Positions 1 to 64,000 of a stretch of 64,000 bases of DNA are shown here, in pieces. The stretch spans positions 1 through 64,000 of the forward strand of contig NZ_JAUDBQ010000009.1 in NCBI RefSeq assembly GCF_030372105.1, in the 5' to 3' direction. The DNA is from Cellulomonas cellasea (GTDB lineage: Bacteria; Actinomycetota; Actinomycetes; Actinomycetales; Cellulomonadaceae). The notes under the pieces were generated by a model, which was not told the origin of the DNA, searched no databases, and saw only the letters and a program-made list of their open reading frames with translations. Position 1 is the stretch's first letter. Each line of letters starts with the position of its first letter. Made by a program: the position numbers and the translations under genes.

Positions 1-79
1 GTGGTTCACGGTCCTACGGTGCCGTGTCAGGCGCGCGCCGCAGAAGGCCGTCCTGGCTGGGGGGACCTAGCCTGAGGCT

Positions 80-1069
80 ATGGCCCCGGATCTCATCGGC
101 AGCGCGCGGACACCACTCGGACCGCTCGAGCTGCTCGTCGCGGTGGATGAGCATGGGTCGATCTCCGCGGCGGCCCGCGCCCTCGCGCTCGCGCAGCCGT
201 CGGTCAGCGCGGGCCTGCGCCGGCTCGAACGGCAGACCGGGCTCGCCCTGGTGGTGCGGTCCCACGGCGGCACCACCCTCACCGACGCGGGCCGGGCACT
301 CGTCGGGCGGGCCCGTGACGTGCTCGCCGCCTCCGACGCCTTCGACCACGAGGTCGCCGCCATGCGCGCTGAGCGCGGAGGCCGGCTGTCCGTCGCCGCG
401 AGCCTCACCATCGCCGAGTACCTGGTCCCCCGCTGGCTCGCCGCCCGGCCCGCCGGCGCCGCGGTGCTCGACCTGCACGTCGCGAACTCGCGCGACGTCA
501 TGCAGGCAGTGCTGCACGGGCGCGCCGACCTCGGCTTCGTCGAGGGGCCCGACGTCGACAGCGGCCTGCACGCGCGCACCATCGGGCATGACGAGCTGCT
601 GGCCGTCGTGGCGCCGGAGCACCCGTGGGCGGCGCTGAGCCGTCCCGTCACCGCGGCCGAGCTCGCCGCGGGCCCGCTCGCGCTCCGCGAGGCCGGATCG
701 GGCACCCGCGCCACGCTGGAGCAGGCGCTCGAGGCCGCCGGGCACCCGCTGGCCAGCGCCCCCGCGCAACTCGGATCGACAGCAGCCGTCAAGAACGTGG
801 TGCGGGGAGGGCGGACAGCCGCTGTGCTGTCCGCCCTGACCGTCCAAGACGAGCTCGAGCAAGGAACGCTGCGCCGCGTCCGCATCGACGGTGTCGACCT
901 GCACCGGGAGCTGCGCATGGTGTGGTCACGAGGGCGCGAGCCCGCCGCCGTGGCCCGTGAGTTCGCCGCGACTGTGGTCACGGCGACCAAAGAGCAACGT
1001 CAGCGCAAGCCCGCGGCCTCAGCCCAGGCGACGGCCTCGGCCCGCGTCGAGACGCCGATCTTGCGGTAG
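80..1069 (+). CDS. LysR family transcriptional regulator
   Basis: 329 aa. The N-terminal winged helix-turn-helix (about residues 10-70) has the LysR pattern, with SISAAARALALAQPSVSAGL as the HTH and TLTDAGRAL closing the wing. The rest reads as a LysR effector-binding domain that would sense a small molecule. The start is the ATG at 80, preceded by a short GAGG. The true fold probably ends near TVVTATKEQ (about residue 305); the last 25 or so residues are low-complexity and lie antisense to the 3' end of the convergent LuxR gene, because no stop occurs earlier. No target operon is evident; the upstream neighbour lies outside the window. Confidence 0.85.
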   Translation: MAPDLIGSARTPLGPLELLVAVDEHGSISAAARALALAQPSVSAGLRRLERQTGLALVVRSHGGTTLTDAGRALVGRARDVLAASDAFDHEVAAMRAERGGRLSVAASLTIAEYLVPRWLAARPAGAAVLDLHVANSRDVMQAVLHGRADLGFVEGPDVDSGLHARTIGHDELLAVVAPEHPWAALSRPVTAAELAAGPLALREAGSGTRATLEQALEAAGHPLASAPAQLGSTAAVKNVVRGGRTAAVLSALTVQDELEQGTLRRVRIDGVDLHRELRMVWSRGREPAAVAREFAATVVTATKEQRQRKPAASAQATASARVETPILR

Positions 1070-1236
1070 ACCGAGCGCACCTGCGACTTCACGGTGTTGC
1101 GCGTGACGAAAAGCCGCGTCGCGATCTCCTCCAGGGTGACGTCCTCCGTCAGCTCGCCGAGCACAACCCGCTCACGGCGCGTCAGCGGCTCCGCGAGCTG
1201 AGCTGCGGGACGGGCGATCTCGATCGTGCTCATCAT
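1000..1236 (-). CDS. Orphan LuxR-type helix-turn-helix protein
   Basis: 78 aa consisting almost only of a GerE/LuxR DNA-binding domain: LTRRERVVLGEL, then the four-helix HTH with TLEEIATRLFVTRNTVKSQV and the recognition-helix region SVYRKIGVSTRAEAV. There is no receiver, GAF or ATPase domain, so either it acts as a stand-alone DNA-binding protein or it is the surviving tail of a larger LuxR regulator. Two ATGs lie in tandem (1236 and 1233) behind AGGAGGAC; the second has the more usual ribosome-binding-site spacing. Its 3' end overlaps the LysR gene by 70 bases in convergent orientation. Confidence 0.75.
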   Translation of the reverse strand: MMSTIEIARPAAQLAEPLTRRERVVLGELTEDVTLEEIATRLFVTRNTVKSQVRSVYRKIGVSTRAEAVAWAEAAGLR

Positions 1237-1483
1237 GTCCTCCTGGAGTACTGCGGCGCCCCGGCCCGGCCGGTGCGGTGGTGCGGGCTGTCACTGATGA
1301 GATCGGCAACTTGCGCCCTGATGACGCAGAAATCACCCATCAATCACCCACGCCGCCGCCCGCAGCCCGCCACCTACCCTCCAAGTTGGACAAACGTGCA
1401 GGTCAGGCCGTTACGCGCGCTTACGACCGGTTTTTCGGTTCATCCGAAAGAGGTCATCCGGACGGCCTAACCCGCGGCACACC

Positions 1484-1855
1484 TCAGGGCGCGGTGAGCG
1501 ACTGGTATTCGGCCGCGGTGAGCAGCGGGCCGGCCCCCGTGACCTCGACCTTGAGCAGCCAGCCCTCGCCATACGGGTCGGAGTTCACCACGGACGGGTC
1601 AGCCACAGCGGCGTCGTTCACCGCGATGACCGTCCCGGAGACCGGGGAGTACAACTCGGACACGGACTTGGTGGACTCGATCTCCCCCACCACGGTCCCC
1701 GCGCTCAGCACGTCGCCGACGGCCGGAAGCTCCAGGTAGACGACATCGCCGAGCGCGTCGGCGGCCGTCGCGGTGATGCCCACCGTGGACGGGTCGCCCT
1801 CCAGCACCCACTCGTGCTCGGCGGTGTACTTCAGGTTCTCGGGAATGCTCGACAT
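1484..1855 (-). CDS. gcvH: Glycine cleavage system H protein
   Basis: 123 aa, the normal GcvH length. This lipoyl-carrier protein shuttles the aminomethyl group between GcvP, GcvT and lipoamide dehydrogenase. The start is the ATG at 1855 ([17 protein letters not shown]), behind AGGAG; the open frame continues upstream but that part is not GcvH-like. The lipoylation motif is visible as [18 protein letters not shown] with the modified lysine in ESTKS, and the C-terminal GEGWLLKVE is typical. It is the last gene of the gcvP-gcvT-gcvH operon, about 80 bases after gcvT. Confidence 0.96.
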
Positions 1856-1934
1856 GGGTGTCTCCTGGGTCGCTCGGGCCGGACGGCTCGGGTGGGCGGT
1901 CGGTGCTGCTCTGTGTGCTGGCGGTGAGGCTGGT

Positions 1935-3077
1935 CTACCGCGCGCGCCGGTAGAAGGGAAGCGCGACGACGCGCACGGGCTCACGGCGCCCGCGCACGTC
2001 CACGGCCAGCTCCGTGCCCTCGGCACTGAGCTCCGGGGTCACGTACGCCATCGCGATCGGGTGGCCGAGCGTCGGCGACGGGGCTCCCGACGTCACCTGG
2101 CCCACCACGGGGCTGTCCGGCGCAGTGCTCGCGAGAACGTCGTAGCCGTGGCGCGCGGCGCGCCGACCCTCGGAGGCGAGGCCCACCAGCACCCGCGCCG
2201 GCGGTGACGCCTTGCGGGCCGCGAGCGCCGCGCGGCCGACGAACGGCAGCGGCTCGCCATCGGGCAGCGTCTTGTCGAGCCGCACCACCCGGCCCAGCCC
2301 GGCCTCGTACGGGGTGGTGGTGCGGTCCAGCTCGTTGCCGTACAGCGGCATCCCGGCCTCGAGGCGCAGGCTGTCCCGCGCCGAGAGCCCGGCGGGGACC
2401 AGGCCGTGCGGTGCGCCGGCCTCGAGCAGCGCGCGCCACAGCGCCGGCGCGTCCTCCGACGGCACGAACAGCTCGAAGCCGTCCTCCCCCGTGTAGCCGG
2501 TGCGGGCCACCAGCGCGGGCAGCCCGGCGACGGTGGCCTCGACCGAGGCGTAGTACTTGAGCCCGGTCACCGCGTCCACGTCCTGCGGGGCGGTGAGCGA
2601 GCTGACGATCTTCTCCGCCGAGGGCCCCTGCACCGCGACCAGGGCTGTCGAGAGCGAGCGGTCGTCGAGGCCCGCGTCGAACGCACTGATCCGCTCGGTG
2701 AGGGCGTCCCGCACCACCTCGACGTTCGAGGCGTTCGCGACCACGAGGAACCGCTGGTCCGCGAGCCGGTAGACGACCAGGTCGTCGAGCACGCTGCCGT
2801 CCTCAGCCGTGAGCATCGTGTAGCGGGCGCGGCCCACCGCCAGCGCGGTCAGGTCGCCGACCAGCGCGTGGTCGAGGGCCGTCGCAGCCTGCGGGCCGGT
2901 GACCTCGAGCTCCCCCATGTGGGACAGGTCGAACAGCCCGGCGGCCGCACGCACCGCCTGGTGCTCGGCGAGGTCCGACGTGTACCGCAGCGGCATCTGC
3001 CAGCCGGCGAAGGAGGTGAGGGCGGCGCCGAGCGCGACGTGCTCGGCGTGCAGCGGGGACAGGAGGTCGTCGGCCAT
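1935..3077 (-). CDS. gcvT: Glycine cleavage system T protein (aminomethyltransferase)
   Basis: 380 aa. It transfers the methylene group from aminomethylated GcvH to tetrahydrofolate, releasing ammonia. Family features include [26 protein letters not shown] near the N-terminus (read in two parts: [10 protein letters not shown] and [10 protein letters not shown]), the LFDLSHMGE motif, the [11 protein letters not shown] segment, and the C-terminal beta-barrel ending in [10 protein letters not shown] chose the ATG at 3077 because [13 protein letters not shown] is the family N-terminus; it overlaps the gcvP stop by one base (TGATG), which implies translational coupling. The longer open frame upstream is the antisense shadow of gcvP. 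Confidence 0.96.
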
Positions 3078-6000
3078 CAGAGGGCGCCTTCCGTGGAGGT
3101 GAACGACTCGTCGAAGGCCTCCGGCGGGGGGCAGGAGCAGACGAGGTGGCGGTCGCCATGAGCGTTGTCGATGCGCCGTACCGGCGGCCAGTACTTGTCG
3201 GACCGCAGGCTCGGCAGCGGGTACGCGGCCTGCTCGCGGCCGTAGGGCGCGTTCCAGGTGTCGGCGGTGACCGATGCCGCGGTGTGCGGGGCGTTGCGCA
3301 GCGGCGATTCGGCCAGTGGCCACGTGCCCGCGGCGACCTCGTCGATCTCGTGGCGGATGGCCACCATCGCGTCGACGAACCGGTTGAGCTCGCCGAGGTC
3401 CTCGCTCTCGGTGGGCTCCACCATGAGGGTGCCCGCCACCGGGAAGGACAGCGTCGGGGCGTGGAACCCGTAGTCCTGGAGCCGCTTCGCGACGTCCTCC
3501 GCTGTGACGCCCGTCTGCTTGGTGAGCTCGCGCAGGTCGAGGATGCACTCGTGCGCGACCAGGCCCGCCGGGCCCGTGTACAGCACCGGGAAGTGCTCGT
3601 TCAGGCGCGCGGCCAGGTAGTTCGCGCTCAGCACCGCCGTCTCGGTGGCCCGGCGCAGGCCCTCGCCGCCCATCAGCGCCACATACGCCCAGGAGATCGG
3701 CAGGATGCCCGCCGAGCCGAACGGCGCCGCCGACACCGGCGCGGTCACGTGCTCCCCAGCCGTCGGCCCGCTGGGGCCGCTGAGCCGCGGGTCGGTGGGG
3801 TCGCCCGGCAGGAACGGCAGCAGGTGCTCGCCCACGCCGATCGGGCCCACGCCGGGGCCGCCACCGCCGTGCGGGATGCAGAACGTCTTGTGCAGGTTGA
3901 GGTGCGAGACGTCGCCGCCGAACTCGCCGGGCCGCGCCAGGCCGACCAGCGCGTTGAGGTTCGCGCCGTCGATGTACACCTGCCCACCGGCCTCATGCAC
4001 CAGGTCGCACACCGTGCGCACCTGCTCCTCGTAGACGCCATGCGTCGAGGGGTACGTGATCATGATCGCCGCGACCTGCGGGCCGTGGGTCTCGAGCTTG
4101 GCGCGCAGGTCGTCGAGATTCACCGACCCGTCCCCAGCCGTCGCCACAACCACCACGCGCATGCCCGCGAGCGCCGCTGACGCCGCGTTGGTGCCGTGCG
4201 CCGAGGCCGGGATCAGGCAGACGTCACGCACCGGGTCGCCCTCGGCGCGGCGGCTCGCGTGGAAGTCGCGAATGGCCAGCAGCCCCGCGAGCTCGCCCTG
4301 CGACCCGGCGTTCGGCTGCACCGAGACGCCCGCGTAGCCGGTCACCTCGGCGAGCCAGGCCTGCAATGTGTCGATCAGCTCGGTGTACCCGGCGGCCTGC
4401 TCGCGCGGCACGAACGGGTGCAGCCCGGCGAACTCAGGCCAGGAAATCGGCTCCATCTCCACTGTCGCGTTGAGCTTCATGGTGCAGGAGCCCAACGGGA
4501 TCATCGTGCGGTCCAACGCGAGGTCCTTGTCGGAGAGGCGGCGCAGGTAGCGCAGCATCGCCGTCTCCGAACGATTCACGTGAAACACCGGGTGCGTCAG
4601 GTAGTCGCTGGTGCGGAGCAGGGCGGCGGGCAGGGTCGACGCGAGGGCCGACGCGCTGGCGTCCGGAGCCCGGCCGTCGCGGGTCGCGGCCGGGGAGCCC
4701 GATGCCGCGGCGAACGCCGACAGCACTCGCTCGAGGTCGTCCGGCGTCGTGGTCTCGTCACAGGCGGCCTGCACGTGGTCCGCGTCAGGCGCCCACAGGT
4801 TCACGCCCCGCTCGGCGGCTTCCGCGACCACCGCGTGAGCCGCGCCCGGCACGACCGCGCGCACAGTGTCGAAGAACGCGTCGTGCTCCACGCCGACGCC
4901 CATCGCGCGCAGCCCCTCGGCGAGCCGTACCGCGCGCGAGTGCACCCGCTCGGCGATCTCCCGCAGCCCATCGGGCCCGTGGTAGACGGCGTACATCGAC
5001 GCGACGATCGCCAGCAGCGCCTGCGCCGTGCAGATGTTGCTCGTCGCCTTCTCGCGGCGGATGTGCTGCTCACGAGTCTGCAGCGCGAGCCGGTACGCCG
5101 GGGCGCCATCGGCGTCGACCGACACCCCCACCAGGCGGCCAGGCAGCATCCGCTCCAAGCCGGGGCGCACCGCCATGTACGCGGCATGCGGGCCGCCGTA
5201 GAACAGCGGAACCCCGAACCGCTGCGACGAGCCGACGGCCACATCCGCGCCGAGCTCCCCGGGCGGCGTCAGCAGCGTCAACGACAGCAGGTCCGCGGCG
5301 ACCGTCACCAGGGCGCCCGCGTCCTTCGCCGCGGCGATCAGCGGCGCCAGGTCACGCACCACACCTGAGGCGCCCGGCGCCTGCAGCACCACGCCCACCA
5401 GGTCGGCGTCGCCCAGGTCGGGCAACCCCTCGCTCAGGTCCGCCACCACGATCGGCAGGCCCATCGCCTCCGCGCGACCCCGGGTCACCGCGATCGACTG
5501 CGGGAAGCACTCGGCGTCGAGCACCACCGCCCCGTGGTCCTTGCCGCGCACCGCCCGGCGCATCAACGCCACCGCCTCCGCCACCGCCGTCGCCTCGTCC
5601 AGCAGCGACGCGTTGGCGGTCGGCAGCCCGGTGAGGTCGGCGACCACCGTCTGGAAGTTCAACAGCGCCTCGAGCCGGCCCTGCGAGATCTCCGGCTGAT
5701 ACGGCGTGTAGGCGGTGTACCAGGCCGGCGATTCGAGCACGTTACGGCGGATCACCGCCGGGGTGACCGTGTCCGAGTAGCCCTGCCCGATCATCTGCGT
5801 CAGCACCGTGTTCTTCGCCGCGATGGCGCGCAGGTCCGCCAGGACCTCCTCCTCGCTGCGGGCGGCCGGGAGGGCCAGCGGGCAATCGGTGCGGATGGAC
5901 TGCGGCACCGCCGCGTCGATCAGCGCGTCGAGCGAGTCGTAGCCGAGCGTGGCGAGCATCGTCGCAAGCGCCGACGCGCGGGGCCCGACGTGCCGGTCCG

Positions 6001-6097
6001 CGAAGTCGCGGGCGGCGTCCGTGCGGTGTGCGAGGTCGTCGCGGCTCAACGATGTCTGCGCGGCCTGCGCGGTCACGGCGTCATGGAGATCGGTCAC
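3077..6097 (-). CDS. gcvP: Glycine dehydrogenase (decarboxylating), P protein
   Basis: 1006 aa, the full single-chain GcvP length (alpha and beta halves fused). It is the PLP-dependent glycine decarboxylase of the glycine cleavage system. Visible landmarks are FADRHVGPR at the N-terminus, [19 protein letters not shown], and the PLP-lysine region [19 protein letters not shown] in the C-terminal half. The frame opens at 6160, but the GTG at 6097 (VTDLHDAV) is the better start: it has GGAGGAGCC four bases upstream, and the preceding 21 residues are not family-like. It heads the operon and follows a glycine riboswitch, so expression should respond to glycine. Confidence 0.95.
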
Positions 6098-6182
6098 GGT
6101 GGCTCCTCCGGGGGCGCCCGGCGATGCCGGGACGGACGGGTGGCCTCCCCGCTCTGTCATCCGACGCGCACCACCCGCGGGT

Positions 6183-6410
6183 GGGGTCGCCGACCTGAGA
6201 GTTTTGCCGGTCCGCCAGTGGATCGCGCCACCCGCAGATGGTCGGACCTCCGGGGCGCGCTGGCTTGCACCGTCGGTGAGCCGCCCTCGCGGGCGGCTGC
6301 TTTCCAGAGTTGCCTCGCCGCGGCGGTACAGGGGCCTGAGAGTTTCCCGGGGAGGGTTTGCTCCTTCGGCGCCTCGACGCTGACACGGGAGGACTCTCCC
6401 GCCACGGTTC
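6183..6410 (-). ncRNA. Tandem glycine riboswitch (gcvT element) upstream of gcvP
   Basis: On the minus strand the leader shows both glycine aptamers. Aptamer 1 runs from GCGGGAGAGTCC (about 6403) through GCGCCGAAGGAGCAA to GGGAAACTCTCAGGCCCC. Aptamer 2 runs through GGCGAGGCAACTCTGGA, CACCGACGGTGCAAGCC and GGCAAAACTCTCAGG. The paired CTCTCAGG segments and GCCGAAGGAGCAA-type loops are the conserved core of the gcvT RNA class. It lies about 85 bases before the gcvP start; in this class glycine binding normally switches on catabolic gcv genes. Boundaries are approximate. Confidence 0.93.
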
Positions 6411-6442
6411 GAGCAGCGTGTTCAGTTGTCGTGCTTCCCGTC

Positions 6443-6470
6443 AGCCTACGGGCATGTGGCCGCCGTCACG
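6443..6470 (-). promoter_or_regulatory. Possible promoter of the gcv leader
   Basis: A TAGGCT -10-like box (6443-6448) lies about 33 bases upstream of the first riboswitch helix. A GTGAC-containing -35-like stretch lies at about 6465-6470. Position and actinobacterial-style sequence fit, but the -35 match is weak. The rest of 6411-6565 shows nothing else I recognise. Confidence 0.35.
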
Positions 6471-6565
6471 CACGCATCTCACCGCGCCGTGAGCCCCCCT
6501 GCGGGCGCCGCGCACTCCGAAGCCACGGACGTGATCAGCCGCCGCCCAGCGCGTGACGCGGCCGG

Positions 6566-7147
6566 TCAGTTGAGGTCGCGGGCCGCCCGCAAAGTCGTGA
6601 CCAGCCGCGTGACGGCCGCGGCGGAGGCCGGCAGGATCCCGCCGTCCGGGCGGGCGGTCGGCACTAGGACGAGGTGCGCGTCGGAAGTCGTCGACAGGCT
6701 GACCGCGGGCCGCACTGCCCCGCCCGATTGGCCCGTCGTCGGGGTGATCGCAGCGACCTCCTCCCAGGACAGGGGCGCCAGCACCTCGGCGCCCCGCCAC
6801 AACTCGATCCCGTCGTCCGACCAGGCAAGCGTCAGACGCGTCCCCCCGCTGGGGCGCAGGCGTTCGACGTGCCATCCCTGCCTGCGGAGTTGGGCGCCCA
6901 GTGCCGCGTCCGACCACACGGCGTGCGTCGACCATCCCGGTCGGGCTGACGCGGCGGCTGCCCGGCGAGCGCGGTCGCGCCGCATCGACAGGACGATCCC
7001 GCCGACGACTGCGGCGAGGATGAGAGCTGTCGCGAGGCCCACGAGAACGGGGTCGTTGTCAGAGGTCGCGAAGCGTCGCCAGTTGGCGATCGACAGGATG
7101 ACGACGCCGACGGCTGACAGTGCAAAGGCGATGCGTTGACGGCTCAT
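6566..7147 (-). CDS. Small membrane protein, last gene of the type VII-like operon
   Basis: 193 aa. Two hydrophobic segments (about residues 6-22 and 33-54) are followed by a basic stretch (RRDRARRA) and a soluble C-terminal domain of about 130 residues containing WSDDGIELWRGAEVLAPLSWEEVAAI, which has the feel of a PH-like fold (inference only; read it as two halves, WSDDGIELWRG and LAPLSWEEVAAI). The ATG at 7147 overlaps the stop of the FtsK/SpoIIIE gene as ATGA, so it is translationally coupled to the motor protein. I do not recognise a named family; a membrane or accessory component of the secretion machine is plausible. Confidence 0.7.
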   Translation of the reverse strand: MSRQRIAFALSAVGVVILSIANWRRFATSDNDPVLVGLATALILAAVVGGIVLSMRRDRARRAAAASARPGWSTHAVWSDAALGAQLRRQGWHVERLRPSGGTRLTLAWSDDGIELWRGAEVLAPLSWEEVAAITPTTGQSGGAVRPAVSLSTTSDAHLVLVPTARPDGGILPASAAAVTRLVTTLRAARDLN

Positions 7148-10100
7148 GCGGGCACCTCGTGGATTCTGTCGGCGCCGTGTGGCGTGACGTTGTCGGCAAG
7201 CGCCTGGATGCCTGCCGTCGGCCAGGACAGGTCGTCGGCGACGGGCGCCTGGACCCTGCGAATGCGACCCGACTCCACGACGACGCCGCGCCCCGGCGGG
7301 AACTCCGCCCTGGCCATACGGGGGAAGGGCGTGCGGAACAGGGGGTCGCCGTCGAGGTGGTCGGGTTGGAGCACGAGCCCTCGACGGCCGTTGCGGACCT
7401 CGGCGACGAGCGGCCAGGCCGAGCCCCACGTGGACGTCTCCGACTCCGCGACGATGAGGTGGTCGTTCCGTCGTCCCGTCTTCACCGCTTCCGCGAGCGC
7501 CTGCTCCGCCGGGCCGCCGAGGAAGTCGGTGATGGACTCGATGACCAGCACGATGCCCAGGTCGCCGGCCACCGGCTCAGCGAGCTCGGGCAGCAGTCGG
7601 CGCGCGAGCGCGGCGGCGTCCTCGGCCGAGACGGCGGTCTCCGTCCACACAGGCGCCGCGTGGACGGGTGAGCGCCGGTTGCCCACGTAGTAGAGGCGCC
7701 CGTCGGGGGCGAAGCGGCGCAGCGAGGTCGCGATCGACGTGAGCACCGTCGTGCGGCCACTGCCAGGCAACCCGGCCAGCAGGAACGTGCCGTGCGGCTC
7801 GAAGCCGACCGGCGCCAGGGTGTCGTCGGCGACGCCGAGCACGGGCAGGCCGTCGGCGGACGTGGGCAGGCTCGAGAGGGTGACGAACGACGACAGCCGG
7901 CGCACGGACGGCGCGTCCCCGACGCCGGCGGATCGGAGCCGCGCGGCGAGCCCCTCGATCCAGGCGCCCTGTTCGGCCGGGTCGGCGGCTCCCCCGCCGA
8001 CAGCGAGCTGCAGCTCGTGCGTGGCGCCCGCGGGCACTGCCCTGCCGGGTGGCGAGGCTGCCGTCAGCACGTCGGCGGGGACGTCCAGCATCCCGTACGC
8101 GTTGTCGTCGGCCTGGCGCATGACGATGCGGCGCGGGACGCTCCCCGCGAGCGCCGTCGGGAGAGCGCCGGGACGCTCGGCGGTCATGACGACATGGATG
8201 CCGAGCGGTCGCCCCTCGCTGACGATGCGACGGAAGGCGGCGAACGTCGCGGCGCGCCCCGGATCGGACTCCCACCCGTCACGGAACGCACTGAGGCCGT
8301 CGAGCAGCAACAGGATCCTCGGCTCGTCCGGACGGCCGGTGAGGGCTCGGTACTGCGTGATGCTCCCGGCACGCACCTGCGAGTACCGCATGGACCGCTC
8401 GTCGACGGTGGCGAGCAGCGTGCGGATCAGCCGGGTCACCCGCTCGGCATCGGAGCCGTCCACGATGCCGCCCACGTGGGGCAGCGGCTCCAGCATCGCC
8501 AGGCCCCCGGCCCCCAGGTCGATGCCGTAGACCTGCACCGGGAATCCGGCCGCGCAGGCTCGTCCCGCGCCGATGGCGACGGTCCGCAGCGCCGTCGACG
8601 TGCCAGCACCTCCCGTGCCGAAGAGGGCGAGCGCGCCGTCGTCAGGCCGGTACGCGAAGGGCGCCTGGCGTTGCTCCTCGGGCAGGTCGACGACACCGAG
8701 CGGCAGGCCGGTGTCGTCGACGACAGCGAGGTCGGCGAGGTCGTACACGGCGGCGAGGTCGGGCAGCCACGGGCGTCTCGGGGGCCGCACCCCGGCTTCC
8801 TGGGCCGCACGGGCGACTGTCCTCACGACCCGGGAGATGTCGGTGGGGCCGTCCTGTGCCGACTCGTCCGTCGGCGGTGAGGGGACGACCCAACGCTCGC
8901 CAGGGCCGAACGCGAGCGTCTCGATCTCGACGTTCCCGTCGGAGGACTCGGCGCTCGAGCGGCCGCCTGCGTAGGCCGTCTGGAACATCGCGATCCGCCC
9001 CGGTCCTGTGCGCACGGCGCCACGGCCGGGGACGCCAGGGTCGAAGTGCGCTGACATCGGCGAACCCAGGATGTCGGTGGAGTCATGCTCGTCGGCGGTG
9101 CGCAACGCGATGCGCAGGTTCGTGTTGGCGCGCAGATTGTCCTTGATGACACCGGCGGGGCGTTGTGTCGCGAGGACCAGGTGCAGGCCGAGTGACCGGC
9201 CACGCTGGGCGACGTCCACGACACCGTCGACGAACTCGGGCACCTCGGAGACGAGCGCGGCGAACTCGTCCACCACGATGACGAGCGCCGGCGGCGTCTC
9301 GGGGTCCCCGCTGCGCTCGAGGGTGAGCAGGTCCTTCGCCTTCTTGCGGTGCAGCAGCCGCTCACGGTGCCGCAGCTCGGCGCGCAACGACGTGAGCGCA
9401 CGGCGCACCAGGTGGGGGGACAGGTCGGTGACGAGCCCCACGCAGTGCGGCAGGTCCACACAGTCGGCGAACGCGGCGCCGCCCTTGTAGTCGACGAACA
9501 GGAACGTCACCCGGTCGGGGCTGTGGGCGGCGGCCATGCCCAGCACCCATGCCTGCAGGAACTCGCTCTTGCCCGAGCCCGTCGTGCCGCCCACCAGGGC
9601 GTGCGGACCCTCGCTGCGCAGGTCGAGCACGAACTCACCGCCAACACGCTGTCCGATGACGGCGCGCAGTGTCGCGTCGGTGCGCCGTGGGATCGGCGGC
9701 CCCTGACGGTCGATGAGCGAGCCCGTCTCACGCCACCGTTCGATGACGGCATCGGGGTCGTCAGCGAGCTCATGCCCGGCGAGCGACAGGTACCCGACGG
9801 CGCGCGGCAGGTCGGTCTCGTCTTCGACCGGCGCCCCGGCGTCCACGACACCGGCCAGGTGCAGGCCGAGTTGCCCAGTCGTCTCCTCGTCGACTGGCTC
9901 TCCCGTCACGTCGCTCCACGTGCGGTCGAGCACCGATCCCCCGCGCACTCCCCCGTCATGGCACACCAGGAATGCACGGCACGCGGCGGGGAGCCTGGGC
10001 AGACGGGTTGCGCACCAGATCACGTGCACCCCTCTGGCCGGGCCCTCCTCGGCGAGCCGCACCAACCGGCCGCGCTCGATGGGCGCGTCGTCCTCGACCA

Positions 10101-11613
10101 CCAGCACCACTACGGGCAACGGCGTCGCGGAGCCCCGGTGGTCTGTGCGCGCCGCGACGAGCTCCTCGAGCTCCCCGACAACGGCCGTGCACGTGGCCGG
10201 GTTGTCGCCGAGGTGGTGGCCGAGTGGGCTGTGCGCGCTGGCGGTGTGCGGCAGCCAGGTGAGCCAACGCCACGCCAGGGCGGAGCGCGGTGACGCGACA
10301 GCGGCGACCACGACCTCCGCCGGGGAGTGCAGGCACACGATCTGCGCCATGAGGCTCCGGGCCACAGCCGCGGCGTGCAGCGGCGGCCCCGCGACCCCGA
10401 TGCCCCCGACCTCCCGCAGGCTCGCCACGAGGGGGACGCCCTCGACGTCCCTCAGGCTGGCCACCGTCTCCTCGAGGTCGGACCACACCTGCCCGTCGGA
10501 CTGCCCACGCGATGGCATGCGGATGGTGGTGCGGGACGTGTCCGTCCCAGTGCCGAGGCGCACCGAGAGGAAGTCGTCCTGATCGGGCCGGCGGCACCAC
10601 AGCAGCGGGTTGAGCGTGAGCGCGGCGGCGATGGCCTCTGCCGGGGAGGGGTGCTCGACGAGGCGCGTCGTCACCTCCTCGACGTGATCGGCGCGGACCT
10701 GCTCGGCGAGGAGGGCGAGGTCGGTGCGGAACTGTTCGGACTGCCGCCGCACCCGGCCACGCTCCCCGGTGCGGCGGTCCAACCAGGACCCGAGCATCAG
10801 CAGCGGGCTCAACCCGACGAACGCCAACGTGAAGACGTTGCGCGTCATTGCGTACATGGCGACGCCGAGCATCGCCGGCGCGAGCATCGCCAGCCACGGG
10901 AACCGCTGGGGTTTCGCTGGCTCCGGGGGCGTCGGCGCCTCGACGGTCTTCTCGGCGTACCGCGGGACGACCAGCGGGGGCCGGTTGAAGGCGACGACCG
11001 CTCCGGCGTGCTCGTCGTCCGTCGCCGCGTTGCGCAGCCGCTCAACCTGGAACGAGGTGTCGCCGAGGCGGACGACGTCGGCGGGGCCGAGCGTCGAGCG
11101 ACGGATGAGTCCCCCGTCCACCAGCACACCGTTGGAAGAGCCGTTGTCGACGATCTCGACGCCGTCGGCGACGATCAGGCGCGCGTGCCGCTGCGACACG
11201 GTGCGGTCGTTCAGTTGAACGGTTGCGGCGCTTCCACGCCCGATGGTGTGCACGCCCAGCGGGAGGAGCACCTCCAGGCCCCGATCAGGTCCGTTCAGGA
11301 TGACGAGCCGCGCAGCCGCATCGGCGAGGTCGCCGCCCGGTTCGACGAAGTGCCTGGCCGCCCGCGCGACAGCAACAGTGGACCCGGCCCGCAAGTGGGC
11401 GTCAAGGAGCGGCACCGTGCGGGGAAGCGTCCGGAACTCCGTGCCGCCCACAGGGCACACCCGCAGCTCGACGTCCCCTGGTGAGCCGCCCAGTGTCGGG
11501 TCGGCGCGCACCAGGGTGTCGGCGACGTCCCCGACGCGTGTCGCAGCGTCGGCTTCGATGACGACGGCGTCGGTGAGGCCGTCCGGGCGGCGCAGCAGGA
11601 GTCGGGTGCGCAT
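7144..11613 (-). CDS. EssC-type FHA-FtsK/SpoIIIE ATPase of a type VII secretion-like system
   Basis: 1489 aa. In order: a ubiquitin-like N-terminal region (about 1-95), an FHA domain (about 100-190, with GRGS, SQRHARL and DNGSSNG), two adjacent membrane segments (about 238-275), then three FtsK/SpoIIIE-type ATPase modules. Module 1 has a complete Walker A, GGTTGSGKS (675-683), and Walker B VIVVDEFAAL. Module 2 has a degenerate GTGGAGTST (999-1007) with LLLLDG. Module 3 has GLPGSGRTT (1281-1289). This single-chain FHA architecture resembles Firmicutes EssC more than mycobacterial EccCa/EccCb. The ATG at 11613 (MRTRLLLRRPDG) lies one base after the preceding stop; the frame upstream is non-homologous. 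It would energise export of the WXG100-type proteins encoded earlier in the operon. Confidence 0.9.
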   Translation of the reverse strand: MRTRLLLRRPDGLTDAVVIEADAATRVGDVADTLVRADPTLGGSPGDVELRVCPVGGTEFRTLPRTVPLLDAHLRAGSTVAVARAARHFVEPGGDLADAAARLVILNGPDRGLEVLLPLGVHTIGRGSAATVQLNDRTVSQRHARLIVADGVEIVDNGSSNGVLVDGGLIRRSTLGPADVVRLGDTSFQVERLRNAATDDEHAGAVVAFNRPPLVVPRYAEKTVEAPTPPEPAKPQRFPWLAMLAPAMLGVAMYAMTRNVFTLAFVGLSPLLMLGSWLDRRTGERGRVRRQSEQFRTDLALLAEQVRADHVEEVTTRLVEHPSPAEAIAAALTLNPLLWCRRPDQDDFLSVRLGTGTDTSRTTIRMPSRGQSDGQVWSDLEETVASLRDVEGVPLVASLREVGGIGVAGPPLHAAAVARSLMAQIVCLHSPAEVVVAAVASPRSALAWRWLTWLPHTASAHSPLGHHLGDNPATCTAVVGELEELVAARTDHRGSATPLPVVVLVVEDDAPIERGRLVRLAEEGPARGVHVIWCATRLPRLPAACRAFLVCHDGGVRGGSVLDRTWSDVTGEPVDEETTGQLGLHLAGVVDAGAPVEDETDLPRAVGYLSLAGHELADDPDAVIERWRETGSLIDRQGPPIPRRTDATLRAVIGQRVGGEFVLDLRSEGPHALVGGTTGSGKSEFLQAWVLGMAAAHSPDRVTFLFVDYKGGAAFADCVDLPHCVGLVTDLSPHLVRRALTSLRAELRHRERLLHRKKAKDLLTLERSGDPETPPALVIVVDEFAALVSEVPEFVDGVVDVAQRGRSLGLHLVLATQRPAGVIKDNLRANTNLRIALRTADEHDSTDILGSPMSAHFDPGVPGRGAVRTGPGRIAMFQTAYAGGRSSAESSDGNVEIETLAFGPGERWVVPSPPTDESAQDGPTDISRVVRTVARAAQEAGVRPPRRPWLPDLAAVYDLADLAVVDDTGLPLGVVDLPEEQRQAPFAYRPDDGALALFGTGGAGTSTALRTVAIGAGRACAAGFPVQVYGIDLGAGGLAMLEPLPHVGGIVDGSDAERVTRLIRTLLATVDERSMRYSQVRAGSITQYRALTGRPDEPRILLLLDGLSAFRDGWESDPGRAATFAAFRRIVSEGRPLGIHVVMTAERPGALPTALAGSVPRRIVMRQADDNAYGMLDVPADVLTAASPPGRAVPAGATHELQLAVGGGAADPAEQGAWIEGLAARLRSAGVGDAPSVRRLSSFVTLSSLPTSADGLPVLGVADDTLAPVGFEPHGTFLLAGLPGSGRTTVLTSIATSLRRFAPDGRLYYVGNRRSPVHAAPVWTETAVSAEDAAALARRLLPELAEPVAGDLGIVLVIESITDFLGGPAEQALAEAVKTGRRNDHLIVAESETSTWGSAWPLVAEVRNGRRGLVLQPDHLDGDPLFRTPFPRMARAEFPPGRGVVVESGRIRRVQAPVADDLSWPTAGIQALADNVTPHGADRIHEVPA

Positions 11614-11614
11614 C

Positions 11615-12274
11615 TCAGTCGCCCGTTGTCCCTGTGACGACGTGGACCGACCCGGCGATCGCGTCGAAGAGGCCCAACAGCGCGTCGCGCGCGCCAACAA
11701 GCGGGCTCGCGAAGGCCAGATAGACCAACTCAGCGCTGCCCGTCGGCTCCACCCAGTAGTCGACGACGAACGACTCGATGACCTGGTCACTCGCCTGCCC
11801 CACCAGCGACCCGACCTCGGTGCGCACAACACCACTTCGCACCCGTCGCAGGATGACGCCGAACTCGCCCTCGGTGAGCCCCACGGACTGCCCCGCCTCG
11901 GCGTCCTGACGCGTCGCCTCGGCTATCAGCGTCTTGCCGAGTTCCTCGAAATCCTCACCGGGCAGGGTGTGCACCGTGACCGACGCGGGAACCGGCATTC
12001 CTCCGGCCTCCATCAGCGACACGGCCATGAACTGGCCCCGACTCTGGGCGGCCCGCGCAGTCTGCTCGAGCAACTGCTGGGTAAGTGCCCGTCGCAGCGA
12101 GGCCCACGAGTCGACCCTCCCCAATTGCCGCTCCACGAGCGCGCCCACCGAACGCCGACGCTCGTCATCATCCGCGAGCTCGACGACTACCCACATGTCA
12201 GGGAGCAGCATGACCACACCACCGACACCGGCGACGCGCGCGTCCACACCCCCCATCACGCCGTCGCGGATCAC
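11615..12274 (-). CDS. Unknown protein of the type VII-like operon
   Basis: 219 aa, predicted soluble, mixed alpha/beta. The GTG at 12274 overlaps the upstream stop as GTGA; ATGs at residues 7 and about 22 (MLLPDMWVVVEL) are alternatives, the latter matching the likely domain start. No motif I can name. The stretch DMWVVVELADDDERRR and the C-terminal FVVDYWVEPTGSAELVYLAF suggest a compact beta-containing domain. It ends one base before the EssC-type gene, so it probably works with the secretion apparatus, perhaps as a substrate chaperone in the way EspG does for ESX systems, but no EspG similarity is evident. Confidence 0.7.
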   Translation of the reverse strand: MIRDGVMGGVDARVAGVGGVVMLLPDMWVVVELADDDERRRSVGALVERQLGRVDSWASLRRALTQQLLEQTARAAQSRGQFMAVSLMEAGGMPVPASVTVHTLPGEDFEELGKTLIAEATRQDAEAGQSVGLTEGEFGVILRRVRSGVVRTEVGSLVGQASDQVIESFVVDYWVEPTGSAELVYLAFASPLVGARDALLGLFDAIAGSVHVVTGTTGD

Positions 12275-12837
12275 CTCTCTACCGGCTTCAGCCGAGTGGA
12301 AGTCTCCGGACTGTCGCCGCCGCAGAACACGACATAGAGATCGTCTTCAATGTCGATCCAACACGTGGCGCGGGTTCCGTCCGGCAGGGTCACAGCCTCT
12401 TGTTCAGGCCATCCGGCCTTCCCCAGAGGAATGGATGGAAAAGAAGCCTCGAACTCGATTCCATACGAGCGCTCGATACCCGCGACAGCGTCCTCTTGGG
12501 CCGCGTACTCCATGAGTCGGTGATCAAAAAGGGCCTCCCGCTGCGCCTCGCGCTGGATCCCGTCGATGAGGCCGGCAAGTAGTGCCGAGATGATCATCAC
12601 GGAGCCCGTGATGAGTATCGCCGCAAGCGGACGCCGAGATCGAGATCGGTGATAGATCACGCGAATCACATGGATGCCAAATATGATGGACGACACGCCG
12701 CAGATAACTGCGATAAGGATCACAAGAGGCGAGGAGATATCCGAATCCACGGGCGGAGCGGGTAGTTCGGGCACAGGAACCAGAAGGACCCGGCTCACGA
12801 TGCCCCCGATGTGACGAAGGGCGTAAAGGAGCACCAT
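12271..12837 (-). CDS. Unknown two-pass membrane protein of the type VII-like operon
   Basis: 188 aa from the ATG at 12837, chosen because GAGG lies about 8 bases upstream and the longer frame would run deep into the preceding gene. Two strong hydrophobic segments (about residues 37-60 and 70-93) surround the basic loop YHRSRSRRP. A C-terminal soluble domain of about 90 residues contains WPEQEAVTLPDGTRATCWID. Base composition is visibly less GC-rich than in the surrounding core genes. No family recognised; it may be a membrane partner or immunity protein for the downstream or upstream secreted protein. Confidence 0.65.
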   Translation of the reverse strand: MVLLYALRHIGGIVSRVLLVPVPELPAPPVDSDISSPLVILIAVICGVSSIIFGIHVIRVIYHRSRSRRPLAAILITGSVMIISALLAGLIDGIQREAQREALFDHRLMEYAAQEDAVAGIERSYGIEFEASFPSIPLGKAGWPEQEAVTLPDGTRATCWIDIEDDLYVVFCGGDSPETSTRLKPVER

Positions 12838-12847
12838 GCTGCACGCC

Positions 12848-13447
12848 TCATGCGGTATCCACTGACCCGCCGAGGCGTACCGCCAATGAGTCGGTAATGA
12901 CATTGGTCTCCCACCCGAGTGCGTCGGTGAGATATGGGTGCTCGGAGTCGAACTGGCAGAGAACGATCTGGTCCGTACCGGGCGGGAGCACAAACCAGTT
13001 CATCTGCAGCATCACTTGCCGCGACGGGCGAGTCACAGTCTCCAAGATCTGCAGCACCGCTGGTCCAGCAGAGAGATTCCCGGGCACGGCCGCACAGTCC
13101 ATCACCCTCACACCTCGAGTGCGCGTCGGTCTTCCGGCCCAGCGAATCAGTTCCTCCTGCGTGAGGCGATGAGGCCGATCCGGGTCGACCACACGAATGG
13201 CGAGGGTCGCGGCCACCTCACAGGCCTGCCGGTCAGGCAGCCAGACTCCGGCAGACCAGGTACCAGGTTGGTTCGCGTGATGGCCTTCAAGCGCACCGAT
13301 CCCGGCAGCGACTGCCGTCGTGAACTCGTCCGGGATATCGCTGTTGGCGCCTAGACTGCCAGCTAGCTCAGCGCCCCCACCAATGTTCCACACGAGCCAG
13401 GTGTCACTCGCGCCCCATTCGAGGTCGATGATCGGTCGAGATCTCAC
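12848..13447 (-). CDS. Unknown protein following the putative type VII substrate
   Basis: 199 aa. The GTG at 13447 overlaps the stop of the 451-aa putative substrate gene as GTGA and has GAGAGG 9 bases upstream. No signal peptide or membrane segment. Its position directly after a large secreted-type protein is where an immunity protein or dedicated chaperone is often found, but the sequence has no recognisable motif, so this is inference from context. Codon use is more AT-tolerant than in neighbouring housekeeping genes. Confidence 0.65.
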   Translation of the reverse strand: MRSRPIIDLEWGASDTWLVWNIGGGAELAGSLGANSDIPDEFTTAVAAGIGALEGHHANQPGTWSAGVWLPDRQACEVAATLAIRVVDPDRPHRLTQEELIRWAGRPTRTRGVRVMDCAAVPGNLSAGPAVLQILETVTRPSRQVMLQMNWFVLPPGTDQIVLCQFDSEHPYLTDALGWETNVITDSLAVRLGGSVDTA

Positions 13448-14799
13448 AGTTTCAGCCTCTCAGCGCCCGTAGCCGCCGGTTCCACGATGTCGATCGTCGA
13501 CCTGCCGAGGTTCGCTGTGGTGTCCACTCGATCAACCCCGTAAACCACGGCGCCCCCCACCATGAGCAACCGACCACTTTCGATCGTCACATTCAACCTA
13601 TCGACCGCCTGCGGGCGCACCAATGACCGTCTCATTATGTCAAGGGCGGCGATATCCGCAGCCAGGTCACCGTGGCCGGCCATGGCAAGCCAGCGATGCG
13701 CTCCACTTGCCGATGCAACCTGCGCACGCGCTGCCCGAAATGCGCTTTGGTAGAGTTGCGGCGCGGCTCTACCCGCAGACATCAAATCGCGAAAGGTGAG
13801 TTTCACGGAACTGCGGGCCAGCACCGCTGGCCGCGCGGATACGGCCGTCGCGGCGATCGCCGGATTACCTGAGCGTTGGCTGATCTTGATGGCAGACCGA
13901 GCTGCCGCGCGAGCCGACCCAGAGAACGCCTTAGCGGTGGCGGCTAGTGCTCGTCCAGCCCCGAAGGTGGCGATACCAATCGCGCCAATCGCGACATTCT
14001 CCCACCCTTGCTCCCCTGTTGCCGCCAAAACTACGTCGGAGAACAATGCGGCCACACCGGCGATGATTGCTACAGCGGCGAGCGCCTGGCCGAGAAGCGG
14101 CACCCACCCCAAGAAGAGTGAAAGGAGACCCGCGACGGCGGCCACCGTGCCAGCGATGGACGAGATCGACTTGAGCGCCTCTACCCCCCAGTCCTCCCAC
14201 CACCCGTCACTCAATGCGTCATGGGCCACGGCCCGTCCGATGCCCTCTGCCGCTCGCTGAGCTGCTACGTCGCGGTCACGGACGACGACGTCAAGGTCGT
14301 CGCGCAAGCGCTGGAGCGCGCTCTCGCCGTCATTTACCGCGGTCCGGGCCTGCGTCAGCCGCCTCCCGGCCAGGCGACGCTCCTCGGCGGTGGTGTCTTC
14401 GTCAAGGCTCCCCCAAACTCGAGCCGCTATGGTGCGCTCCGTCGTGGCTGAATCGATCGCGTTCTGTGCCGTGCGGGCCCGCTCCAAGAGACTGTCGGCT
14501 TCCGCCTGCGCACGCTTCAGGGCAGCGGCGTAGGTCGAGAGCGCAGTGGCCACGGCCTCGTAGCGACTTTGCGCCTTTCCTACTTCGTCAGCCACATCTC
14601 GCGCCCTGGTGCGGACGGCTGCGACAGCGTCCGAGAGCATGTCCGGCGAGTCGGCAATGTCGTCGAGCTTCTTTGCCGCTTCCGTGATGTTCGTCGCGAC
14701 CGCCCGGTATTGCGCCGCATCGCGCTCGACTGCGTCCGGATCGCCCGGAACTGGGTCAGCCGTCGCCAAGGGAAACCAGGAGTAAGGGCGCGCGCTCAT
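13444..14799 (-). CDS. Putative type VII-secreted protein with long coiled-coil N-terminus and hydrophobic centre
   Basis: 451 aa. Residues about 20-190 are long amphipathic alpha-helices (Ala/Arg/Asp-rich, including AQYRAVATNITEAAKKLDDI and repeated RARDVADEV-like turns), as in the N-terminal targeting domains of LXG or T7SS_signal-type substrates. Residues about 212-280 are hydrophobic and Gly/Ala-rich (AVAGLLSLFLGWVPLLGQAL), resembling a membrane-inserting or translocation region. The C-terminal 170 residues are basic and helical, then end in a short beta-rich tail; no nuclease, NADase or other toxin motif is visible. The ATG at 14799 overlaps the preceding stop as ATGA. A secreted effector is likely; toxicity is unproven. 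Confidence 0.72.
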   Translation of the reverse strand: MSARPYSWFPLATADPVPGDPDAVERDAAQYRAVATNITEAAKKLDDIADSPDMLSDAVAAVRTRARDVADEVGKAQSRYEAVATALSTYAAALKRAQAEADSLLERARTAQNAIDSATTERTIAARVWGSLDEDTTAEERRLAGRRLTQARTAVNDGESALQRLRDDLDVVVRDRDVAAQRAAEGIGRAVAHDALSDGWWEDWGVEALKSISSIAGTVAAVAGLLSLFLGWVPLLGQALAAVAIIAGVAALFSDVVLAATGEQGWENVAIGAIGIATFGAGRALAATAKAFSGSARAAARSAIKISQRSGNPAIAATAVSARPAVLARSSVKLTFRDLMSAGRAAPQLYQSAFRAARAQVASASGAHRWLAMAGHGDLAADIAALDIMRRSLVRPQAVDRLNVTIESGRLLMVGGAVVYGVDRVDTTANLGRSTIDIVEPAATGAERLKL

Positions 14800-15086
14800 G
14801 CCTCACCGCGCAGTGCCCGGCCCAGTTCGACGTCGAGATCCTCGAAGCCGTCGGAGATGCCAATACAGGCGTCGGAGAGGGCAGCAATGTTCTCGACGAT
14901 CTTGGCTCGCCGGTCGTCCCAGCCGTGTGCGAAGTCCACGATGCAGGCCGCGAGGGCGGCATGGCCGACATGCTCCGCTGCCTGCGAACTGTTGGCATTA
15001 GCGTTTTCGAACTCCGTCGCGACGGCGCGCAGGTTGGTGCCCGCGTCTCGCAGGATCACGGTGTCGATGCTGAGCTTGCCGCTCAC
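14796..15086 (-). CDS. EspC/WXG100-like small type VII protein
   Basis: 96 aa, all-helical, of the size and style of WXG100/EspC-like type VII proteins: a first helix with RDAGTNLRAVATEFENAN, a second with HAALAACIVDFAHGWDDRR, then AKIVENIAALSDACIGISDGF. The GW in the central turn region fits the pattern. The GTG at 15086 is preferred over the GTG at 15107 because GAGGGGG lies six bases upstream. Probably a secretion partner or co-substrate of the 451-aa protein, with which it overlaps by ATGA. Confidence 0.75.
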   Translation of the reverse strand: MSGKLSIDTVILRDAGTNLRAVATEFENANANSSQAAEHVGHAALAACIVDFAHGWDDRRAKIVENIAALSDACIGISDGFEDLDVELGRALRGEA

Positions 15087-15169
15087 TCGGCCCCCTCGGG
15101 TGTGCACGGTCGTGGTGGCGCGGACGTGACAGGGCCGCCGTCGCCGGCCGGCGACGGCGGCCGCTGTCG

Positions 15170-15463
15170 TCAGCGCAGTCCAGCGGCGAGCTGGGCGTCG
15201 GCGTCCTCGAGGGTTGAGGCGGCCACCGTGAGGTACTGGCCGAGGCTCGTCAGGGCCGCGACTGTGTCGGTGGCGCCCTGGGTGAACTGGCGGTAGGACT
15301 CGCCGAATGCCACGGACGCCTGGTCGGTGACGAACCCCGAGGAGATGAGGGACTCGATGAACGCCTTGAGCTCATTGAGCTTGGTCGTGATCTCGTCCTG
15401 GCCAGCGGTCAGGCGGGTAGCCGCGTCCCGCATCTCCTGGTAGCTGACGTTGAGGTTGGCCAT
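15170..15463 (-). CDS. WXG100 family type VII secretion target
   Basis: 97 aa, an ESAT-6-like helical hairpin: helix 1 MRDAATRLTAGQDEITTKLN, turn SLISSGFVTDQAS, helix 2 VAFGESYRQFTQGATDTVAA. The tryptophan of the W-x-G turn is replaced, leaving S-x-G/SGF. The ATG at 15463 is behind GAAGGGCG. It is the first gene of the operon that ends with the EssC-type motor and is the expected exported dimer. The region 15464-15625 upstream should hold the operon promoter; a TAGCGT -10-like box is present there but its -35 is unclear. Confidence 0.88.
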   Translation of the reverse strand: MANLNVSYQEMRDAATRLTAGQDEITTKLNELKAFIESLISSGFVTDQASVAFGESYRQFTQGATDTVAALTSLGQYLTVAASTLEDADAQLAAGLR

Positions 15464-15625
15464 CAGATCGCCCTTCGATGATCGTGGAGTGCGAGGTGTC
15501 TGCGCCCCCTGGTGAGCCGCCGCACGGGCCGTCACGCTAGCGCGGACATATGCCACGCCCGGGGCTTATCCACAGATCTCACCTGAACGGAGGCGCGCAC
15601 ACGCACTGCGACACCGGCGCTCACA

Positions 15626-16081
15626 TCAGGCGCTCAGCACCACGGTCGCCGTGGCCAGCGCGCCCTGCTCCCGAGCCCGCAGCACGACGACGCCGATGTC
15701 GGCGAGCGATCCCTCGACGAGCACGGGCTGCCCGGCAGCCGAGTCGCCGGACCAACGCACCGCGACTGTCGGCGGCGGCGCGAACGGCACGCCCGGCGGC
15801 ATCTGCACCACCCCGGCGGCGCGCACGCGGGGGTCGGAGGCGGGCCGGACGACCACCGACTGCACGGCGGACAGCCGCTCGACGGTCCGCACCAGGTGCT
15901 GTTGGCGGCGCAATGAGGCATGGAACGTGACGGCGATGCTGCCCGATCCGCCGTCCACGGCGCCGGTCGCCAGGGAGTCGAAGCTGACGCCTCGGGTGGA
16001 GAACACGCTGGTCAGCGCCGTGAGGGTGCCGGGTCGATCGGCGCCGCGCACCAGGGCGACCCAGCGCTGGTCGACGGTCAT
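15626..16081 (-). CDS. ACT-domain protein (acetolactate synthase small-subunit-like)
   Basis: 151 aa. The N-terminal half is a clear ACT domain: WVALVRGADRPGTLTALTSV, FSTRGVSFDSLATG, and the strand IAVTFHASLRRQQHLVRTV. This is the fold that binds small effectors such as amino acids in regulatory subunits. It is shorter than a full IlvH/IlvN (about 160-170 aa) and no large acetolactate synthase subunit is adjacent, so it may be a stand-alone sensor. The ATG overlaps the stop of the malate dehydrogenase-like gene as ATGA, so the two are co-translated. Confidence 0.75.
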   Translation of the reverse strand: MTVDQRWVALVRGADRPGTLTALTSVFSTRGVSFDSLATGAVDGGSGSIAVTFHASLRRQQHLVRTVERLSAVQSVVVRPASDPRVRAAGVVQMPPGVPFAPPPTVAVRWSGDSAAGQPVLVEGSLADIGVVVLRAREQGALATATVVLSA

Positions 16082-17268
16082 GGGGCGCCCCCGGCAAGTG
16101 CGGTGCCGGTGACCGCAGCATCGCGCCCATCGGCAGCCGCGCTGCGGGCGGGGTCCACGCCCGACGCCGCCCCGTCCGCCGATGCCACGCCGCCGACGCT
16201 GCCGTACCCGACGTGGGCGAGCGTCGCGTCGATGCGGTCACGGCAGGCCAGCAGCCGCCGTTCCTCATCGGGCGCGAGGTCGTCCAGCAGGACGCGGGTC
16301 CACCCCTCGGGGCCGAGCACCACGGGGACCCCGAGCACACCGTCGAGGGGCGCGCCGGAGACTGTCACCTCGCCGGACAGCGCGACCTGCCCGGCGACGA
16401 CCGTGTCGCGGCCGTCGAGCAGGGTGTCGACGAGGCCGACCGTGGCGTTCGCGGTGCCATTCGCCGTCTTGGCGCCGCTGGTGTGCGTCATCCACGGCCT
16501 GGTGACCACACGCAGGTCCGGGGGCCAGGAGCCGATGAGGTCGAACGCCGCGCCCGTGTCGTCGGCCGCCACCTGGGTGAGCAGCTCCTGCGCGCGGACG
16601 ATCTCGTCGGAGAAGGTGTCGAGCGTCCTGCCGCGCCGCAGCCCCGCGAGCGCGTTGCGGCGCTCATCGGCGTCGAGCCCGCTGATCCGCACGGTCGACC
16701 ACAGCGGCGCCAGGTCCTCGCCGTGCTGCCCGGCCACGAATCCGCCGATGCGATGACGCCGCAGTCCCAGCGACACCGCGAGCTCCCGGCGGAACCGCAG
16801 CGTGTCGAGCCAGGCGCCCATGCCGATCACCCGATGCCGGCCGAGCGCCCGCGCCATGACCGCCACCCCCAGCTCCACCGGGTTGGACACCACGATCACG
16901 ACCTCATGCCCTGACCCGTGCTCCGCGATCGCCCGGGCGTACGACTCGAAGACCGGCAAGTTGTCCGCCGCGAGCTGGATGCGCGGCGTCGCGACCCCCG
17001 GCCGGGCGGGGGTGGTACGACCAGCGGCGACGACGATGACATCCGCGACGACATCGTCGGGGCTCAGTGCGACGTCGAGCAGCGGTGCGTGCTCGTCGTA
17101 GGCGTCGATCAGATCCGCGCGCAGGCCGTGAGTCGCCCGCGCGGACGCCCCGTGAGCGCGCCCGACGAGCTGGAGGCGGGACGACGTGGGGAGCACGCGC
17201 CGCTCGATGAGCTGCGTGCACACGTGTCGCCCGACATCCCCGGCTGCCCCCAGCACCGCCACGTCCAT
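16078..17268 (-). CDS. Malate/lactate dehydrogenase family protein
   Basis: 396 aa. The Rossmann dinucleotide loop GAAGDVGRHV starts at residue 7, followed by an MDH-like core: AAGRTTPARPGVATPRIQLA, VVIVVSNPVELGVAV, GMGAWLDTLRFR (substrate and NAD region) and GQHGEDLAPLWSTV (catalytic-His loop). The usual substrate-specificity arginine in the mobile loop (RKPG in malate dehydrogenases) is changed to PARPG, so the substrate is uncertain. It is longer than normal (about 330 aa) because of an Ala/Asp-rich tail of about 50 residues that is low complexity. Confidence 0.75.
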   Translation of the reverse strand: MDVAVLGAAGDVGRHVCTQLIERRVLPTSSRLQLVGRAHGASARATHGLRADLIDAYDEHAPLLDVALSPDDVVADVIVVAAGRTTPARPGVATPRIQLAADNLPVFESYARAIAEHGSGHEVVIVVSNPVELGVAVMARALGRHRVIGMGAWLDTLRFRRELAVSLGLRRHRIGGFVAGQHGEDLAPLWSTVRISGLDADERRNALAGLRRGRTLDTFSDEIVRAQELLTQVAADDTGAAFDLIGSWPPDLRVVTRPWMTHTSGAKTANGTANATVGLVDTLLDGRDTVVAGQVALSGEVTVSGAPLDGVLGVPVVLGPEGWTRVLLDDLAPDEERRLLACRDRIDATLAHVGYGSVGGVASADGAASGVDPARSAAADGRDAAVTGTALAGGAP

Positions 17269-17337
17269 CTTCGGAGACTAGGGGCCGCACGTGAACCTGG
17301 CGTTTCGGACGACGTCGATGCCCGATACGGTCCCCTC

Positions 17338-17883
17338 GTGACCACGCGCCTCGACACCCCTGCGTCCGTCCTCGCTGTGAGCCGCAGCCCTCTGCATGCG
17401 TTCAGCAAGGTGCCGCAGCCCGAGGTCCGGCTCGCCGCGGGGGTCGGCATCGAGGGCGACGCGCATGCGGGCAAGGACGTTCAGCACCTCTCACGACGGG
17501 CGGCTGTGCCGCCGCCGAACCTCCGCCAGGTCCACCTCATTCACGCCGAGCTGGCGACTGCGGGATTCTCCGTTCACCCTGGCGAGCTGGGCGAGAACAT
17601 CACGACCCGCGGCGTGGACCTGTTGTCGCTGCCGCGCGGAACCCGCCTGCACCTCGGAGAGCAGGCTGTCGTCGAGCTGACGGGCCTGCGCAACCCGTGC
17701 AAGCAGATCGACGGCTTTCAGCGGGGCCTGATGCGCCTGCTCGTCGGGCGGGCCGCCGACGGCACGATCGTCCGCAAGGCCGGCGTGATGAGCATCGTGC
17801 TGGTCAGCGGCATCGTCCGCCCCGACGACACGATCGACGTGGAACTCCCCGACGGCGCCCACGAGGCCCTCGCCCCGGTGTGA
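17338..17883 (+). CDS. MOSC domain-containing protein
   Basis: 181 aa. Typical MOSC features: SVLAVSRSPLHAFSK at the start, GIEGDAHAGKDVQHLSR, QVHLIHAELA, HPGELGENITTRGVDLLSLP and ELTGLRNPCKQIDGFQ, where the cysteine is the family's conserved residue thought to handle sulfur in molybdenum-cofactor sulfurase-like proteins. The start is the GTG at 17338 (VTTRLDTPASV); the frame extends upstream but through sequence antisense to the dehydrogenase. No operon partners. Confidence 0.88.
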   Translation: MTTRLDTPASVLAVSRSPLHAFSKVPQPEVRLAAGVGIEGDAHAGKDVQHLSRRAAVPPPNLRQVHLIHAELATAGFSVHPGELGENITTRGVDLLSLPRGTRLHLGEQAVVELTGLRNPCKQIDGFQRGLMRLLVGRAADGTIVRKAGVMSIVLVSGIVRPDDTIDVELPDGAHEALAPV

Positions 17884-17965
17884 CCACGTCGCGCCGGATC
17901 TCCGCTGTCCACAGCGAGAGATCGGACAGTGACCGAGATGTGCTGTTCTCGCTAGGTTCATCCGC

Positions 17966-18619
17966 ATGCTCCCGCCGATGCGCCCGCGCCACACCACCCG
18001 CGACCCGCATTGGCTCCTGCGACGGGGGCCATGGGCAATGGCGACAGCGTTGGTGCTGGCGGCACCACTCGGCCTGACTGCCTGCACTGGAAGCAGCGGG
18101 CGCGACCCGTCGCCCAGCCCCACAGCGACAGGCGTCGCCGCCACGCCAGACCCGACACCCACCGCCCCCAGCACTTCCCGGTCATCCAAGCCTGAGCGTC
18201 CTGCCGCGATGGATTCCTTCGATATCGAGGGTGCGATTGCTGCAGCGACCTACATCACTGCGCTCTACCCCTACGTCTATAACACGGGCGATCTCACCGA
18301 ATGGAAGACGCTCAGCCATCCCGAGTGCATCTTCTGCACCAGCGTCGTCGAAGGCGTTGAGGAACTACACGGCCAGGGGTTTCACAACGAAGGAGGGCAG
18401 ATTCTGGTGGAGGGAGCCACCGCAGTCGAACTCAACCCGGGTCGGAGTTTTAGTGCGGATCTAAGCCTGCGCCAAGGGCCAGCGACTGTCGTCGACTCTT
18501 CTGGGAATCAGGTCGGGGAGCCCAGCCAGGAGGTCAGCTCAGGGATGACTTTCATTCTCTTCATCGATCAGGGAAATTGGCAGATCCGCGAGGCGGAGAC
18601 GAAGCCTCATGAGGAGTAG
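17966..18619 (+). CDS. DUF6318-type secreted lipoprotein
   Basis: 217 aa. A signal peptide with hydrophobic core AMATALVLAAPLGLTAC ends in a lipobox (LTAC), followed by a Ser/Pro/Thr linker (to about residue 80) and a domain with ITALYPYVYNTGDLTEW and LSHPECIFC, the layout of DUF6318 lipoproteins of actinobacteria. It would be anchored outside the membrane; the function is not known. The two cysteines in HPECIFC could form a disulfide. It overlaps the next gene by 11 bases, so the two are probably co-expressed. Confidence 0.82.
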   Translation: MLPPMRPRHTTRDPHWLLRRGPWAMATALVLAAPLGLTACTGSSGRDPSPSPTATGVAATPDPTPTAPSTSRSSKPERPAAMDSFDIEGAIAAATYITALYPYVYNTGDLTEWKTLSHPECIFCTSVVEGVEELHGQGFHNEGGQILVEGATAVELNPGRSFSADLSLRQGPATVVDSSGNQVGEPSQEVSSGMTFILFIDQGNWQIREAETKPHEE

Positions 18620-19553
18620 AAATACGTCCAGATCAATAGCGGCAATGACACTTGCATTCTCAATGCTGCATTCCGCTGCCCTTGCGCCGTGCGGTGATCC
18701 AGCGCCTTCGAAGCCCGTCCCAAGCATCTTCGGTGAGGCAACGGGATCCAGTGTCGACCTCGTTGGGCGCGAGGCTCACGCTGCGGAAGTGGCCCATGCA
18801 GCGGCGAAGGCGGCTGGTGATCCGGCGGCGGTGCTCACCGAGTACAAGCGCATGGAGCAGTGCGAGGGAGCGGGGTTGCCCTACCCAGCAGAGAACGGTC
18901 CCTGCCCGCCGGCGGACGGCGCGGTCCCCCTGCCCGACTGCGGCGAATACCCACCACTGCTGCACCTATGGCGCCACACCCGCACCACCCCCAACGACCC
19001 CTGGGGCCCCTGGACCAAGGTCGCCGACGCGTCCTGCCCCCAAGACGTTCTGCCCGCGTTCACCGCCGAGGACTTCCGCCGCCTGCCCCTGGCCCCCACC
19101 ACCACCCAACTCCACCCCAACGACCCGAACCTCCTCACCGGCCTCGGCATCGTGGTCACCGCCACCCCCACCACCCAAGAGCTCCCCACCACACTCCTGG
19201 GCTTCCCCATCACCGTGCGCGCCACCCCCACCGAGTACACCTGGGACTACGGCGACGGCGCCACCATCACCACCGCCCACCCCGGCGAACCGTTCCCCAC
19301 CACCGGACGCGTCCGCGCCGGAACCTTCCCCCCAGGCGTCATCGGCCACCCCTACCCCCGCCTAGGCGCCTACACCATCACCCTCACCACCACCTGGTCA
19401 GGCGAGTACCTCATCGCTGGGACCACCACCTGGCGCCCCATCAACGGAACCGCCACCACCACCACAACCCACCCACCCGTGACCATCCACGAATCCCGCT
19501 CCCACCTCGTCGCCGACACCTGCCACGACGACCCCACAGCACCCGGCTGCTAA
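18609..19553 (+). CDS. Secreted PKD-like domain protein
   Basis: 314 aa. It begins with a signal-like segment (MTLAFSMLHSAALAP after a basic start). The C-terminal half carries a PKD-type beta-sandwich signature, YTWDYGDGATITT, and later GAYTITLTTTWSGEYLI. Several cysteines (EQCEGAG, NGPCPP, PDCGEY, ASCPQD, DTCHDDPTAPGC) suggest disulfides outside the cell. Third codon positions in the second half are almost all C, giving long ACC/CAC tracts, whereas the first 200 bases are more mixed. It overlaps the lipoprotein gene; the pair is likely an exported two-protein unit of unknown role. Confidence 0.75.
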   Translation: MRSRNTSRSIAAMTLAFSMLHSAALAPCGDPAPSKPVPSIFGEATGSSVDLVGREAHAAEVAHAAAKAAGDPAAVLTEYKRMEQCEGAGLPYPAENGPCPPADGAVPLPDCGEYPPLLHLWRHTRTTPNDPWGPWTKVADASCPQDVLPAFTAEDFRRLPLAPTTTQLHPNDPNLLTGLGIVVTATPTTQELPTTLLGFPITVRATPTEYTWDYGDGATITTAHPGEPFPTTGRVRAGTFPPGVIGHPYPRLGAYTITLTTTWSGEYLIAGTTTWRPINGTATTTTTHPPVTIHESRSHLVADTCHDDPTAPGC

Positions 19554-19654
19554 CCGAACGGCCCTTGTGGGAACGGAGGCCAGATGGCCGTACGTGGTGG
19601 CCGGGTTGTCGGAGGGGATCGGCTCGGAGGACGGCGTCCCGAGAGCGCGCAGTG

Positions 19655-20815
19655 CTAGAGCCGCGCCTGCCAGTCGATGATCCGGTTGACCGCCTCGTCG
19701 ACGACCTCGAGGGAGGACGCGAAGGACAGTCGCACCCAGTCGTGGCCGTCGACTGCGTCGAAGTCGACGCCCGGGGTGAGGGCGACGTCGGCCTCGTCGA
19801 GGAGGCGGGCGCACCAGGTGGTGGAGTCGAGTCCGGAGTCGGAGATGTCGGCGTACAGGTAGAAGGCGCCGTCGGCGGGCGCGACGCGGGTCCAGCCGAG
19901 CTCGGGAAGGCGGGAGAGCAGCAGGGATCGGGCAGCGGCGTAGCGGTCGACGTTCGACTTGGCGGCGGCGTACCCCTCGGGGCTGAAGGCGGCGATGCCG
20001 GCGTGCTGGGCGAGCGCCGGTGGGCAGAGCGAGACGTTGGAGGCGAGCGCGTCGGCGGGGGCGAGCAGGTCGTCGGGCAGCACCAGCCATCCGAGGCGCC
20101 ATCCGGTCATCGCCCAGTACTTGGAGAAGGAGTTCACCACTACGGCGCCCTGGTGCCGGTACTGGGCCGCGGTGGCGACCTGCGCGTCGGTGTAGGTGAT
20201 GCCGTGGTAGATCTCGTCGCTGATCAGGCGCACCTCGTGGTCGGCGCACCAGCCGGCGAGGTCCGCGAGCGCGTCGGCCTCGATCATCGTGCCGGTGGGG
20301 TTGGCGGGGCTGGCGACGACGAGGCCGGCGATGGGCTCGTCGAGGGCCTCGAGTTGGGCGACTGTCGGCTGGTAGCGGGTCTCGGGCCCGCAGGGCAGCT
20401 CGACGACTTCGCAGCCCAGCGACGTGAGGATGTTCTTGTATGCGGGGTACCCGGGCCTGGCCAGGGCCACCCGGTCGCCGACGTCGAAGGCGGCGAGGAA
20501 CGCGACCATGAAACCGCCGGACGACCCGGTGGTGACGGCCACCTGGTCGGCGTGGATGTCGAGCCCGTACCAGCGGCCGTAGTGCGCGGCGATCTCCGCG
20601 CGGAGGGCGGGTGCCCCGAGTGACTCGGTGTAGCCGAGGTCCCCGGCCTCGAGCATCTGGGCGGCGCGCTCTCGCACGACGTCCGATGCGCCGGTGGACG
20701 GCTCACCGGCGCACAGGTTCAGCACGGGCCGGCCCGCGGCTCGCCGCGCGTTGGCGGCGGCGATGATCTCCATCACGGCGAATGCGGGGACCTGGGAGCG
20801 GCGCGAGACCTTCAT
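19655..20815 (-). CDS. Class I/II pyridoxal-phosphate aminotransferase
   Basis: 386 aa. Fold-type I aminotransferase: ILNLCAGEP-like start (VLNLCAGEPSTGA), GYTESLGAPALRAEIAAHYG, VTTGSSGGFMVAFLA, ARPGYPAYKN, VVASPANPTGTM, LISDEIYHGITY and the PLP-lysine segment NSFSKYWAMTGWRLGW. The ATG at 20815 (MKVSRRSQVPAF) is the family start; the 14 residues before it are not conserved-looking. The substrate (aspartate, alanine or aromatic amino acids) cannot be decided from motifs. Single-gene unit. Confidence 0.9.
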   Translation of the reverse strand: MKVSRRSQVPAFAVMEIIAAANARRAAGRPVLNLCAGEPSTGASDVVRERAAQMLEAGDLGYTESLGAPALRAEIAAHYGRWYGLDIHADQVAVTTGSSGGFMVAFLAAFDVGDRVALARPGYPAYKNILTSLGCEVVELPCGPETRYQPTVAQLEALDEPIAGLVVASPANPTGTMIEADALADLAGWCADHEVRLISDEIYHGITYTDAQVATAAQYRHQGAVVVNSFSKYWAMTGWRLGWLVLPDDLLAPADALASNVSLCPPALAQHAGIAAFSPEGYAAAKSNVDRYAAARSLLLSRLPELGWTRVAPADGAFYLYADISDSGLDSTTWCARLLDEADVALTPGVDFDAVDGHDWVRLSFASSLEVVDEAVNRIIDWQARL

Positions 20816-20906
20816 GACGCCATCCTGCCGCTGTGCGGGGCTCCACCCCAGCCCCATTCCGAGCCGGGAGAGGCCAGTCGGGAGGCGATGCGCCGCCCTG
20901 GCGTGG

Positions 20907-21437
20907 TCAGTCGGGGCGGCCGCTGACGGCGCGCTCGGCCACCTGGTCGCGCACGTGGGCGACGATGGTGTCGGCGGCGGCCTCGATCATCGCGAGGCAC
21001 TCCTCGAATCCGCACATGTCCCCGTACCAGGGGTCGGCCACGTCGAGCTCACGGTCTGGCGCCTGCGGTGACACCGTCGGGTCGAACTCGCGGTAGCGGC
21101 GGATGCGGCGGGCGACGTCGCTGGCCCCGGCGAGGCGCCGCAGGGACCGTTCGTGCACCGACGTCATCGCGAGCACAAGGTCGCGTTCGCGCAGGTCGGC
21201 GGCGGTCACCTGGTGGGCGCGCCGGTTGGGGACCTCGTACCCGTGGGCGGCGAGCACTGTCGCGGCACGGCGGTCGATGGGGTTGCCGTGCTCCTCGTCG
21301 CTGATGCCTGTGGAGTCGATGACCACCATGTCCCCGAGCCCTGCGTCGTCGAACCGCTGACGCAGCACGACCTCCGCCATCGGGGACCGGCAGATGTTGC
21401 CGGTGCAGACCGTCATGATCCGGTACGGGGTGCTCAC
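20907..21437 (-). CDS. Low molecular weight protein-tyrosine phosphatase
   Basis: 176 aa. The phosphate-binding loop is CTGNICRSPMAE near the N-terminus (catalytic Cys and Arg), with the general-acid motif DPWYGD near the C-terminus and the usual NPIDRRAATVLAAHGYEV between. The GTG at 21437 (VSTPYRIMTVCTGN) has GGAG four bases upstream and puts the P-loop where the family has it. Cytosolic dephosphorylation of phosphotyrosine proteins is the family role. No kinase or polysaccharide genes are adjacent. Confidence 0.92.
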   Translation of the reverse strand: MSTPYRIMTVCTGNICRSPMAEVVLRQRFDDAGLGDMVVIDSTGISDEEHGNPIDRRAATVLAAHGYEVPNRRAHQVTAADLRERDLVLAMTSVHERSLRRLAGASDVARRIRRYREFDPTVSPQAPDRELDVADPWYGDMCGFEECLAMIEAAADTIVAHVRDQVAERAVSGRPD

Positions 21438-21548
21438 CGCTCCATCATCGCCGACGGATGGCAGCCGTGCCCGGGGTCGCCGCGTCATCGAGCCCCGCGG
21501 GCGGGGGGCCGGCTCGCCTCACCCCACCCCCGCGCGTACGTTCGGCAG

Positions 21549-22430
21549 ATGGCGACTCTTCTCGGCATCACCGGCGCGACTGGGCTGCTCGGCGGCCGGG
21601 TCGCGGAACGTCTCGCAGCGGCAGGGGCGGAGCAGCGGCTCCTGGTGCGGAACGCCGCGCACGCGCCGGACCTGCCGGGCGCCCAGGTGGCGGCCATCGG
21701 GGGGTATGACGACGACGCGGGCATGCGCGCGGCGCTGACCGGCGTCGACACCCTGTTCTTGGTGTCCGGCCGGGAGGCGCCGAACCGCGTCGCCCAGCAC
21801 ATTGCGGCCGTCGACAGCGCCGTCGCGGCTGGGGTGAGCCGCATCGTGTACGTGTCGTTCGTTGGCGCCGCGCCCGATGCCACGTTCACGTTCGCGCGGG
21901 ACCACTGGGCCACCGAGGAGCACATCCGCGCGACGGGACTGCGCTGCACCTTCCTGCGGGACAACTTCTACGACGTGATGCTGCCCCGTCTGGTGGGGGA
22001 CGACGGCGTCATCCGCGGCCCGGGCGGCGAGGGGCGGGTCGGCTGCGTGGCGCATGACGACGTCGCCGACGCCGCGGCCGCTGTGCTGCTCGACGCGATC
22101 CCGGACATCGACGCCGATCAGGTTTACGACCTCACCGGTCCTGAGGCGATCTCGCTGGCCGAGGCCGCCGCCCAGATGTCCCGCGCCGCCGGACGGTCGA
22201 TCGTCTACGTCCCCGAGACCGTCGAGGAGGCGTACGCCTCACGCGAGTCGTTCGGGGCGCCGCAGTTCGAGCTGGACGGCTGGGTGACGTCGTACACCGC
22301 AATTGCGAACGGGGACCTCGAGGTGGTGTCCTCCGCCGTCCGACGGCTCACCGGCCATCCCGCGCAGACGTTCGCCGAGTGGCTGGCCGCGAACCCGGGC
22401 GCCTGGGAGAGGCTCCGCGGCCTGCCGTGA
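21549..22430 (+). CDS. NmrA-like NAD(P)-binding oxidoreductase
   Basis: 293 aa. Atypical short-chain dehydrogenase: GITGATGLLGGRVAERLAAA gives the GxxGxxG dinucleotide loop at residues 6-14, then SRIVYVSFVGAAPDATFTFARDH and the C-terminal YDLTGPEAISLAEAAAQMS. These features match the NmrA/QorB-like group that reduces quinones or senses NADP. The ATG at 21549 is the only start that gives the proper N-terminus. No operon partner; the substrate is unknown. Confidence 0.87.
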   Translation: MATLLGITGATGLLGGRVAERLAAAGAEQRLLVRNAAHAPDLPGAQVAAIGGYDDDAGMRAALTGVDTLFLVSGREAPNRVAQHIAAVDSAVAAGVSRIVYVSFVGAAPDATFTFARDHWATEEHIRATGLRCTFLRDNFYDVMLPRLVGDDGVIRGPGGEGRVGCVAHDDVADAAAAVLLDAIPDIDADQVYDLTGPEAISLAEAAAQMSRAAGRSIVYVPETVEEAYASRESFGAPQFELDGWVTSYTAIANGDLEVVSSAVRRLTGHPAQTFAEWLAANPGAWERLRGLP

Positions 22431-22510
22431 CCCCGGTGGCGGGCCTGGGGCGCCCAGGCAAGGATGGACGAACGGGGACGAAGCGGTTCCCGACGGCTCG
22501 GGGGGCACGA

Positions 22511-22747
22511 GTGATCCACGTACGCACTGTTTATGACGCACCGGACTGGCTGAACATGGTCGACGGCCTGCAACAGGGCATCGCCTACAGCAGCTTCGTC
22601 GCGGCGAAGGCCGCGGGGCGCGCCATCGCCATCGACCTGGGCGCCTCGCACGAGGTGCAGGACACCGACGGGTCGGTGCTGGAGCACCACGTCTACGCGC
22701 CCAGCACAGGGAGCCTCGGGCGGGCGCCGGGGTTCTACCTGCCCTGA
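22511..22747 (+). CDS. Small unknown protein
   Basis: 78 aa from the GTG at 22511 (VIHVRTVYDAPDWLNMVDGL), behind a G-rich stretch. No signal peptide, membrane segment or motif is recognised; composition and length are consistent with a real small gene, as is the absence of any better reading of this interval. Its end overlaps the convergent methionine aminopeptidase gene by 13 bases. Confidence 0.5.
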   Translation: MIHVRTVYDAPDWLNMVDGLQQGIAYSSFVAAKAAGRAIAIDLGASHEVQDTDGSVLEHHVYAPSTGSLGRAPGFYLP

Positions 22748-23520
22748 GCCGAGTCCTGCCGGGCCGTCAGCACGACGGGCCCGTCCTTGGTGATGGCGAT
22801 GGTGTGCTCGGCGTGGGCCGCGAGCGACCCGTCGGCGGTGCGGATCGTCCAGCCGTCGGAGTCGATGACGTACTCGTCGCCGCCGGCCATGAACCACGGC
22901 TCGATGGCGATGACCAGGCCCGGCTTGAGCCGCATGCCGGTGCCCGCGCGGCCCAGGTTCGCCACATGCGGGTCCTCGTGCATCGTGCGGCCCACGCCAT
23001 GCCCGCCGAAGTCGGCGTTGATGCCGTATCCGGCGGCCCGGCCCACGGCGCCGATGGCCGCGGAGATGTCACCCATCCGGTTGCCGGGCCGCGCGGCGGC
23101 GATCCCGGCCGCCAGTGCGCGCTCGGTGGTCTCGATGAGCTGGGTCGCGGCCGGGCTGGGCGTGCCGACCTGGAACGTGATCGCGGAGTCCGCGACCCAC
23201 CCCTCGACCTGCGCGGCGAAGTCGATGCTCAGCACGTCACCGTCGACGAGCACGTAGTCCGACGGCAGCCCGTGCAGCGCGGCGTCGTTGACCGACGTGC
23301 ACAGCACACCCGGGTACGGGATGGCGCCGAACGACGGGTGGTAGCCGAGGTACACGGAGTGGGCGCCCGCCTCGTCGATGAGCCGGTGCGCGTGGGCGTC
23401 CAGGTCGCGCAGGCTCACCCCCACCTTCGCGACGTCGCGCAGCGAGGTGAGCACGCGGGCCACGAACTTGCCGGCGGGGCGCATCGCGGTGATCTCGGCG
23501 GGGGTCTTGAGCTGAGGCAT
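22735..23520 (-). CDS. map: Methionine aminopeptidase, type I
   Basis: 261 aa, the type Ia length. It removes the initiator methionine from nascent proteins. The dinuclear metal site is intact: ligands in SIDFAAQ (Asp), VADSAI (Asp), GGHGVGRTMHEDP (His), IEPWFM (Glu) and AEHTIAI (Glu). The start ATG at 23520 has GGGAAG upstream. Its 5' leader (23521 to about 23820) is unusual: it carries a minute upstream reading frame with an extended Shine-Dalgarno and a perfect three-way-junction RNA. Confidence 0.94.
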   Translation of the reverse strand: MPQLKTPAEITAMRPAGKFVARVLTSLRDVAKVGVSLRDLDAHAHRLIDEAGAHSVYLGYHPSFGAIPYPGVLCTSVNDAALHGLPSDYVLVDGDVLSIDFAAQVEGWVADSAITFQVGTPSPAATQLIETTERALAAGIAAARPGNRMGDISAAIGAVGRAAGYGINADFGGHGVGRTMHEDPHVANLGRAGTGMRLKPGLVIAIEPWFMAGGDEYVIDSDGWTIRTADGSLAAHAEHTIAITKDGPVVLTARQDSAQGR

Positions 23521-23599
23521 GCGTCCATCTTCCCGCTCCGCGGCGTGTGCGGGGGACCTTCCCGCCTGTGAACCGCGCTAAGCGGGCCCGGGCAGGGAA

Positions 23600-23667
23600 C
23601 AGCCCGTGGGCTGGGCCCCTGACAGGGGCCCTGCCGCGAAGGACGAGGTCGCGGCTCCCACGGGCTG
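23600..23667. other. Perfect three-way-junction RNA element in the map leader
   Basis: Three complementary stems with only 1-2 nt linkers. The outer stem is 23600-23610 with 23657-23667 (11 bp). Inner hairpins are 23613-23619 with 23625-23631 (7 bp, loop of 5) and 23633-23639 with 23649-23655 (7 bp, loop of 9). All 25 pairs are Watson-Crick. A competing helix, 23591-23597 with 23629-23635 (7 bp), would break both the second inner hairpin and its partner, so two exclusive folds exist. It lies between the upstream mini-ORF and map on the minus strand, where a regulatory leader would be; the strand of action is inferred. I do not recognise a named RNA family. Confidence 0.6.
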
Positions 23668-23756
23668 CGGTGACTGCCGGAGATTCGCTCGCCGCCCAGC
23701 CGGGTGGACCGGCGGGCCAGCGGGCGGATCAGCAATCCGTCCGACTGATCGGGCGA

Positions 23757-23795
23757 CTAGCGGACAGTCACCTCACGCGTCCGAAGAAAATTCAC
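23757..23795 (-). CDS. Candidate 12-codon leader/upstream ORF with extended Shine-Dalgarno
   Basis: GTG start at 23795 encoding MNFLRTREVTVR followed by TAG. It is preceded by a 15-nt near-perfect complement of the 16S rRNA 3' end (23800-23814, reading GAAAGGAGGTGGTCC on the minus strand, one G-U wobble). Such complete anti-SD complementarity is far beyond an ordinary ribosome-binding site. The frame ends about 90 bases before the three-way-junction RNA and about 240 before map. It could be a leader peptide for attenuation, or the GGAGG region could itself be a binding site. Real translation is inferred only. Confidence 0.45.
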   Translation of the reverse strand: MNFLRTREVTVR

Positions 23796-23826
23796 TTCAG
23801 GACCACCTCCTTTCCCGTGTGAGTCG

Positions 23827-23856
23827 ACGCTACGACTGCCACCTGGGTGCGGTCCA
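23827..23856 (-). promoter_or_regulatory. Probable promoter of the map leader
   Basis: -35-like TGGACC (23851-23856), 18-base spacer, -10 TAGCGT (23827-23832), on the minus strand. Transcription would start near 23820, just upstream of the extended Shine-Dalgarno, giving a leader of about 300 nt before map. Confidence 0.5.
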
Positions 23857-23888
23857 GGGGTTTTCTCACACCGTTCCCGCGGCGCCCG

Positions 23889-24671
23889 TCACCGCCCTGG
23901 CCGCCGCCGCGCGAGGTGCTGCGCGTACGTGATCTGCCCGTCAGCGTGCTCCGGCGCCAGGTGTCCGCCCGCCCGGAACGCAGCGGCGGTCTGGCCCGGG
24001 AACGGCACCGCCCACACTGTGCCGCGCCGGCCCAGCGCGCCGTTCCGCTGCCGGGCGATGTCGGTGATGTCGAGCACCTCGGGGCCGCCCATGTCGGTGA
24101 CTCGCCCCGACGGCCCGGCGCCCACGAGTCCCACGAGGCGTGCGGCGACTTCACGCACGTCCACGGGCTGGTCGCTGGTGCCAGACGGGACCACCGTGAC
24201 GGGGCCGAAGGTCAGCGTCCCCAGCATCGTGTCGACCAGGTCGTGGAACTGCGTGGCCCGCAGGATGGTCCAGGGCACGCCGCCGTGCTCGATCAGGTCT
24301 TCGACCTGCAGCTTCGTCCTGTAGTACGGGAACGGCACCTGGTTGACGCCGACGATGGAGATGTACACCAGGTGCGGGACCTCGGCGGCGCGGGCCGCCA
24401 TCAGCAGCCGGGCGGCGGCCTCGACGTCGCGGCCCTGACGCGGGTCGGTCGCGCAGTGCACCACCGCCGAGACGCCTGCGAACGCGTCGTCCAGGCCCTC
24501 GCCGGTGAGCAGGTCGCCGATGGCCCACTCGACCTCCACCGGGACGTGCGGCGACGCCGGGTGGCGGCTGAGCACCCGCACCGGCAGCCCGACGTCGAGC
24601 AGCGTGTGGACGACGGCGCGTCCGAGCGTTCCGGTGCCACCGGTGACCAGGACGGGGTGTGAGTCGGCCAT
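23889..24671 (-). CDS. NmrA-like NAD(P)-binding protein
   Basis: 260 aa. The dinucleotide loop VTGGTGTLGRAVV is at the N-terminus, then VRVLSRHPASPHVP, an acid-rich GDLLTGEGLDDAFAGVSAVVHCA segment (two parts: GDLLTGEGLDD and VSAVVHCATDP), VYISIVGVNQVPFPYYRTKL and ATQFHDLV. This is the pattern of the SDR_a5/NmrA group, often annotated as NAD(P)H-binding or complex I-assembly-like proteins. Start ATG at 24671. No catalytic Tyr-x-x-x-Lys in the classical spacing except YYRTK, so activity may be reductase-like or regulatory. Confidence 0.85.
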   Translation of the reverse strand: MADSHPVLVTGGTGTLGRAVVHTLLDVGLPVRVLSRHPASPHVPVEVEWAIGDLLTGEGLDDAFAGVSAVVHCATDPRQGRDVEAAARLLMAARAAEVPHLVYISIVGVNQVPFPYYRTKLQVEDLIEHGGVPWTILRATQFHDLVDTMLGTLTFGPVTVVPSGTSDQPVDVREVAARLVGLVGAGPSGRVTDMGGPEVLDITDIARQRNGALGRRGTVWAVPFPGQTAAAFRAGGHLAPEHADGQITYAQHLARRRPGR

Positions 24672-24736
24672 GAGCCCATCCTGGACGGGCGGCGCCCACC
24701 CGACAATCGGGACGGCGCCGCCCGCCGTGGGCAGGG

Positions 24737-26374
<1,638 letters not shown>

Positions 26375-26427
26375 GACGTGCTCCTCTCGGGGGTCGTGCT
26401 CGGGCGTTGTCTCGTGGGATGTGTGCG

Positions 26428-27771
26428 TCAGTGCGTCGCGTGGAACTGCGCGGCCTCGGTGGACCCGGCCAGCGCGAGCGTCGCGCTGTTCGGGTTGAGC
26501 GCCGTGGCGACCTTGTCGAAGTAGCCGGTGCCGACCTCGCGCTGGTGGCGGGTCGCGGTGTACCCGGCGGCCTCGGAGGCGAACTCGGCCTCCTGCAGCT
26601 CGACGTAGGCGGTCATGCCGTGCTCGGCGTAGCCGCGGGCCAGCGTGAACATCGAGTGGTTGAGGGCGTGGAAGCCGGCCAGGGTGATGAACTGGAACGC
26701 GTAGCCCAGGCCCGCGAGCTCCTTCTGGAACCGCGCGATCTGCGCGTCGTCCAAGGCCGCGCGCCAGTTGAAGGACGGCGAGCAGTTGTAGGCCAGCAGC
26801 TTGCCGGGGTGCGTGGCGTGGATGCGCTCGGCGAACTCGGCGGCGAGGCCGAGGTCCGGGGTGGACGTCTCCACCCAGATGAGGTCCGCGTAGTCGGCAT
26901 ACGCCTCGGCGCGCGCGACGACGGCGTCCAGGCCGGGCCGCACCCGGTGGTAGCCCTCGACGGTGCGCTCGCCGGTGAGGAACTCGGCGTCGCGCGGGTC
27001 GGCGTCGGAGGTGAGCAGGTCCGCCGCGAGCGCGTCGGTGCGGGCGATGATGATCGTCGGGATGCCCGCGACGTCGGCGGCGAGGCGCGCGGCGGACAGG
27101 GTGCGCACGTGCTGGCTGGTCGGCACCAGCACCTTGCCGCCCAGGTGGCCGCACTTCTTCTCGGCGGCGAGCTGGTCCTCCCAATGCACCCCCGCGGCGC
27201 CCGAGGCGATCATCGAGGCCATCAGCTCGTAGGCGTTGAGCGGGCCGCCGAACCCGGCCTCGGCGTCCGCGACGATCGGCGCGAGCCACTCCCGGGTGCG
27301 CTGGCCGCCGTTCTCGGAGGACTCGACCTGGTCGGCGCGCAGCAGCGCGTTGTTGATGCGGCGCACCACGGCGGGCACGGAGTTCGCCGGGTAGAGGCTC
27401 TGGTCCGGGTACGTCTGGCCGGAGAGGTTGGCGTCGGCGGCCACCTGCCAGCCGGACAGGTAGATCGCCTCGAGGCCGGCCTTGACCTGCTGGACGGCCT
27501 GGTTGCCGGTGAGGGCGCCCAGCGCGGGGACCCACTCGCGGCTGTGCAGCAGCCCCCAGAGCCGCTCGGCCCCCCTGCGGGCGAGCGTGTGCTCCTCGCG
27601 GACGGAGCCGCGCAGCGTGATGACGTCCCGCGCCGTGTGGTCGCGGCGGATGCCGGCCCAGCGCGGGTCGGTGGCCCACTCCTGCTCCAGCTCGGCGGCC
27701 GTCTGGGTCTGGTCGCCCGGCGCGTGCGCGGCCGTGGCAGTGGTCCGTGTCGTCGTCGTCTCGGTGCTCAC
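26428..27771 (-). CDS. aceA: Isocitrate lyase
   Basis: 447 aa. It splits isocitrate to succinate and glyoxylate for growth on acetate or fatty acids. The active-site loop KKCGHLGGK with the catalytic cysteine is present, as are [44 protein letters not shown] and YNCSPSFNW. The GTG at 27771 ([11 protein letters not shown]) is preceded by GGAGGAGCATC, which fixes the start. Divergent from the RamB-like regulator, with 139 bases between the two starts containing an inverted-repeat operator. Confidence 0.97.
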
Positions 27772-27849
27772 GATGCTCCTCCGGTGGATCTGTCGGGTGC
27801 CGATGACTCCACTTTCCGGGAAGGACAACCCCTCTTCACCGCCGGACGA

Positions 27850-27884
27850 AGCAGAAGAATCGGGATACTTCTGCTCGACAGAAG
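27850..27884. promoter_or_regulatory. Repeat operator between aceA and the RamB-like gene
   Basis: Three copies of one half-site: AGCAGAAG at 27850-27857, its complement CTTCTGCT at 27868-27875, and CAGAAG again at 27879-27884. The first two form an 8-bp inverted repeat with a 10-base gap; the last two a 6-bp repeat with a 5-base gap. Located in the shared promoter region, it is the obvious candidate binding site for the divergent regulator. The sequence differs from the C. glutamicum RamB box, so this is inferred from symmetry and position. Confidence 0.55.
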
Positions 27885-27910
27885 CAATGGCGTGCTGGGA
27901 CCGTGGGGCG

Positions 27911-29395
27911 ATGACGACGACGCCTCCGCAGGCCGCCGATGACGGGCTCGACACGCTCGTCCTGGGCCGTCGCATCCGCCATCTGCGCACCGCCCGAGGG
28001 CTCACCCTCGACGAGCTCGGCGCCGCCATCGGCCGTGCCGCGTCCCAGGTGTCCATGCTGGAGAACGGCCACCGCGAGCCGAAGCTGTCGCTACTCCAGC
28101 AGGTCGCCACCGCGCTGGGCGTCCCGCTCGCCGAGCTGCTGCGCGACGAGCCGCCCACCCGCCGCGCCGCCCTGGAGGTCGAGCTCGAGCGCGCCCAGCG
28201 CGGCCCGCTGTTCGCGTCGCTGCACGTGCCGACGGTCAAGGTCGGCCGGTCGCTGCCGAGCGACGCCCTGGAGGCCCTCGTCCGCCTGCAGGCCGAGGTG
28301 CAGCGGCTCCTCACCGAGAAGGCCGCCACCCCCGAGGAGGCCCGCCGCGCCAACGCCGAGCTGCGCGACACCATGCGCGCCCAGGACAACTACTTCCCCG
28401 ACCTGGAGGACCACGCCAGGCGGCTGCTGGGCGCCATCGACCATCAGGGCGGCCCCCTGTCGCAGCGCGCCACCGCGGACATCGCCGCGCACCTCGGCTT
28501 CACGCTGCACTACGTCCACGACCTGCCGCACTCCACCCGGTCCGTGACCGACCTGGCGCACGGCCGCATCTACCTGCCGCACGGCCTCACCGCCACCAGC
28601 GACCCCCGGTCCACGCTGCTGCAGGCGCTGGCCAGCCACGTGCTCGGGCATTCCGAGCCGCGCGACTACGGCGACTTCCTGCGCCAGCGCGTCGAGGCGA
28701 ACTACCTGGCCGCCGCGTTGATGCTCCCCGAGGACGGCGCCGTGGCACTGCTGCGCGAGGCCAAGGCCGAGCGGCGGGTCTCCATCGAGGACCTCCGTGA
28801 CGCGTTCGCGGTGACCTACGAGACGGCCGCGCACCGGTTCACCAACCTCGCGACCCGCCACCTCGACGTGCCGGTGCACTTCATGAAGGTCCACGAGGGC
28901 GGCACGCTGCACAAGGCGTACGAGAACGACGGGGTGCGGTTCCCCTCCGACCCGCTCGGCGCCATCGAGGGGCAGCCCGTCTGCAAGCAATGGACCGCCT
29001 GGACGGTGTTCACGATCCCCGACCGGTTCAGCCCGTATTACCAGTACACGGACACGTCGTCGGGCACGTACTGGTGCACCTCACGCGTGCACGGCTCACC
29101 CGAGGGCGAGTACTCGGTGTCCGTCGGGGTGCCGTTCCAGCATGTGCGCTGGTTCCGGGGACGGGAGACCACCGAGCGCGCGGTGTCGCGCTGCCCCGAT
29201 CCGGCCTGCTGCCGCCGTCCGCCCGAGGCCCTCACCCTGCGCTGGGCCGACAAGTCCTGGCCGAGCGCCCGCCCACACGCGAGCATGCTCGCCGCGCTGC
29301 CGTCCGGGGCGTTCCCCGGAGTCGACTCGACCGAGGTCTACCAGTTCCTCGACCGGCACGCGCCAGCCACACCCACCGCCGACGGCATCGCCTAG
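27911..29395 (+). CDS. RamB-like XRE/short-chain fatty acyl regulator of acetate metabolism
   Basis: 494 aa. An N-terminal XRE helix-turn-helix (about residues 18-76: [30 protein letters not shown]), a central IrrE/ImmA-like region and a Cys-containing C-terminal domain ([20 protein letters not shown]) as in DUF2083/ScfR proteins. The metallopeptidase motif HExxH is degenerate here (HVLGH), so proteolysis is unlikely. In Corynebacterium RamB represses aceA and aceB; the divergent position next to aceA-aceB here supports the same role. ATG at 27911. Its stop shares the bases CTAG with the stop of the convergent VOC gene. Confidence 0.88.
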
Positions 29396-29850
29396 AAGCC
29401 CGCCCCGACGTAGGTGCCCAGGTTCCACGCGTTGCCCTCCGGGTCCAGGAACGTGAACCCCACGGCGCCGTACCCGGTGTCCGCCAGCGGCTGGCTGATC
29501 GTCCAACCGGCGCCCGCCACCCGCCCGGCGATGTCGGCGACCGTGGCCACCGGCGCCGCGAGATAGGCCGTGGAGGTGCCGGGCCCGCCCACGGCGCCCG
29601 ACCACCGGCCATCCGCCTGGTCAGTGCCGAGCATGATGCCGCCGCCATACGGCCACAACAGCTCGGCGTGCTGCACCGGCCGGTCCTTGTCACCACGCTC
29701 CACCACGCTGACCACGAACCCCACCACGTCCACGAGGTAGGAGATCGCGGCCTCGGCGTCGCGATAGCTCAGGGTGGGCCACACGCCAGGGGCGGGGCGG
29801 AAGCCGTCGTCGTCGACAGGGCCCCCCGCCTCCTTCGCTTCTTCGCTCAT
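29392..29850 (-). CDS. VOC/glyoxalase-fold protein
   Basis: 152 aa. Vicinal-oxygen-chelate fold of the glyoxalase/bleomycin-resistance type: WPTLSYRDAEAAISYLVDVVGF, HAELLWPYGGGIMLG, and the C-terminal VGFTFLDPEGNAWNLGTYVG (read as GYGAVGFTFLDPEG and NAWNLG). The HAEL, and EGN, positions fit metal-ligand sites of the fold. The family covers dioxygenases, epimerases and resistance proteins; the substrate here is unknown. ATG at 29850. Confidence 0.85.
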   Translation of the reverse strand: MSEEAKEAGGPVDDDGFRPAPGVWPTLSYRDAEAAISYLVDVVGFVVSVVERGDKDRPVQHAELLWPYGGGIMLGTDQADGRWSGAVGGPGTSTAYLAAPVATVADIAGRVAGAGWTISQPLADTGYGAVGFTFLDPEGNAWNLGTYVGAGF

Positions 29851-29982
29851 GACACAGAGTGTGCCCGGTTTTGCGGCATTCGTCCTGTACGGGGTGGCCC
29901 TTGGTCCCACGTTCTCGCGGCAGGCCGAGGTGATGCTGGAATGCGCCCACCGTCGGGCGCAGGTCAAGCCTCGGAGGAGAGC

Positions 29983-30393
29983 ATGCCCCCCATGTCGACA
30001 TCACTGCCGATCGTCCCGCTGGGCCGGCCTGGTGACGCGCCAGCCCGCTCGGGCTGCGGAGGCGGGGGCGGAGGCGGCAGGGGCCGTGGCGGCAAGGGTT
30101 GCGGCTGCGGCCACCAGGGCCAGCCCGAGACCGCCACCCCTGAGCACGGCCAGCCCGATGCGGCCTCCGGCGAGATGGTGCTCGACGTGCGCAACGTCCC
30201 GCTCGGCATCCGCTCCTCCACGGCACTCGCGGTGTTCGGCTCCGTGCCCGCCGACGGCAGCCTCGTCATCGTGACGTCCGGCGAGCCCATCAACCTGCTG
30301 CACCAGCTCGACACCGAGGCCCGCGGCGCCCTCGACGTGGAGTACCTCGACACCACCCCCGGCGCCTGGCGGGTGCGCGTCACCCGGCGGTAG
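29983..30393 (+). CDS. DUF2249 domain protein with Gly/Cys-rich N-terminus
   Basis: 136 aa from the ATG at 29983, behind GGAGGAGAGC. The C-terminal 75 residues (MVLDVRNVPLGIRSSTALAV, SLVIVTSGEPINLLHQLDTE, WRVRVTRR) are a DUF2249/TusA-like alpha-beta sandwich. Preceding it is a glycine run with cysteines at 25, 40 and 42 and His44 (GKGCGCGH), which could bind a metal. DUF2249 proteins are linked to nitrogen-oxide or iron-sulfur metabolism in other bacteria; nothing adjacent confirms that here. Confidence 0.75.
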   Translation: MPPMSTSLPIVPLGRPGDAPARSGCGGGGGGGRGRGGKGCGCGHQGQPETATPEHGQPDAASGEMVLDVRNVPLGIRSSTALAVFGSVPADGSLVIVTSGEPINLLHQLDTEARGALDVEYLDTTPGAWRVRVTRR

Positions 30394-30520
30394 GCCACCC
30401 CGTGACACAGGGGGCGCCGGGCCTGGCCACGGTCGTCGTCGAGCGCGGCGCCGCCGACCTGACGGTGAGCGGCCGAGCCGACACCGTGACCGGGTCGGCC
30501 CGGGCGTCCCGCAGGCGGAG

Positions 30521-31162
30521 TCACCCGTCGGGGCGGCCATGCGTGGTCTCGCGGCGCCCTGACCAGCGCCGTGCGAGCCGGTCGAGCGGGCCGGAGAGGA
30601 AGAGCAGGAACAGCCAGAACAAGCCCACGGCGGGCACGACGACGACGAGCACGAGCGCGATGAGCAGCAGGACGAGCGCCAGGGCCGCTCCGCGGACGTC
30701 GAGCGCGCCGCGGACCTCGGCGCGCTGGAGCTGGGGGTCGCGCACGGCCAGCCACTCGATGAGCAGCAGGCTGCCGGTGGTGACGATCATGGTGGAGATG
30801 TACAGGGCGTTGACCGCGGGGTCGTTCGTGCCCTGGTCGGCCAGGAGCTGCGTGGTGAACGGGATGAGCACGATGCTCGCGAGCCACAGGAAGTTGGCCC
30901 ACAGCATCGCCCGCGAGTAGTCGCTCAGGTGCTCGAAGACCCGATGGTGCCCCTCCCAGAAGTTCGCGATGACGACGTAGCTGATGGCGAACGCGAAGAA
31001 TGTCTGGCCGTCGTCATTCAGGAGCGAGGAGACCGAGTACTCCGAGCCATCCGTGAGCAGGTCGACGAGCGGCAGCACGAGCAGCGTGATCGCGATCGCG
31101 ACGGCTGCGTCGGAGAAGTTGACGAGCCGGTCCAGCCCACGGTCCGTGCGGATCACCGCCAT
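30521..31162 (-). CDS. TMEM175-like (DUF1211) membrane protein
   Basis: 213 aa, multi-pass. The signature RLVNFSDAAVAIAITLLVLPL at the N-terminus corresponds to the RxxxFSDG filter helix of TMEM175/DUF1211 potassium channels (here FSDA rather than FSDG). Further membrane segments are at about 50-70, 86-106, 115-137 and two in the C-terminal half (ALALVLLLIALVLVVVVPAVGL read as two stretches). Bacterial members are tetrameric potassium-permeable channels. Monocistronic, divergent from the PadR gene. Confidence 0.85.
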   Translation of the reverse strand: MAVIRTDRGLDRLVNFSDAAVAIAITLLVLPLVDLLTDGSEYSVSSLLNDDGQTFFAFAISYVVIANFWEGHHRVFEHLSDYSRAMLWANFLWLASIVLIPFTTQLLADQGTNDPAVNALYISTMIVTTGSLLLIEWLAVRDPQLQRAEVRGALDVRGAALALVLLLIALVLVVVVPAVGLFWLFLLFLSGPLDRLARRWSGRRETTHGRPDG

Positions 31163-31240
31163 CGACGCCCCCCTGCATCGGACCCAGCCTAGGAACGGCT
31201 CCGCCGTCCGGCGAGAGGTCCACCGAGCCCGGCCAGGGAT

Positions 31241-31280
31241 GCTAGATAGACAGGCTGACTAGATAGCCCTACTGTCTAGC
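31241..31280. promoter_or_regulatory. PadR operator candidate
   Basis: Inverted repeat GCTAGATAGACAG (31241-31253) and CTGTCTAGC (31272-31280), with a third CTAGATAG copy between (31259-31266). It ends two bases before the PadR start codon, the usual place for autoregulation in this family. Confidence 0.55.
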
Positions 31281-31282
31281 GC

Positions 31283-31651
31283 GTGTCCACGTCTCCCTGG
31301 CCCAGCGAATGGCTGCGCGGAGCCCTGGAGGTGTGCGTGCTCGCCGTGCTCGCGGAGGGGCCCACCTACGGCTACGCGATCACCGCGCGGCTCGAGGCGC
31401 TCGGGCTCGGCACAGTCAAGGGCGGGACGCTCTACCCGCTGCTCGCGCGCCTCGAACAGGCCGGGCACGTCAGTGTCGAATGGCGCGCCGGCGAAGGCGG
31501 CCCGGGCCGGAAGTACTTCCAGCTCACCGAGGCGGGGACGCTCGCCCGATCACGCCAGGCCGAGCAGTGGAGCGCGTTCACCGCCCTGACCACGCAGATC
31601 GCCACTGGCGGCGCGGTGCACAGGACCCCGGACCGAGAGGACACACCGTGA
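31283..31651 (+). CDS. PadR family transcriptional regulator
   Basis: 122 aa. Compact PadR winged helix: LRGALEVCVLAVLAEGPTYG, YAITARLEALGLGTVKGGTL, YPLLARLEQAGHVSVEW, PGRKYFQLTEAG. PadR-s2 size with a short C-terminal helix for dimerisation. The GTG at 31283 is directly behind an inverted repeat. It overlaps the next gene as GTGA; PadR plus a HAAS membrane protein is a frequent pair, so it should control its neighbour. Confidence 0.9.
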   Translation: MSTSPWPSEWLRGALEVCVLAVLAEGPTYGYAITARLEALGLGTVKGGTLYPLLARLEQAGHVSVEWRAGEGGPGRKYFQLTEAGTLARSRQAEQWSAFTALTTQIATGGAVHRTPDREDTP

Positions 31652-32367
31652 CCCCGCAGCAGCTCGTTCCGCGTCGCTGGCGCGACGACTTCATCCTGAC
31701 CCTGCGGCACCGGGACGCCACCGGGGCACAGATCGGCGACGCGCTCGCGCAGGTGGAGTCCTACTGCGCCGAGTCGAATGAGACCGCCTCCGAGGCGTTC
31801 GGCGACGCCCGCGAGTACGCGCAGTCCCTCCCGTTCCCGCCCTCCACCGAGCCCGCGACGAACACGTCCCGGGCACAACTGCTGCGACTCGGCGTCTCGC
31901 TGGCCGGGATGCTGGTGACGATCACCGCGGCATCCGACTGGGCGTCGGGCAAGAACCCCAGCCTCACGCTCGGGCTCGCGGTCAGCATCCCCCTCGTGCT
32001 GGGGCTCGCGGTGGCGATCTCCCGCATGGTCGACGCGACGCACCGCTCCACCTGGCGCTTGGCAGCCATGCTCATGGCGGCGTTCGCGGCGGTGGGCGCA
32101 GCCCAGATCACCCTCGACCAGACGCTGGTGACCGTGCCCGCGGTGACGCTGCTCCCCGCCGGCCTAGCGCTGCTCCTGGCGCCTCCCTGCTGGGAGGCCA
32201 TCCGAGGCGTGCCCATCGAGCCCGACGTGATCGCCGGCCCCTTCGACGACCCTGAGGACGTGCGCCGCAAGAATGCCCGCGCCGCCGCGCTGGTCCCGTG
32301 GATCCTGCCGGTGATGACGATTCCCGCGGTCGCGATGGCCCTGGTCGTCGCCTCCCTCGGCCACTGA
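31648..32367 (+). CDS. HAAS/DUF1700-type membrane protein
   Basis: 239 aa. The soluble N-terminal helical part (about 1-70: WRDDFILTLRHRDATGAQIG, DALAQVESYCAES) resembles the HAAS domain paired with PadR regulators. Four or five hydrophobic segments follow (about 78-97, 107-125, 132-150, 158-176 and the C-terminus). The GTG start overlaps the PadR stop. The role is not established. Confidence 0.72.
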   Translation: MTPQQLVPRRWRDDFILTLRHRDATGAQIGDALAQVESYCAESNETASEAFGDAREYAQSLPFPPSTEPATNTSRAQLLRLGVSLAGMLVTITAASDWASGKNPSLTLGLAVSIPLVLGLAVAISRMVDATHRSTWRLAAMLMAAFAAVGAAQITLDQTLVTVPAVTLLPAGLALLLAPPCWEAIRGVPIEPDVIAGPFDDPEDVRRKNARAAALVPWILPVMTIPAVAMALVVASLGH

Positions 32368-32371
32368 GCCT

Positions 32372-32414
32372 TGCAATGCATTGCATCCATCGGCAAGATA
32401 TTGCCGATGGATGC
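32372..32414. promoter_or_regulatory. Double palindrome upstream of the MNT/HEPN pair
   Basis: A perfect 14-base palindrome TGCAATGCATTGCA (32372-32385) is fused by GCA to a perfect 14-bp inverted repeat, 32383-32396 with 32401-32414, spacer GATA. It lies 21 bases before the antitoxin start. Two abutting dyads suggest an autoregulatory operator for the helix-turn-helix antitoxin; the second could also form a stable RNA hairpin. Confidence 0.6.
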
Positions 32415-32435
32415 GCGGTGGCGAACGGATGACTG

Positions 32436-33068
32436 ATGGACTGGAACCATCCTGAGCGAGTGTTCGGGAGCGGACTCGAAGGCGCCCTGCTCCGCTCCCT
32501 CTGGCGGGCCGGAACGCCCCTGACGGGCGCCCAGGCGCACCGCGTCGCCCGCACGGGCACACCCACAGGCGTCCGCTACGCGCTCCTACGCCTCGTGGAC
32601 CAGGGGATCGTGACGGCGACCCGCGTGGGCGGCTCGGTGCTCTACGACCTGAATCGCGCCCACCTCACCTTCCCGGCAATCGACGCGGCGTTCCAGCACC
32701 TCGACCCGTGGCACGAGCTCCGATCGCGCACAGCAGGCGTGATCGACCTTCACTATCCGGACCCGGACCTGGCAGCGACCGTGTCGGTTGCCGTCTTCGG
32801 ATCCGTCGCGCGCGGTGACGCCGACCTCGAGTCCGACATGGACCTGCTCGTCGTGACCCCGCTTCTGGACGAGAACGCGCAGGCCTTCGCGGACGATCTC
32901 GCCCTCCAGGCGCGGAGATGGACCGGACAGGACGTGCAGATCTATCTGACGACAAGCGCACACCTGGCCGATGCGCGCGTCGCTGGCGATCCGATCATCG
33001 ACACGCTCCGCGCGGATGCCCGACCACTCGCCGGCCAGGACGTCACCCCACTCCTCGCGGCCTCATGA
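32436..33068 (+). CDS. MNT-type nucleotidyltransferase antitoxin with N-terminal winged helix
   Basis: 210 aa. Residues about 12-75 look like a winged helix (GALLRSLWRAGTPLTGAQAH, YALLRLVDQGIV). The minimal nucleotidyltransferase core is FGSVARGDADLESDMD (121-136), the G-S...D-x-D motif of MNT proteins. In MNT/HEPN systems the MNT protein neutralises the HEPN toxin by adding AMP to it. Its stop overlaps the next start as ATGA. The fused DNA-binding domain fits the palindromes upstream. Confidence 0.82.
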   Translation: MDWNHPERVFGSGLEGALLRSLWRAGTPLTGAQAHRVARTGTPTGVRYALLRLVDQGIVTATRVGGSVLYDLNRAHLTFPAIDAAFQHLDPWHELRSRTAGVIDLHYPDPDLAATVSVAVFGSVARGDADLESDMDLLVVTPLLDENAQAFADDLALQARRWTGQDVQIYLTTSAHLADARVAGDPIIDTLRADARPLAGQDVTPLLAAS

Positions 33069-33472
33069 ATCCCCGCGGATCCCCCAGGACGCGCACGATG
33101 ACGTCAGCGGACGTGCTGGTGCGCGCCACGACAGCGCGCAAGTACCTGGAAGTCGGCGACATCGTGATGGGCTCCGACCCAGCCGACCGTCAGGTTGCCG
33201 CCGGGCTCGCCGCACTCGCGTCGATCGCCGCGTCTGACGCCATCTGCGGCGCCCGACTCGGTTTCTGCGCCCACGGCCAAGACCATGGGCAAGCGGCCGA
33301 CCTCATCGCCACCGTCCCCGGTGGGCCAGCCCTGGCGCAGTCGCTGCGACGCGTCCTGCGGGACAAGGGAAATGCCCACTACGGCACCTCATACCTGAGC
33401 ATCGAGACAGTCACGGCGATGCTGCGCCACGCACGCGCCCTCGTCGACGCGCTCGACGTCCACCTCCGCTGA
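33065..33472 (+). CDS. HEPN-like toxin of an MNT/HEPN pair
   Basis: 135 aa, all-helical. The RNase motif of HEPN proteins, R-X(4-6)-H, is visible as RDKGNAH (Arg99-His105), followed by tyrosine (HYGTSY), the neighbourhood that MNT partners AMPylate in characterised pairs. The ATG at 33065 is coupled to the antitoxin stop. Identification rests on motif plus pairing; a plain DUF with no toxicity cannot be excluded. Confidence 0.72.
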   Translation: MNPRGSPRTRTMTSADVLVRATTARKYLEVGDIVMGSDPADRQVAAGLAALASIAASDAICGARLGFCAHGQDHGQAADLIATVPGGPALAQSLRRVLRDKGNAHYGTSYLSIETVTAMLRHARALVDALDVHLR

Positions 33473-33510
33473 GAGCACCATCCCAGAGCATCACTTCACA
33501 CGTCTTCGGG

Positions 33511-33831
33511 TCACGCGAAGGCGGCCACTCCGAGGATCGCCAGGGCGATGGACACCCAGGCGGCGGCAGGGATTCGCGCACTCGTCGTCCAGGAACGCAC
33601 CAGTGCGACGGAGGAGACGACGAGCGCGACACAACCCACGACGAGCGCGGTCGGCGCAACGCCTGGGCGGTAGGAGGCCCAGGCGGCCAGCACGAGGAGC
33701 AGGCCGCCGAGGTCGCAGAGGAACGCGGCGGTGCGCCACCGCTTGCCTCGGGTTGAGGACCCCTTCACCGAGGCGATGTAGTGCAGGGTCTGCGGCGTCG
33801 GAAGAGGAATAGGACCGATCGGACCTGCCAT
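33511..33831 (-). CDS. Small three-segment membrane protein
   Basis: 106 aa from the ATG at 33831 (MAGPIGPIPLPTPQTLHYIA), with GGGGGG eight bases upstream; a GTG two codons earlier is possible. Hydrophobic segments at about 36-50 (LGGLLLVLAAWASY), 59-78 (ALVVGCVALVVSSVAL) and 90-105. No family recognised. Confidence 0.55.
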   Translation of the reverse strand: MAGPIGPIPLPTPQTLHYIASVKGSSTRGKRWRTAAFLCDLGGLLLVLAAWASYRPGVAPTALVVGCVALVVSSVALVRSWTTSARIPAAAWVSIALAILGVAAFA

Positions 33832-33902
33832 GCTCACAGCCCCCCGAGTCGCATGTGTCCATCGCTGACACGATTGAGCCTAATAGCGCTCGGGGACTGC
33901 GC

Positions 33903-35471
33903 TCAGTGCGCTGGCAGGTACTCGAAGCGCTCCACGTGGGCGGTGGTCGACGTCGGGCGGCCGTTGCTGGTGGCGTAGACCCCGAGCCACAGCCCGAGGA
34001 ACCCGCCGGTGGCGACGCTGTCGAGGGTGCGGCCGTCGGCCACCGCGACGGTGACGGGCTCCTCGCCGGGGGCGCCGACGAGGAGGCGGTAGTCCTGGCC
34101 GCGGGCGCTGACGGTCAGGGTGACGGGGCCCTGGTCGTCGAGCAGCCGTGCCTCGCCGAGCACCGTCTCGACGCCGCCCTGCCGGTGGACGGCGACGACT
34201 CGCCGAGCGGGGGCGTCGGCGGGGGCGTCGCGGGTGACGAACACCCGGACGTGGTCCTGCTCGGACTGCCGCACCGCCAGGCCAACGTCTTCCCCGACGG
34301 CCAGGTCAGCGTGGAACGTGACGCGCACGTCAACGTCCATGTGCTGCTGCCGCACGCCGAGGAACGCGGGGGCGCCCGTGTCGGCGAGGGTGTCGGGCCG
34401 CAGCGGGAGGTCCCACCCGTCGCCGCGCGGGGTCGCGAGCTCAGTGGGGAGGTGGCGCAGCGCCGTCCAGCGCGGGTCATGGGGGCAGATGACGCCGCTC
34501 TCGTGGCCCTGGGCGATGCCGGGCTGCGCGTCCCCACGGGTCGGCGCCTCGACCTGCGACGGGACGCGGCCCTGCCCGGGGGCGAACACCGGCCACCCGT
34601 CTTCCCAGGTCACGGGCACGAGGAACGTCTCGCGGCCGAGGTTGTAGTGGTAGCCGCCGTAGGGGCGCATGGCGAGCAGCACGGCCCACCAGGCGCCGTC
34701 GGCGTCCTGCACCAGGTCGGCGTGGCCGACGCCGACGACGTCGACCCCACGGCCCAGGTGCCGGTGCGTGAGGATCGGGTTGCCCTTGTTGCCGACGTAG
34801 GGGCCGGTGACGGACTCGGCGCGCGCCACGGAGATGGCGTGGTGGATCTCGGTGCCGCCCTCGGCGGCGAGCAGGTAGTAGGCGCCGTCGACCTTGTACA
34901 GGTGCGGTCCCTCCGCCCACACGGCGCCGCGCACGGCCCCCGTCCACAGGATGTGCTCGGGCCCGGTCAGGGCCTTGGTCTGCGGGTCGAGCTCGCGCAG
35001 CCACACCTCGGTCTGGTGGAACCACTCGGGGTCGCGGGCCAGGCGCGTGCCATGCACCCACACCCGGCCGTCGTCGTCGAAGAAGATCGACGGGTCGATG
35101 CCGTCCACGTCGAGCCACACCGGGTCGGACCACGGCCCGGCCGGGTCCGTCGCCGTCATCAGGAAGTTCCCGCCGCGCGACTCGTCCTGCTGGTCCACCA
35201 GCGTGCAGACCAGCCAGAACACCCCGTCGTGGTGCCGCAGCGTCGGGGCGTACAGCCCGCCCGACGACGCGATGCCGCTGTAGTCGAGCTGTCCGGCGCG
35301 GTCGACGACGTGGCCGATCTGCTCCCAGTGCGCCAGGTCCTTGCTGCGGAACACGGGCAGCCCGGGGAGGTACTCGAACGTCGAGGTCACCAGGTAGAAG
35401 TCGTCGCCGACCCGGCAGATCGACGGGTCCGGGTAGCAGCCGGGCAGCACCGGGTTCCGCACCACAGTCAT
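33903..35471 (-). CDS. GH43 beta-xylosidase/alpha-L-arabinofuranosidase
   Basis: 522 aa. Five-bladed propeller of GH43 with the three acids in place: base Asp15 in CYPDPS, pKa-modulating Asp126 in GIDPSIF, and acid Glu187 in WAEGPHLYKV. A C-terminal beta-sandwich (about 330-520, with HMDVDVRVTFHADLAVGEDV read as HMDVDVRVTF and AVGEDVGLAV) matches GH43 subfamily 11 enzymes of XynB type. No signal peptide, so it works in the cytoplasm on imported oligosaccharides. Its ATG overlaps the GH3 stop as ATGA; last gene of the uptake operon. Confidence 0.9.
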   Translation of the reverse strand: MTVVRNPVLPGCYPDPSICRVGDDFYLVTSTFEYLPGLPVFRSKDLAHWEQIGHVVDRAGQLDYSGIASSGGLYAPTLRHHDGVFWLVCTLVDQQDESRGGNFLMTATDPAGPWSDPVWLDVDGIDPSIFFDDDGRVWVHGTRLARDPEWFHQTEVWLRELDPQTKALTGPEHILWTGAVRGAVWAEGPHLYKVDGAYYLLAAEGGTEIHHAISVARAESVTGPYVGNKGNPILTHRHLGRGVDVVGVGHADLVQDADGAWWAVLLAMRPYGGYHYNLGRETFLVPVTWEDGWPVFAPGQGRVPSQVEAPTRGDAQPGIAQGHESGVICPHDPRWTALRHLPTELATPRGDGWDLPLRPDTLADTGAPAFLGVRQQHMDVDVRVTFHADLAVGEDVGLAVRQSEQDHVRVFVTRDAPADAPARRVVAVHRQGGVETVLGEARLLDDQGPVTLTVSARGQDYRLLVGAPGEEPVTVAVADGRTLDSVATGGFLGLWLGVYATSNGRPTSTTAHVERFEYLPAH

Positions 35472-37906
35472 GCCGTCACGACCTCCACATCGACGATGCG
35501 CGCGTCGGCGATCGTCACCGGGTGCGCCTCGCCGACGATGCGGACGGTCGCGCGCGGGGTCGCGGCGCCGGGGATCTCCGTCTTCTCGATCGGCTTCTCG
35601 CTGACGATGGCGCCGCCCGTGGACTCCTCGACGGCGACCTCCGCCGCGGAGGCCGACGCGTGCGAGCCGACCCACACCTCGACGTCGCCGGGCTCGACGA
35701 TCTTGACCATGCGGCGATCGGTGAACGCGAATCGGGTGGTGGGCACGCTGAACGTCACGCGCGCGGACTCGCCGGCCGCGAGCTCGACACGCGTGTAGCC
35801 GAGGAGCTGGACGACCGGACGGGCGATCGAGCCCAGCACGTCATGCCCGTACAGCTGCACGACGTCCGATCCGGCCACCGAGCCCGTGTTGGACACCGTC
35901 ACCGACGCCGCGAACGTGCCGTCGGACGCGACCTCGCCGTCGACGGCCAGGTCGGAGTACTGGAACGACGTGTACGACAGGCCGAAGCCGAAGGGCCGCA
36001 ACGGCGTCGGGTCGGTGGCCGTCACGTCGGACGGGCCGCCCAGGATCGGGTGCAGGTAGGAGTACGGCTGCGCGCCCGTGGAGCGCGGCATCGACACGGG
36101 CAGGCGCCCGGACGGGTTGACGGCGCCGGTGACGACGTCGGCGATGGCCAGGCCACCGCCCTCGCCGGGGAAGAACGCCTGCAGCACGGCGGCCGGGCGG
36201 GGCTGGTCGCCGTCGAGCGCCCAGCCGATGGCGTACGGGCGGCCGGTGAGCAGCACCATCACCACGGGCTTGCCGGTGGCGACCAGCGCCTCGACGAGCT
36301 CGCGCTGCACACCCGGCAGCTCGAGGGACTCCGAGTCGTTGCCCTCGCCCACGGTGCCGCGCCCGAACAGCCCGGCCTGATCGCCCACGACGACGACCGT
36401 CACGTCGGACGCGTTCGCGGCGTCGACGGCCGCCTGGAAGCCGGAGGTGTCGGCGCCCTCGACGGTGCAGCCCTCGGCGAAGACGACCTCCGGCTGCGCG
36501 ATCCCGGCTCCCGCGAAGGCACCGCCCTGGAACGCCTCGAGCACCGTCGGGATGGAGAACCCGATCTCGTGGTCAGGGTACTGCCCCAGCACGTGGTTCG
36601 CGAACGAGTAGCAGCCCTGCATGGCCTCGTGGCGGTGCGCGTTGGGGCCGACGACCGCGACACGCTGCGGCGCCGACTCCTGCCGGTTCAGCGGCAGCAC
36701 GCCGTCGTTAGCGACCAGCACCACGGACTCCTCGGCGAGGCGGCGCGCGATGGCCTGGTGGCGCGGGGAGTCGAGGTCGATCTGCGTGGGGGGCTCGTCC
36801 TCGAACGCGTCGGCGTCGAGCAGGCCAAGCTCCTCCTTCTGCCGCAGCGCGCGCAGCACGGCCCGGTCCACGTAGGCCTCGTCGAACTCGCCGGCGCGGA
36901 TGCGCTCCGCGAGCGGCTCGAGGTACGCGTCGCCGGTGGGCAGCTCGATGTCGATGCCGGCCTCGAGCGCCTGCGCGGCGGCCTCGCCACGATCGGCGGC
37001 GATGGCGTGCATGACCTGCAGGAACGCGACGGCGAAGTAGTCGGCGACCACGACCCCGTCGAAGCCGAGCCGGCCGCGCAGGATGTCGGTGAGGTACTCG
37101 GCGCTGGACGCGATGGGCACGCCGTCCACGTCGGTGTACGAGTTCATGACGGACTTCGCGCCGCCGTCGACGATCGCCATCTCGAAGGGAGGCATGAGGA
37201 TGTCTGCGATCTCACGGGGACCGGCGGACACGGGCGCGTGGTTGCGGCCGGCCTTCGAGTCGGAGTAGCCGATGAAGTGCTTGAGGGTGGCGTGCACGCC
37301 GGACTCCTGGAGGCCGCGCACGTAGGCGGTGCCCACCGTGCCGACCAGGTACGGGTCCTCGCCGATGCACTCCTCCACCCGGCCCCAGCGGGGGTCGCGG
37401 ACCACGTCGAGCACCGGGGCCAGGCCCTGGTGGACGCCGAGCTCGCGCATGGACTCGCCGATCACCGCGCCCATCTCGTAGACGAGCTCGGGGTCGAACG
37501 CCGCGCCCCACGCGAGGGGCGTCGGGAAGGTCGCCGCCTTCCACGCGGCGAGGCCCGTCAGGCACTCCTCGTGGACCAGCGCGGGGATGCCCAGGCGGGT
37601 CTCGCGCTTGAGCCGGCGCTGCTCGTTCCACAGCCAGGCCGCGCGCTCGACGGGCTCCACCGGGCGGGTGCCGTAGACCCGCGTGTAGTGGCCGAGCCCA
37701 TGCTCGGTGATCTCGGCGACCGCGTCGGAGCCCTTCTGGCTGGCCCCCATCTCGCCCTGCATCGGGGCCACCACGTTGCCACCCTGGTCGAGCCAGTAGC
37801 CCACGATCTGGGCGAGCTTCTCCTCGAGGGTCATCTGGGCGTGCAGGGCGCGCACGCGCTCCGACACCTCGGGCATCGACGGGATGGATGCGGGGTTCGC
37901 GGTCAC
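35468..37906 (-). CDS. GH3 beta-glycosidase (beta-xylosidase/beta-glucosidase type)
   Basis: 812 aa. Three-domain GH3: TIM-barrel with GLAPVLDVVRDPRWGRVEE and KHFIGYSDSKAGRNHAPVS, nucleophile Asp289 in GVVVADYFAV, alpha/beta sandwich (VAVVGPNAHRHEAMQGCYS, VVVVGDQAGLFGRG) and a C-terminal fibronectin III-like domain (YTSFQYSDLAV, SGDVEVWVG-like end GDVEVWVGSH). Cytoplasmic (no signal peptide). The order transporter-GH3-GH43 resembles Streptomyces bxl loci for xylobiose. GTG at 37906 behind AGGAG. Confidence 0.9.
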   Translation of the reverse strand: MTANPASIPSMPEVSERVRALHAQMTLEEKLAQIVGYWLDQGGNVVAPMQGEMGASQKGSDAVAEITEHGLGHYTRVYGTRPVEPVERAAWLWNEQRRLKRETRLGIPALVHEECLTGLAAWKAATFPTPLAWGAAFDPELVYEMGAVIGESMRELGVHQGLAPVLDVVRDPRWGRVEECIGEDPYLVGTVGTAYVRGLQESGVHATLKHFIGYSDSKAGRNHAPVSAGPREIADILMPPFEMAIVDGGAKSVMNSYTDVDGVPIASSAEYLTDILRGRLGFDGVVVADYFAVAFLQVMHAIAADRGEAAAQALEAGIDIELPTGDAYLEPLAERIRAGEFDEAYVDRAVLRALRQKEELGLLDADAFEDEPPTQIDLDSPRHQAIARRLAEESVVLVANDGVLPLNRQESAPQRVAVVGPNAHRHEAMQGCYSFANHVLGQYPDHEIGFSIPTVLEAFQGGAFAGAGIAQPEVVFAEGCTVEGADTSGFQAAVDAANASDVTVVVVGDQAGLFGRGTVGEGNDSESLELPGVQRELVEALVATGKPVVMVLLTGRPYAIGWALDGDQPRPAAVLQAFFPGEGGGLAIADVVTGAVNPSGRLPVSMPRSTGAQPYSYLHPILGGPSDVTATDPTPLRPFGFGLSYTSFQYSDLAVDGEVASDGTFAASVTVSNTGSVAGSDVVQLYGHDVLGSIARPVVQLLGYTRVELAAGESARVTFSVPTTRFAFTDRRMVKIVEPGDVEVWVGSHASASAAEVAVEESTGGAIVSEKPIEKTEIPGAATPRATVRIVGEAHPVTIADARIVDVEVVTA

Positions 37907-37997
37907 GGGGTCACTCCTAGTTACGCGGGTGTCATCGGGCAGCCCTGCCGCGAGGCTGCGGCAGGGCTGCCGAGGTGGTGCAGGGGGCGGGCTGCTG

Positions 37998-38894
37998 TCA
38001 GCCCTTGACGGCGCCTGTCAGGCCGCCGACGATCCGCCGCTCGAAGAGCGAGAAGAAGATCAGCGCGGGGATCATCGACAACGCCGTGAACGCGAGGACC
38101 CGGGCTGTGTCGACCGAGTATTGCGACGCGAACGACTGGACCCCGAGGGGCAGCGTGTACGACGACTCGTTGTTGAGCACGAACAGCGGCAGCATGTAGC
38201 TGTTCCAGGCGGAGATGAACGCCAGGATGCCCGTGGTCACGACGCCCGGCATCGACAGCGGGACGACCATCCGGAAGAAGAACCCGAGGCGGCTCGTGCC
38301 GTCGATGGACGCCGCCTCCTCGAGCTCCTTGGGGATCGCCTGCAGGAACGGCACCAGGATGATGATCGTGGTCGGCAGGGCGAAGGCGATCTGCGGCAGG
38401 ATGATGCCCGCCAAGTTGTTCGTCAGGCCCAGGTTCTTGATGAGGATGTACAGCGGCGTGATGGCCACCGTCATCGGGAACATCAGACCCGCCGCGAACA
38501 GCGAGTACATCGCGCCACGGCCCACGAAGTTGTAGCGAGCGAGCACGTAGCTGGCCATCACGCCCAGCGTCACGACGCCCAGAGTCGTGCAGATCGCGGA
38601 GATCGCCGAGTTGCCGATCTGCTGCCAGAACACCGAGCTCCGCAGCACGTCGACGTAGTTGCCGATCTGCCACGGGCTGGGGAAGCCGGACGGGTCGGCG
38701 GTGATCTGCGCGTTCGTCCGGAAGCCGCCGATGATGATGTAGAGGACCGGGGCGATGCACAGGCCCACGAACGCGTACGCGATGACGTAGGTCATCGGGC
38801 CGGCGCGGCCGATCCTCGACTTCTTGACGTTGCCCGACTTCTTGCCCGACCGGCGGGCGGTCGCGGTGGCCGGAGCGGTGATCGTCGTCATCAC
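37998..38894 (-). CDS. Carbohydrate ABC transporter permease (MalG type)
   Basis: 298 aa, six membrane segments. The EAA loop that contacts the ATPase is EEAASIDGTSRLGFFFRMVVPLS. The C-terminal SLFERRIVGGLTGAVKG is typical of MalG/LacG permeases. ATG at 38894 overlaps the MalF-type stop. No ATPase gene follows, so energy must come from a shared MsiK-like ATPase encoded elsewhere. Confidence 0.93.
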   Translation of the reverse strand: MMTTITAPATATARRSGKKSGNVKKSRIGRAGPMTYVIAYAFVGLCIAPVLYIIIGGFRTNAQITADPSGFPSPWQIGNYVDVLRSSVFWQQIGNSAISAICTTLGVVTLGVMASYVLARYNFVGRGAMYSLFAAGLMFPMTVAITPLYILIKNLGLTNNLAGIILPQIAFALPTTIIILVPFLQAIPKELEEAASIDGTSRLGFFFRMVVPLSMPGVVTTGILAFISAWNSYMLPLFVLNNESSYTLPLGVQSFASQYSVDTARVLAFTALSMIPALIFFSLFERRIVGGLTGAVKG

Positions 38895-39916
38895 TTCTTC
38901 CCTTCGGTGAGCGCGCCCTCGGTGTCCCGCCGGAGCACGTACCGCTGGTACACCAGCGCGATGATGAGCGAGATCAGGAACAGCACGACGGCGACCGCGT
39001 TGCCGTAGCCGTAGTTGCCGGCGTTACGGCCGTTGGCGACCATGTACGTCGCCATCGTCGAGGTGCCGGCCGTGGAGGCCACGTACTGGCCCCAGATGAT
39101 GTAGACGAGGTCGAAGAGCTGCAATGAGCCGATGATCGACAGGAACGCCCAGATCCGCATGGTCGGGCCGAGCAGCGGCAGCGTGATGCTGCGCTGCATC
39201 TGCCAGTAGGAGGCGCCGTCGATCGACGCGGCCTCGTACAGCTCCTCGGGGATGGACTGCAGCCCCGCGAGGAAGAGGATCACGGCGAAGCCGACGTACT
39301 TCCAGCTGATGATGATCAGCAGCGACCAGATGGCCACATCCGGGTCGGAGAGCCAGTCGACCGCCCAGTCCGGCAGGCCGATCTTGGCCAGCAGGTCGTT
39401 CACCGCGCCGGTGGTCTGGAGCATGAGGCCCCAGCCGGTGCCGACGATGACCTCGGAGACCACGTACGGCACGAAGATCATCACGCGGATGAACGAGCGC
39501 CCGCGCATCTTCTGGTTGAGCAGCAGCGCCAGCACGATCGCCGCGGGGCCCTGGATCACCAGGGACATCACCACGATGAAGCCGTTGTGCATCAGCGCTT
39601 CGTGGAACGCGGTGTCCCGGAAGATGACCAGGTAGTTCTCGAATCCGACGAAGTCGGTCGGGACGCCGTAGCCCTTCCACTTGAAGAAGCCGTAGTACGC
39701 GGCCATCACCACGGGGAAGATCACGAACATCAGGAACATGACGATCGCGGGCCCGGAGAGGAGCGCGATCTCCATGCGCTTGCGCCAGTCTGCGCCTCCG
39801 CGTCGTCCGGTCCGGCGGGCCGGGGACGGCGCCGTGATGGCGCCGCCCCCTGCCGCCGAGCGACCCCGGGGCGGAGTCTGGGTGGCTAGCGAGGTCTCGC
39901 CCTGGGAGTCACTCAT
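38891..39916 (-). CDS. Carbohydrate ABC transporter permease (MalF type)
   Basis: 341 aa. A basic, Pro/Gly-rich cytoplasmic N-terminus (about 45 residues), then six membrane segments and the EAA loop YEAASIDGASYWQMQRSITL. Partner of the MalG-type permease encoded downstream with a 4-base overlap. ATG at 39916, eight bases after the binding-protein stop. Confidence 0.93.
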   Translation of the reverse strand: MSDSQGETSLATQTPPRGRSAAGGGAITAPSPARRTGRRGGADWRKRMEIALLSGPAIVMFLMFVIFPVVMAAYYGFFKWKGYGVPTDFVGFENYLVIFRDTAFHEALMHNGFIVVMSLVIQGPAAIVLALLLNQKMRGRSFIRVMIFVPYVVSEVIVGTGWGLMLQTTGAVNDLLAKIGLPDWAVDWLSDPDVAIWSLLIIISWKYVGFAVILFLAGLQSIPEELYEAASIDGASYWQMQRSITLPLLGPTMRIWAFLSIIGSLQLFDLVYIIWGQYVASTAGTSTMATYMVANGRNAGNYGYGNAVAVVLFLISLIIALVYQRYVLRRDTEGALTEGKK

Positions 39917-39923
39917 GGTTCCG

Positions 39924-41222
39924 CTACTCCTTGGCCGCGGCGTCGGTCAGTGACTTGACGATGCCGGCGGCGTCACCCTTGCCCGCGAGCATGTCGACGA
40001 CACCGGAGTTGAGGGCGTTGCCGATGTTCTGGCCGAACGTGGTGTCCATCCAGATCTCGACGTACGGCGCCTCGTTGTAGGCCTCGAGGATCGACTGGAG
40101 GGCCGGGTCGGTCACGACGCCCTGGGCCTCCTTGCTAGCCGGCAGGGTGTGGAACGCCGTCGCGTAGCCCTCCTGGTACTCCTTCTGCATGAAGAAGTTG
40201 AGGAAGTCGGCGCACTCCTTGGGAGCGTCGGCCGAGCAGGAGAAGCCGTCGACGCCGCCCATCATCGCGCCGGGCTCACCCTTGCCGCCCTCGAGCTCGG
40301 GGAACGGGAACCAGCCGAGGTCGGCCAGCGGCTGCTCGTCCGGGGTGAGGGAGGCGATGACGCCGGTGTTCCAGGCGCCCATGAGCTCCATGCCCGCCTT
40401 GTGGTTGGCGATGAGGCCCGCGGACGAGCCGGCGCCCTGCTGAGCGGACGTCGTGAGGAAGCCGTTGTTGAACGGGTTCGTCCCGGCGAACTCCTCGAGG
40501 TCCTCGCCCGCCTTGCTCCAGCACTCGTCGTCGAAGTTCATCGTCGAGCCGGCCTCGGTGATGGTGTCCTGCGAGCACTCGCGCAGCGCGAAGAAGTAGT
40601 ACCAGTGCGCTGCGGGCCACGCGTCCTTGGCGCCGAGGGCGATCGGGTCGACGCCCGAGGCCTTGAGCGCGGTCACCGCGTCGTTGAGCTCGTCCATGGT
40701 CGTGGGGGTCGACGTGATGCCGGCCGCCGCGAACAGGTCCTTGCTGTAGTAGATGCCGCCGGGGAGGACCGCCGTCGGCATGCCGTAGATCTTGCCGTCG
40801 ACGGTGAACGCGCTGAACGCGCCCTCGCCGCCGAGGGCCGACATCGTGGCGTCGTCGATGGCGTCGGTGAGGTCCATGACCTGGCCGGCCTCGACCACGT
40901 CGGCGAGCTTGCCGCCGCCGCGGGCCATGAAGATGTCCGGGGCGTCGCCAGAGTTGAGGGCGGTCTGGAGCTTGCCGTCCATGTCCTCGTTCTGGATGGC
41001 CTGGATCTCGATGGTGACGCCGGGGTTGGCCGCCTCGAAGTCGGCGACGGTGTCCTCCCAGAAGGCCTTGCCCTCGCCGGTGGTGGAGTTGTGCCAGAAG
41101 GTCATGGCCGTGGAGCCGTCACTGGACCCGCTAGCGTCGCCGCCGGCACAGCCGGCGGCCAGGAGCGCGATCGTGGCGCTCAGCGCGACAGTGCCCGCCG
41201 CGCCGCGAAACTTCCTCGTCAT
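39924..41222 (-). CDS. Sugar-binding lipoprotein of an ABC transporter
   Basis: 432 aa. The signal peptide ends in lipobox LLAAGCAGG (Cys near 25), followed by a Ser/Gly linker and a cluster-B-type extracellular solute-binding fold: MTFWHNSTTGEGKAFWEDTV, ANPGVTIEIQAIQNED, WYYFFALREC. With GH3 and GH43 downstream, xylo-oligosaccharides are the best guess. First gene of the operon; leader of about 50 bases from the promoter described separately. Confidence 0.92.
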   Translation of the reverse strand: MTRKFRGAAGTVALSATIALLAAGCAGGDASGSSDGSTAMTFWHNSTTGEGKAFWEDTVADFEAANPGVTIEIQAIQNEDMDGKLQTALNSGDAPDIFMARGGGKLADVVEAGQVMDLTDAIDDATMSALGGEGAFSAFTVDGKIYGMPTAVLPGGIYYSKDLFAAAGITSTPTTMDELNDAVTALKASGVDPIALGAKDAWPAAHWYYFFALRECSQDTITEAGSTMNFDDECWSKAGEDLEEFAGTNPFNNGFLTTSAQQGAGSSAGLIANHKAGMELMGAWNTGVIASLTPDEQPLADLGWFPFPELEGGKGEPGAMMGGVDGFSCSADAPKECADFLNFFMQKEYQEGYATAFHTLPASKEAQGVVTDPALQSILEAYNEAPYVEIWMDTTFGQNIGNALNSGVVDMLAGKGDAAGIVKSLTDAAAKE

Positions 41223-41273
41223 CGTGGATTCCTTGTCATCTTTGACTACTCGGCAGTTCGCCTGCCGCGCTCA

Positions 41274-41302
41274 GTTGTACGCGTGCACCCTGGGAGTGTC
41301 AA
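41274..41302 (-). promoter_or_regulatory. Strong sigma-70-type promoter of the sugar-uptake operon
   Basis: On the minus strand, consensus -35 TTGACA (41297-41302), exactly 17 bases, then -10 TACAAC (41274-41279). The predicted start is about 45 bases before the binding-protein ATG. It is the best promoter match in the window. Confidence 0.8.
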
Positions 41303-41303
41303 A

Positions 41304-41329
41304 CGATATCGATACCGTTATCGAAATCG
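41304..41329. promoter_or_regulatory. LacI-type operator abutting the -35 box
   Basis: Inverted repeat CGATATCGATA (41304-41314), spacer CCGT, TATCGAAATCG (41319-41329): 10 of 11 positions pair. An AT-richer dyad directly upstream of the -35 box is typical for a sugar-responsive LacI/ROK regulator; no such regulator gene is in the window. Confidence 0.7.
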
Positions 41330-41516
41330 TGACCTGCGGGCACGTGTCAGCACCGTCGGTCGTTTTTGCCCATGACAAAGGGGTTGTTGCGGTACGAACC
41401 GGGCTCGCCAGACGGCGCCCAAGTAGGAGGAATCCCACAAACAGGAGGTAACGGGTCAACCACATCTCCCTGGGAGTGGGCGACCCGGCGCCTGGAGGCC
41501 GCGGCGGCCGGAATGA
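41330..41516. other. Intergenic stretch without a gene I can support
   Basis: Between the operator of the sugar operon and the terminator of the ugp-like operon (gene-free interval 41223-41630). It holds two Shine-Dalgarno-like strings on the plus strand (GTAGGAGGAATCC and CAGGAGGTAACGG near 41422-41455), but no start codon with coding-like sequence follows either one. Confidence 0.5.
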
Positions 41517-41561
41517 GAGCGGGGCGCGGGCCCGGCCACCGGCCAGTCCCGCGCCCCGCTC
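41517..41561. terminator. Long GC hairpin, probable terminator of the ugp-like operon
   Basis: Perfect 14-bp inverted repeat: 41517-41530 (GAGCGGGGCGCGGG) with 41548-41561, loop of 17. It lies about 70 bases after the phosphodiesterase stop on the minus strand. There is no U-run, as is common for actinobacterial terminators; it may work in both directions. Confidence 0.7.
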
Positions 41562-41630
41562 ACTTGCTCCCACCTGATGTCAGGGTCTCCACCGCTGCAC
41601 CTGCCACCAGGGTCCTGCGCTCTGTCGCGG

Positions 41631-42380
41631 CTAGGCCGCCATCGCCCTGACGGGCCGCCCGGCGAGCCAGCCCGCCAACCGGTCCGGGCGGTCGGTGATG
41701 ATCGCGTCAACCCCCGCGGCCGTCGCCGCAGCCCATTGCTCGGGCTCGTTGAGCGTCCACACCATGACCACCACGCCCGCCTCGCGGAGCTCGTCCACCA
41801 GGCCCGGATGGTCGCGCAGCAACTGCCCGTGCGGGTTGCACGCCACCACGTCGAGCCCGCGGCACAGGCCGATCAGGTCGTCATGGAGCTCCGCGATCAG
41901 CAGCCCCCGCCGCAGCGACGGGGCCGCCTCCCGCAGGGCCGCGACCGTGCCCGGCCAGAAGCTCTGCGCGATGGTGCGCGAGCCCAGGCCGGCGGCGGCC
42001 ACCGCCTGCGTCACCGGGCGGACCTGCTCGGCGGTCCACTCCCCCTTGACCTCCAGCAGCAGGTCGAGGCCCGGGCGCTCGAGCATCAGGCCCAGCACCT
42101 CGTCGAACGTCGGCACCCGGTGCCCCGCGAACACCGGCGAGAACCATGACCCGGCGTCCAGCCCGCGCACCTCGTCAGCGGTCATCGAGCGCACCTCGCC
42201 CGCGCCGTCGGTGGTCGCGTCGACGGTGTCGTCGTGGATCACCACGACCTGGCCGTCGGCGGTGAGCTGCACGTCGATCTCGATCGCGTGGGCGCCCGCA
42301 CGCCACGCCGCCTCGAAGGCCGCGAGCGTGTTCTGCGGCGCCACCGAGGAGTTGCCCCGATGCCCGATCACGACGGTCAC
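41631..42380 (-). CDS. Glycerophosphodiester phosphodiesterase
   Basis: 249 aa. GDPD TIM barrel: IGHRGNSSVAPQNTLAAF (catalytic His and Arg), AIEIDVQLTADGQVVVIHDD (Glu/Asp metal ligands and second His), LEVKGEW, and the C-terminal VWTLNEPEQW and DAIITDRPDRL. It hydrolyses glycerophosphodiesters to an alcohol and glycerol-3-phosphate (UgpQ role). The GTG at 42380 overlaps the binding-protein stop as GTGA, so the enzyme is coupled to the transporter. Confidence 0.93.
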   Translation of the reverse strand: MTVVIGHRGNSSVAPQNTLAAFEAAWRAGAHAIEIDVQLTADGQVVVIHDDTVDATTDGAGEVRSMTADEVRGLDAGSWFSPVFAGHRVPTFDEVLGLMLERPGLDLLLEVKGEWTAEQVRPVTQAVAAAGLGSRTIAQSFWPGTVAALREAAPSLRRGLLIAELHDDLIGLCRGLDVVACNPHGQLLRDHPGLVDELREAGVVVMVWTLNEPEQWAAATAAGVDAIITDRPDRLAGWLAGRPVRAMAA

Positions 42381-43747
42381 AGGTACGGCTCCACGTTCTC
42401 GCGGTACGCCGTCTCGAGCTGCGGGGTGATGCCCTCGAACGCCGTCTGCGGGTCCACGCCCTTGAGCACGATCTGCTCGATCGCCTCGGTGAGGATCTGG
42501 TCCGCGCCCGGCACGAACACCCGGATCCAGTCCTGCGAGCGGGCGCGGTCGGCGAGCTGGTCCACCGCCGTGCGGAACTGCGGGGTCGCCGCGTAGACCG
42601 CCTTCATGTCCGCGGACTCCACCGCCGACGTCCGCACCGGCATGTACCCGGTGTTCTGCGAGAAGTACGCCGTGGAGTCCGTGGACGTCAGGAACTTCAG
42701 GAACGTCGCCGCCGCGAGCTGGTTCTCCACCGGGCGCGACGACGGGATCGCCAGGCCGGTGCCGCCGGTGGGCGTGCCACCGCCGTCCGGGCCCTCGGGC
42801 AGGTACGCCGTGCCGACCTCGAAGGACGCCGCGTCGAGGATGCCCTTGAGGCTGCCCGTCGAGCCGATCGTCGCGGCCACCACCCCCGCCGAGAAGTCCG
42901 CGTTCGCATCCGTCGAGACGGTCGCGACCTTGCTCCCGTGGAACAGGTCCCGCAGGAACTCGCCGGCCTCGAGCGCCTCTGGGGAGGTCAGCGTCGTGTC
43001 CCATCCGTCGGAGTACTCGCCGCCGTGGCCCCAGATCATGTTCTCGAACCACCACGCCGCCCAGGACGTGCCGGTCGCCAGGCCCAGCGGCGCGCTGTCC
43101 GCGGGCACCTGCGCGTCGAGCTGGGCGCCCCACTGCGCGAACTCGGCCCACGTCTCCGGGCCGCGGTCCGGCAGCCCGGCGGCCGCCCACATGTCCTTGT
43201 TGTAGTAGAAGAGCGGCGTCGAGCGGGCATACGGGGCCGCCCAGTGGGCGCCGTCGTACTCGTAGTCGCCGTACAGCGCCGGGTTGAAGTCCGCCGCGTC
43301 GGCGTCGATCGCCTCGAAGACCTCGTCGAGGGCCAGGATCTGGTCGTTCAGGTGGTACCGGAACCACCACACGTCCGACGCGATGACGAGGTCCGGCAGC
43401 TCGGACGTCTGCGAGGCCGCCTGGAAGCGCTGCGCCACCTCGTCGTAGTTGGCGCCCGCCGTCACGAGCTTGACGGTGATGTCGGGGTTCTCCGCCTCGA
43501 ACCGGCGGATGAGCTCCTCCTCGACCTTCTGGGAGGAGCCGGGGTGGTTGCTCCACCACGTGATCTCGCTGGCGGGGGTCACGTCGGACCAGTCGACCGA
43601 GTCGGCCGACGTCGTCCCGGCCGCCTCAGCCTGGATGCCCACGGTCGGCGTGGAGCAGGCCGCAGTCAGCGTCAGGGCGCCGGCAGCCGCCAGCGCGCCG
43701 AGGATGAGGGCAGGCCGACGACGCCGGCGCGCGAGGGGTTCGAACAC
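42377..43747 (-). CDS. Ugp-like ABC substrate-binding lipoprotein
   Basis: 456 aa. Signal peptide with lipobox LTAAC (Cys about residue 31). Solute-binding fold of UgpB type: ITWWSNHPGSSQKVEEELIR, FEAENPDITVKLV, DLVIASDVWWFRYHLND, and FLKFLTSTDSTAYFSQNTGY (two parts). The coupling with a glycerophosphodiesterase gene indicates sn-glycerol-3-phosphate or glycerophosphodiesters as ligand. ATG at 43747. Confidence 0.88.
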   Translation of the reverse strand: MFEPLARRRRRPALILGALAAAGALTLTAACSTPTVGIQAEAAGTTSADSVDWSDVTPASEITWWSNHPGSSQKVEEELIRRFEAENPDITVKLVTAGANYDEVAQRFQAASQTSELPDLVIASDVWWFRYHLNDQILALDEVFEAIDADAADFNPALYGDYEYDGAHWAAPYARSTPLFYYNKDMWAAAGLPDRGPETWAEFAQWGAQLDAQVPADSAPLGLATGTSWAAWWFENMIWGHGGEYSDGWDTTLTSPEALEAGEFLRDLFHGSKVATVSTDANADFSAGVVAATIGSTGSLKGILDAASFEVGTAYLPEGPDGGGTPTGGTGLAIPSSRPVENQLAAATFLKFLTSTDSTAYFSQNTGYMPVRTSAVESADMKAVYAATPQFRTAVDQLADRARSQDWIRVFVPGADQILTEAIEQIVLKGVDPQTAFEGITPQLETAYRENVEPYL

Positions 43748-43819
43748 GGGATTCTCCTAGGGGTGGGAGGTCGCACGGTGCTGCGGTCGCAGCCCGGACG
43801 TGTGAGGGGGCGCGTCACA

Positions 43820-44794
43820 TCAGCCGGTGACGGCGCCGGCGGTGAGGCCGGCCACGAGGCGGCGCTGCAACACCAGGAACAGCAGCAGGACGGGCAGCGT
43901 CACCACGACGGTGGCCGCCAGCAGCACGCCCCAGTTGCTCATCCCGTCGATGTTCTGCAGCAGGGTCAGGCCCACGGGCAGCGTCATCTTCTGCGCGTCG
44001 TCGACCACCAGGAACGGCCACAGGTAGTCGTTCCACTCGGTGACCACGGACACCAGCCCGACAGCCGCCAGCGTGGGCGTGGACATCGGCAGCACCACCT
44101 GCCAGAGCCGCCGCAGATGCCCCGCGCCATCGAGCTCGGCCGCCTCCAGCACCGACGCGGGCAGCGACAGGAAGTGCTGGCGGAACAGGAACGTCCCGAA
44201 CGCGCTGGCCAGGCCCGGCACGAGGATGCCCTGGTACGTGTTCAGCCAGCCCAGGCTCGCGACGAACGTGTAGTTGGGGATGATCGTGATCTGCGGCGGG
44301 ATCATCAGCGTCGCCAGCACCAGCAGGAACACCGCCCGCTTGAACGGCACGTCGAGGAAGACGAGCGCGTACGCGCAGCACAGCCCGAGCAGCACCTTGA
44401 GCCCGGCGCCGGCGATCGTCAGGCCCACGCTGTTGAGCAGCAGCCGGCCCAGCGGGATCGTCTCGGCGGCCTGGGCGTAGTTCGACAGGTCGAACGATCC
44501 GGGCAGCCACTGCAACGGCAGCCGGTACAGCTCGTCGGGCATCTTCAGGCTGGCCAGGCCCATCCACAGCAGCGGGGCGCCGATCACGACGGTCGCGGCG
44601 ATCATCGCCAGGTAGCCGCCCGCGTCGAGCAGGCGCGGGCCGGAGGAGCGGCGGCCAGGCGGGGTGGGCTTGATGGCCGATGGCGTGCGGCGGGGTGGAA
44701 CCCGGGTGGCGTCCGGGTCGATCACCGGGGCGGCATCGGGGCGCGTGTCGCGCACCACGACGTCGGCGACCGGGCGAGGGGCGATCGTGGTCAT
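43820..44794 (-). CDS. Ugp-like ABC permease (MalG/UgpE type)
   Basis: 324 aa. About 60 cytoplasmic residues rich in Pro/Arg, then six membrane segments; EAA loop LEAAELDGAGHLRRLWQVVL, C-terminal RRLVAGLTAGAVTG. The ATG at 44794 overlaps the UgpA-type stop as ATGA. The long frame upstream is not permease-like and is the shadow of the neighbouring gene. Confidence 0.92.
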   Translation of the reverse strand: MTTIAPRPVADVVVRDTRPDAAPVIDPDATRVPPRRTPSAIKPTPPGRRSSGPRLLDAGGYLAMIAATVVIGAPLLWMGLASLKMPDELYRLPLQWLPGSFDLSNYAQAAETIPLGRLLLNSVGLTIAGAGLKVLLGLCCAYALVFLDVPFKRAVFLLVLATLMIPPQITIIPNYTFVASLGWLNTYQGILVPGLASAFGTFLFRQHFLSLPASVLEAAELDGAGHLRRLWQVVLPMSTPTLAAVGLVSVVTEWNDYLWPFLVVDDAQKMTLPVGLTLLQNIDGMSNWGVLLAATVVVTLPVLLLFLVLQRRLVAGLTAGAVTG

Positions 44795-45732
44795 GCGTAG
44801 TGCACCTTCCGCTCGACGTAACGCATCTGGACCGCTGTGACGGCGAGCAGGACGAGGAAGAGGATCGTGGCCCCCGCCGACGCGTAGCCGGCCCGGCCGT
44901 TGACGAAGCCCTCCTGGTAGATCTGGTACATCAGCGTCGTGGTGCTGCCCAGCGGGCCGCCCTGCGTCATCGCCTTGATCACGTCGAAGGACTGCAACGA
45001 GCTGAGCATCATCGTCACGACCAGGAAGAACGTGGTCGGGGTGAGCAGCGGCAACACCACCGAGCGCAGCGTCCGCGTCCGCGAGGCGCCGTCGAGCGAC
45101 GCCGCGTCGCGCAGGTCCTGCGGGATGGCCTGCAGGCCGGCCAAGTAGATGAGCGCGACGTACCCGACGTGCTTCCACAGGTAGACCACGGTGATCATCA
45201 CCAGCGGCCACGGCTCCGCCGTGTACCACTGCGGCGAGGACAGCCCCACCATGCGCAGCAGCGCGCCGATCAGCCCGTAGCGCGGATCGAACATGAACAG
45301 CCACAGCACGCCGACGGCGAACCCCGAGAGCACGTACGGCGCGAAGGCCACGGTGCGCGCGAAGCCCCGGCCGGCCATCTTCCGGTTCAGCAGCAGCGCC
45401 AAGCCCAGGCCGAGCACCAGCGAGCCGCCCACCGTCGCGACCGTGAACACCGCGGTGGTGGTGAGCACCTGCGCTGTGCCCGGGTCGGTGAACCACTCGC
45501 GGTAGTTGCCCAGCCCCACGAACCGGGCCACCGGCGACCCGAGATTCCACTGCATCGTCGACAGGTAGAAGCTCTCCACCAGCGGCCGGTACACGAACAG
45601 CAGCAACAGGGCGATGTTGGGCCCGGCCAGCAGCGCGAATGCCACCAGGTCACGGCGCCGTCGGCGGCTCGAGCGACGCTTCGGCCCGGGGGTGATCCCC
45701 GTGGGCGGCGGGTGCAGGACTGTCGTCGACAT
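44791..45732 (-). CDS. Ugp-like ABC permease (MalF/UgpA type)
   Basis: 313 aa, six membrane segments after a short basic N-terminus (GPKRRSSRRRRRD). EAA loop RDAASLDGASRTRTLRSVVLP. First gene of the four-gene operon permease-permease-binding protein-phosphodiesterase. As in the sugar operon, no ATPase gene is present. Confidence 0.92.
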   Translation of the reverse strand: MSTTVLHPPPTGITPGPKRRSSRRRRRDLVAFALLAGPNIALLLLFVYRPLVESFYLSTMQWNLGSPVARFVGLGNYREWFTDPGTAQVLTTTAVFTVATVGGSLVLGLGLALLLNRKMAGRGFARTVAFAPYVLSGFAVGVLWLFMFDPRYGLIGALLRMVGLSSPQWYTAEPWPLVMITVVYLWKHVGYVALIYLAGLQAIPQDLRDAASLDGASRTRTLRSVVLPLLTPTTFFLVVTMMLSSLQSFDVIKAMTQGGPLGSTTTLMYQIYQEGFVNGRAGYASAGATILFLVLLAVTAVQMRYVERKVHYA

Positions 45733-46183
45733 GGCACTTCTCTTCGTGGGACTGGGGCTCCGGAGAGCTCGGCCACGACGAAGTTAAGGAGCCCGCTGGG
45801 GCGCCTGGCGCCAAAGCACGGAGAGTTGCCGGGCCGTTGGCGGAAGGTTCATATGCCGTCTCCCCAGTTCGCCGTCAGGCCCGGTTCTCGACACCCGCCG
45901 ACAGTCGCGTTCGGTGGCCCTCCAGCACTGGTCGGTACGATCGGGGCCGGTCAGTGCCGGGGGACGAGCCCCCAGCCATCGGACGACGGAGCGCGCAGCA
46001 CGATGCAGCGGGGAAGTGTGGCGGCCGTTCTGGCCTGCTCAGCGGCGGCCCAGCCGCCCGCCCAGCACGCCTGACACCCCCTCATCGGGGGCGGTCGGCG
46101 CTGCTCGGCGAAGCGTGCCCTCCCGCCGCGGACAACCGCCGGCGGGACCCGCCACCCGCACTGTCACCCGAGAGCTGAGAACC
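45733..46183. other. Divergent intergenic region, 451 bases
   Basis: Must contain promoters for the ugp-like operon (minus) and the FBP-domain gene (plus). I see short palindromes (GGCGCC-TG-GGCGCC-like near 45800), a TACGAT -10-like box near 45940, and GC-rich hairpins near 46070-46100 and 46130-46150, but no gene, clear operator or confident promoter. Confidence 0.5.
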
Positions 46184-46678
46184 ATGAACCCCCTGACCGA
46201 GCAGCAGATCCGCGCGTCCTTCGTGAACTGCTCCCGTGGCGAGGCCACCCGCCTCAACCTCCCGCCCGACCTGGCCGACCTCGACTGGGACCGGCTCGAC
46301 TACCTCGGCTGGATCGACCGCAAGGCCCCGCAGCGCGCGTGCGTCGTCATCCCCGTCGACGACACGGTGGTGGGGCTGCTGCTCCGCTCCCCCGAGGGCG
46401 GCGCCAAGCGCCGCCGCGCCCTGTGCGCCTGGTGCGAGGACGTCTACTCCAAGGACGAGGTGTCCCTGTACGTCGCCCGCCGCTCCGGCGCCGCGGGCCG
46501 CAACCTCAACTCGATCGGCACGCTGATCTGCACACGGTTCGGATGCTCGCGCAACGTGCGGCGGCGGCCCACGATCATCGAGGCTGGCCAGGACCCCGAG
46601 GGCCTGGTGCAGCGCCGCATCGAGGGGCTGCGCGAGCGGTCCCAGCGCTTCGCCCGCGAGGTGCTGCAGGACCGTTGA
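46184..46678 (+). CDS. FBP/FusB-like C-terminal zinc-finger protein
   Basis: 164 aa. The layout is that of the FBP-type (elongation factor G-binding, FusB-like) treble-clef proteins: an N-terminal helical part, then zinc ligands Cys81, Cys84 (LCAWCEDV) and Cys116, Cys121 (ICTRFGCSRNV), with the helix EGLVQRRIEGLRERSQRF at the end. Firmicutes FusB binds EF-G and protects against fusidic acid; in actinobacteria the role is untested. ATG at 46184. The frame extends upstream but not in a family-like way. Confidence 0.82.
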   Translation: MNPLTEQQIRASFVNCSRGEATRLNLPPDLADLDWDRLDYLGWIDRKAPQRACVVIPVDDTVVGLLLRSPEGGAKRRRALCAWCEDVYSKDEVSLYVARRSGAAGRNLNSIGTLICTRFGCSRNVRRRPTIIEAGQDPEGLVQRRIEGLRERSQRFAREVLQDR

Positions 46679-46726
46679 GCACCGGCTGCCCGATCAGCGC
46701 GGCCCCGAGGCGTCTCACGTCACCTC

Positions 46727-46778
46727 CCGGAGTCGGGGGTCACCGACCCATCGAACGTCCTGGATCCGCCGACTCCGG
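46727..46778. terminator. Inverted repeat between convergent genes
   Basis: CCGGAGTCGG (46727-46736) and CCGACTCCGG (46769-46778): 10 perfect pairs, 32-base loop, between two convergent stops. Possibly a shared terminator; the large loop lowers confidence. Confidence 0.35.
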
Positions 46779-46802
46779 CTCGCCCGGCGACGACGCGCAT
46801 CG

Positions 46803-47984
46803 TCACCCGACGGTGGTGGGCGGCGCCGTCACGCGTCCGATAGGCGCCCCGGACTCGTAACCGACGCTCCGCGCCCACCGTTGCCCGACGCGGCGCGTGG
46901 GGACCTCGACCAACCTATGCACGACCCACGCGCATGCCACCGCGATACCAGTGGCGGTGAGCACTGCGAGAGGCGCCCAGACGCCGTGCGCGGCCATGAC
47001 CGACAGAAGCGCATAGCCGAGGACGGGGTGCACCACATAGAGCGGGTAGCTGATGTTGGCGAAGAAGTCCGCCGCCGAGTTTCGCTTCCAGCCTTCTCCG
47101 AATGACCAGATGACGACGAACAGGACGATCGTGCCAACAAACGTGAGCCGGTACTCGAGCGTGGTGGGCGCCACCGGGCTAGTCGATGAGAGGAAGAAGT
47201 AGAGCGCCATGAGGAAGGGGATCAGCGCCGCCATCGCGGCGCGCTCAAGATTGCCGCGACGGTACGCCGAGAGCACGACTCCGACGAGCATCACCGGGAT
47301 GTACGGGCAAGCGAGCAGCACGATGTAGCGGATCCCTCCGAACGGCGTGCCGAGCGGAAGAGGGTCGAGCAGCCACTGGGTGGCTGCGCACACCACGGCC
47401 GTGCCCGCGATCGCCCACCAGCGAGTCGTGAGCTTCCGGTAGGCGACGACGCACACCGCGTAGAAGACGAGCTCGATGATGAGGGTCCAGACGATTCCAT
47501 CGCCCGGCGCCAGGCTGCCGAGAACGAGCGACAGGCCGGGCACTGCGCCGGTGAGGATGGACCCGAGACTGAGCTCCTGGTTCGGGTCCGAGACGAATGC
47601 GATCGTGGCGCAGGTGACGAGGTAGCCAGCCGCATACGTCGGCAGGACGCGCATGGCCCGGCCAAGAAGGAATCCGCGGCGGCTGTAACGATCGAGCGAG
47701 ATGGCGATCACATATCCGCTCAGGAGGAAGAACAACCCGACCCCCAGCGCGGCGAAGTTCACCGGCAGCCACTCGAGGAACCGCGCCCACCGCGGGGCAT
47801 TCTCAGCGCCCGCGTAGAGCGGAGGGCGGCGTGCGAGGCCTGCGGAGACGTCTTGGTGAATCCAGAACGCGACGGCGTAGTGATACCCGAGCACCGTGAC
47901 CGCCGCCACGCCGCGCAGCGCATTGGCCCATTCGACTCTCTTAACGTCGAGAGGATAGCGGCGGCGAAACCACGCGTCGTCCAA
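46803..47984 (-). CDS. Acyltransferase 3 family membrane protein
   Basis: 393 aa, about ten membrane segments. Family motifs: RVEWANALRGVAAVTVLGYH (the R-G-xA...H near the N-terminus), FFLLSGYVIAISL, RAMRVLPTYAAGYL, ISYPLYVVHP. Such enzymes O-acylate sugars on surface polysaccharides or glycolipids. The only in-frame start is a TTG at 47984 with a weak AAAGAAG upstream, so the N-terminus is the least certain part. No polysaccharide genes are adjacent. Confidence 0.85.
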   Translation of the reverse strand: MDDAWFRRRYPLDVKRVEWANALRGVAAVTVLGYHYAVAFWIHQDVSAGLARRPPLYAGAENAPRWARFLEWLPVNFAALGVGLFFLLSGYVIAISLDRYSRRGFLLGRAMRVLPTYAAGYLVTCATIAFVSDPNQELSLGSILTGAVPGLSLVLGSLAPGDGIVWTLIIELVFYAVCVVAYRKLTTRWWAIAGTAVVCAATQWLLDPLPLGTPFGGIRYIVLLACPYIPVMLVGVVLSAYRRGNLERAAMAALIPFLMALYFFLSSTSPVAPTTLEYRLTFVGTIVLFVVIWSFGEGWKRNSAADFFANISYPLYVVHPVLGYALLSVMAAHGVWAPLAVLTATGIAVACAWVVHRLVEVPTRRVGQRWARSVGYESGAPIGRVTAPPTTVG

Positions 47985-48062
47985 CGCTTCTTTCGCGGGC
48001 GCACGACGATCACATCGACACCCAAGTGGTCGGACGCGGGCCCGCTCTCGACGCGGCAGCTG

Positions 48063-48392
48063 TCATCTCCGTCGGGCTCCTCCGAGCCCGAGTCGGCGTG
48101 CGCGTTCCCTTCGCTCGCTCGTCCACGCGGATCCGACGAGCACCGGCAGGCCGATCAGCGTGCCGAGCATGAATTGATGCACGCCCGGCCTGCCGGCGAG
48201 GAGCACGGCCAGCAGGAGGCCCGGCAAAGCTGCCGCGACGAGCGTGGTGCCGGCGGCTTTGCGGCCTCTGGCGAGGAACACCCCGCCCGTGATCGCGACA
48301 GCGGCGCAGCCGAGTGCTAGGGAGATCACCACGCTGCCGATGATGGCAGCGGCGACTTCCTCTGGGGCGCTCCTCGGAGTATTCCTTGACAA
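48063..48392 (-). CDS. Small membrane protein divergent from the ArsR fusion gene
   Basis: 109 aa; three hydrophobic segments (about 14-37, 45-64, 70-90) and a basic Arg-rich tail. It starts with TTG at 48392, inside the palindromic region shared with the ArsR-SRPBCC gene, which suggests joint control. No family recognised; the start is uncertain. Confidence 0.5.
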   Translation of the reverse strand: MSRNTPRSAPEEVAAAIIGSVVISLALGCAAVAITGGVFLARGRKAAGTTLVAAALPGLLLAVLLAGRPGVHQFMLGTLIGLPVLVGSAWTSERRERARRLGLGGARRR

Positions 48393-48412
48393 GAATATTC
48401 TCGCCGAGGAAT
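48380..48412. promoter_or_regulatory. Candidate ArsR operator
   Basis: An outer dyad ATTCCT...AGGAAT (about 48380-48412) around an inner GAATATTC palindrome (48392-48399), in a short AT-rich island between divergent starts. The position fits an ArsR autoregulatory site. Confidence 0.45.
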
Positions 48413-48421
48413 CATCGTCGA

Positions 48422-49270
48422 ATGGATACTCGCTTCGCCGCGCTGGCCGACCCCGCCCGCTGGCGACTCGTCACGCTCCTCGCCGAGCGGCCCCGGCCGG
48501 TCGGTGTGCTGGCCCGGCTCGCCGGCGCACGGCAGCCCCAGACCACCAAGCACCTGCAGACCCTCGAGCGAGCCGGGGTGGTCGTGTCCCAGCGTTCCGG
48601 CCAGCGCCGGATCTACGCGCTGAGCCCGGAGGCGCTGCGGGAGGCATCGGCAGCACTGAGCGCCTTGGCGGACGAAGCCGACCGGGCTGGCTCGCGCGAG
48701 GCCTTCGAGCGCTACGGGATGGACCTCTCGCGGGAGCGGCTCGCCGCCCACGAGCCAGGCTGGGCTGACGGCCGCTCCTTCGAGTTCACTCGATCGCTCG
48801 CCGGGCGACCCGAGGTGGTCTGGCGGCACCTCACCGAGGCCCTCCTGCTCGCACAGTGGTGGACGCCGGAGGACCTACGCGTGTCCGAGCTCGTCTTCGA
48901 AGCGCGCCCCGGCGGCCGGATCCTCCACGAGTACCGCGACGTCGAGGACGTGGACGGCTCGGACCCCGTCGCCGGGCGCGCACGGGGAGAGGTGGTCGAG
49001 GTGCGCCCTGGCGAGCGCCTGGCCTATCGGCTCTCCCCCGTCCTTCCCGACGACCAGGTCGCCTTCACCGCGCACGTCCGTCTCGACCTGCGCGCCACCG
49101 AGACCGGCGCCGACCTCGACGTCCATTTCCGGGTCGCCGACAGCACTGTCGAGTCGGCCGATTTCATCGCGGGCATCGAGCTCGGCTTCGGGCAGAGCCT
49201 CGACAAGCTCGTGACGATCCTCTCCGCATCCCCCGACAGCGCCGACGCCCACCCGAGGAGCACCACATGA
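48422..49270 (+). CDS. ArsR helix-turn-helix fused to SRPBCC (AHSA1) domain
   Basis: 282 aa. Residues 1-85 are an ArsR winged helix (LADPARWRLVTLLAERPRPV, RQPQTTKHLQTLERAGVV, QRRIYALSPEAL). Residues about 118-270 are an AHSA1/START-like lipocalin-type pocket (FEFTRSLAGRPEVVWRHLTE, QWWTPEDLRVSELVFEARPG, ARGEVVEVRPGERLAY). In most genomes these two are separate neighbours; here they form one chain. ATG at 48422 (a TTG 12 codons earlier is possible). ATGA overlap with the next gene. Confidence 0.85.
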   Translation: MDTRFAALADPARWRLVTLLAERPRPVGVLARLAGARQPQTTKHLQTLERAGVVVSQRSGQRRIYALSPEALREASAALSALADEADRAGSREAFERYGMDLSRERLAAHEPGWADGRSFEFTRSLAGRPEVVWRHLTEALLLAQWWTPEDLRVSELVFEARPGGRILHEYRDVEDVDGSDPVAGRARGEVVEVRPGERLAYRLSPVLPDDQVAFTAHVRLDLRATETGADLDVHFRVADSTVESADFIAGIELGFGQSLDKLVTILSASPDSADAHPRSTT

Positions 49271-49857
49271 CCGACCGCATCGTGACCGCGAACCTCGCCC
49301 TCACCCTCGACGGGCGCTACCACGGGCCCGGCGGCCGCGGAGACTTCGGCGCCTTCGCGCCCTACGTCGCCACGGACACCGCGCGCGACCACATGACCCG
49401 CATCTGGGAGAACGCGACAACGGCGGTCCTCGGCCGCGTCAACGCCGAGGGCTTCATGGGCTACTGGCCGTCCGTCGCCGACGACGAGGGCGCCGATCCT
49501 CGGGACCGCGGATACGCCAGGTGGCTGGTCACCACCGAGAAGGTCGTCTTCTCGACCACGTTGGCCGAAGCGCCGTGGGAACGCACACGCGTGGTGAACG
49601 CCCCCGCCGCTGACACCGTCGCGGCGCTCAAGCGCGCCGGTGACGGCGAGATCCTCGTCAACAGCAGCGCGAGCGTCATCACATCGCTCCTGTCCGTCGA
49701 CCTGGTCGACCGCCTCTACCTCATGATCGTGCCGGAGATCGCAGGCGGCGGACCGCGCCTGCTCGACGACGGCCTGCCCGGCACCCGATGGACGTTGACC
49801 CGGCAGGAGGCCGGGGAGTCCGGCGAGCTCGCGATGATCTACGACCGAGCCCGCTGA
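49267..49857 (+). CDS. Dihydrofolate-reductase-like (RibD C-terminal) protein
   Basis: 196 aa. RibD_C/DHFR fold: VTANLALTLDGRYHGPGGRG, VLGRVNAEGFMGYWPSVADD, VFSTTLAEAPWERTRVV, AGDGEILVNSSASVITSLL, DRLYLMIVPEIAGGG. The group reduces pterin- or riboflavin-precursor-like substrates with NADPH; the substrate here is unknown. Translationally coupled to the ArsR-SRPBCC gene, as is common for YyaP/YqjY-type proteins. Confidence 0.87.
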   Translation: MTDRIVTANLALTLDGRYHGPGGRGDFGAFAPYVATDTARDHMTRIWENATTAVLGRVNAEGFMGYWPSVADDEGADPRDRGYARWLVTTEKVVFSTTLAEAPWERTRVVNAPAADTVAALKRAGDGEILVNSSASVITSLLSVDLVDRLYLMIVPEIAGGGPRLLDDGLPGTRWTLTRQEAGESGELAMIYDRAR

Positions 49858-49901
49858 GGCAGCCGCGCCTGGTTGAGTGCCGCGCCCATCTCCGCGCCCT
49901 G

Positions 49902-50768
49902 CTAGCGAGAGTCGGCCATCATCTTCTGGGTGCCGATGGTCCCGAGGAGCGCGAGCTTGCTCTCGGACTCGCTGCCCGGCTCAGCGGTGCACATCATGAT
50001 CCGCAGGTCGTGGCGTTGCGTGATGAGGATGTCGCAGTCCAGGTCGAGGGTCCCGACCTCGGAGTGGACCACCCTTTTGATGGTCGGTCCGTGCTCGTCG
50101 ATCTCGTGACGCGCCCACAGTTCGCGGAACTGCGCGCTGGCCTGGTTCAGCCGTGCGACGAGCTGTCGCAGCTGGGGGTCGTCGGGGTAGCGCCCGGCGC
50201 TGCGTCGCAGGTCGGCGACGAGGGACGCGTCGAGGGACTCGGCACTTCCAGGGCCGTGCAGATGGCAGTCCGAAGCACCGGTGAAATGCAGCCACACCAG
50301 GTTGCGATCGGATTCCCGCGATGACGCGGGGTCACCCATTAATGCCGCCCACATGGGGTTCCAGAGTAGAATGTTCCACATGGCGTCAAAAACCGCCTGA
50401 GGCCTTTCCCCGGTGCGTTCCACCAATCGGCGAATATTCGTCGGCACCATGCGGCTAATGCGCCCACCGCCGGTCGCGTGCCCGGCAAGCCGGAACAGAT
50501 GCTCCTGCTCGGTGTCGCTGAGCTGCAACGCCTGGGCGAGCGCGACGCACACCTGCACCGACGGCGCTGCCGAGCGCCCCTGCTCCAGCCGCACGATGTA
50601 GTCGACAGACACGGAGGCCAGCACCGCGAGCTCTTCACGCCGCAGGCCTGCGGTGCGCCTGGCGGCGCTCGAAGGCAGCCCGGCCATGTGCGGAGCCAGG
50701 CGCTCGCGCCACACCCTCAGGATCGTTGCCAGCTCACCTGGCTCACTCGTGGCATTCACGACGCTCAT
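49902..50768 (-). CDS. XRE regulator with MmyB-like ligand-binding domain
   Basis: 288 aa. HTH at about 10-85 (RRTAGLRREELAVLASVSVD, YIVRLEQGR, ALAQALQLSDTEQEHLFRLA), then the MmyB-like sensor fold (VFDAMWNILLWNPMWAALMG, NLVWLHFTG, LVARLNQASAQFRELWARHE, GTLDLDCDIL). Members usually repress a divergent oxidoreductase gene; here a QorB-like gene starts 184 bases away in the opposite direction. ATG at 50768. Confidence 0.9.
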   Translation of the reverse strand: MSVVNATSEPGELATILRVWRERLAPHMAGLPSSAARRTAGLRREELAVLASVSVDYIVRLEQGRSAAPSVQVCVALAQALQLSDTEQEHLFRLAGHATGGGRISRMVPTNIRRLVERTGERPQAVFDAMWNILLWNPMWAALMGDPASSRESDRNLVWLHFTGASDCHLHGPGSAESLDASLVADLRRSAGRYPDDPQLRQLVARLNQASAQFRELWARHEIDEHGPTIKRVVHSEVGTLDLDCDILITQRHDLRIMMCTAEPGSESESKLALLGTIGTQKMMADSR

Positions 50769-50951
50769 CGTCGCAGTGAATCCTGGGAGACGGCCGGAAT
50801 CCCCGAAGAATAGCCTGGTACTCCTCTTCCTAGGATGCGTTTCCCCTGCCCCGGGCCGCTAGGAACGAGCCTCTCTGGATCGATCCGGCGATGCGCCATA
50901 CGTTCATTCCATGGCCATCAGCCATGACCCGTGATCAGAAGGAACAGATTC

Positions 50952-51815
50952 ATGATTGTTGTCACCGGAGCCACCGGTCAGCTCGGCCGCCAGGTCGTCC
51001 ACCACCTGCTCGCCCAGGGCGTCCCCGCCACCCAGATCATCGCCGTCGACCGCGATTCCGCCGACGCCACCGAGCTGTCCACCCTCGGTGTCGAGGTCCG
51101 CTTCGCCGACTACGACCTCCCCGAGACCCTGGCGCCCGCCTTCGCCGGCGCCGACAAGGTGCTGCTGGTGTCCTCCCCCGCAGGCGCCGACGCCATGCGC
51201 GTCAAGCAGCACCAAGCCGTCATCGACGCCGCCCTCGAGGTCGGTGTGCAGATCCTCGCCTACACCTCGGTCACGCACGCACCGACCAACACGATGGGAC
51301 TGGCGCCGGTGCACCGCGCCACCGAGCAGGCCATCGCCGCCTCCGGCCTGCCCGCTGTCATCCTGCGCAACGGCTGGTACGCGGAGAACCACACGGCAGC
51401 ACTGCGCGGCGCCGTCACGCACGGCGCCCTCACCGGCAGCGCGGGCAACGGCCGGATGGCCGCGGTCAGCCGCGCAGACCTCGCCGAGGCCGCCGCCGTC
51501 GTGCTGACCCGCGAGGACCAGGCCGGAAAGACCTACGACCTGACCGGCGACACCACATGGACCTTGTCCGATCTCGCAGCCGAGGCCGCCGCGCAGTCGG
51601 GCACGACGCTCACCTACACGGACGTTCCCGCCGAGCAGTACCGACAGGCGCTGCAGCAGGCAGGGCTGCCCGAGCAAATCGTCGAGCTCATCGTCGATGC
51701 TGATGTCGCGATCGCCGGTGGCACGCTGGACCACGTCACGAGCGACCTGAGCACGCTCCTGGGTCGACCCACCACGCCGATGTCCGCCATCGTCACTCAG
51801 GCTCTGCGCGCCTGA
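50952..51815 (+). CDS. QorB-like NAD(P)H quinone oxidoreductase
   Basis: 287 aa. NmrA/QorB-type SDR: VTGATGQLGRQVVHHLLAQG at the N-terminus, FADYDLPETLAPAFAGADK, VLLVSSPAG, ILAYTSVTHA, LRNGWYAEN, and the C-terminal YDLTGDTTWTLSDLAAE. E. coli QorB (YtfG) reduces quinones with NADPH; similar function is likely. The ATG at 50952 with AAGGAA upstream is the family start. Probably controlled by the divergent XRE regulator. Confidence 0.87.
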   Translation: MIVVTGATGQLGRQVVHHLLAQGVPATQIIAVDRDSADATELSTLGVEVRFADYDLPETLAPAFAGADKVLLVSSPAGADAMRVKQHQAVIDAALEVGVQILAYTSVTHAPTNTMGLAPVHRATEQAIAASGLPAVILRNGWYAENHTAALRGAVTHGALTGSAGNGRMAAVSRADLAEAAAVVLTREDQAGKTYDLTGDTTWTLSDLAAEAAAQSGTTLTYTDVPAEQYRQALQQAGLPEQIVELIVDADVAIAGGTLDHVTSDLSTLLGRPTTPMSAIVTQALRA

Positions 51816-51832
51816 GGCCGCACCACGCGCCC

Positions 51833-52807
51833 CTACCTCCCGGGCGCGGCCACCTGCGCCGCTGCCTCTGAGAGCAGCCGGTGGGCGCCGGAGCCCTCGG
51901 GCACGACCAGCTCGATGCGGGTGGCGCCGGCGCTCAGCGTGACCACCATGACGCCCAGGTAGTCGGGGTGCGGCGCGACGTCGATCGTGTCCGGGGCGTT
52001 GAGCGGGATGACCAGGCGCGATGCGGAGTGCATGGGCTTCTTGCCGCGCACCAGCCACTCGTGGCGCCCGAACACCTCCAGGGCGAAAGAGTCACCGGCG
52101 ACGACGGCGCCGTGGAGTGTCACGGGCGAGAACGCGTGCCCGATGGCCTTGACCGGGTCGGCGCCGCGCAGCGCGACCTGGCGCCGGCCGTGCCCCGACC
52201 ACAGGGTCAGGCCCGGCAGGCGTCGCGACACGTCCTGGAAGTCCCCGAGCAGGGAGGCGTCCACTCGGCCGAGGTCCGGTGTGGCGCAGGCGTGCTGGGC
52301 GCCCGAGTCGATCAGGGCGAACGCCAGGGGACGCGGGTAGCCCTCCGACGCACGGGCCCGGAGCTCGTCGACGAGCGCCCTCATCGCGCTCCGGCCTGAG
52401 CCGTTGTACCGGACGGTGAGGTCGGAGCCGGTGCGGGTGTGCAGCGTCAACGTGCCGTCGAGCAGGTTCATGACGTCACGGACCGCCACCACGTCCTCGA
52501 ACGGCACGTCGCGCACGTCGAAGGCGCCCGGCCCCGGCGCGCGCCGTGGCTGGTGGTCGTGCTCGGTGCGCCGCGACAGGACGGTGAGCCCGTCGTCGTC
52601 GAGCACGAGGAGGTGGTCGTACAGGTCCATGTCCGCCGTGGCGTCGCGGCGGGCGATGTTCCGGGGGACCTTGAGCACCAGGCGCCCGGCGTCGAGGTCG
52701 ACCGGGTGGCCGCGGAACAGGCGGGGGATGTCCTCCGGGAGGCGCACCTCGTCGATCCACGGACCGAAGCGGTCGTACTCGCTGGTTCCGGCCGCTGTGG
52801 TGTCCAT
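51833..52807 (-). CDS. Unknown cytoplasmic protein
   Basis: 324 aa from the ATG at 52807 (MDTTAAGTSEYDRFGPWIDE). No signal peptide or membrane segment. The sequence is rich in beta-strands with repeated hydrophobic alternation (HLLVLDDDGLTVLSRR, LTLHTRTGSDLTVRYNGSG, GVMVVTLSAGATRIELVVPE) and resembles PH-like domain arrays, but I do not recognise a family. It is on the same strand as the biosynthetic operon that ends 139 bases upstream; whether it belongs to it is open. Confidence 0.7.
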   Translation of the reverse strand: MDTTAAGTSEYDRFGPWIDEVRLPEDIPRLFRGHPVDLDAGRLVLKVPRNIARRDATADMDLYDHLLVLDDDGLTVLSRRTEHDHQPRRAPGPGAFDVRDVPFEDVVAVRDVMNLLDGTLTLHTRTGSDLTVRYNGSGRSAMRALVDELRARASEGYPRPLAFALIDSGAQHACATPDLGRVDASLLGDFQDVSRRLPGLTLWSGHGRRQVALRGADPVKAIGHAFSPVTLHGAVVAGDSFALEVFGRHEWLVRGKKPMHSASRLVIPLNAPDTIDVAPHPDYLGVMVVTLSAGATRIELVVPEGSGAHRLLSEAAAQVAAPGR

Positions 52808-52946
52808 GTGTCCCGTCTGCCTCTCCGCGGGGTTGTCGCACTTCTGCGTGCTCAGACGGTGACAGCGCCCGTGGGGGGAATCTACTGGACACCCGTGCGT
52901 GGCCTCGACCTCGACACCGTTCGCCAAGATGGACGCGCGAATGCGG

Positions 52947-54035
52947 TCAACGAGACCCGATGCGGCTCTCAGGGCGAAGGCCCACTGCGACGGGGGCGTT
53001 GAAGATCCGGCGGGGGACCGACTCGAACACGTCGGAGATCTGCTCCTCGGAGTACCCGGCGGCTCTCATCCGTTCGACGGCGTCCGCCACCGTCGAGACG
53101 CACGCCGCGACACGGCCGTCTCGCCGATACCACAGTCCGTTGTCGGAGTGCCTGAACACGGACTGGCCCGCCATCACAGGCGCCTGGATGTCGTCGGTCA
53201 TCGCCGCCAGATGGCCGGGCCCGAGGAAGTCCAGCGTGCGCTTCGCGACCGCCTGATCGACGTGCTCCCCGTCGAAGTTCATCATGAGGATGAGCTTGCC
53301 GCTCACAGCGAGCTCCACGAGACACGCTGGGACCTCCCCGAGAATCCGGGGAAGCGACTCGTGCGTCCACTCCTCCGCGAGCAGGCCTGCGATCTCGACG
53401 TCGCGTCGCGACCGCTCGTCATTCGTCCTCCAGGCGTGGACGAAGTTCCTCGGCATGTCGTTGTACAGATGGTCGGTGACGACCCAGGACGCGTCACACC
53501 CGTCAAAGCTCCACACGTACTCGACCAGCTCCCGGACCAGGCGGGCGGAACGGCTCGGGTCGTCGTGCCGAAAATGACCCAGAGCGATCCGCACCCCGTT
53601 CTGGTAGAAGAGGTCCACGAGATCTTGGAAAGTCCCGCCCGGTGCGATCTCCTCGTCCAACGCGGCATGATCGGGCCCAATGACGATGTACTCCAGGCCG
53701 AGCTTCCCGAGGCTCGCGATCCTCTCCCATTCGGCCCACGTGGGGATCCAGCACCCCTCGTCCGGGACGCCGCCATGGGTTCCGAGCAAGGGCCCCTCGA
53801 CTCCGAAGCCGATGATGCGGTCCTTCACGGCCTGGTCCGCGGCGGAATAGGCCCGCAGGGCGCTCTCGAGCTCGTCGAAGTAGTTCCGCCTCAGGAAGAT
53901 CGTCGGACACACGTACAGCCGTTGTGCAGCGGCATGCTCGGCGATCAGCCCGAGGTCGCCCGCCCGCATGCTGCTGAAGTCGATGTCCGCGATCCCATGA
54001 GTGTGAACCGCGAAACGATCCTCGGTGTTCGTCAT
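52947..54035 (-). CDS. NagA-like amidohydrolase, diverged
   Basis: 362 aa. It keeps the order of NagA (N-acetylglucosamine-6-phosphate deacetylase) motifs: HTHG (11-14), YVCPTIFLRR, EGP (80-82) with the nearby THGG, a GH at 153-154, DHLYND (188-193, compare THLYNAM), FDGEHV (254-259, compare DGIHV) and TDD (280-282, catalytic Asp region). Several flanks differ strongly, so a changed substrate is likely; in this setting deacylation of an amino sugar intermediate is the natural guess. ATG at 54035 overlaps the upstream stop as ATGA; last gene of the glmS operon. Confidence 0.78.
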   Translation of the reverse strand: MTNTEDRFAVHTHGIADIDFSSMRAGDLGLIAEHAAAQRLYVCPTIFLRRNYFDELESALRAYSAADQAVKDRIIGFGVEGPLLGTHGGVPDEGCWIPTWAEWERIASLGKLGLEYIVIGPDHAALDEEIAPGGTFQDLVDLFYQNGVRIALGHFRHDDPSRSARLVRELVEYVWSFDGCDASWVVTDHLYNDMPRNFVHAWRTNDERSRRDVEIAGLLAEEWTHESLPRILGEVPACLVELAVSGKLILMMNFDGEHVDQAVAKRTLDFLGPGHLAAMTDDIQAPVMAGQSVFRHSDNGLWYRRDGRVAACVSTVADAVERMRAAGYSEEQISDVFESVPRRIFNAPVAVGLRPESRIGSR

Positions 54036-55030
54036 CTGTCCGCGCTCGCCTTTCCTAGAGTTTCTGCCTCGTGGACCGTGTTTCTGACTGCTCGACCGGA
54101 ACTGAGCCCTCGGATGACCGGGGTTCGCGACGGGATGTCGGGGACGACGAAAGTTGTGCCGAGCACGAGTCGGTCCCACCTCGGGATCGCTTTCACCGGC
54201 AGCTCGCCGAGTAGGTCGCAGATCGTGCGCCATGTCTCGGGCTCCGCCGGGTCGTCGAAACTCCTGATGAGTTCCGTCAGCCGCTGGGCACGGGGGTCCT
54301 GCCGCGCACCCGCCCCGCCGAGGGCCTCATCCAGCTCTCGAGCGATCCGCGAGACGTCGAGGTCGATCCATCCGTGCTGCGCGTCCAACGCCTCGATGGC
54401 GCTGAGCAACTCGTCCCCGACGTCGGGCCGCGACTCGATGGCGTTGTAGAGCCGCGTCCGTTCGTCGTGATCGAAGAGGACTCCGATCTCGCGGATGACA
54501 TCCGCCGGTTCGTCAGCGGTGTGCACGAAGTTGAGGAGGCCGTTCGGCGCCGACACGTCGTGACGCAGTTGCCCCGCGGTCCTCCGGCGGGGGTCTGCGG
54601 GCCCTTTCGCCCGGCTCAGCGCCGAACTCGCCGGCCGTGCGTCGTCGCACCACAGCAGCACGAAGAGAGACGGGCCAGCTGTGAGCAGGTCGTCGACGAT
54701 GGCCTTCCGGTCTTCGCTGGCAACGTTCCACTGGTACTGCCAGAGGCCGCGGATCGTGTGCCGGTCGAACTCGAAAGGCCGGTAGGCGATCGCCCGGTAC
54801 CCCCGCGCGAGCAGCCACTCCAAGCATCTGCGGCCCGCGCGGCCAGCGAACGCGTCGGGCTTGAGCACCAGGGTGGCCAGGAGCTCCGCGGCCGCGGCGG
54901 GGTCCTCGACGTGGGTGCGGAAGTCCGCCCACGACTCGGCGAAGTAGGTGTCGACCGAGTACAGCTCCCGCTTGTCGTGGGACTCCGACATCCATTCAGG
55001 GACCGTCTCGCCAGGGTGGTGCCGCGTCAT
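54032..55030 (-). CDS. Protein with nucleoside-diphosphate-kinase-like core
   Basis: 332 aa. Residues about 48-188 follow the NDP-kinase pattern: LATLVLKPDAF with Lys57, a central SLFVLLWCDDA strand, ADPRRRTAGQLRHDV (compare NPxxAxxGTIRxD), and NFVHTADEPADVIREIGVLF where Asn167 and His170 sit as the catalytic N-x-x-H of NDP kinases. About 45 residues precede it and about 140 follow with no recognised domain (helical, ending RAVRNTVHEAETLGK). Could phosphorylate a nucleotide-activated intermediate or act on a non-nucleotide. ATG at 55030 directly abuts the aminotransferase stop. Confidence 0.75.
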   Translation of the reverse strand: MTRHHPGETVPEWMSESHDKRELYSVDTYFAESWADFRTHVEDPAAAAELLATLVLKPDAFAGRAGRRCLEWLLARGYRAIAYRPFEFDRHTIRGLWQYQWNVASEDRKAIVDDLLTAGPSLFVLLWCDDARPASSALSRAKGPADPRRRTAGQLRHDVSAPNGLLNFVHTADEPADVIREIGVLFDHDERTRLYNAIESRPDVGDELLSAIEALDAQHGWIDLDVSRIARELDEALGGAGARQDPRAQRLTELIRSFDDPAEPETWRTICDLLGELPVKAIPRWDRLVLGTTFVVPDIPSRTPVIRGLSSGRAVRNTVHEAETLGKASADR

Positions 55031-56299
55031 CTAGACCACGCTCCCGCGCACGTCGGCGATCGCCATCTCGAGGATGGATCCGATGCGGGCGACGTCCTCC
55101 TGCTCGATGATCAGCGGCGGGTGGATGTTCAGGACATCCGGCGCGATTCCGGTGCTGGCCAGGACGAGCCCTTCGTCGGGGTCGATCGTCAGCGCGCTCG
55201 CCCGGACCTGTCCTGCCCAGTCCCCGTTCAGGCGGACGCCGGCTGCGGCGCCGAACACCTCAAAGCCAGCCACAACGTCCCCGTTCCGCCGGAGAAGCTC
55301 CTTGAGGACGTCGGTGAGGCCCAACTCGATCGTTGCCACAACGCTCTCCGGGTCGCGCCACGCCTCCCACCTGTCCAGGACGGCGTCGATGACGCCCAGG
55401 GTCGAGGGGATCCCCACGTACGTGGACGAGTGGCTTCCCGGCTTGTAGGCCTCAGGCCCGGCCAGATCGTCCCTGCTCCAGACCACTGAGGCGGCAGCGC
55501 TGCCGTTCGTGAGCCCTTTGCTCGTCACGACGATGTCGGGGGCGACCCCGGACCGCATGAATCCCCATCGAGGCCCGGTCCGGTGCATGCCGGTGAAGAT
55601 CTCGTCGGCGATCACGAGCGCGCCCTCGCGCCGAGCCGCGTCGACGTACGCGCGCAGTTCGCGGTGCGACGGCTCGATCATGCCGGCCACGTTCAGGACG
55701 GGCTCGAAGATCATGGCCACCGCACGCCGTCCCGACGCACGTCCCCCCACGCCCGTGATCTCCCCGAAGATGTCGGCGGAGCCCTCACGGTAGGAGCCGC
55801 TGCCCGGGATCGGCAGTCTCACGACTTCGAGGCCCCAGGCTGCCAGGAGCTCGCGATAGCGAGGGCTCGAGCTCAGCATGCTGGTGACGCCGGACCGCCC
55901 ATGGAACGCGCCCTGGAAGACGAGGATCGTTCCCGGCCCCTTGTTGGCAGCGACGATCCTCAGCGCCGTCTCCATCGCCTGCGCCCCGCCCAGGTCCAGG
56001 TCGACCCGACCCGCAACGCCTGTGACCTCAGAGAAGAGCCTCTCCAGCCGTTCAAGGACGTCGAGCCGCTGGGTCGACTCGCAGAACGAGGGAAGAGCGG
56101 GCATCCCAGCGATCCGCCGCGCGGCGTCGGCCATCAGCTCGGAGTCGTACCCGAAGGCCAGCGTGCCATTGGCCGCCTCTGCGTCAAGGTACGGGCGGCC
56201 CCTGGTGTCGTAGATCCGCAGCCCCTGGCTCCGCTCGAATACCGGTACGACGTCAGACCGGTAGATGAGATTGCCTGTCGACACGTGTCTCGGGATCAC
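55031..56299 (-). CDS. Class III (GSA-type) PLP aminotransferase
   Basis: 422 aa. Fold-type I class III: YDTRGRPYLDAEAANGTLAF, FQGAFHGRSGVTSML, FEPVLNVAGMIEPSHREL, LVIADEIFTGMHRTG and the PLP-lysine segment VTSKGLTNGSAAAS, with GSHSSTYVGIP later. The group includes glutamate-1-semialdehyde aminomutase and aminotransferases acting on aldehydes or sugars in antibiotic pathways. The GTG at 56299 overlaps the formyltransferase stop as GTGA. Confidence 0.9.
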   Translation of the reverse strand: MIPRHVSTGNLIYRSDVVPVFERSQGLRIYDTRGRPYLDAEAANGTLAFGYDSELMADAARRIAGMPALPSFCESTQRLDVLERLERLFSEVTGVAGRVDLDLGGAQAMETALRIVAANKGPGTILVFQGAFHGRSGVTSMLSSSPRYRELLAAWGLEVVRLPIPGSGSYREGSADIFGEITGVGGRASGRRAVAMIFEPVLNVAGMIEPSHRELRAYVDAARREGALVIADEIFTGMHRTGPRWGFMRSGVAPDIVVTSKGLTNGSAAASVVWSRDDLAGPEAYKPGSHSSTYVGIPSTLGVIDAVLDRWEAWRDPESVVATIELGLTDVLKELLRRNGDVVAGFEVFGAAAGVRLNGDWAGQVRASALTIDPDEGLVLASTGIAPDVLNIHPPLIIEQEDVARIGSILEMAIADVRGSVV

Positions 56300-57135
56300 G
56301 GGCGGTCCTCTCTTCTGTCCTCGTGGGCCGCCAGAGACTGGCCGCCAAACTGCAGCTCCTGCCCGTCGAGCATCACGGCGTGCGACCCGTCCCGGTGTGT
56401 CCTCGTCGAGACCGAGATCCGCCCCTCCGCCAGCCGTTCCACCGCCCACCGCAAAGCGGGGCGGTCGCTCATGGCCTTCTGTCGCAGCTCCTGGCTCTTC
56501 GCGGTCTCATCCGCGCACACGGGGGTCTGCGGCCCCATGCAGATGATCGGACCGGTGTCGATGCCCTCCGTCACGAAGAAGCAGGACGTCCTGGTCGCTC
56601 GCCTGCCGTCAGCCAGCGCCTGGGCAACGGGATTCGTTCCGACGTACATGCGGCGGTTGTCGGGGGTCAGGACTGTCAGGTCCGCCGGATGCACGTTCAC
56701 CATTCGGTGGCGGTATCGAGCCAGGAGGTTTCCCTGGATGAGGCGGTGGTAGGCAAGGACGACGAGGTCGATCCGCCCGTTGACGCGTTCCCACGCCTCG
56801 ATGCGCTCGTCGAGCCGGTCGTGCCACTCACGGGCGCGTGCCTCGTAGTCGGCGATCCTCCCGGCCGCCGCGGCCTCGCTGCGTCTGCCGCACTTCTCGT
56901 CGTAGTCGCCGACCCAGGTCTCGACTCCGGCAGATCTCGCCACCTCGACCGCCGGAGCGTGCGGCCCGTGCGCGACCACGAGGGGCACGTCGACCATGTC
57001 GGGGGCCCGTCGCGCCATGTCCAGCAGCGTCCTGAGGTTGCTGCCGGTGGCGGAGACGAGCACCGCGACCCGCAAGGGGGCGCCACGGAGGGCGGCGCCA
57101 GGCGCCCTTCGTGGCGCGTGGTCCACGCCGCTCAC
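56296..57135 (-). CDS. PurN-like formyltransferase-fold enzyme
   Basis: 279 aa. PurN/Fmt fold: VAVLVSATGSNLRTLLDMA, VVLAYHRLIQGNLLARYRHR, MVNVHPADLTV (compare N-x-HPSLLP of GAR transformylase) and FFVTEGIDTGPIICMGP with the conserved Asp. The catalytic Asn-His-Asp set thus appears to be kept. A purine-pathway role is unlikely next to glmS and an aminotransferase; N-formylation (or another one-carbon transfer) of an amino intermediate is the inference. GTG at 57135 overlaps the glmS stop. Confidence 0.83.
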   Translation of the reverse strand: MSGVDHAPRRAPGAALRGAPLRVAVLVSATGSNLRTLLDMARRAPDMVDVPLVVAHGPHAPAVEVARSAGVETWVGDYDEKCGRRSEAAAAGRIADYEARAREWHDRLDERIEAWERVNGRIDLVVLAYHRLIQGNLLARYRHRMVNVHPADLTVLTPDNRRMYVGTNPVAQALADGRRATRTSCFFVTEGIDTGPIICMGPQTPVCADETAKSQELRQKAMSDRPALRWAVERLAEGRISVSTRTHRDGSHAVMLDGQELQFGGQSLAAHEDRREDRP

Positions 57136-59018
57136 TCGACCGTGACCGACTTGGCGAGGTTGCGCGGCTGGTCCACGTCCAGGCCCTTGGCCGCGGCGAG
57201 CGCCATCGCGAACATCTGCAACGGCACGACAGCCAGCAGGGGCTGGAGCAGTTTGGGCGCCTGCGGGATCCAGAAGACCTCGTCCGCGTACGCGTGGACC
57301 TCGTCGTCGCCGTCCTCGGCGATCACGAGTGTGCGGGCCCCGCGGGCGCGGATCTCTTGGATGGTCGAGATCATCTTGGAGTGGAGCGAGTCACGCCCGC
57401 GCGGCGACGGGACCACCACGAACACCGGCTGTCCCTCGTCGATGAGGGCGATGGGACCGTGCTTGAGCTCCCCGGCGGCGAAGCCCTCGGCGTGGATGTA
57501 GGCGAGCTCCTTGAGTTTGAGCGCGCCCTCGAGGGCGACGGGGAAGCCGACGTGTCGGCCGAGGAACAGCACCGACGACGCGTCGCGCATCGACTCGGCA
57601 GTGGCGCGCACGTGCTCCCCGCGCTCGATGACCGTGTGGATTTTCTGAGGCATGTCACGCAGCTCGGCTAGGACTGCGGCTATCTCGTCCGGGCGCATGC
57701 ATCCCCGCAGCTGTGCCAGGTAGAGGCCGAGCAGGTAGGCGGCGGTGACCTGGGCGAGGAACGCCTTGGTCGACGCGACGGCGATCTCGGGGCCCGCGTG
57801 CGTGTAGAGGACCGCGTCGGACTCGCGCGGGATCGTCGAACCATGGGTGTTCACGATGGAGATGACGAGGGCGCCCTGCTCGCGCGCGTGCCGCATGGCC
57901 ATGAGCGTGTCCATGGTCTCGCCAGACTGCGTCACCGCCACGACCAGCGTCTTCTCGTCCACGATCGGGTCGCGGTAGCGGAACTCGTGCGCGAGCTCGA
58001 CCTCGACCTCGATGCGGCACCAGCGCTCGATGGCGTATTTCGCCACGTGGCCGGAGTAGGCGGCGGTGCCGCAGGCCACGACGATGATCTTGTTCACCGC
58101 TCGCAGGAGCGTCTCGTCGACCCGCACGTCGTCGAGCACGAGGGCGCCCGACGCGTTCGTGCGACCCAGGAGCGTGTCCGCGACTGCCTGCGGCTGATCG
58201 TGGATCTCCTTGTCCATGAAAGACCGGAAGCCACCCTTCTCGGCGGCGGCGACGTCCCAGGTCACGGTGAAGCGCCTGGCCTCGCCCGGGTTGCCGTCGA
58301 AGTCCGTCACTGCCACTGATGTCGGCGTGATCGTGACGATCTGGTCCTGGCCCAGCTCGAGGGCCTCACGCGTGCGCGAGACGAACGCGGCGACGTCGGA
58401 GGCGAGGAAGTTCTCGCCCTCGCCCAGCCCGACCACGAGCGGCGAGTCGTGCCGGGCGCCGACGACGGTGTCGGGCAGGTCGGCGTGCACGGCGAGGAGC
58501 GTGAACGTGCCGTGAAGCCGGCCCGCGACGGCCCCCATGGCAGCCGTGAGGTCGCCGGTCTCCCGATAGGCCTTGGCGATGAGCTGCGCCGCGACCTCCG
58601 TGTCAGTCTCGGAACGGAAGACCACGCCGTCGGCGAGGAGTTCGTCCCTCAGCACCGCGAAATTCTCGACGATGCCGTTGTGGATGACGGCGAGCCGGTC
58701 CCCGTCGGCCAGGTGCGGGTGGGCGTTGGCGTCCGTCGGGCCGCCGTGCGTCGCCCAGCGGGTGTGGCCGATGGCTGCGGTCGCGTCGGGGAGCGGATGA
58801 AGCCCGATCTCCTCGACCAGGTTCGCCAGCTTGCCCGCCTTCTTGGCGGACGCCACCCGATCGAGGGATGGGCCGACGAGGGCGACGCCAGCCGAGTCGT
58901 ACCCTCGGTACTCGAGCCGACTGAGCCCTTCCATCGTGACATCCAGGGGCGTGGATGACGCCGTGACGCCGGCCGTGGCGCCCGGTCCCAGGCCTGTGTA
59001 CCCGACGATCCCACACAT
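57132..59018 (-). CDS. glmS: Glutamine-fructose-6-phosphate aminotransferase
   Basis: 628 aa. N-terminal Ntn glutaminase with the nucleophile Cys2 (MCGIVGYTG), RLEYRGYDSAGVAL, HTRWATHGGP and HNGIVENF; C-terminal isomerase with two SIS domains (VACGTAAYSGHVAKYAIERW, VTQSGETMDTLMAMRHA, GPEIAVASTKAFLAQ) and the end DQPRNLAKSVTVE. Makes glucosamine-6-phosphate. The ATG at 59018 is required since Cys must follow Met. Lying first in an operon of unusual enzymes without glmM or glmU, it may be a pathway-dedicated copy rather than the housekeeping one. Confidence 0.96.
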   Translation of the reverse strand: MCGIVGYTGLGPGATAGVTASSTPLDVTMEGLSRLEYRGYDSAGVALVGPSLDRVASAKKAGKLANLVEEIGLHPLPDATAAIGHTRWATHGGPTDANAHPHLADGDRLAVIHNGIVENFAVLRDELLADGVVFRSETDTEVAAQLIAKAYRETGDLTAAMGAVAGRLHGTFTLLAVHADLPDTVVGARHDSPLVVGLGEGENFLASDVAAFVSRTREALELGQDQIVTITPTSVAVTDFDGNPGEARRFTVTWDVAAAEKGGFRSFMDKEIHDQPQAVADTLLGRTNASGALVLDDVRVDETLLRAVNKIIVVACGTAAYSGHVAKYAIERWCRIEVEVELAHEFRYRDPIVDEKTLVVAVTQSGETMDTLMAMRHAREQGALVISIVNTHGSTIPRESDAVLYTHAGPEIAVASTKAFLAQVTAAYLLGLYLAQLRGCMRPDEIAAVLAELRDMPQKIHTVIERGEHVRATAESMRDASSVLFLGRHVGFPVALEGALKLKELAYIHAEGFAAGELKHGPIALIDEGQPVFVVVPSPRGRDSLHSKMISTIQEIRARGARTLVIAEDGDDEVHAYADEVFWIPQAPKLLQPLLAVVPLQMFAMALAAAKGLDVDQPRNLAKSVTVE

Positions 59019-59556
59019 ACGAGCGGTCCTTCCTGCCTTCTGCTGATTAGCTGCGCTTCCCGGGACGAGCGGCCGAGGCATCCCTCACAGCCGAGGTCGC
59101 GCTGACGACATTCACCCTCCGAGCGCCGAGCAACTCCGCACGCGAGCCGAGGCCCATCGCCACCACCCGCGCCACCTCGACTCTCAGCCGGTGAAGACGG
59201 GCCCCTCTCCAACGAGAAGCACGCGCATGCCCTCTCTCTGCTCGTGCGGCGCCGAGCGCTGCTCATTCGCTCCCGGGACCGGCAGGTCGGACCCACGCTC
59301 GTCGGCGTCGGAGCCAGTGCCCGACGACTCTGTGCCGCGGGGCCGGAAATTGATACCACCTTGGGACCAAACGCGCCAAATGCGGCAAACCTGCCCTGAC
59401 GTCACTGAGGCCAACGGCGCCATCCCCTCCCCCGGCGATCAGACAAGGGACGTTTGACCCGATAAATCCTCGCATGTACCGTCTCGCAGGCTTGGCGGGG
59501 GGCCTTGGCTTCGGTGCGACCCGCCCCTCGGATTCCGCCCGCTGACGAACCGACTG
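59019..59556. other. Divergent control region of the biosynthetic cluster, 538 bases
   Basis: Separates the glmS operon (minus) from the nucleotidyltransferase-like operon (plus). Apart from the plus-strand promoter candidate listed separately, I see a short open frame on the minus strand (59047-59175) that I do not accept as a gene, and AT-richer patches near 59345-59390 that may be regulatory. No clear operator or terminator. Confidence 0.5.
59454..59482 (+). promoter_or_regulatory. Promoter candidate for the plus-strand biosynthetic operon
   Basis: -35 TTGACC (59454-59459), 17-base spacer, -10 TACCGT (59477-59482), about 70 bases before the first ATG. Good spacing, moderate -10 match. Confidence 0.5.
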
Positions 59557-61122
59557 ATGGAGACGCCGTTGTCCTCGCTCGATGCCATTCGTGACGCGCT
59601 CGTGTGGGCGGCCGGCGGGCCGGGTAACCCCGATCTCGGCGCGCTCGACCACGCGACTCTCATCGAGGCCCTTGCTCAGCACCGTCTCGAAGGGCGGGCC
59701 CTGTCGCGCGCCAGGAACGAGGGCCGCCCTCTTCCCCAGCTGCTCGAGGAGCATCTCGTGGGCTCGCACGCGCGCATCGTGCAGCGCGTCCACGACCAGA
59801 TCGAGTTGTTCCGCAAGGTGCGGGACTCCATCAGTCACGTGAAGCGCGGCCCCGGCCTGGTCGCGGTCAAGGGTTTCAGCCTGTATGCGCTGACAAAGCA
59901 CCCCGCGCACGCGTCGCACAGCGCGGACGTGGACGTGCTCGGCGAGGACCCGCACGAGGTCGCACGCGCGGTCGAGGCGACCGGCGGGGCCGGGTTCCAC
60001 TTCCACGGTGAGGAACACCCCTACGTGTTCGCTCACATGGACGATGTCGAGGTCCACACGCGCTATGTCGTCACGGGGATGCCGCCCGGCCTCTCGGTCG
60101 ACGTGCAGCGGGTGTCGGGCCCGGTCGAGCTCCGGACGTCGTTCTCGATCACGTCGGTCCTGTACCCCGACCTGGTCGACCTCCTCGTGCCCGGAACAGG
60201 CGTTGCGGAGGGGATCGAGGTGCTGTCCCCCGAGATGGCCGTCCTCATTCGTTGCGCCCACGTGTACGTCGGCTTCGCGATGAACACCCAGCCGCTGCCG
60301 TGGGCGACGGTACGCCTGGAGGAGCTCGCGCAGATGCGTGACTACCTCTCACTGGACAGCTTCGACGCGGCGCGCTTCCGTGCCTTGCACCAGCGGTACG
60401 ACGCGGGTCTCGTCACCGACTTCGCGCGCCGGCTCCACCTCGACCTCTTCGGGGAGGACCCTTTCCACGACGTGCTCGAAGACGGGCCCGCTGTCCGGAG
60501 CAGTTTCCCGCGCAACCTGTGGTGGGACGGCATCGACGCCGGGTTCCCCGTCGAGATCCCATGGGACGCGCGCAGTCTCGTCGGGTGCGCCGACGACCAT
60601 GGCGACCTCGCCGAGCTGCTCGGGCCGTCGGAGGTGACGCTTCCCGTCGATGGCGCCGTCTCCGTCTCGTTCCTGGAGAGCGGCGCCCCCGACACCGCCG
60701 AGCGCTACGTGCTCCACCGCTACCACGGCGGCCTCGCGTTCGTCCGCGTCGCCCTCGTTGACGCGGCGGACGGGCTGCGGATCACTGTCGCGTTCCCCCC
60801 GCTCGCCGACAGCCAGATGGCGGCGATCGGCTGGGCGACGGGCTCGTTCCGGTACGAGCTCTTCTACCGTCCGTCCGCGGGGACGCACGAGTTCGCCGAT
60901 TACTCGAGTTTCCCCGTGGAGACGCCGCCGAGCGTGGAGGGCTGCACAACGGGAGCCGACGGCGTGACGCTCACGATGAGCCTCCCGTGGCGGGCGTTGG
61001 GGCTCGACGGGCCGCTCGCTCCGACCGACACGCTGCCGCTGACGTTCCGTGCGAGGGTGCAAGAGCGTCCGTGGGGCGCCGTCATCGGTGGTGTCGTCGC
61101 ACCCTTGCGAGTCCGTCGGTGA
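59557..61122 (+). CDS. Nucleotidyltransferase-like (NTP_transf_5) protein with C-terminal beta domain
   Basis: 521 aa. The N-terminal 300 residues resemble the uncharacterised nucleotidyltransferase family seen in peptide and sugar biosynthetic clusters: Lys105-Gly106 in VAVKGFSLYAL, then HSADVDVLGEDP (Asp124, Asp126) as the D-x-D. The C-terminal 170 residues (about 350-521) are beta-rich and look like a carbohydrate-binding sandwich (CBM9-like by feel: RITVAFPPLADSQMAAIGWA, LTMSLPWRALGL). The ATG at 59557 has no strong ribosome-binding site, so the start is uncertain. Four-base overlap with the next gene. Confidence 0.7.
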   Translation: METPLSSLDAIRDALVWAAGGPGNPDLGALDHATLIEALAQHRLEGRALSRARNEGRPLPQLLEEHLVGSHARIVQRVHDQIELFRKVRDSISHVKRGPGLVAVKGFSLYALTKHPAHASHSADVDVLGEDPHEVARAVEATGGAGFHFHGEEHPYVFAHMDDVEVHTRYVVTGMPPGLSVDVQRVSGPVELRTSFSITSVLYPDLVDLLVPGTGVAEGIEVLSPEMAVLIRCAHVYVGFAMNTQPLPWATVRLEELAQMRDYLSLDSFDAARFRALHQRYDAGLVTDFARRLHLDLFGEDPFHDVLEDGPAVRSSFPRNLWWDGIDAGFPVEIPWDARSLVGCADDHGDLAELLGPSEVTLPVDGAVSVSFLESGAPDTAERYVLHRYHGGLAFVRVALVDAADGLRITVAFPPLADSQMAAIGWATGSFRYELFYRPSAGTHEFADYSSFPVETPPSVEGCTTGADGVTLTMSLPWRALGLDGPLAPTDTLPLTFRARVQERPWGAVIGGVVAPLRVRR

Positions 61123-62378
61123 GCCGCATCCAGGACGCGGCGTGCTGGCCGATGGCCAGCCGCGCCGAGGCGATCGTCAGCAGCATCGTCCTGACGGCGG
61201 ACCACCTCCTGCAAGAGGCCGCGATCGACTACTGGGACATGTCCTCAGCGGGACACGTGGCCGTGGCCGAGCAGGTCCGCGCGTGCGGCTCGGACGAGGT
61301 CGTCGCGGCGCTCGACGCTGTGCTCCGGGCGCCGAGTGACGCTGCGGGCGTGAGCCGCCTCGATGAACGCGTCGCGGAGGCCGTCCGAGAGGACCTCCCC
61401 GGGTGGGGGGAGATCGGGGAGCGCGCGTTGCTGGCCGACGGCCTTGGGCGGCTCGCGGCGCACGTCGGACGCCGTCACGACGACCTCGTGCCCGCCGTGA
61501 CGGCCGAGGAACTGCTCCCGTGGGTGAAGCCGGCTCCCGCGCCCGGCGCCGAGCACGCCCCCGTGTGCGTGGTCATCCCGTTCCGTGACCGGAGCGCGAG
61601 CAGATCCCGGCTCCGCAATCTCCTGGCCTGTATCGGCGCACTGGCCGACCAAAGCCTCCACCGCACGTCCTACCGCGTCATCGTCGTCGAGGCCGACGAC
61701 CAGCCGCGGTGGGAGCAGACGATCCGGCCGTTGGTCGACGACTACGTGCACCTGCCCTCCGGGGGGCACTTCAACAAGTCCTGGGCGGTCAACGTCGGGA
61801 TCGTCCAGCTCGCCGGGGAGGCCGAGCTGATCTGCGTGCTGGATGCCGACGTGTTCGTCGACGGTGAGTTCGTCGAACGCAACGTGCGGCGGTTCCGTAC
61901 GAGAGGCGCGCAGGCGCACCTCCCGTTCCGCGACGCGCTGTGCCTCGACGAGGCGTCGTCCCACAGCGCCGCGCGGGACCGGCTCCTGGCGGGAAAGGAG
62001 TCGACCGACCTCGACGTGCTTCGCGGTGCGGTCCTCCGGCGGCCTCCCGGCCACTGCGTGTGGGTCCGGCGTGGGCTGTTCCTCCGGGTCGGCGGATTCG
62101 ACGAGCGCTTCGAGGGCTGGGGCGGTGAGGACCTCGACTTCGTCTTTCGCCTGGACGTCGTCGGAGCGGTGGACCGGTACGACGACACTCTGATCCACCT
62201 CTTCCACGAGCGCCCGCAGACCCAGGAGGACGGCCAGCGCTTCTACGCCGGTCGTCGGCTCCTGTCATGGCGCCCGTCCACGCCGATCGGCCAGCTCGCC
62301 CGTCCCGCGACATCGTCTGACGACGATCTGGCCGGCCTGATCGAGCGAGTCGAGCACCTCCCGGCGACGACGGCATGA
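61119..62378 (+). CDS. Glycosyltransferase family 2 with WGGED motif
   Basis: 419 aa. After a helical N-terminus of about 145 residues comes a GT-A domain: VCVVIPFRDRSASRSRLRNL, VLDADVFVD (DxD-type, 242-244), and GFDERFEGWGGEDLDFVFRL with W-G-G-E-D (334-338), the acceptor/catalytic motif of the galactosyl/GalNAc-transferase-like group (Glyco_transf_7C). No membrane anchor. Likely transfers a sugar in the pathway of this cluster. GTG at 61119 overlaps the upstream stop as GTGA. Confidence 0.85.
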   Translation: MSRIQDAACWPMASRAEAIVSSIVLTADHLLQEAAIDYWDMSSAGHVAVAEQVRACGSDEVVAALDAVLRAPSDAAGVSRLDERVAEAVREDLPGWGEIGERALLADGLGRLAAHVGRRHDDLVPAVTAEELLPWVKPAPAPGAEHAPVCVVIPFRDRSASRSRLRNLLACIGALADQSLHRTSYRVIVVEADDQPRWEQTIRPLVDDYVHLPSGGHFNKSWAVNVGIVQLAGEAELICVLDADVFVDGEFVERNVRRFRTRGAQAHLPFRDALCLDEASSHSAARDRLLAGKESTDLDVLRGAVLRRPPGHCVWVRRGLFLRVGGFDERFEGWGGEDLDFVFRLDVVGAVDRYDDTLIHLFHERPQTQEDGQRFYAGRRLLSWRPSTPIGQLARPATSSDDDLAGLIERVEHLPATTA

Positions 62379-63337
62379 GGGCGTTGTCCTGCCTCGACGC
62401 AGGCACGTCATTCGAGCGCATCGACGAGGTCGCGCGGGCGGCCGGCATGGACGCGGTGGTCATCGGCGACGCTGTCGCCACGAACCCCGAGCTCTGCGCA
62501 CAACTCGAAGAGAGTCGTCTCCGCGTCGTGCTCAACCTGCCGCTGCTCTTCGACCCCGAGCTGCTCGCGCGACGTCCCGAGACCCTTGCGGTGACGAGCA
62601 CCGGAGGGCGAGCGTCGGTGGGCTGGCTCCAGATGGCCTGTCCGCGCTCGGAGGACTTCTGGACCGACCGGAGCGACGTCCTGCGCACGGCGCTCGCCGC
62701 GGTTCGTCCCGACATGGTGTCACTCGACTTCGCCAGGACCTTCGTCTTCTGGGAGCGTGTCGGGCCGGACACCCGACCGGAGCAGATCGAGCACGGCTGC
62801 TGGTGCCCGAGGTGCCTCGACGGGCTGGAGCCCCCCGCCGACCGCGAGGAACTGGGCCGGCGGGCGGCACAGGCCGTCACGGCGCGGATCGGGCAGGCTG
62901 TCGACCTCGTCCGCGAGTCCCACCCCGATGTGCCGATCGGGGTCAAGGTGGTCCCGTGGCGCATGGCCGACTACGACGGCGCCCGGGAGTGGGCGTGCGG
63001 GCAGGACCTGAGCGCCATCGCCCCCTTGGTCGACTTCCTCATGCCGATGTCGTACTCGGCGCTGATCGGCAGGCCGCCTGCGTACCTGCGGGAGATGCAC
63101 CGTGAGCTCCGGGAGACGGCCGGACGCCCTCTCATGCCGTGGCTCCAGGCGGCCGCACTCGACGGTTCCGACCCCCTCCCCGTAGACGAGATCGCCGCGA
63201 TGCTCGACGCGATCGAGCACGACGCGGAGCTCGGCTACTGCGTTTTCCACCTCGACGGCATCGCCGATCGACCGGACGTCCTCAAGCTCCTCGCCACGAG
63301 GGCGCCGACATCCAACGACGTGAAGGAGATCGTGTGA
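62375..63337 (+). CDS. Putative TIM-barrel glycoside-hydrolase-like protein
   Basis: 320 aa. The pattern of alternating strands with FLMPMSYSALIG, GVKVVPWRMADYDG, MVSLDFARTFVFWERVG and CVFHLDGIAD suggests a (beta/alpha)8 barrel of the kind found in uncharacterised glycoside hydrolase-like families. HGCWCPRCLDG holds a Cys-x-x-Cys pair that could bind a metal. No secretion signal, so a cytoplasmic, biosynthetic rather than degradative role is possible. Overlaps both neighbours by four bases (ATGA, GTGA). Confidence 0.6.
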   Translation: MRALSCLDAGTSFERIDEVARAAGMDAVVIGDAVATNPELCAQLEESRLRVVLNLPLLFDPELLARRPETLAVTSTGGRASVGWLQMACPRSEDFWTDRSDVLRTALAAVRPDMVSLDFARTFVFWERVGPDTRPEQIEHGCWCPRCLDGLEPPADREELGRRAAQAVTARIGQAVDLVRESHPDVPIGVKVVPWRMADYDGAREWACGQDLSAIAPLVDFLMPMSYSALIGRPPAYLREMHRELRETAGRPLMPWLQAAALDGSDPLPVDEIAAMLDAIEHDAELGYCVFHLDGIADRPDVLKLLATRAPTSNDVKEIV

Positions 63338-64000
63338 CCGACATGGAGCTCGACGTGTTCGGACCTGAGCCATGGCTGCGCATCGGCGACCGGGAGTTCC
63401 ACTCCCGGCTCCTCCTCGGGGTCGAGCAGTACACCGAGCCGCCGCTCGTGCGCGACGTCCTCAACGGCAGCGGCGCCGACGTCTTCATCACGACCTACGA
63501 CCTGGAGCGGACCCGGAGCAGCCTCCTGCTGTCCGACCTCGACCGCGAGGTCGACCTCACCAGGTTCACGTGGATCGGCACCACGTCCTTCTCGCACTCG
63601 GCAGCGGACGCGGTGGAGACGGCGCGGCAGCTGCGCTCGGCTCTCGGCCTGGACATCATCAAGCTCGACGTGCGCGACGGCGACAACCGGCCCGACGCCG
63701 AGGCCACGATCGCTGCTGCGAAGGAGTTGCTGAACGACGGCTTCAGCCTGCTGCCGTTCATCCTTCCCTCGGTCGAGACGGCACGCGTCCTCGAGGGCAT
63801 TGGCTGCTCGGCTCTGCGCCTGATGGCGGCTCCGGTCGCCAGCTACCTCGGCATCGTCGATCCCGAGAGCCTCCGGGCGTGCATGGACGCAGTCAGCATC
63901 CCGACAGTCGTCGAAGGCGGCCTCGGGAGCCCTGCCGACGTCACCCGTGCGTTCGAGCTGGGCGCCGACGCCGTGCTCGTCAACACGTTGGTCGCGCGCG
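63334..64000 (+). CDS. ThiG-like (thiazole synthase/BexX-like) enzyme, truncated by the window end
   Basis: About 222 codons present, 3' end outside. ThiG signatures in order: LRIGDREFHSRLLLGVEQYT, WIGTTSFSHSAADAVETARQ, IIKLDVRDGDN (Schiff-base Lys kept), LLPFILPSVETARVL, IGCSALRLMAAPVAS, PTVVEGGLGSPADV and LGADAVLVNTLVA (phosphate-binding loops). Relative to ThiG the two active-site acids are exchanged in type: KLE becomes KLD and VDAG becomes VEGG. There are no other thiamine genes here. BexX, a ThiG homologue, makes a 2-thiosugar phosphate, so a sugar-phosphate substrate is a reasonable inference next to glmS. Confidence 0.85.
   Translation, partial: MTDMELDVFGPEPWLRIGDREFHSRLLLGVEQYTEPPLVRDVLNGSGADVFITTYDLERTRSSLLLSDLDREVDLTRFTWIGTTSFSHSAADAVETARQLRSALGLDIIKLDVRDGDNRPDAEATIAAAKELLNDGFSLLPFILPSVETARVLEGIGCSALRLMAAPVASYLGIVDPESLRACMDAVSIPTVVEGGLGSPADVTRAFELGADAVLVNTLVAR

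What the first reader, a model, noticed from the sequence alone, without database searches (positions are those of the whole stretch)
52947..64000. Undescribed-looking divergent cluster combining glmS, NDPK-like, NagA-like and ThiG-like enzymes
Seen: nine genes in two divergent operons with nearly every junction a 4-nt overlap or zero gap. They are glmS, PurN-like, class III aminotransferase, NDPK-like, NagA-like; then nucleotidyltransferase-like, WGGED glycosyltransferase, barrel protein, ThiG-like. Known: GlmS gives glucosamine-6-phosphate; the ThiG homologue BexX acts on glucose-6-phosphate to build a 2-thiosugar. Inference: a pathway to an amino- or thio-sugar-containing metabolite. I know of no characterised cluster with this set.
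Basis: partly seen in the sequence, partly recalled or inferred. Interest (0 to 1): 0.82.

Follow-up and report, generated by a model that had tools for sequence, protein, structure and literature searches.

The report
Self-contained thiosugar-making gene cluster
This stretch of an actinobacterial genome carries what looks like a complete kit for making a sugar with sulfur built into it (the enzyme, its own sulfur supply chain and finishing enzymes), next to a second set of genes, probably for an amino sugar, that differs from strain to strain.

Summary
In detail: nine genes in two divergent operons, tightly packed. The plus operon continues past 64000 with a HAD phosphatase, a CysO-type sulfur carrier ending in GG and a MoeZ-type activating enzyme with rhodanese domain. 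The ThiG-like protein is BexX-type: its best solved match is the 4n6e 'putative thiosugar synthase' (274 bits, against 129 for ThiG), and it groups with BexX, apart from ThiG. The carrier's best solved match is the carrier chain of that same entry. No other gene of these three kinds was found in the genome. The block ntp5-gt2-barrel-thiG-HAD-carrier-moeZ recurs in Cellulomonas sp. Root485 and an unnamed relative; C. algicola has the part from gt2 on, at a contig edge. Flanking genes differ in each. The minus operon (glmS, purN-like, aminotransferase III, NDPK-like, NagA-like) therefore looks strain-specific; only its NDPK-like gene was seen in a relative. Best reading: a 2-thiosugar pathway with its own sulfur relay, its product joined to an amino sugar. 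The thiosugar step is well supported; substrate, product and aminosugar arm are inferred. New variant of a known kind.

The parts
52947..54035 (-). NagA-like (amidohydrolase-type) protein, 362 aa, MTNTED start
   Evidence: No Pfam match above cut-off, no NCBIfam or meaningful PDB sequence match; weak co-linear profile match to E. coli NagA, E 1.7e-4; 2 of 374 genomes match, the own one and one at 38%, the latter next to a sugar nucleotidyltransferase
54032..55030 (-). NDPK-like protein, 332 aa, NDK domain about 54-190 plus C-terminal extension; His170 conserved
   Evidence: Pfam NDK 1.1e-9, above cut-off; K142, G143, L155, R156, H170, D173, D177 and R180 invariant in 8 of 8 proteins aligned
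55031..56299 (-). Class III (PLP) aminotransferase
   Evidence: Pfam Aminotran_3 1.7e-45; below the cut-off of each of the 25 NCBIfam models listed, of 69 matched
56296..57135 (-). PurN-like formyltransferase, 279 aa
   Evidence: Pfam Formyl_trans_N 3.8e-19; TIGR00639 PurN 77 bits against cut-off 150; GAR transformylase 3auf 4e-16
57132..59018 (-). glmS paralogue, 628 aa from MCGIVG, second full-length copy in the genome
   Evidence: 77% identical to the other copy at G000:C5:75297-77168; aligned without loss of motif stretches
59019..59556 (.). divergent intergenic region, 538 nt, between the two operons
   Evidence: no sigma-70-like site; no Rfam match here at E 0.1
59557..61122 (+). ntp5: NTP_transf_5 nucleotidyltransferase (about 31-298) with a C-terminal part of unknown family
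   Evidence: Pfam NTP_transf_5 3.4e-8, above cut-off; orthologues 65% in G064 and 53% in G037
61119..62378 (+). gt2: WGGED-type family 2 glycosyltransferase
   Evidence: Pfam Glycos_transf_2 and Glyco_transf_7C above cut-off; orthologues 63-71% in three relatives, one of them partial
62375..63337 (+). barrel: glycoside-hydrolase-like TIM barrel with invariant Cys89 and CxCxxC (142/144/147)
   Evidence: AlphaFold model pLDDT 77.7, pTM 0.84; Foldseek to Cwp19, PgaB and GH42 folds among 591 matches at E 0.001 or better; alignment of 4
63334..64000 (+). ThiG-like BexX-type thiosugar synthase (continues to 64074 on the contig); HAD 64071-64742, carrier 64810-65082 and moeZ 65079-66266 follow outside the window
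   Evidence: Pfam ThiG 5e-42; 4n6e 8.8e-81; tree; downstream genes

Best explanation
A biosynthetic gene cluster for a 2-thiosugar-containing small molecule that brings its own sulfur relay. The MoeZ-type E1 adenylates the C-terminal Gly-Gly of the CysO-type carrier and its rhodanese domain supplies sulfur, giving a carrier thiocarboxylate. The BexX-type ThiG-like enzyme binds a hexose 6-phosphate through Lys110 and takes sulfur from the carrier, giving a 2-thio-hexose 6-phosphate. The HAD enzyme removes the phosphate, and the nucleotidyltransferase, WGGED glycosyltransferase and glycoside-hydrolase-fold protein activate, attach and trim the sugar. In this strain the divergent operon supplies an amino-sugar partner: GlmS makes glucosamine 6-phosphate, the PurN-like enzyme formylates an amine, the NagA-like enzyme removes or exchanges the N-acyl group, the class III aminotransferase adds an amine and the NDPK-like enzyme phosphorylates. 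Supported by sequence: the kind of synthase, carrier and E1, the conserved block, and that no other gene of these three kinds was found in the genome. Inferred: catalysis, substrate, order of steps, the aminosugar arm and the product. My odds: a BexX-type thiosugar step 0.85; a secreted specialised metabolite 0.7; thiosugar joined to aminosugar 0.45.
For: ThiG-like: best solved match 4n6e/4n6f 'putative thiosugar synthase' 274 bits against 129 for the best ThiG. Maximum-likelihood tree of 15 rows: window plus 3 relatives form a clade (97/99) sister to BexX plus 3 Streptomyces rows, two of them identical (97/95); the 8 together are split from 7 ThiG at 100/100. Residues E31, D112, R162 and E194, picked from the sites printed, are shared by 8 of 8 BexX-type rows and differ in 7 of 7 ThiG rows; K110 is in all 15. 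Carrier: best solved match is chain B of 4n6e, then 3dwg (recalled as M. tuberculosis CysO); it ends AGG. E1: ThiF plus rhodanese, MoeZ model 488 bits. In the 99.9%-complete genome one ThiG-type match at E 0.001, one ThiS-family match and one full-length MoeZ-type match, plus two matches to its rhodanese part only, were found. All 7 core genes in two relatives (G064 in one run; G037 with ntp5 about 4 kb off and inverted), 6 in a third whose contig starts inside gt2. Positive control: the 59-62% ThiG-likes on 4 Streptomyces plasmids have a trehalose-6-phosphate synthase as second gene downstream in 4 of 4, and type II polyketide synthase genes upstream in 2 of 4; in the third the record ends first and in the fourth only 3 kb were fetched. 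BexX, MoeZ and carrier proteins make the BE-7585A 2-thiosugar (PMC5321127 and PMC4784017, passages read).
Against: No substrate or product is shown. The window clade differs from the BexX clade at 55-60 (YDLERT, YDLEQT in one, against VDPDNR) and 171 (Tyr against Gly), so glucose 6-phosphate may not be the substrate. The E1 is below the curated MoeZ cut-off (488 against 647 bits). Of the aminosugar operon only an NDPK-like gene was matched in the relatives' neighbourhoods, in G037, so its link to the core rests on the divergent arrangement and on plausibility. The paired ABC transporters found near 3 of 3 relatives' blocks were not seen next to this one in the part annotated. Three of the four hosts have a second ThiS-family gene, so a dedicated relay is not explained by a general lack of carriers. 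The NagA-like call is weak.
Confidence: 0.72

Rival explanations
1. Ordinary thiamine thiazole synthesis: the ThiG-like, carrier and E1 are simply this strain's ThiG, ThiS and ThiF, and the neighbours are unrelated.
For: They are the only ThiG-, ThiS- and MoeZ-type genes found in the genome. Relatives G103, G107, G031, G039 and G101 have a ThiG-type match (35-40%) and two ThiS-family genes each without ThiC, so lack of ThiC alone does not exclude a thiazole role.
Against: The protein groups with BexX and not with ThiG; the four residues picked out are BexX-type; it sits in a conserved block with a glycosyltransferase, a nucleotidyltransferase and a glycoside-hydrolase-fold protein.
Confidence: 0.08
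2. The plus operon is a complete thiosugar pathway, and the minus operon is a separate, unrelated aminosugar or cell-wall operon that only happens to lie beside it.
For: No glmS, purN-like, aminotransferase III or NagA-like match in the neighbourhoods read in three relatives (upstream side unseen in C. algicola); NDPK-like genes occur in many loci without thiG-like genes.
Against: In G037 the NDPK-like domain overlaps the end of ntp5 by 4 nt and is fused to an aminotransferase; NDPK-like with NTP_transf_5 also occurs on 2 plasmids that gave no ThiG-like match at E 1e-30, 4 of 13 NDPK-like loci in all, counted with a model trained on these same proteins; a second glmS in a compact divergent pair suggests a dedicated role.
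Confidence: 0.3
3. The glmS paralogue is a self-protection gene: the product, a glucosamine 6-phosphate mimic, inhibits GlmS, and the second copy resists it.
For: An intact-looking second GlmS, 77% identical to the other copy; a thio- or amino-hexose phosphate could resemble GlcN6P (inference).
Against: Nothing in the alignment points to altered inhibitor binding (read by eye); glmS is the first gene of an operon of biosynthetic-type enzymes; no glmS match in the relatives' neighbourhoods.
Confidence: 0.12

Closest known systems
BexX 2-thiosugar synthase and the BE-7585A pathway (Amycolatopsis orientalis)
   Same: 57% identical synthase with the same Lys110 and the same four picked residues; same partner types (CysO-type carrier, MoeZ-type E1) (passages)
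   Different: BE-7585A borrows carrier and E1 from primary metabolism (passages); here they are in the operon and no others were found in the genome. The glycosyltransferase is GT2 rather than the trehalose-6-phosphate-synthase type seen in the Streptomyces plasmid relatives, and no polyketide synthase is among the genes scanned here.
ThiG/ThiS/ThiF thiazole synthesis
   Same: same fold family and sulfur-relay logic; Lys110 conserved
   Different: 36-37% identity to the seven ThiG compared; four picked residues differ; no ThiC found
Thioquinolobactin and pyridine-dithiocarboxylate clusters (tqb, pdt), which carry their own sulfur-carrier members (PMC6006322, passages read)
   Same: a specialised-metabolite cluster with dedicated sulfur-carrier genes
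   Different: those belong to thiocarboxylic acids; here the acceptor is predicted to be a sugar
Carrier-E1-ThiG-like-HAD gene row on a Klebsiella oxytoca plasmid (L080)
   Same: same four functions in a row; ThiG-like best solved match is also 4n6e, 160 bits against 110
   Different: distant synthase (37.7%); no glycosyltransferase annotated in the 16.7 kb read; lies beside a PTS EIIA-like gene and a DeoR regulator

Membership tests
BexX-type 2-thiosugar synthase | closer to BexX than to ThiG in sequence and tree | tested here: met
BexX-type 2-thiosugar synthase | catalytic lysine (K110 in the shared numbering; role recalled) | tested here: met
   K110 aligned in 15 of 15 rows, ThiG included, so not diagnostic between the two
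BexX-type 2-thiosugar synthase | converts glucose 6-phosphate to the 2-thiosugar | not testable with these tools
   needs an enzyme assay; residues 55-60 and 171 differ from BexX
BE-7585A-type gene cluster | type II polyketide synthase and trehalose-6-phosphate-synthase-like glycosyltransferase near the synthase (as seen in Streptomyces plasmids) | tested here: not met
   not among the 12 cluster genes scanned; present in L056 and L057
CysO-type sulfur carrier | ThiS/MoaD-family protein with C-terminal Gly-Gly | tested here: met
   Pfam ThiS 1.9e-11; ends AGG; 4n6e chain B 3.1e-17; but below the SAMP1 and moaD_arch cut-offs of NCBIfam
MoeZ-type activating sulfurtransferase | ThiF-type E1 domain plus rhodanese domain, above the curated MoeZ cut-off | tested here: inconclusive
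   both domains present; 488 bits against MoeZ equivalog cut-off 647
Thiazole synthase ThiG of thiamine biosynthesis | ThiG-type residues at 31, 112, 162 and 194 | tested here: not met
   BexX-type at all four
Thiazole synthase ThiG of thiamine biosynthesis | complete thiamine route, ThiC in the genome | tested here: inconclusive
   no PF01964 match, but none in any of 14 family genomes either
Nucleoside diphosphate kinase | NDK domain with conserved histidine | tested here: met
   Pfam NDK above cut-off; His170 invariant in 8 of 8
Nucleoside diphosphate kinase | curated NDK equivalog score | tested here: not met
   23.5 bits against cut-off 155
NagA N-acetylglucosamine-6-phosphate deacetylase | profile similarity and NagA-like motifs | tested here: inconclusive
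   E 1.7e-4, probability 49%, over 269 columns to E. coli NagA, with EGP, GH, HLYN-MP, DG-HVD and TD stretches aligned; no Pfam or PDB match
PurN GAR transformylase | curated PurN score | tested here: not met
   77 bits against cut-off 150; may still work like a formyltransferase

The most novel reading that the evidence does not exclude
A new family of natural products in which a 2-thiosugar is joined to a strain-specific partner (an N-formylated or N-acyl amino sugar here; nucleotide-like or guanidino-type partners in the relatives), made by a portable seven-gene thiosugar block with its own sulfur relay, whose synthase clade has shifted to a hexose phosphate other than glucose 6-phosphate.
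Probability: 0.3. Interest if true: 0.82.

Novelty: new variant of a known kind. Interest (0 to 1): 0.64.

Why it matters
2-Thiosugars are rare in known metabolites (recalled); in the passages read here the worked-out example is BE-7585A, which borrows its sulfur carriers from primary metabolism. A compact operon that encodes synthase, carrier, activating enzyme and phosphatase, in a genome where no other copies of the first three were found, would be a portable thiosugar module. It would let the substrate range of BexX-type enzymes be tested across two clades, and it marks an unexplored group of metabolites in the Cellulomonas family. It also suggests that genes labelled 'nitronate monooxygenase' or 'thiamine biosynthesis protein ThiG' in the Streptomyces plasmid records may be thiosugar synthases, recognisable by a few residues.

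Tried and rejected
A phmmer search of the NagA-like protein against the PDB gave no match at E 1, and a profile search gave only helical-repeat and unrelated chains. A comparison with the amidohydrolase fused to an NDPK-like domain in L067 aligned only 33 columns. Rfam gave one match, to a miRNA family far below its gathering score and inside purN-like. No sigma-70-like sites were found in the divergent region and no tRNA in L002.

The genome-contig scan used two strict peptide patterns and returned 2 loci; the BexX segment seen has neither pattern, so this is no census. A profile search of 394 class-level genomes at E 1e-42 found only the own genome.

Idea that the hosts lack other sulfur carriers: true for this genome but not general, since G023, G037 and G064 each have a second ThiS-family gene. 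Dropped as a rule. Idea that absence of ThiC disproves a thiamine role: dropped, because ThiC is missing from 14 of 14 family genomes searched, including five with a ThiG-type match at 35-40%. NTP_transf_5 near NDPK-like genes: 4 of 13 loci, two of which hold the core itself; the model was trained on window, L044, L022, L067 and L069, so four of its hits match by construction, and the other nine loci were not scanned with Pfam. Weak.

The glycosyltransferase has 40-47% relatives in 6 of 394 class genomes, besides the own genome and 3 weak matches (E 5e-10 to 2.8e-9). None of the 6 loci (17-20 kb) has a tblastn match to the rest of the core, apart from a weak blastp match of a generic HAD in L050 and an NTP_transf_5-like frame in L052; so gt2 alone does not mark the pathway.

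Early gene calls used a crude scorer, replaced by a codon-usage scorer trained on 11 stretches of this genome, which still missed gt2 in L022 (found by tblastn). In one search the NagA-like query was in the wrong frame; it was replaced. One search gave one G037 gene (L022:3507-4884) in a wrong frame, so its 'no family' result is void and not used. Searches gave the aminotransferase with one extra codon in front, and searches gave gt2 with a 44-residue upstream extension; this should not matter for the matches. dN/dS by YN00 failed; only codon-position differences are used. The first alignment of the two GlmS copies failed on a wrong start and was repeated.

Full report
What is there. The window is bases 1-64000 of a 170,360-base contig in a 3.8 Mb, 99.9%-complete genome. 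Its relatives include Cellulomonas sp. Root485 and C. algicola: the contigs of G064 and G023 have the same lengths (1,148,283 and 17,842 bases) and the same match as the named contigs. The plus operon runs on past 64000: thiG-like to 64074, HAD phosphatase 64071-64742 (4-nt overlap), a 90-aa ThiS-family carrier ending AGG at 64810-65082 (67-nt gap), and a ThiF-plus-rhodanese protein at 65079-66266 (4-nt overlap).

The ThiG-like protein is of the BexX kind. Its best match among solved structures is 4n6e/4n6f, named putative thiosugar synthase (274 bits); the best ThiG scores 129. That 4n6e is BexX is recalled. [quoted passage not shown] PMC5321127). In a tree of 15 rows the window and three relatives form one clade (97/99), BexX and three Streptomyces rows (two identical) another (97/95), and these eight are split from seven ThiG at 100/100. 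Positions 31, 112, 162 and 194, picked after looking, are E, D, R, E in 8 of 8 BexX-type rows and different in 7 of 7 ThiG rows; Lys110 is in all 15. The window clade differs from the BexX clade at 55-60 and 171, which may mean another sugar phosphate.

The relay fits. The carrier's best solved match is chain B of 4n6e, labelled ThiS/MoaD family protein, then the chain in 3dwg/3dwm, which I recall as M. tuberculosis CysO. The E1 scores 488 bits against the MoeZ model, below its cut-off of 647. Searches of the own genome found no other ThiG-type match at E 0.001, no other ThiS-family match and no other MoeZ-type protein, only two matches to its rhodanese part. So here the relay appears dedicated. 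Against a simple reason for that: G023, G037 and G064 each have a second ThiS-family gene.

The conserved block. Of 221 family genomes, 75 have a ThiG-type match at E 1e-20; four (own, G064, G023, G037) are at 100, 88, 82 and 78% and the other 71 at 46% or less. ntp5, gt2, barrel, thiG-like, HAD, carrier and moeZ follow each other in the window and in G064; G023's contig begins inside gt2 and has the other five in order; G037 has gt2 to moeZ in order with ntp5 inverted and about 4 kb away. Paired ABC transporters lie next to moeZ in G064 and G037 and about 8 kb away, on the other strand, in G023; none was seen next to the window's block in the part annotated.

The flanks differ. G064 has a PPDK-type protein, a nucleotide-phosphodiesterase-type protein, an AAA_18-type protein, a dCTP deaminase-like protein, a HAD and a metallophosphatase. 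G023 has two thymidylate-kinase-like proteins, DegT aminotransferase, Gfo/Idh oxidoreductase, an OMP-decarboxylase-family protein, CYTH, a short-chain dehydrogenase and GTP cyclohydrolase II. G037 has an NDPK-like domain fused to a DegT aminotransferase, M20 peptidase, a second DegT, a GNAT, APH-type kinases, an epimerase and an ADI-family match below cut-off that looks like an amidinotransferase (my reading). The window has glmS, PurN-like, aminotransferase III, NDPK-like and NagA-like; none of these but NDPK-like gave a tblastn match in the neighbourhoods read in the three relatives, with the upstream side unseen in G023. The block therefore looks like a common thiosugar module with strain-specific partners, several of them aminosugar- or nucleotide-like. 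This is inference from gene content.

Other core proteins. The barrel has no Pfam match. Its AlphaFold model (pLDDT 77.7, pTM 0.84) resembles Cwp19, PgaB and GH42 enzymes best, among 591 matches at E 0.001; Cys89 and a CxCxxC motif are invariant in 4 of 4; GH42 enzymes carry a similar Cys-zinc site (recalled). ntp5 is NTP_transf_5 by Pfam; a KG...DxD pattern is kept in the three core members aligned. gt2 matches glycosyltransferase family 2 and a GT7-type C-terminal model.

The minus operon. glmS is a second copy, 77% identical to the other. The PurN-like and aminotransferase proteins are below the NCBIfam cut-offs listed, so their substrates are unknown. The NDPK-like protein keeps its histidine in 8 of 8 proteins aligned. 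A relative on a plasmid is fused to an amidohydrolase (L067), and others lie next to aminotransferases (L068, L069). NTP_transf_5 occurs in 4 of 13 NDPK-like loci, two of them holding the core, by a model trained on those proteins. The NagA-like protein aligns weakly with E. coli NagA.

Positive control. Among 72,556 plasmid records, ten matched the ThiG-like protein at E 1e-30; four Streptomyces records are at 59-62% and six others at 36-39%. In 4 of 4 of the Streptomyces records a trehalose-6-phosphate synthase is the second gene downstream; type II polyketide genes are seen upstream in two, in the third the record ends first, and in the fourth only 3 kb were fetched. No match to any other protein of the window's cluster, carrier and moeZ included, was found in the three of these loci searched by tblastn. 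This is the BE-7585A arrangement as I recall it, and the contrast with the window is the dedicated relay.

Literature. Searches for BexX with thiosugar, thiosugar with gene cluster and ThiG (none), BE-7585A with sulfur carrier, NDPK-like with gene cluster terms, 2-thiosugar with gene cluster or sulfur-carrier (20 of 29 listed), thiosugar with Cellulomonas, ThiG homolog, MoeZ or thiosugar, and thiosugar biosynthesis or genome mining since 2018 (5 of 6,680 listed) showed, by titles and abstract starts, no paper that describes such a cluster; the library holds only open-licence PubMed Central papers. In PMC6395733 and PMC12664062 the term occurs only in the reference list. PMC6006322 (passages) says that the tqb and pdt clusters possess their own sulfur-carrier members, so dedicated relays as such are not new.

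Verdict. A BexX-type thiosugar step with its own relay is well supported (0.85). That the whole makes a thiosugar joined to an aminosugar is a guess with some support (0.45). Interest 0.64, new variant of a known kind.

Noticed in passing
L080 (Klebsiella oxytoca plasmid NZ_CP093272.1, 174011-190694), 6505-9415: A row of PTS EIIA-like protein, 86-aa protein ending AGG (no Pfam match at E 0.001), ThiF-family E1, BexX-like ThiG protein (best solved match 4n6e, 160 bits against 110 for thiazole synthase) and HAD hydrolase: a second, distant thiosugar-synthase-like module with its own relay. No match in the E. coli genome collection by distant blastn; one other K. oxytoca plasmid has it in pieces (100% over 59% of the query, two places).
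   Followed up: partly
window 51833-52807 (-): 324-aa protein with no Pfam match at E 1 next to the minus operon; not part of the tight operon.
   Followed up: no
L020, L021, L066-L069, L082-L086: A divergent NDPK-like family recurs on Streptomyces plasmids, one Enterobacter plasmid and in other Cellulomonas-family loci, in several beside or fused to enzymes of biosynthetic type: aminotransferases (L068, L069), amidohydrolase (L067), genes annotated trpD (L084-L086), and in L021 what reads like a split transketolase (not scanned).
   Followed up: partly
14 family genomes: ThiC was found in 0 of 14 genomes searched, although five of them have a ThiG-type match at 35-40% and two ThiS-family genes each.
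   Followed up: no
L065 (Agrobacterium tumefaciens pAt), 8710-9846: A distant relative (25%) of the barrel protein occurs on 19 Agrobacterium plasmid records; on the one looked at it lies beside sugar ABC transporter genes.
   Followed up: no
window about 33900-46000: Sugar-use genes that look like glycoside hydrolases and two sugar ABC importers (read from translations, not scanned).
   Followed up: no
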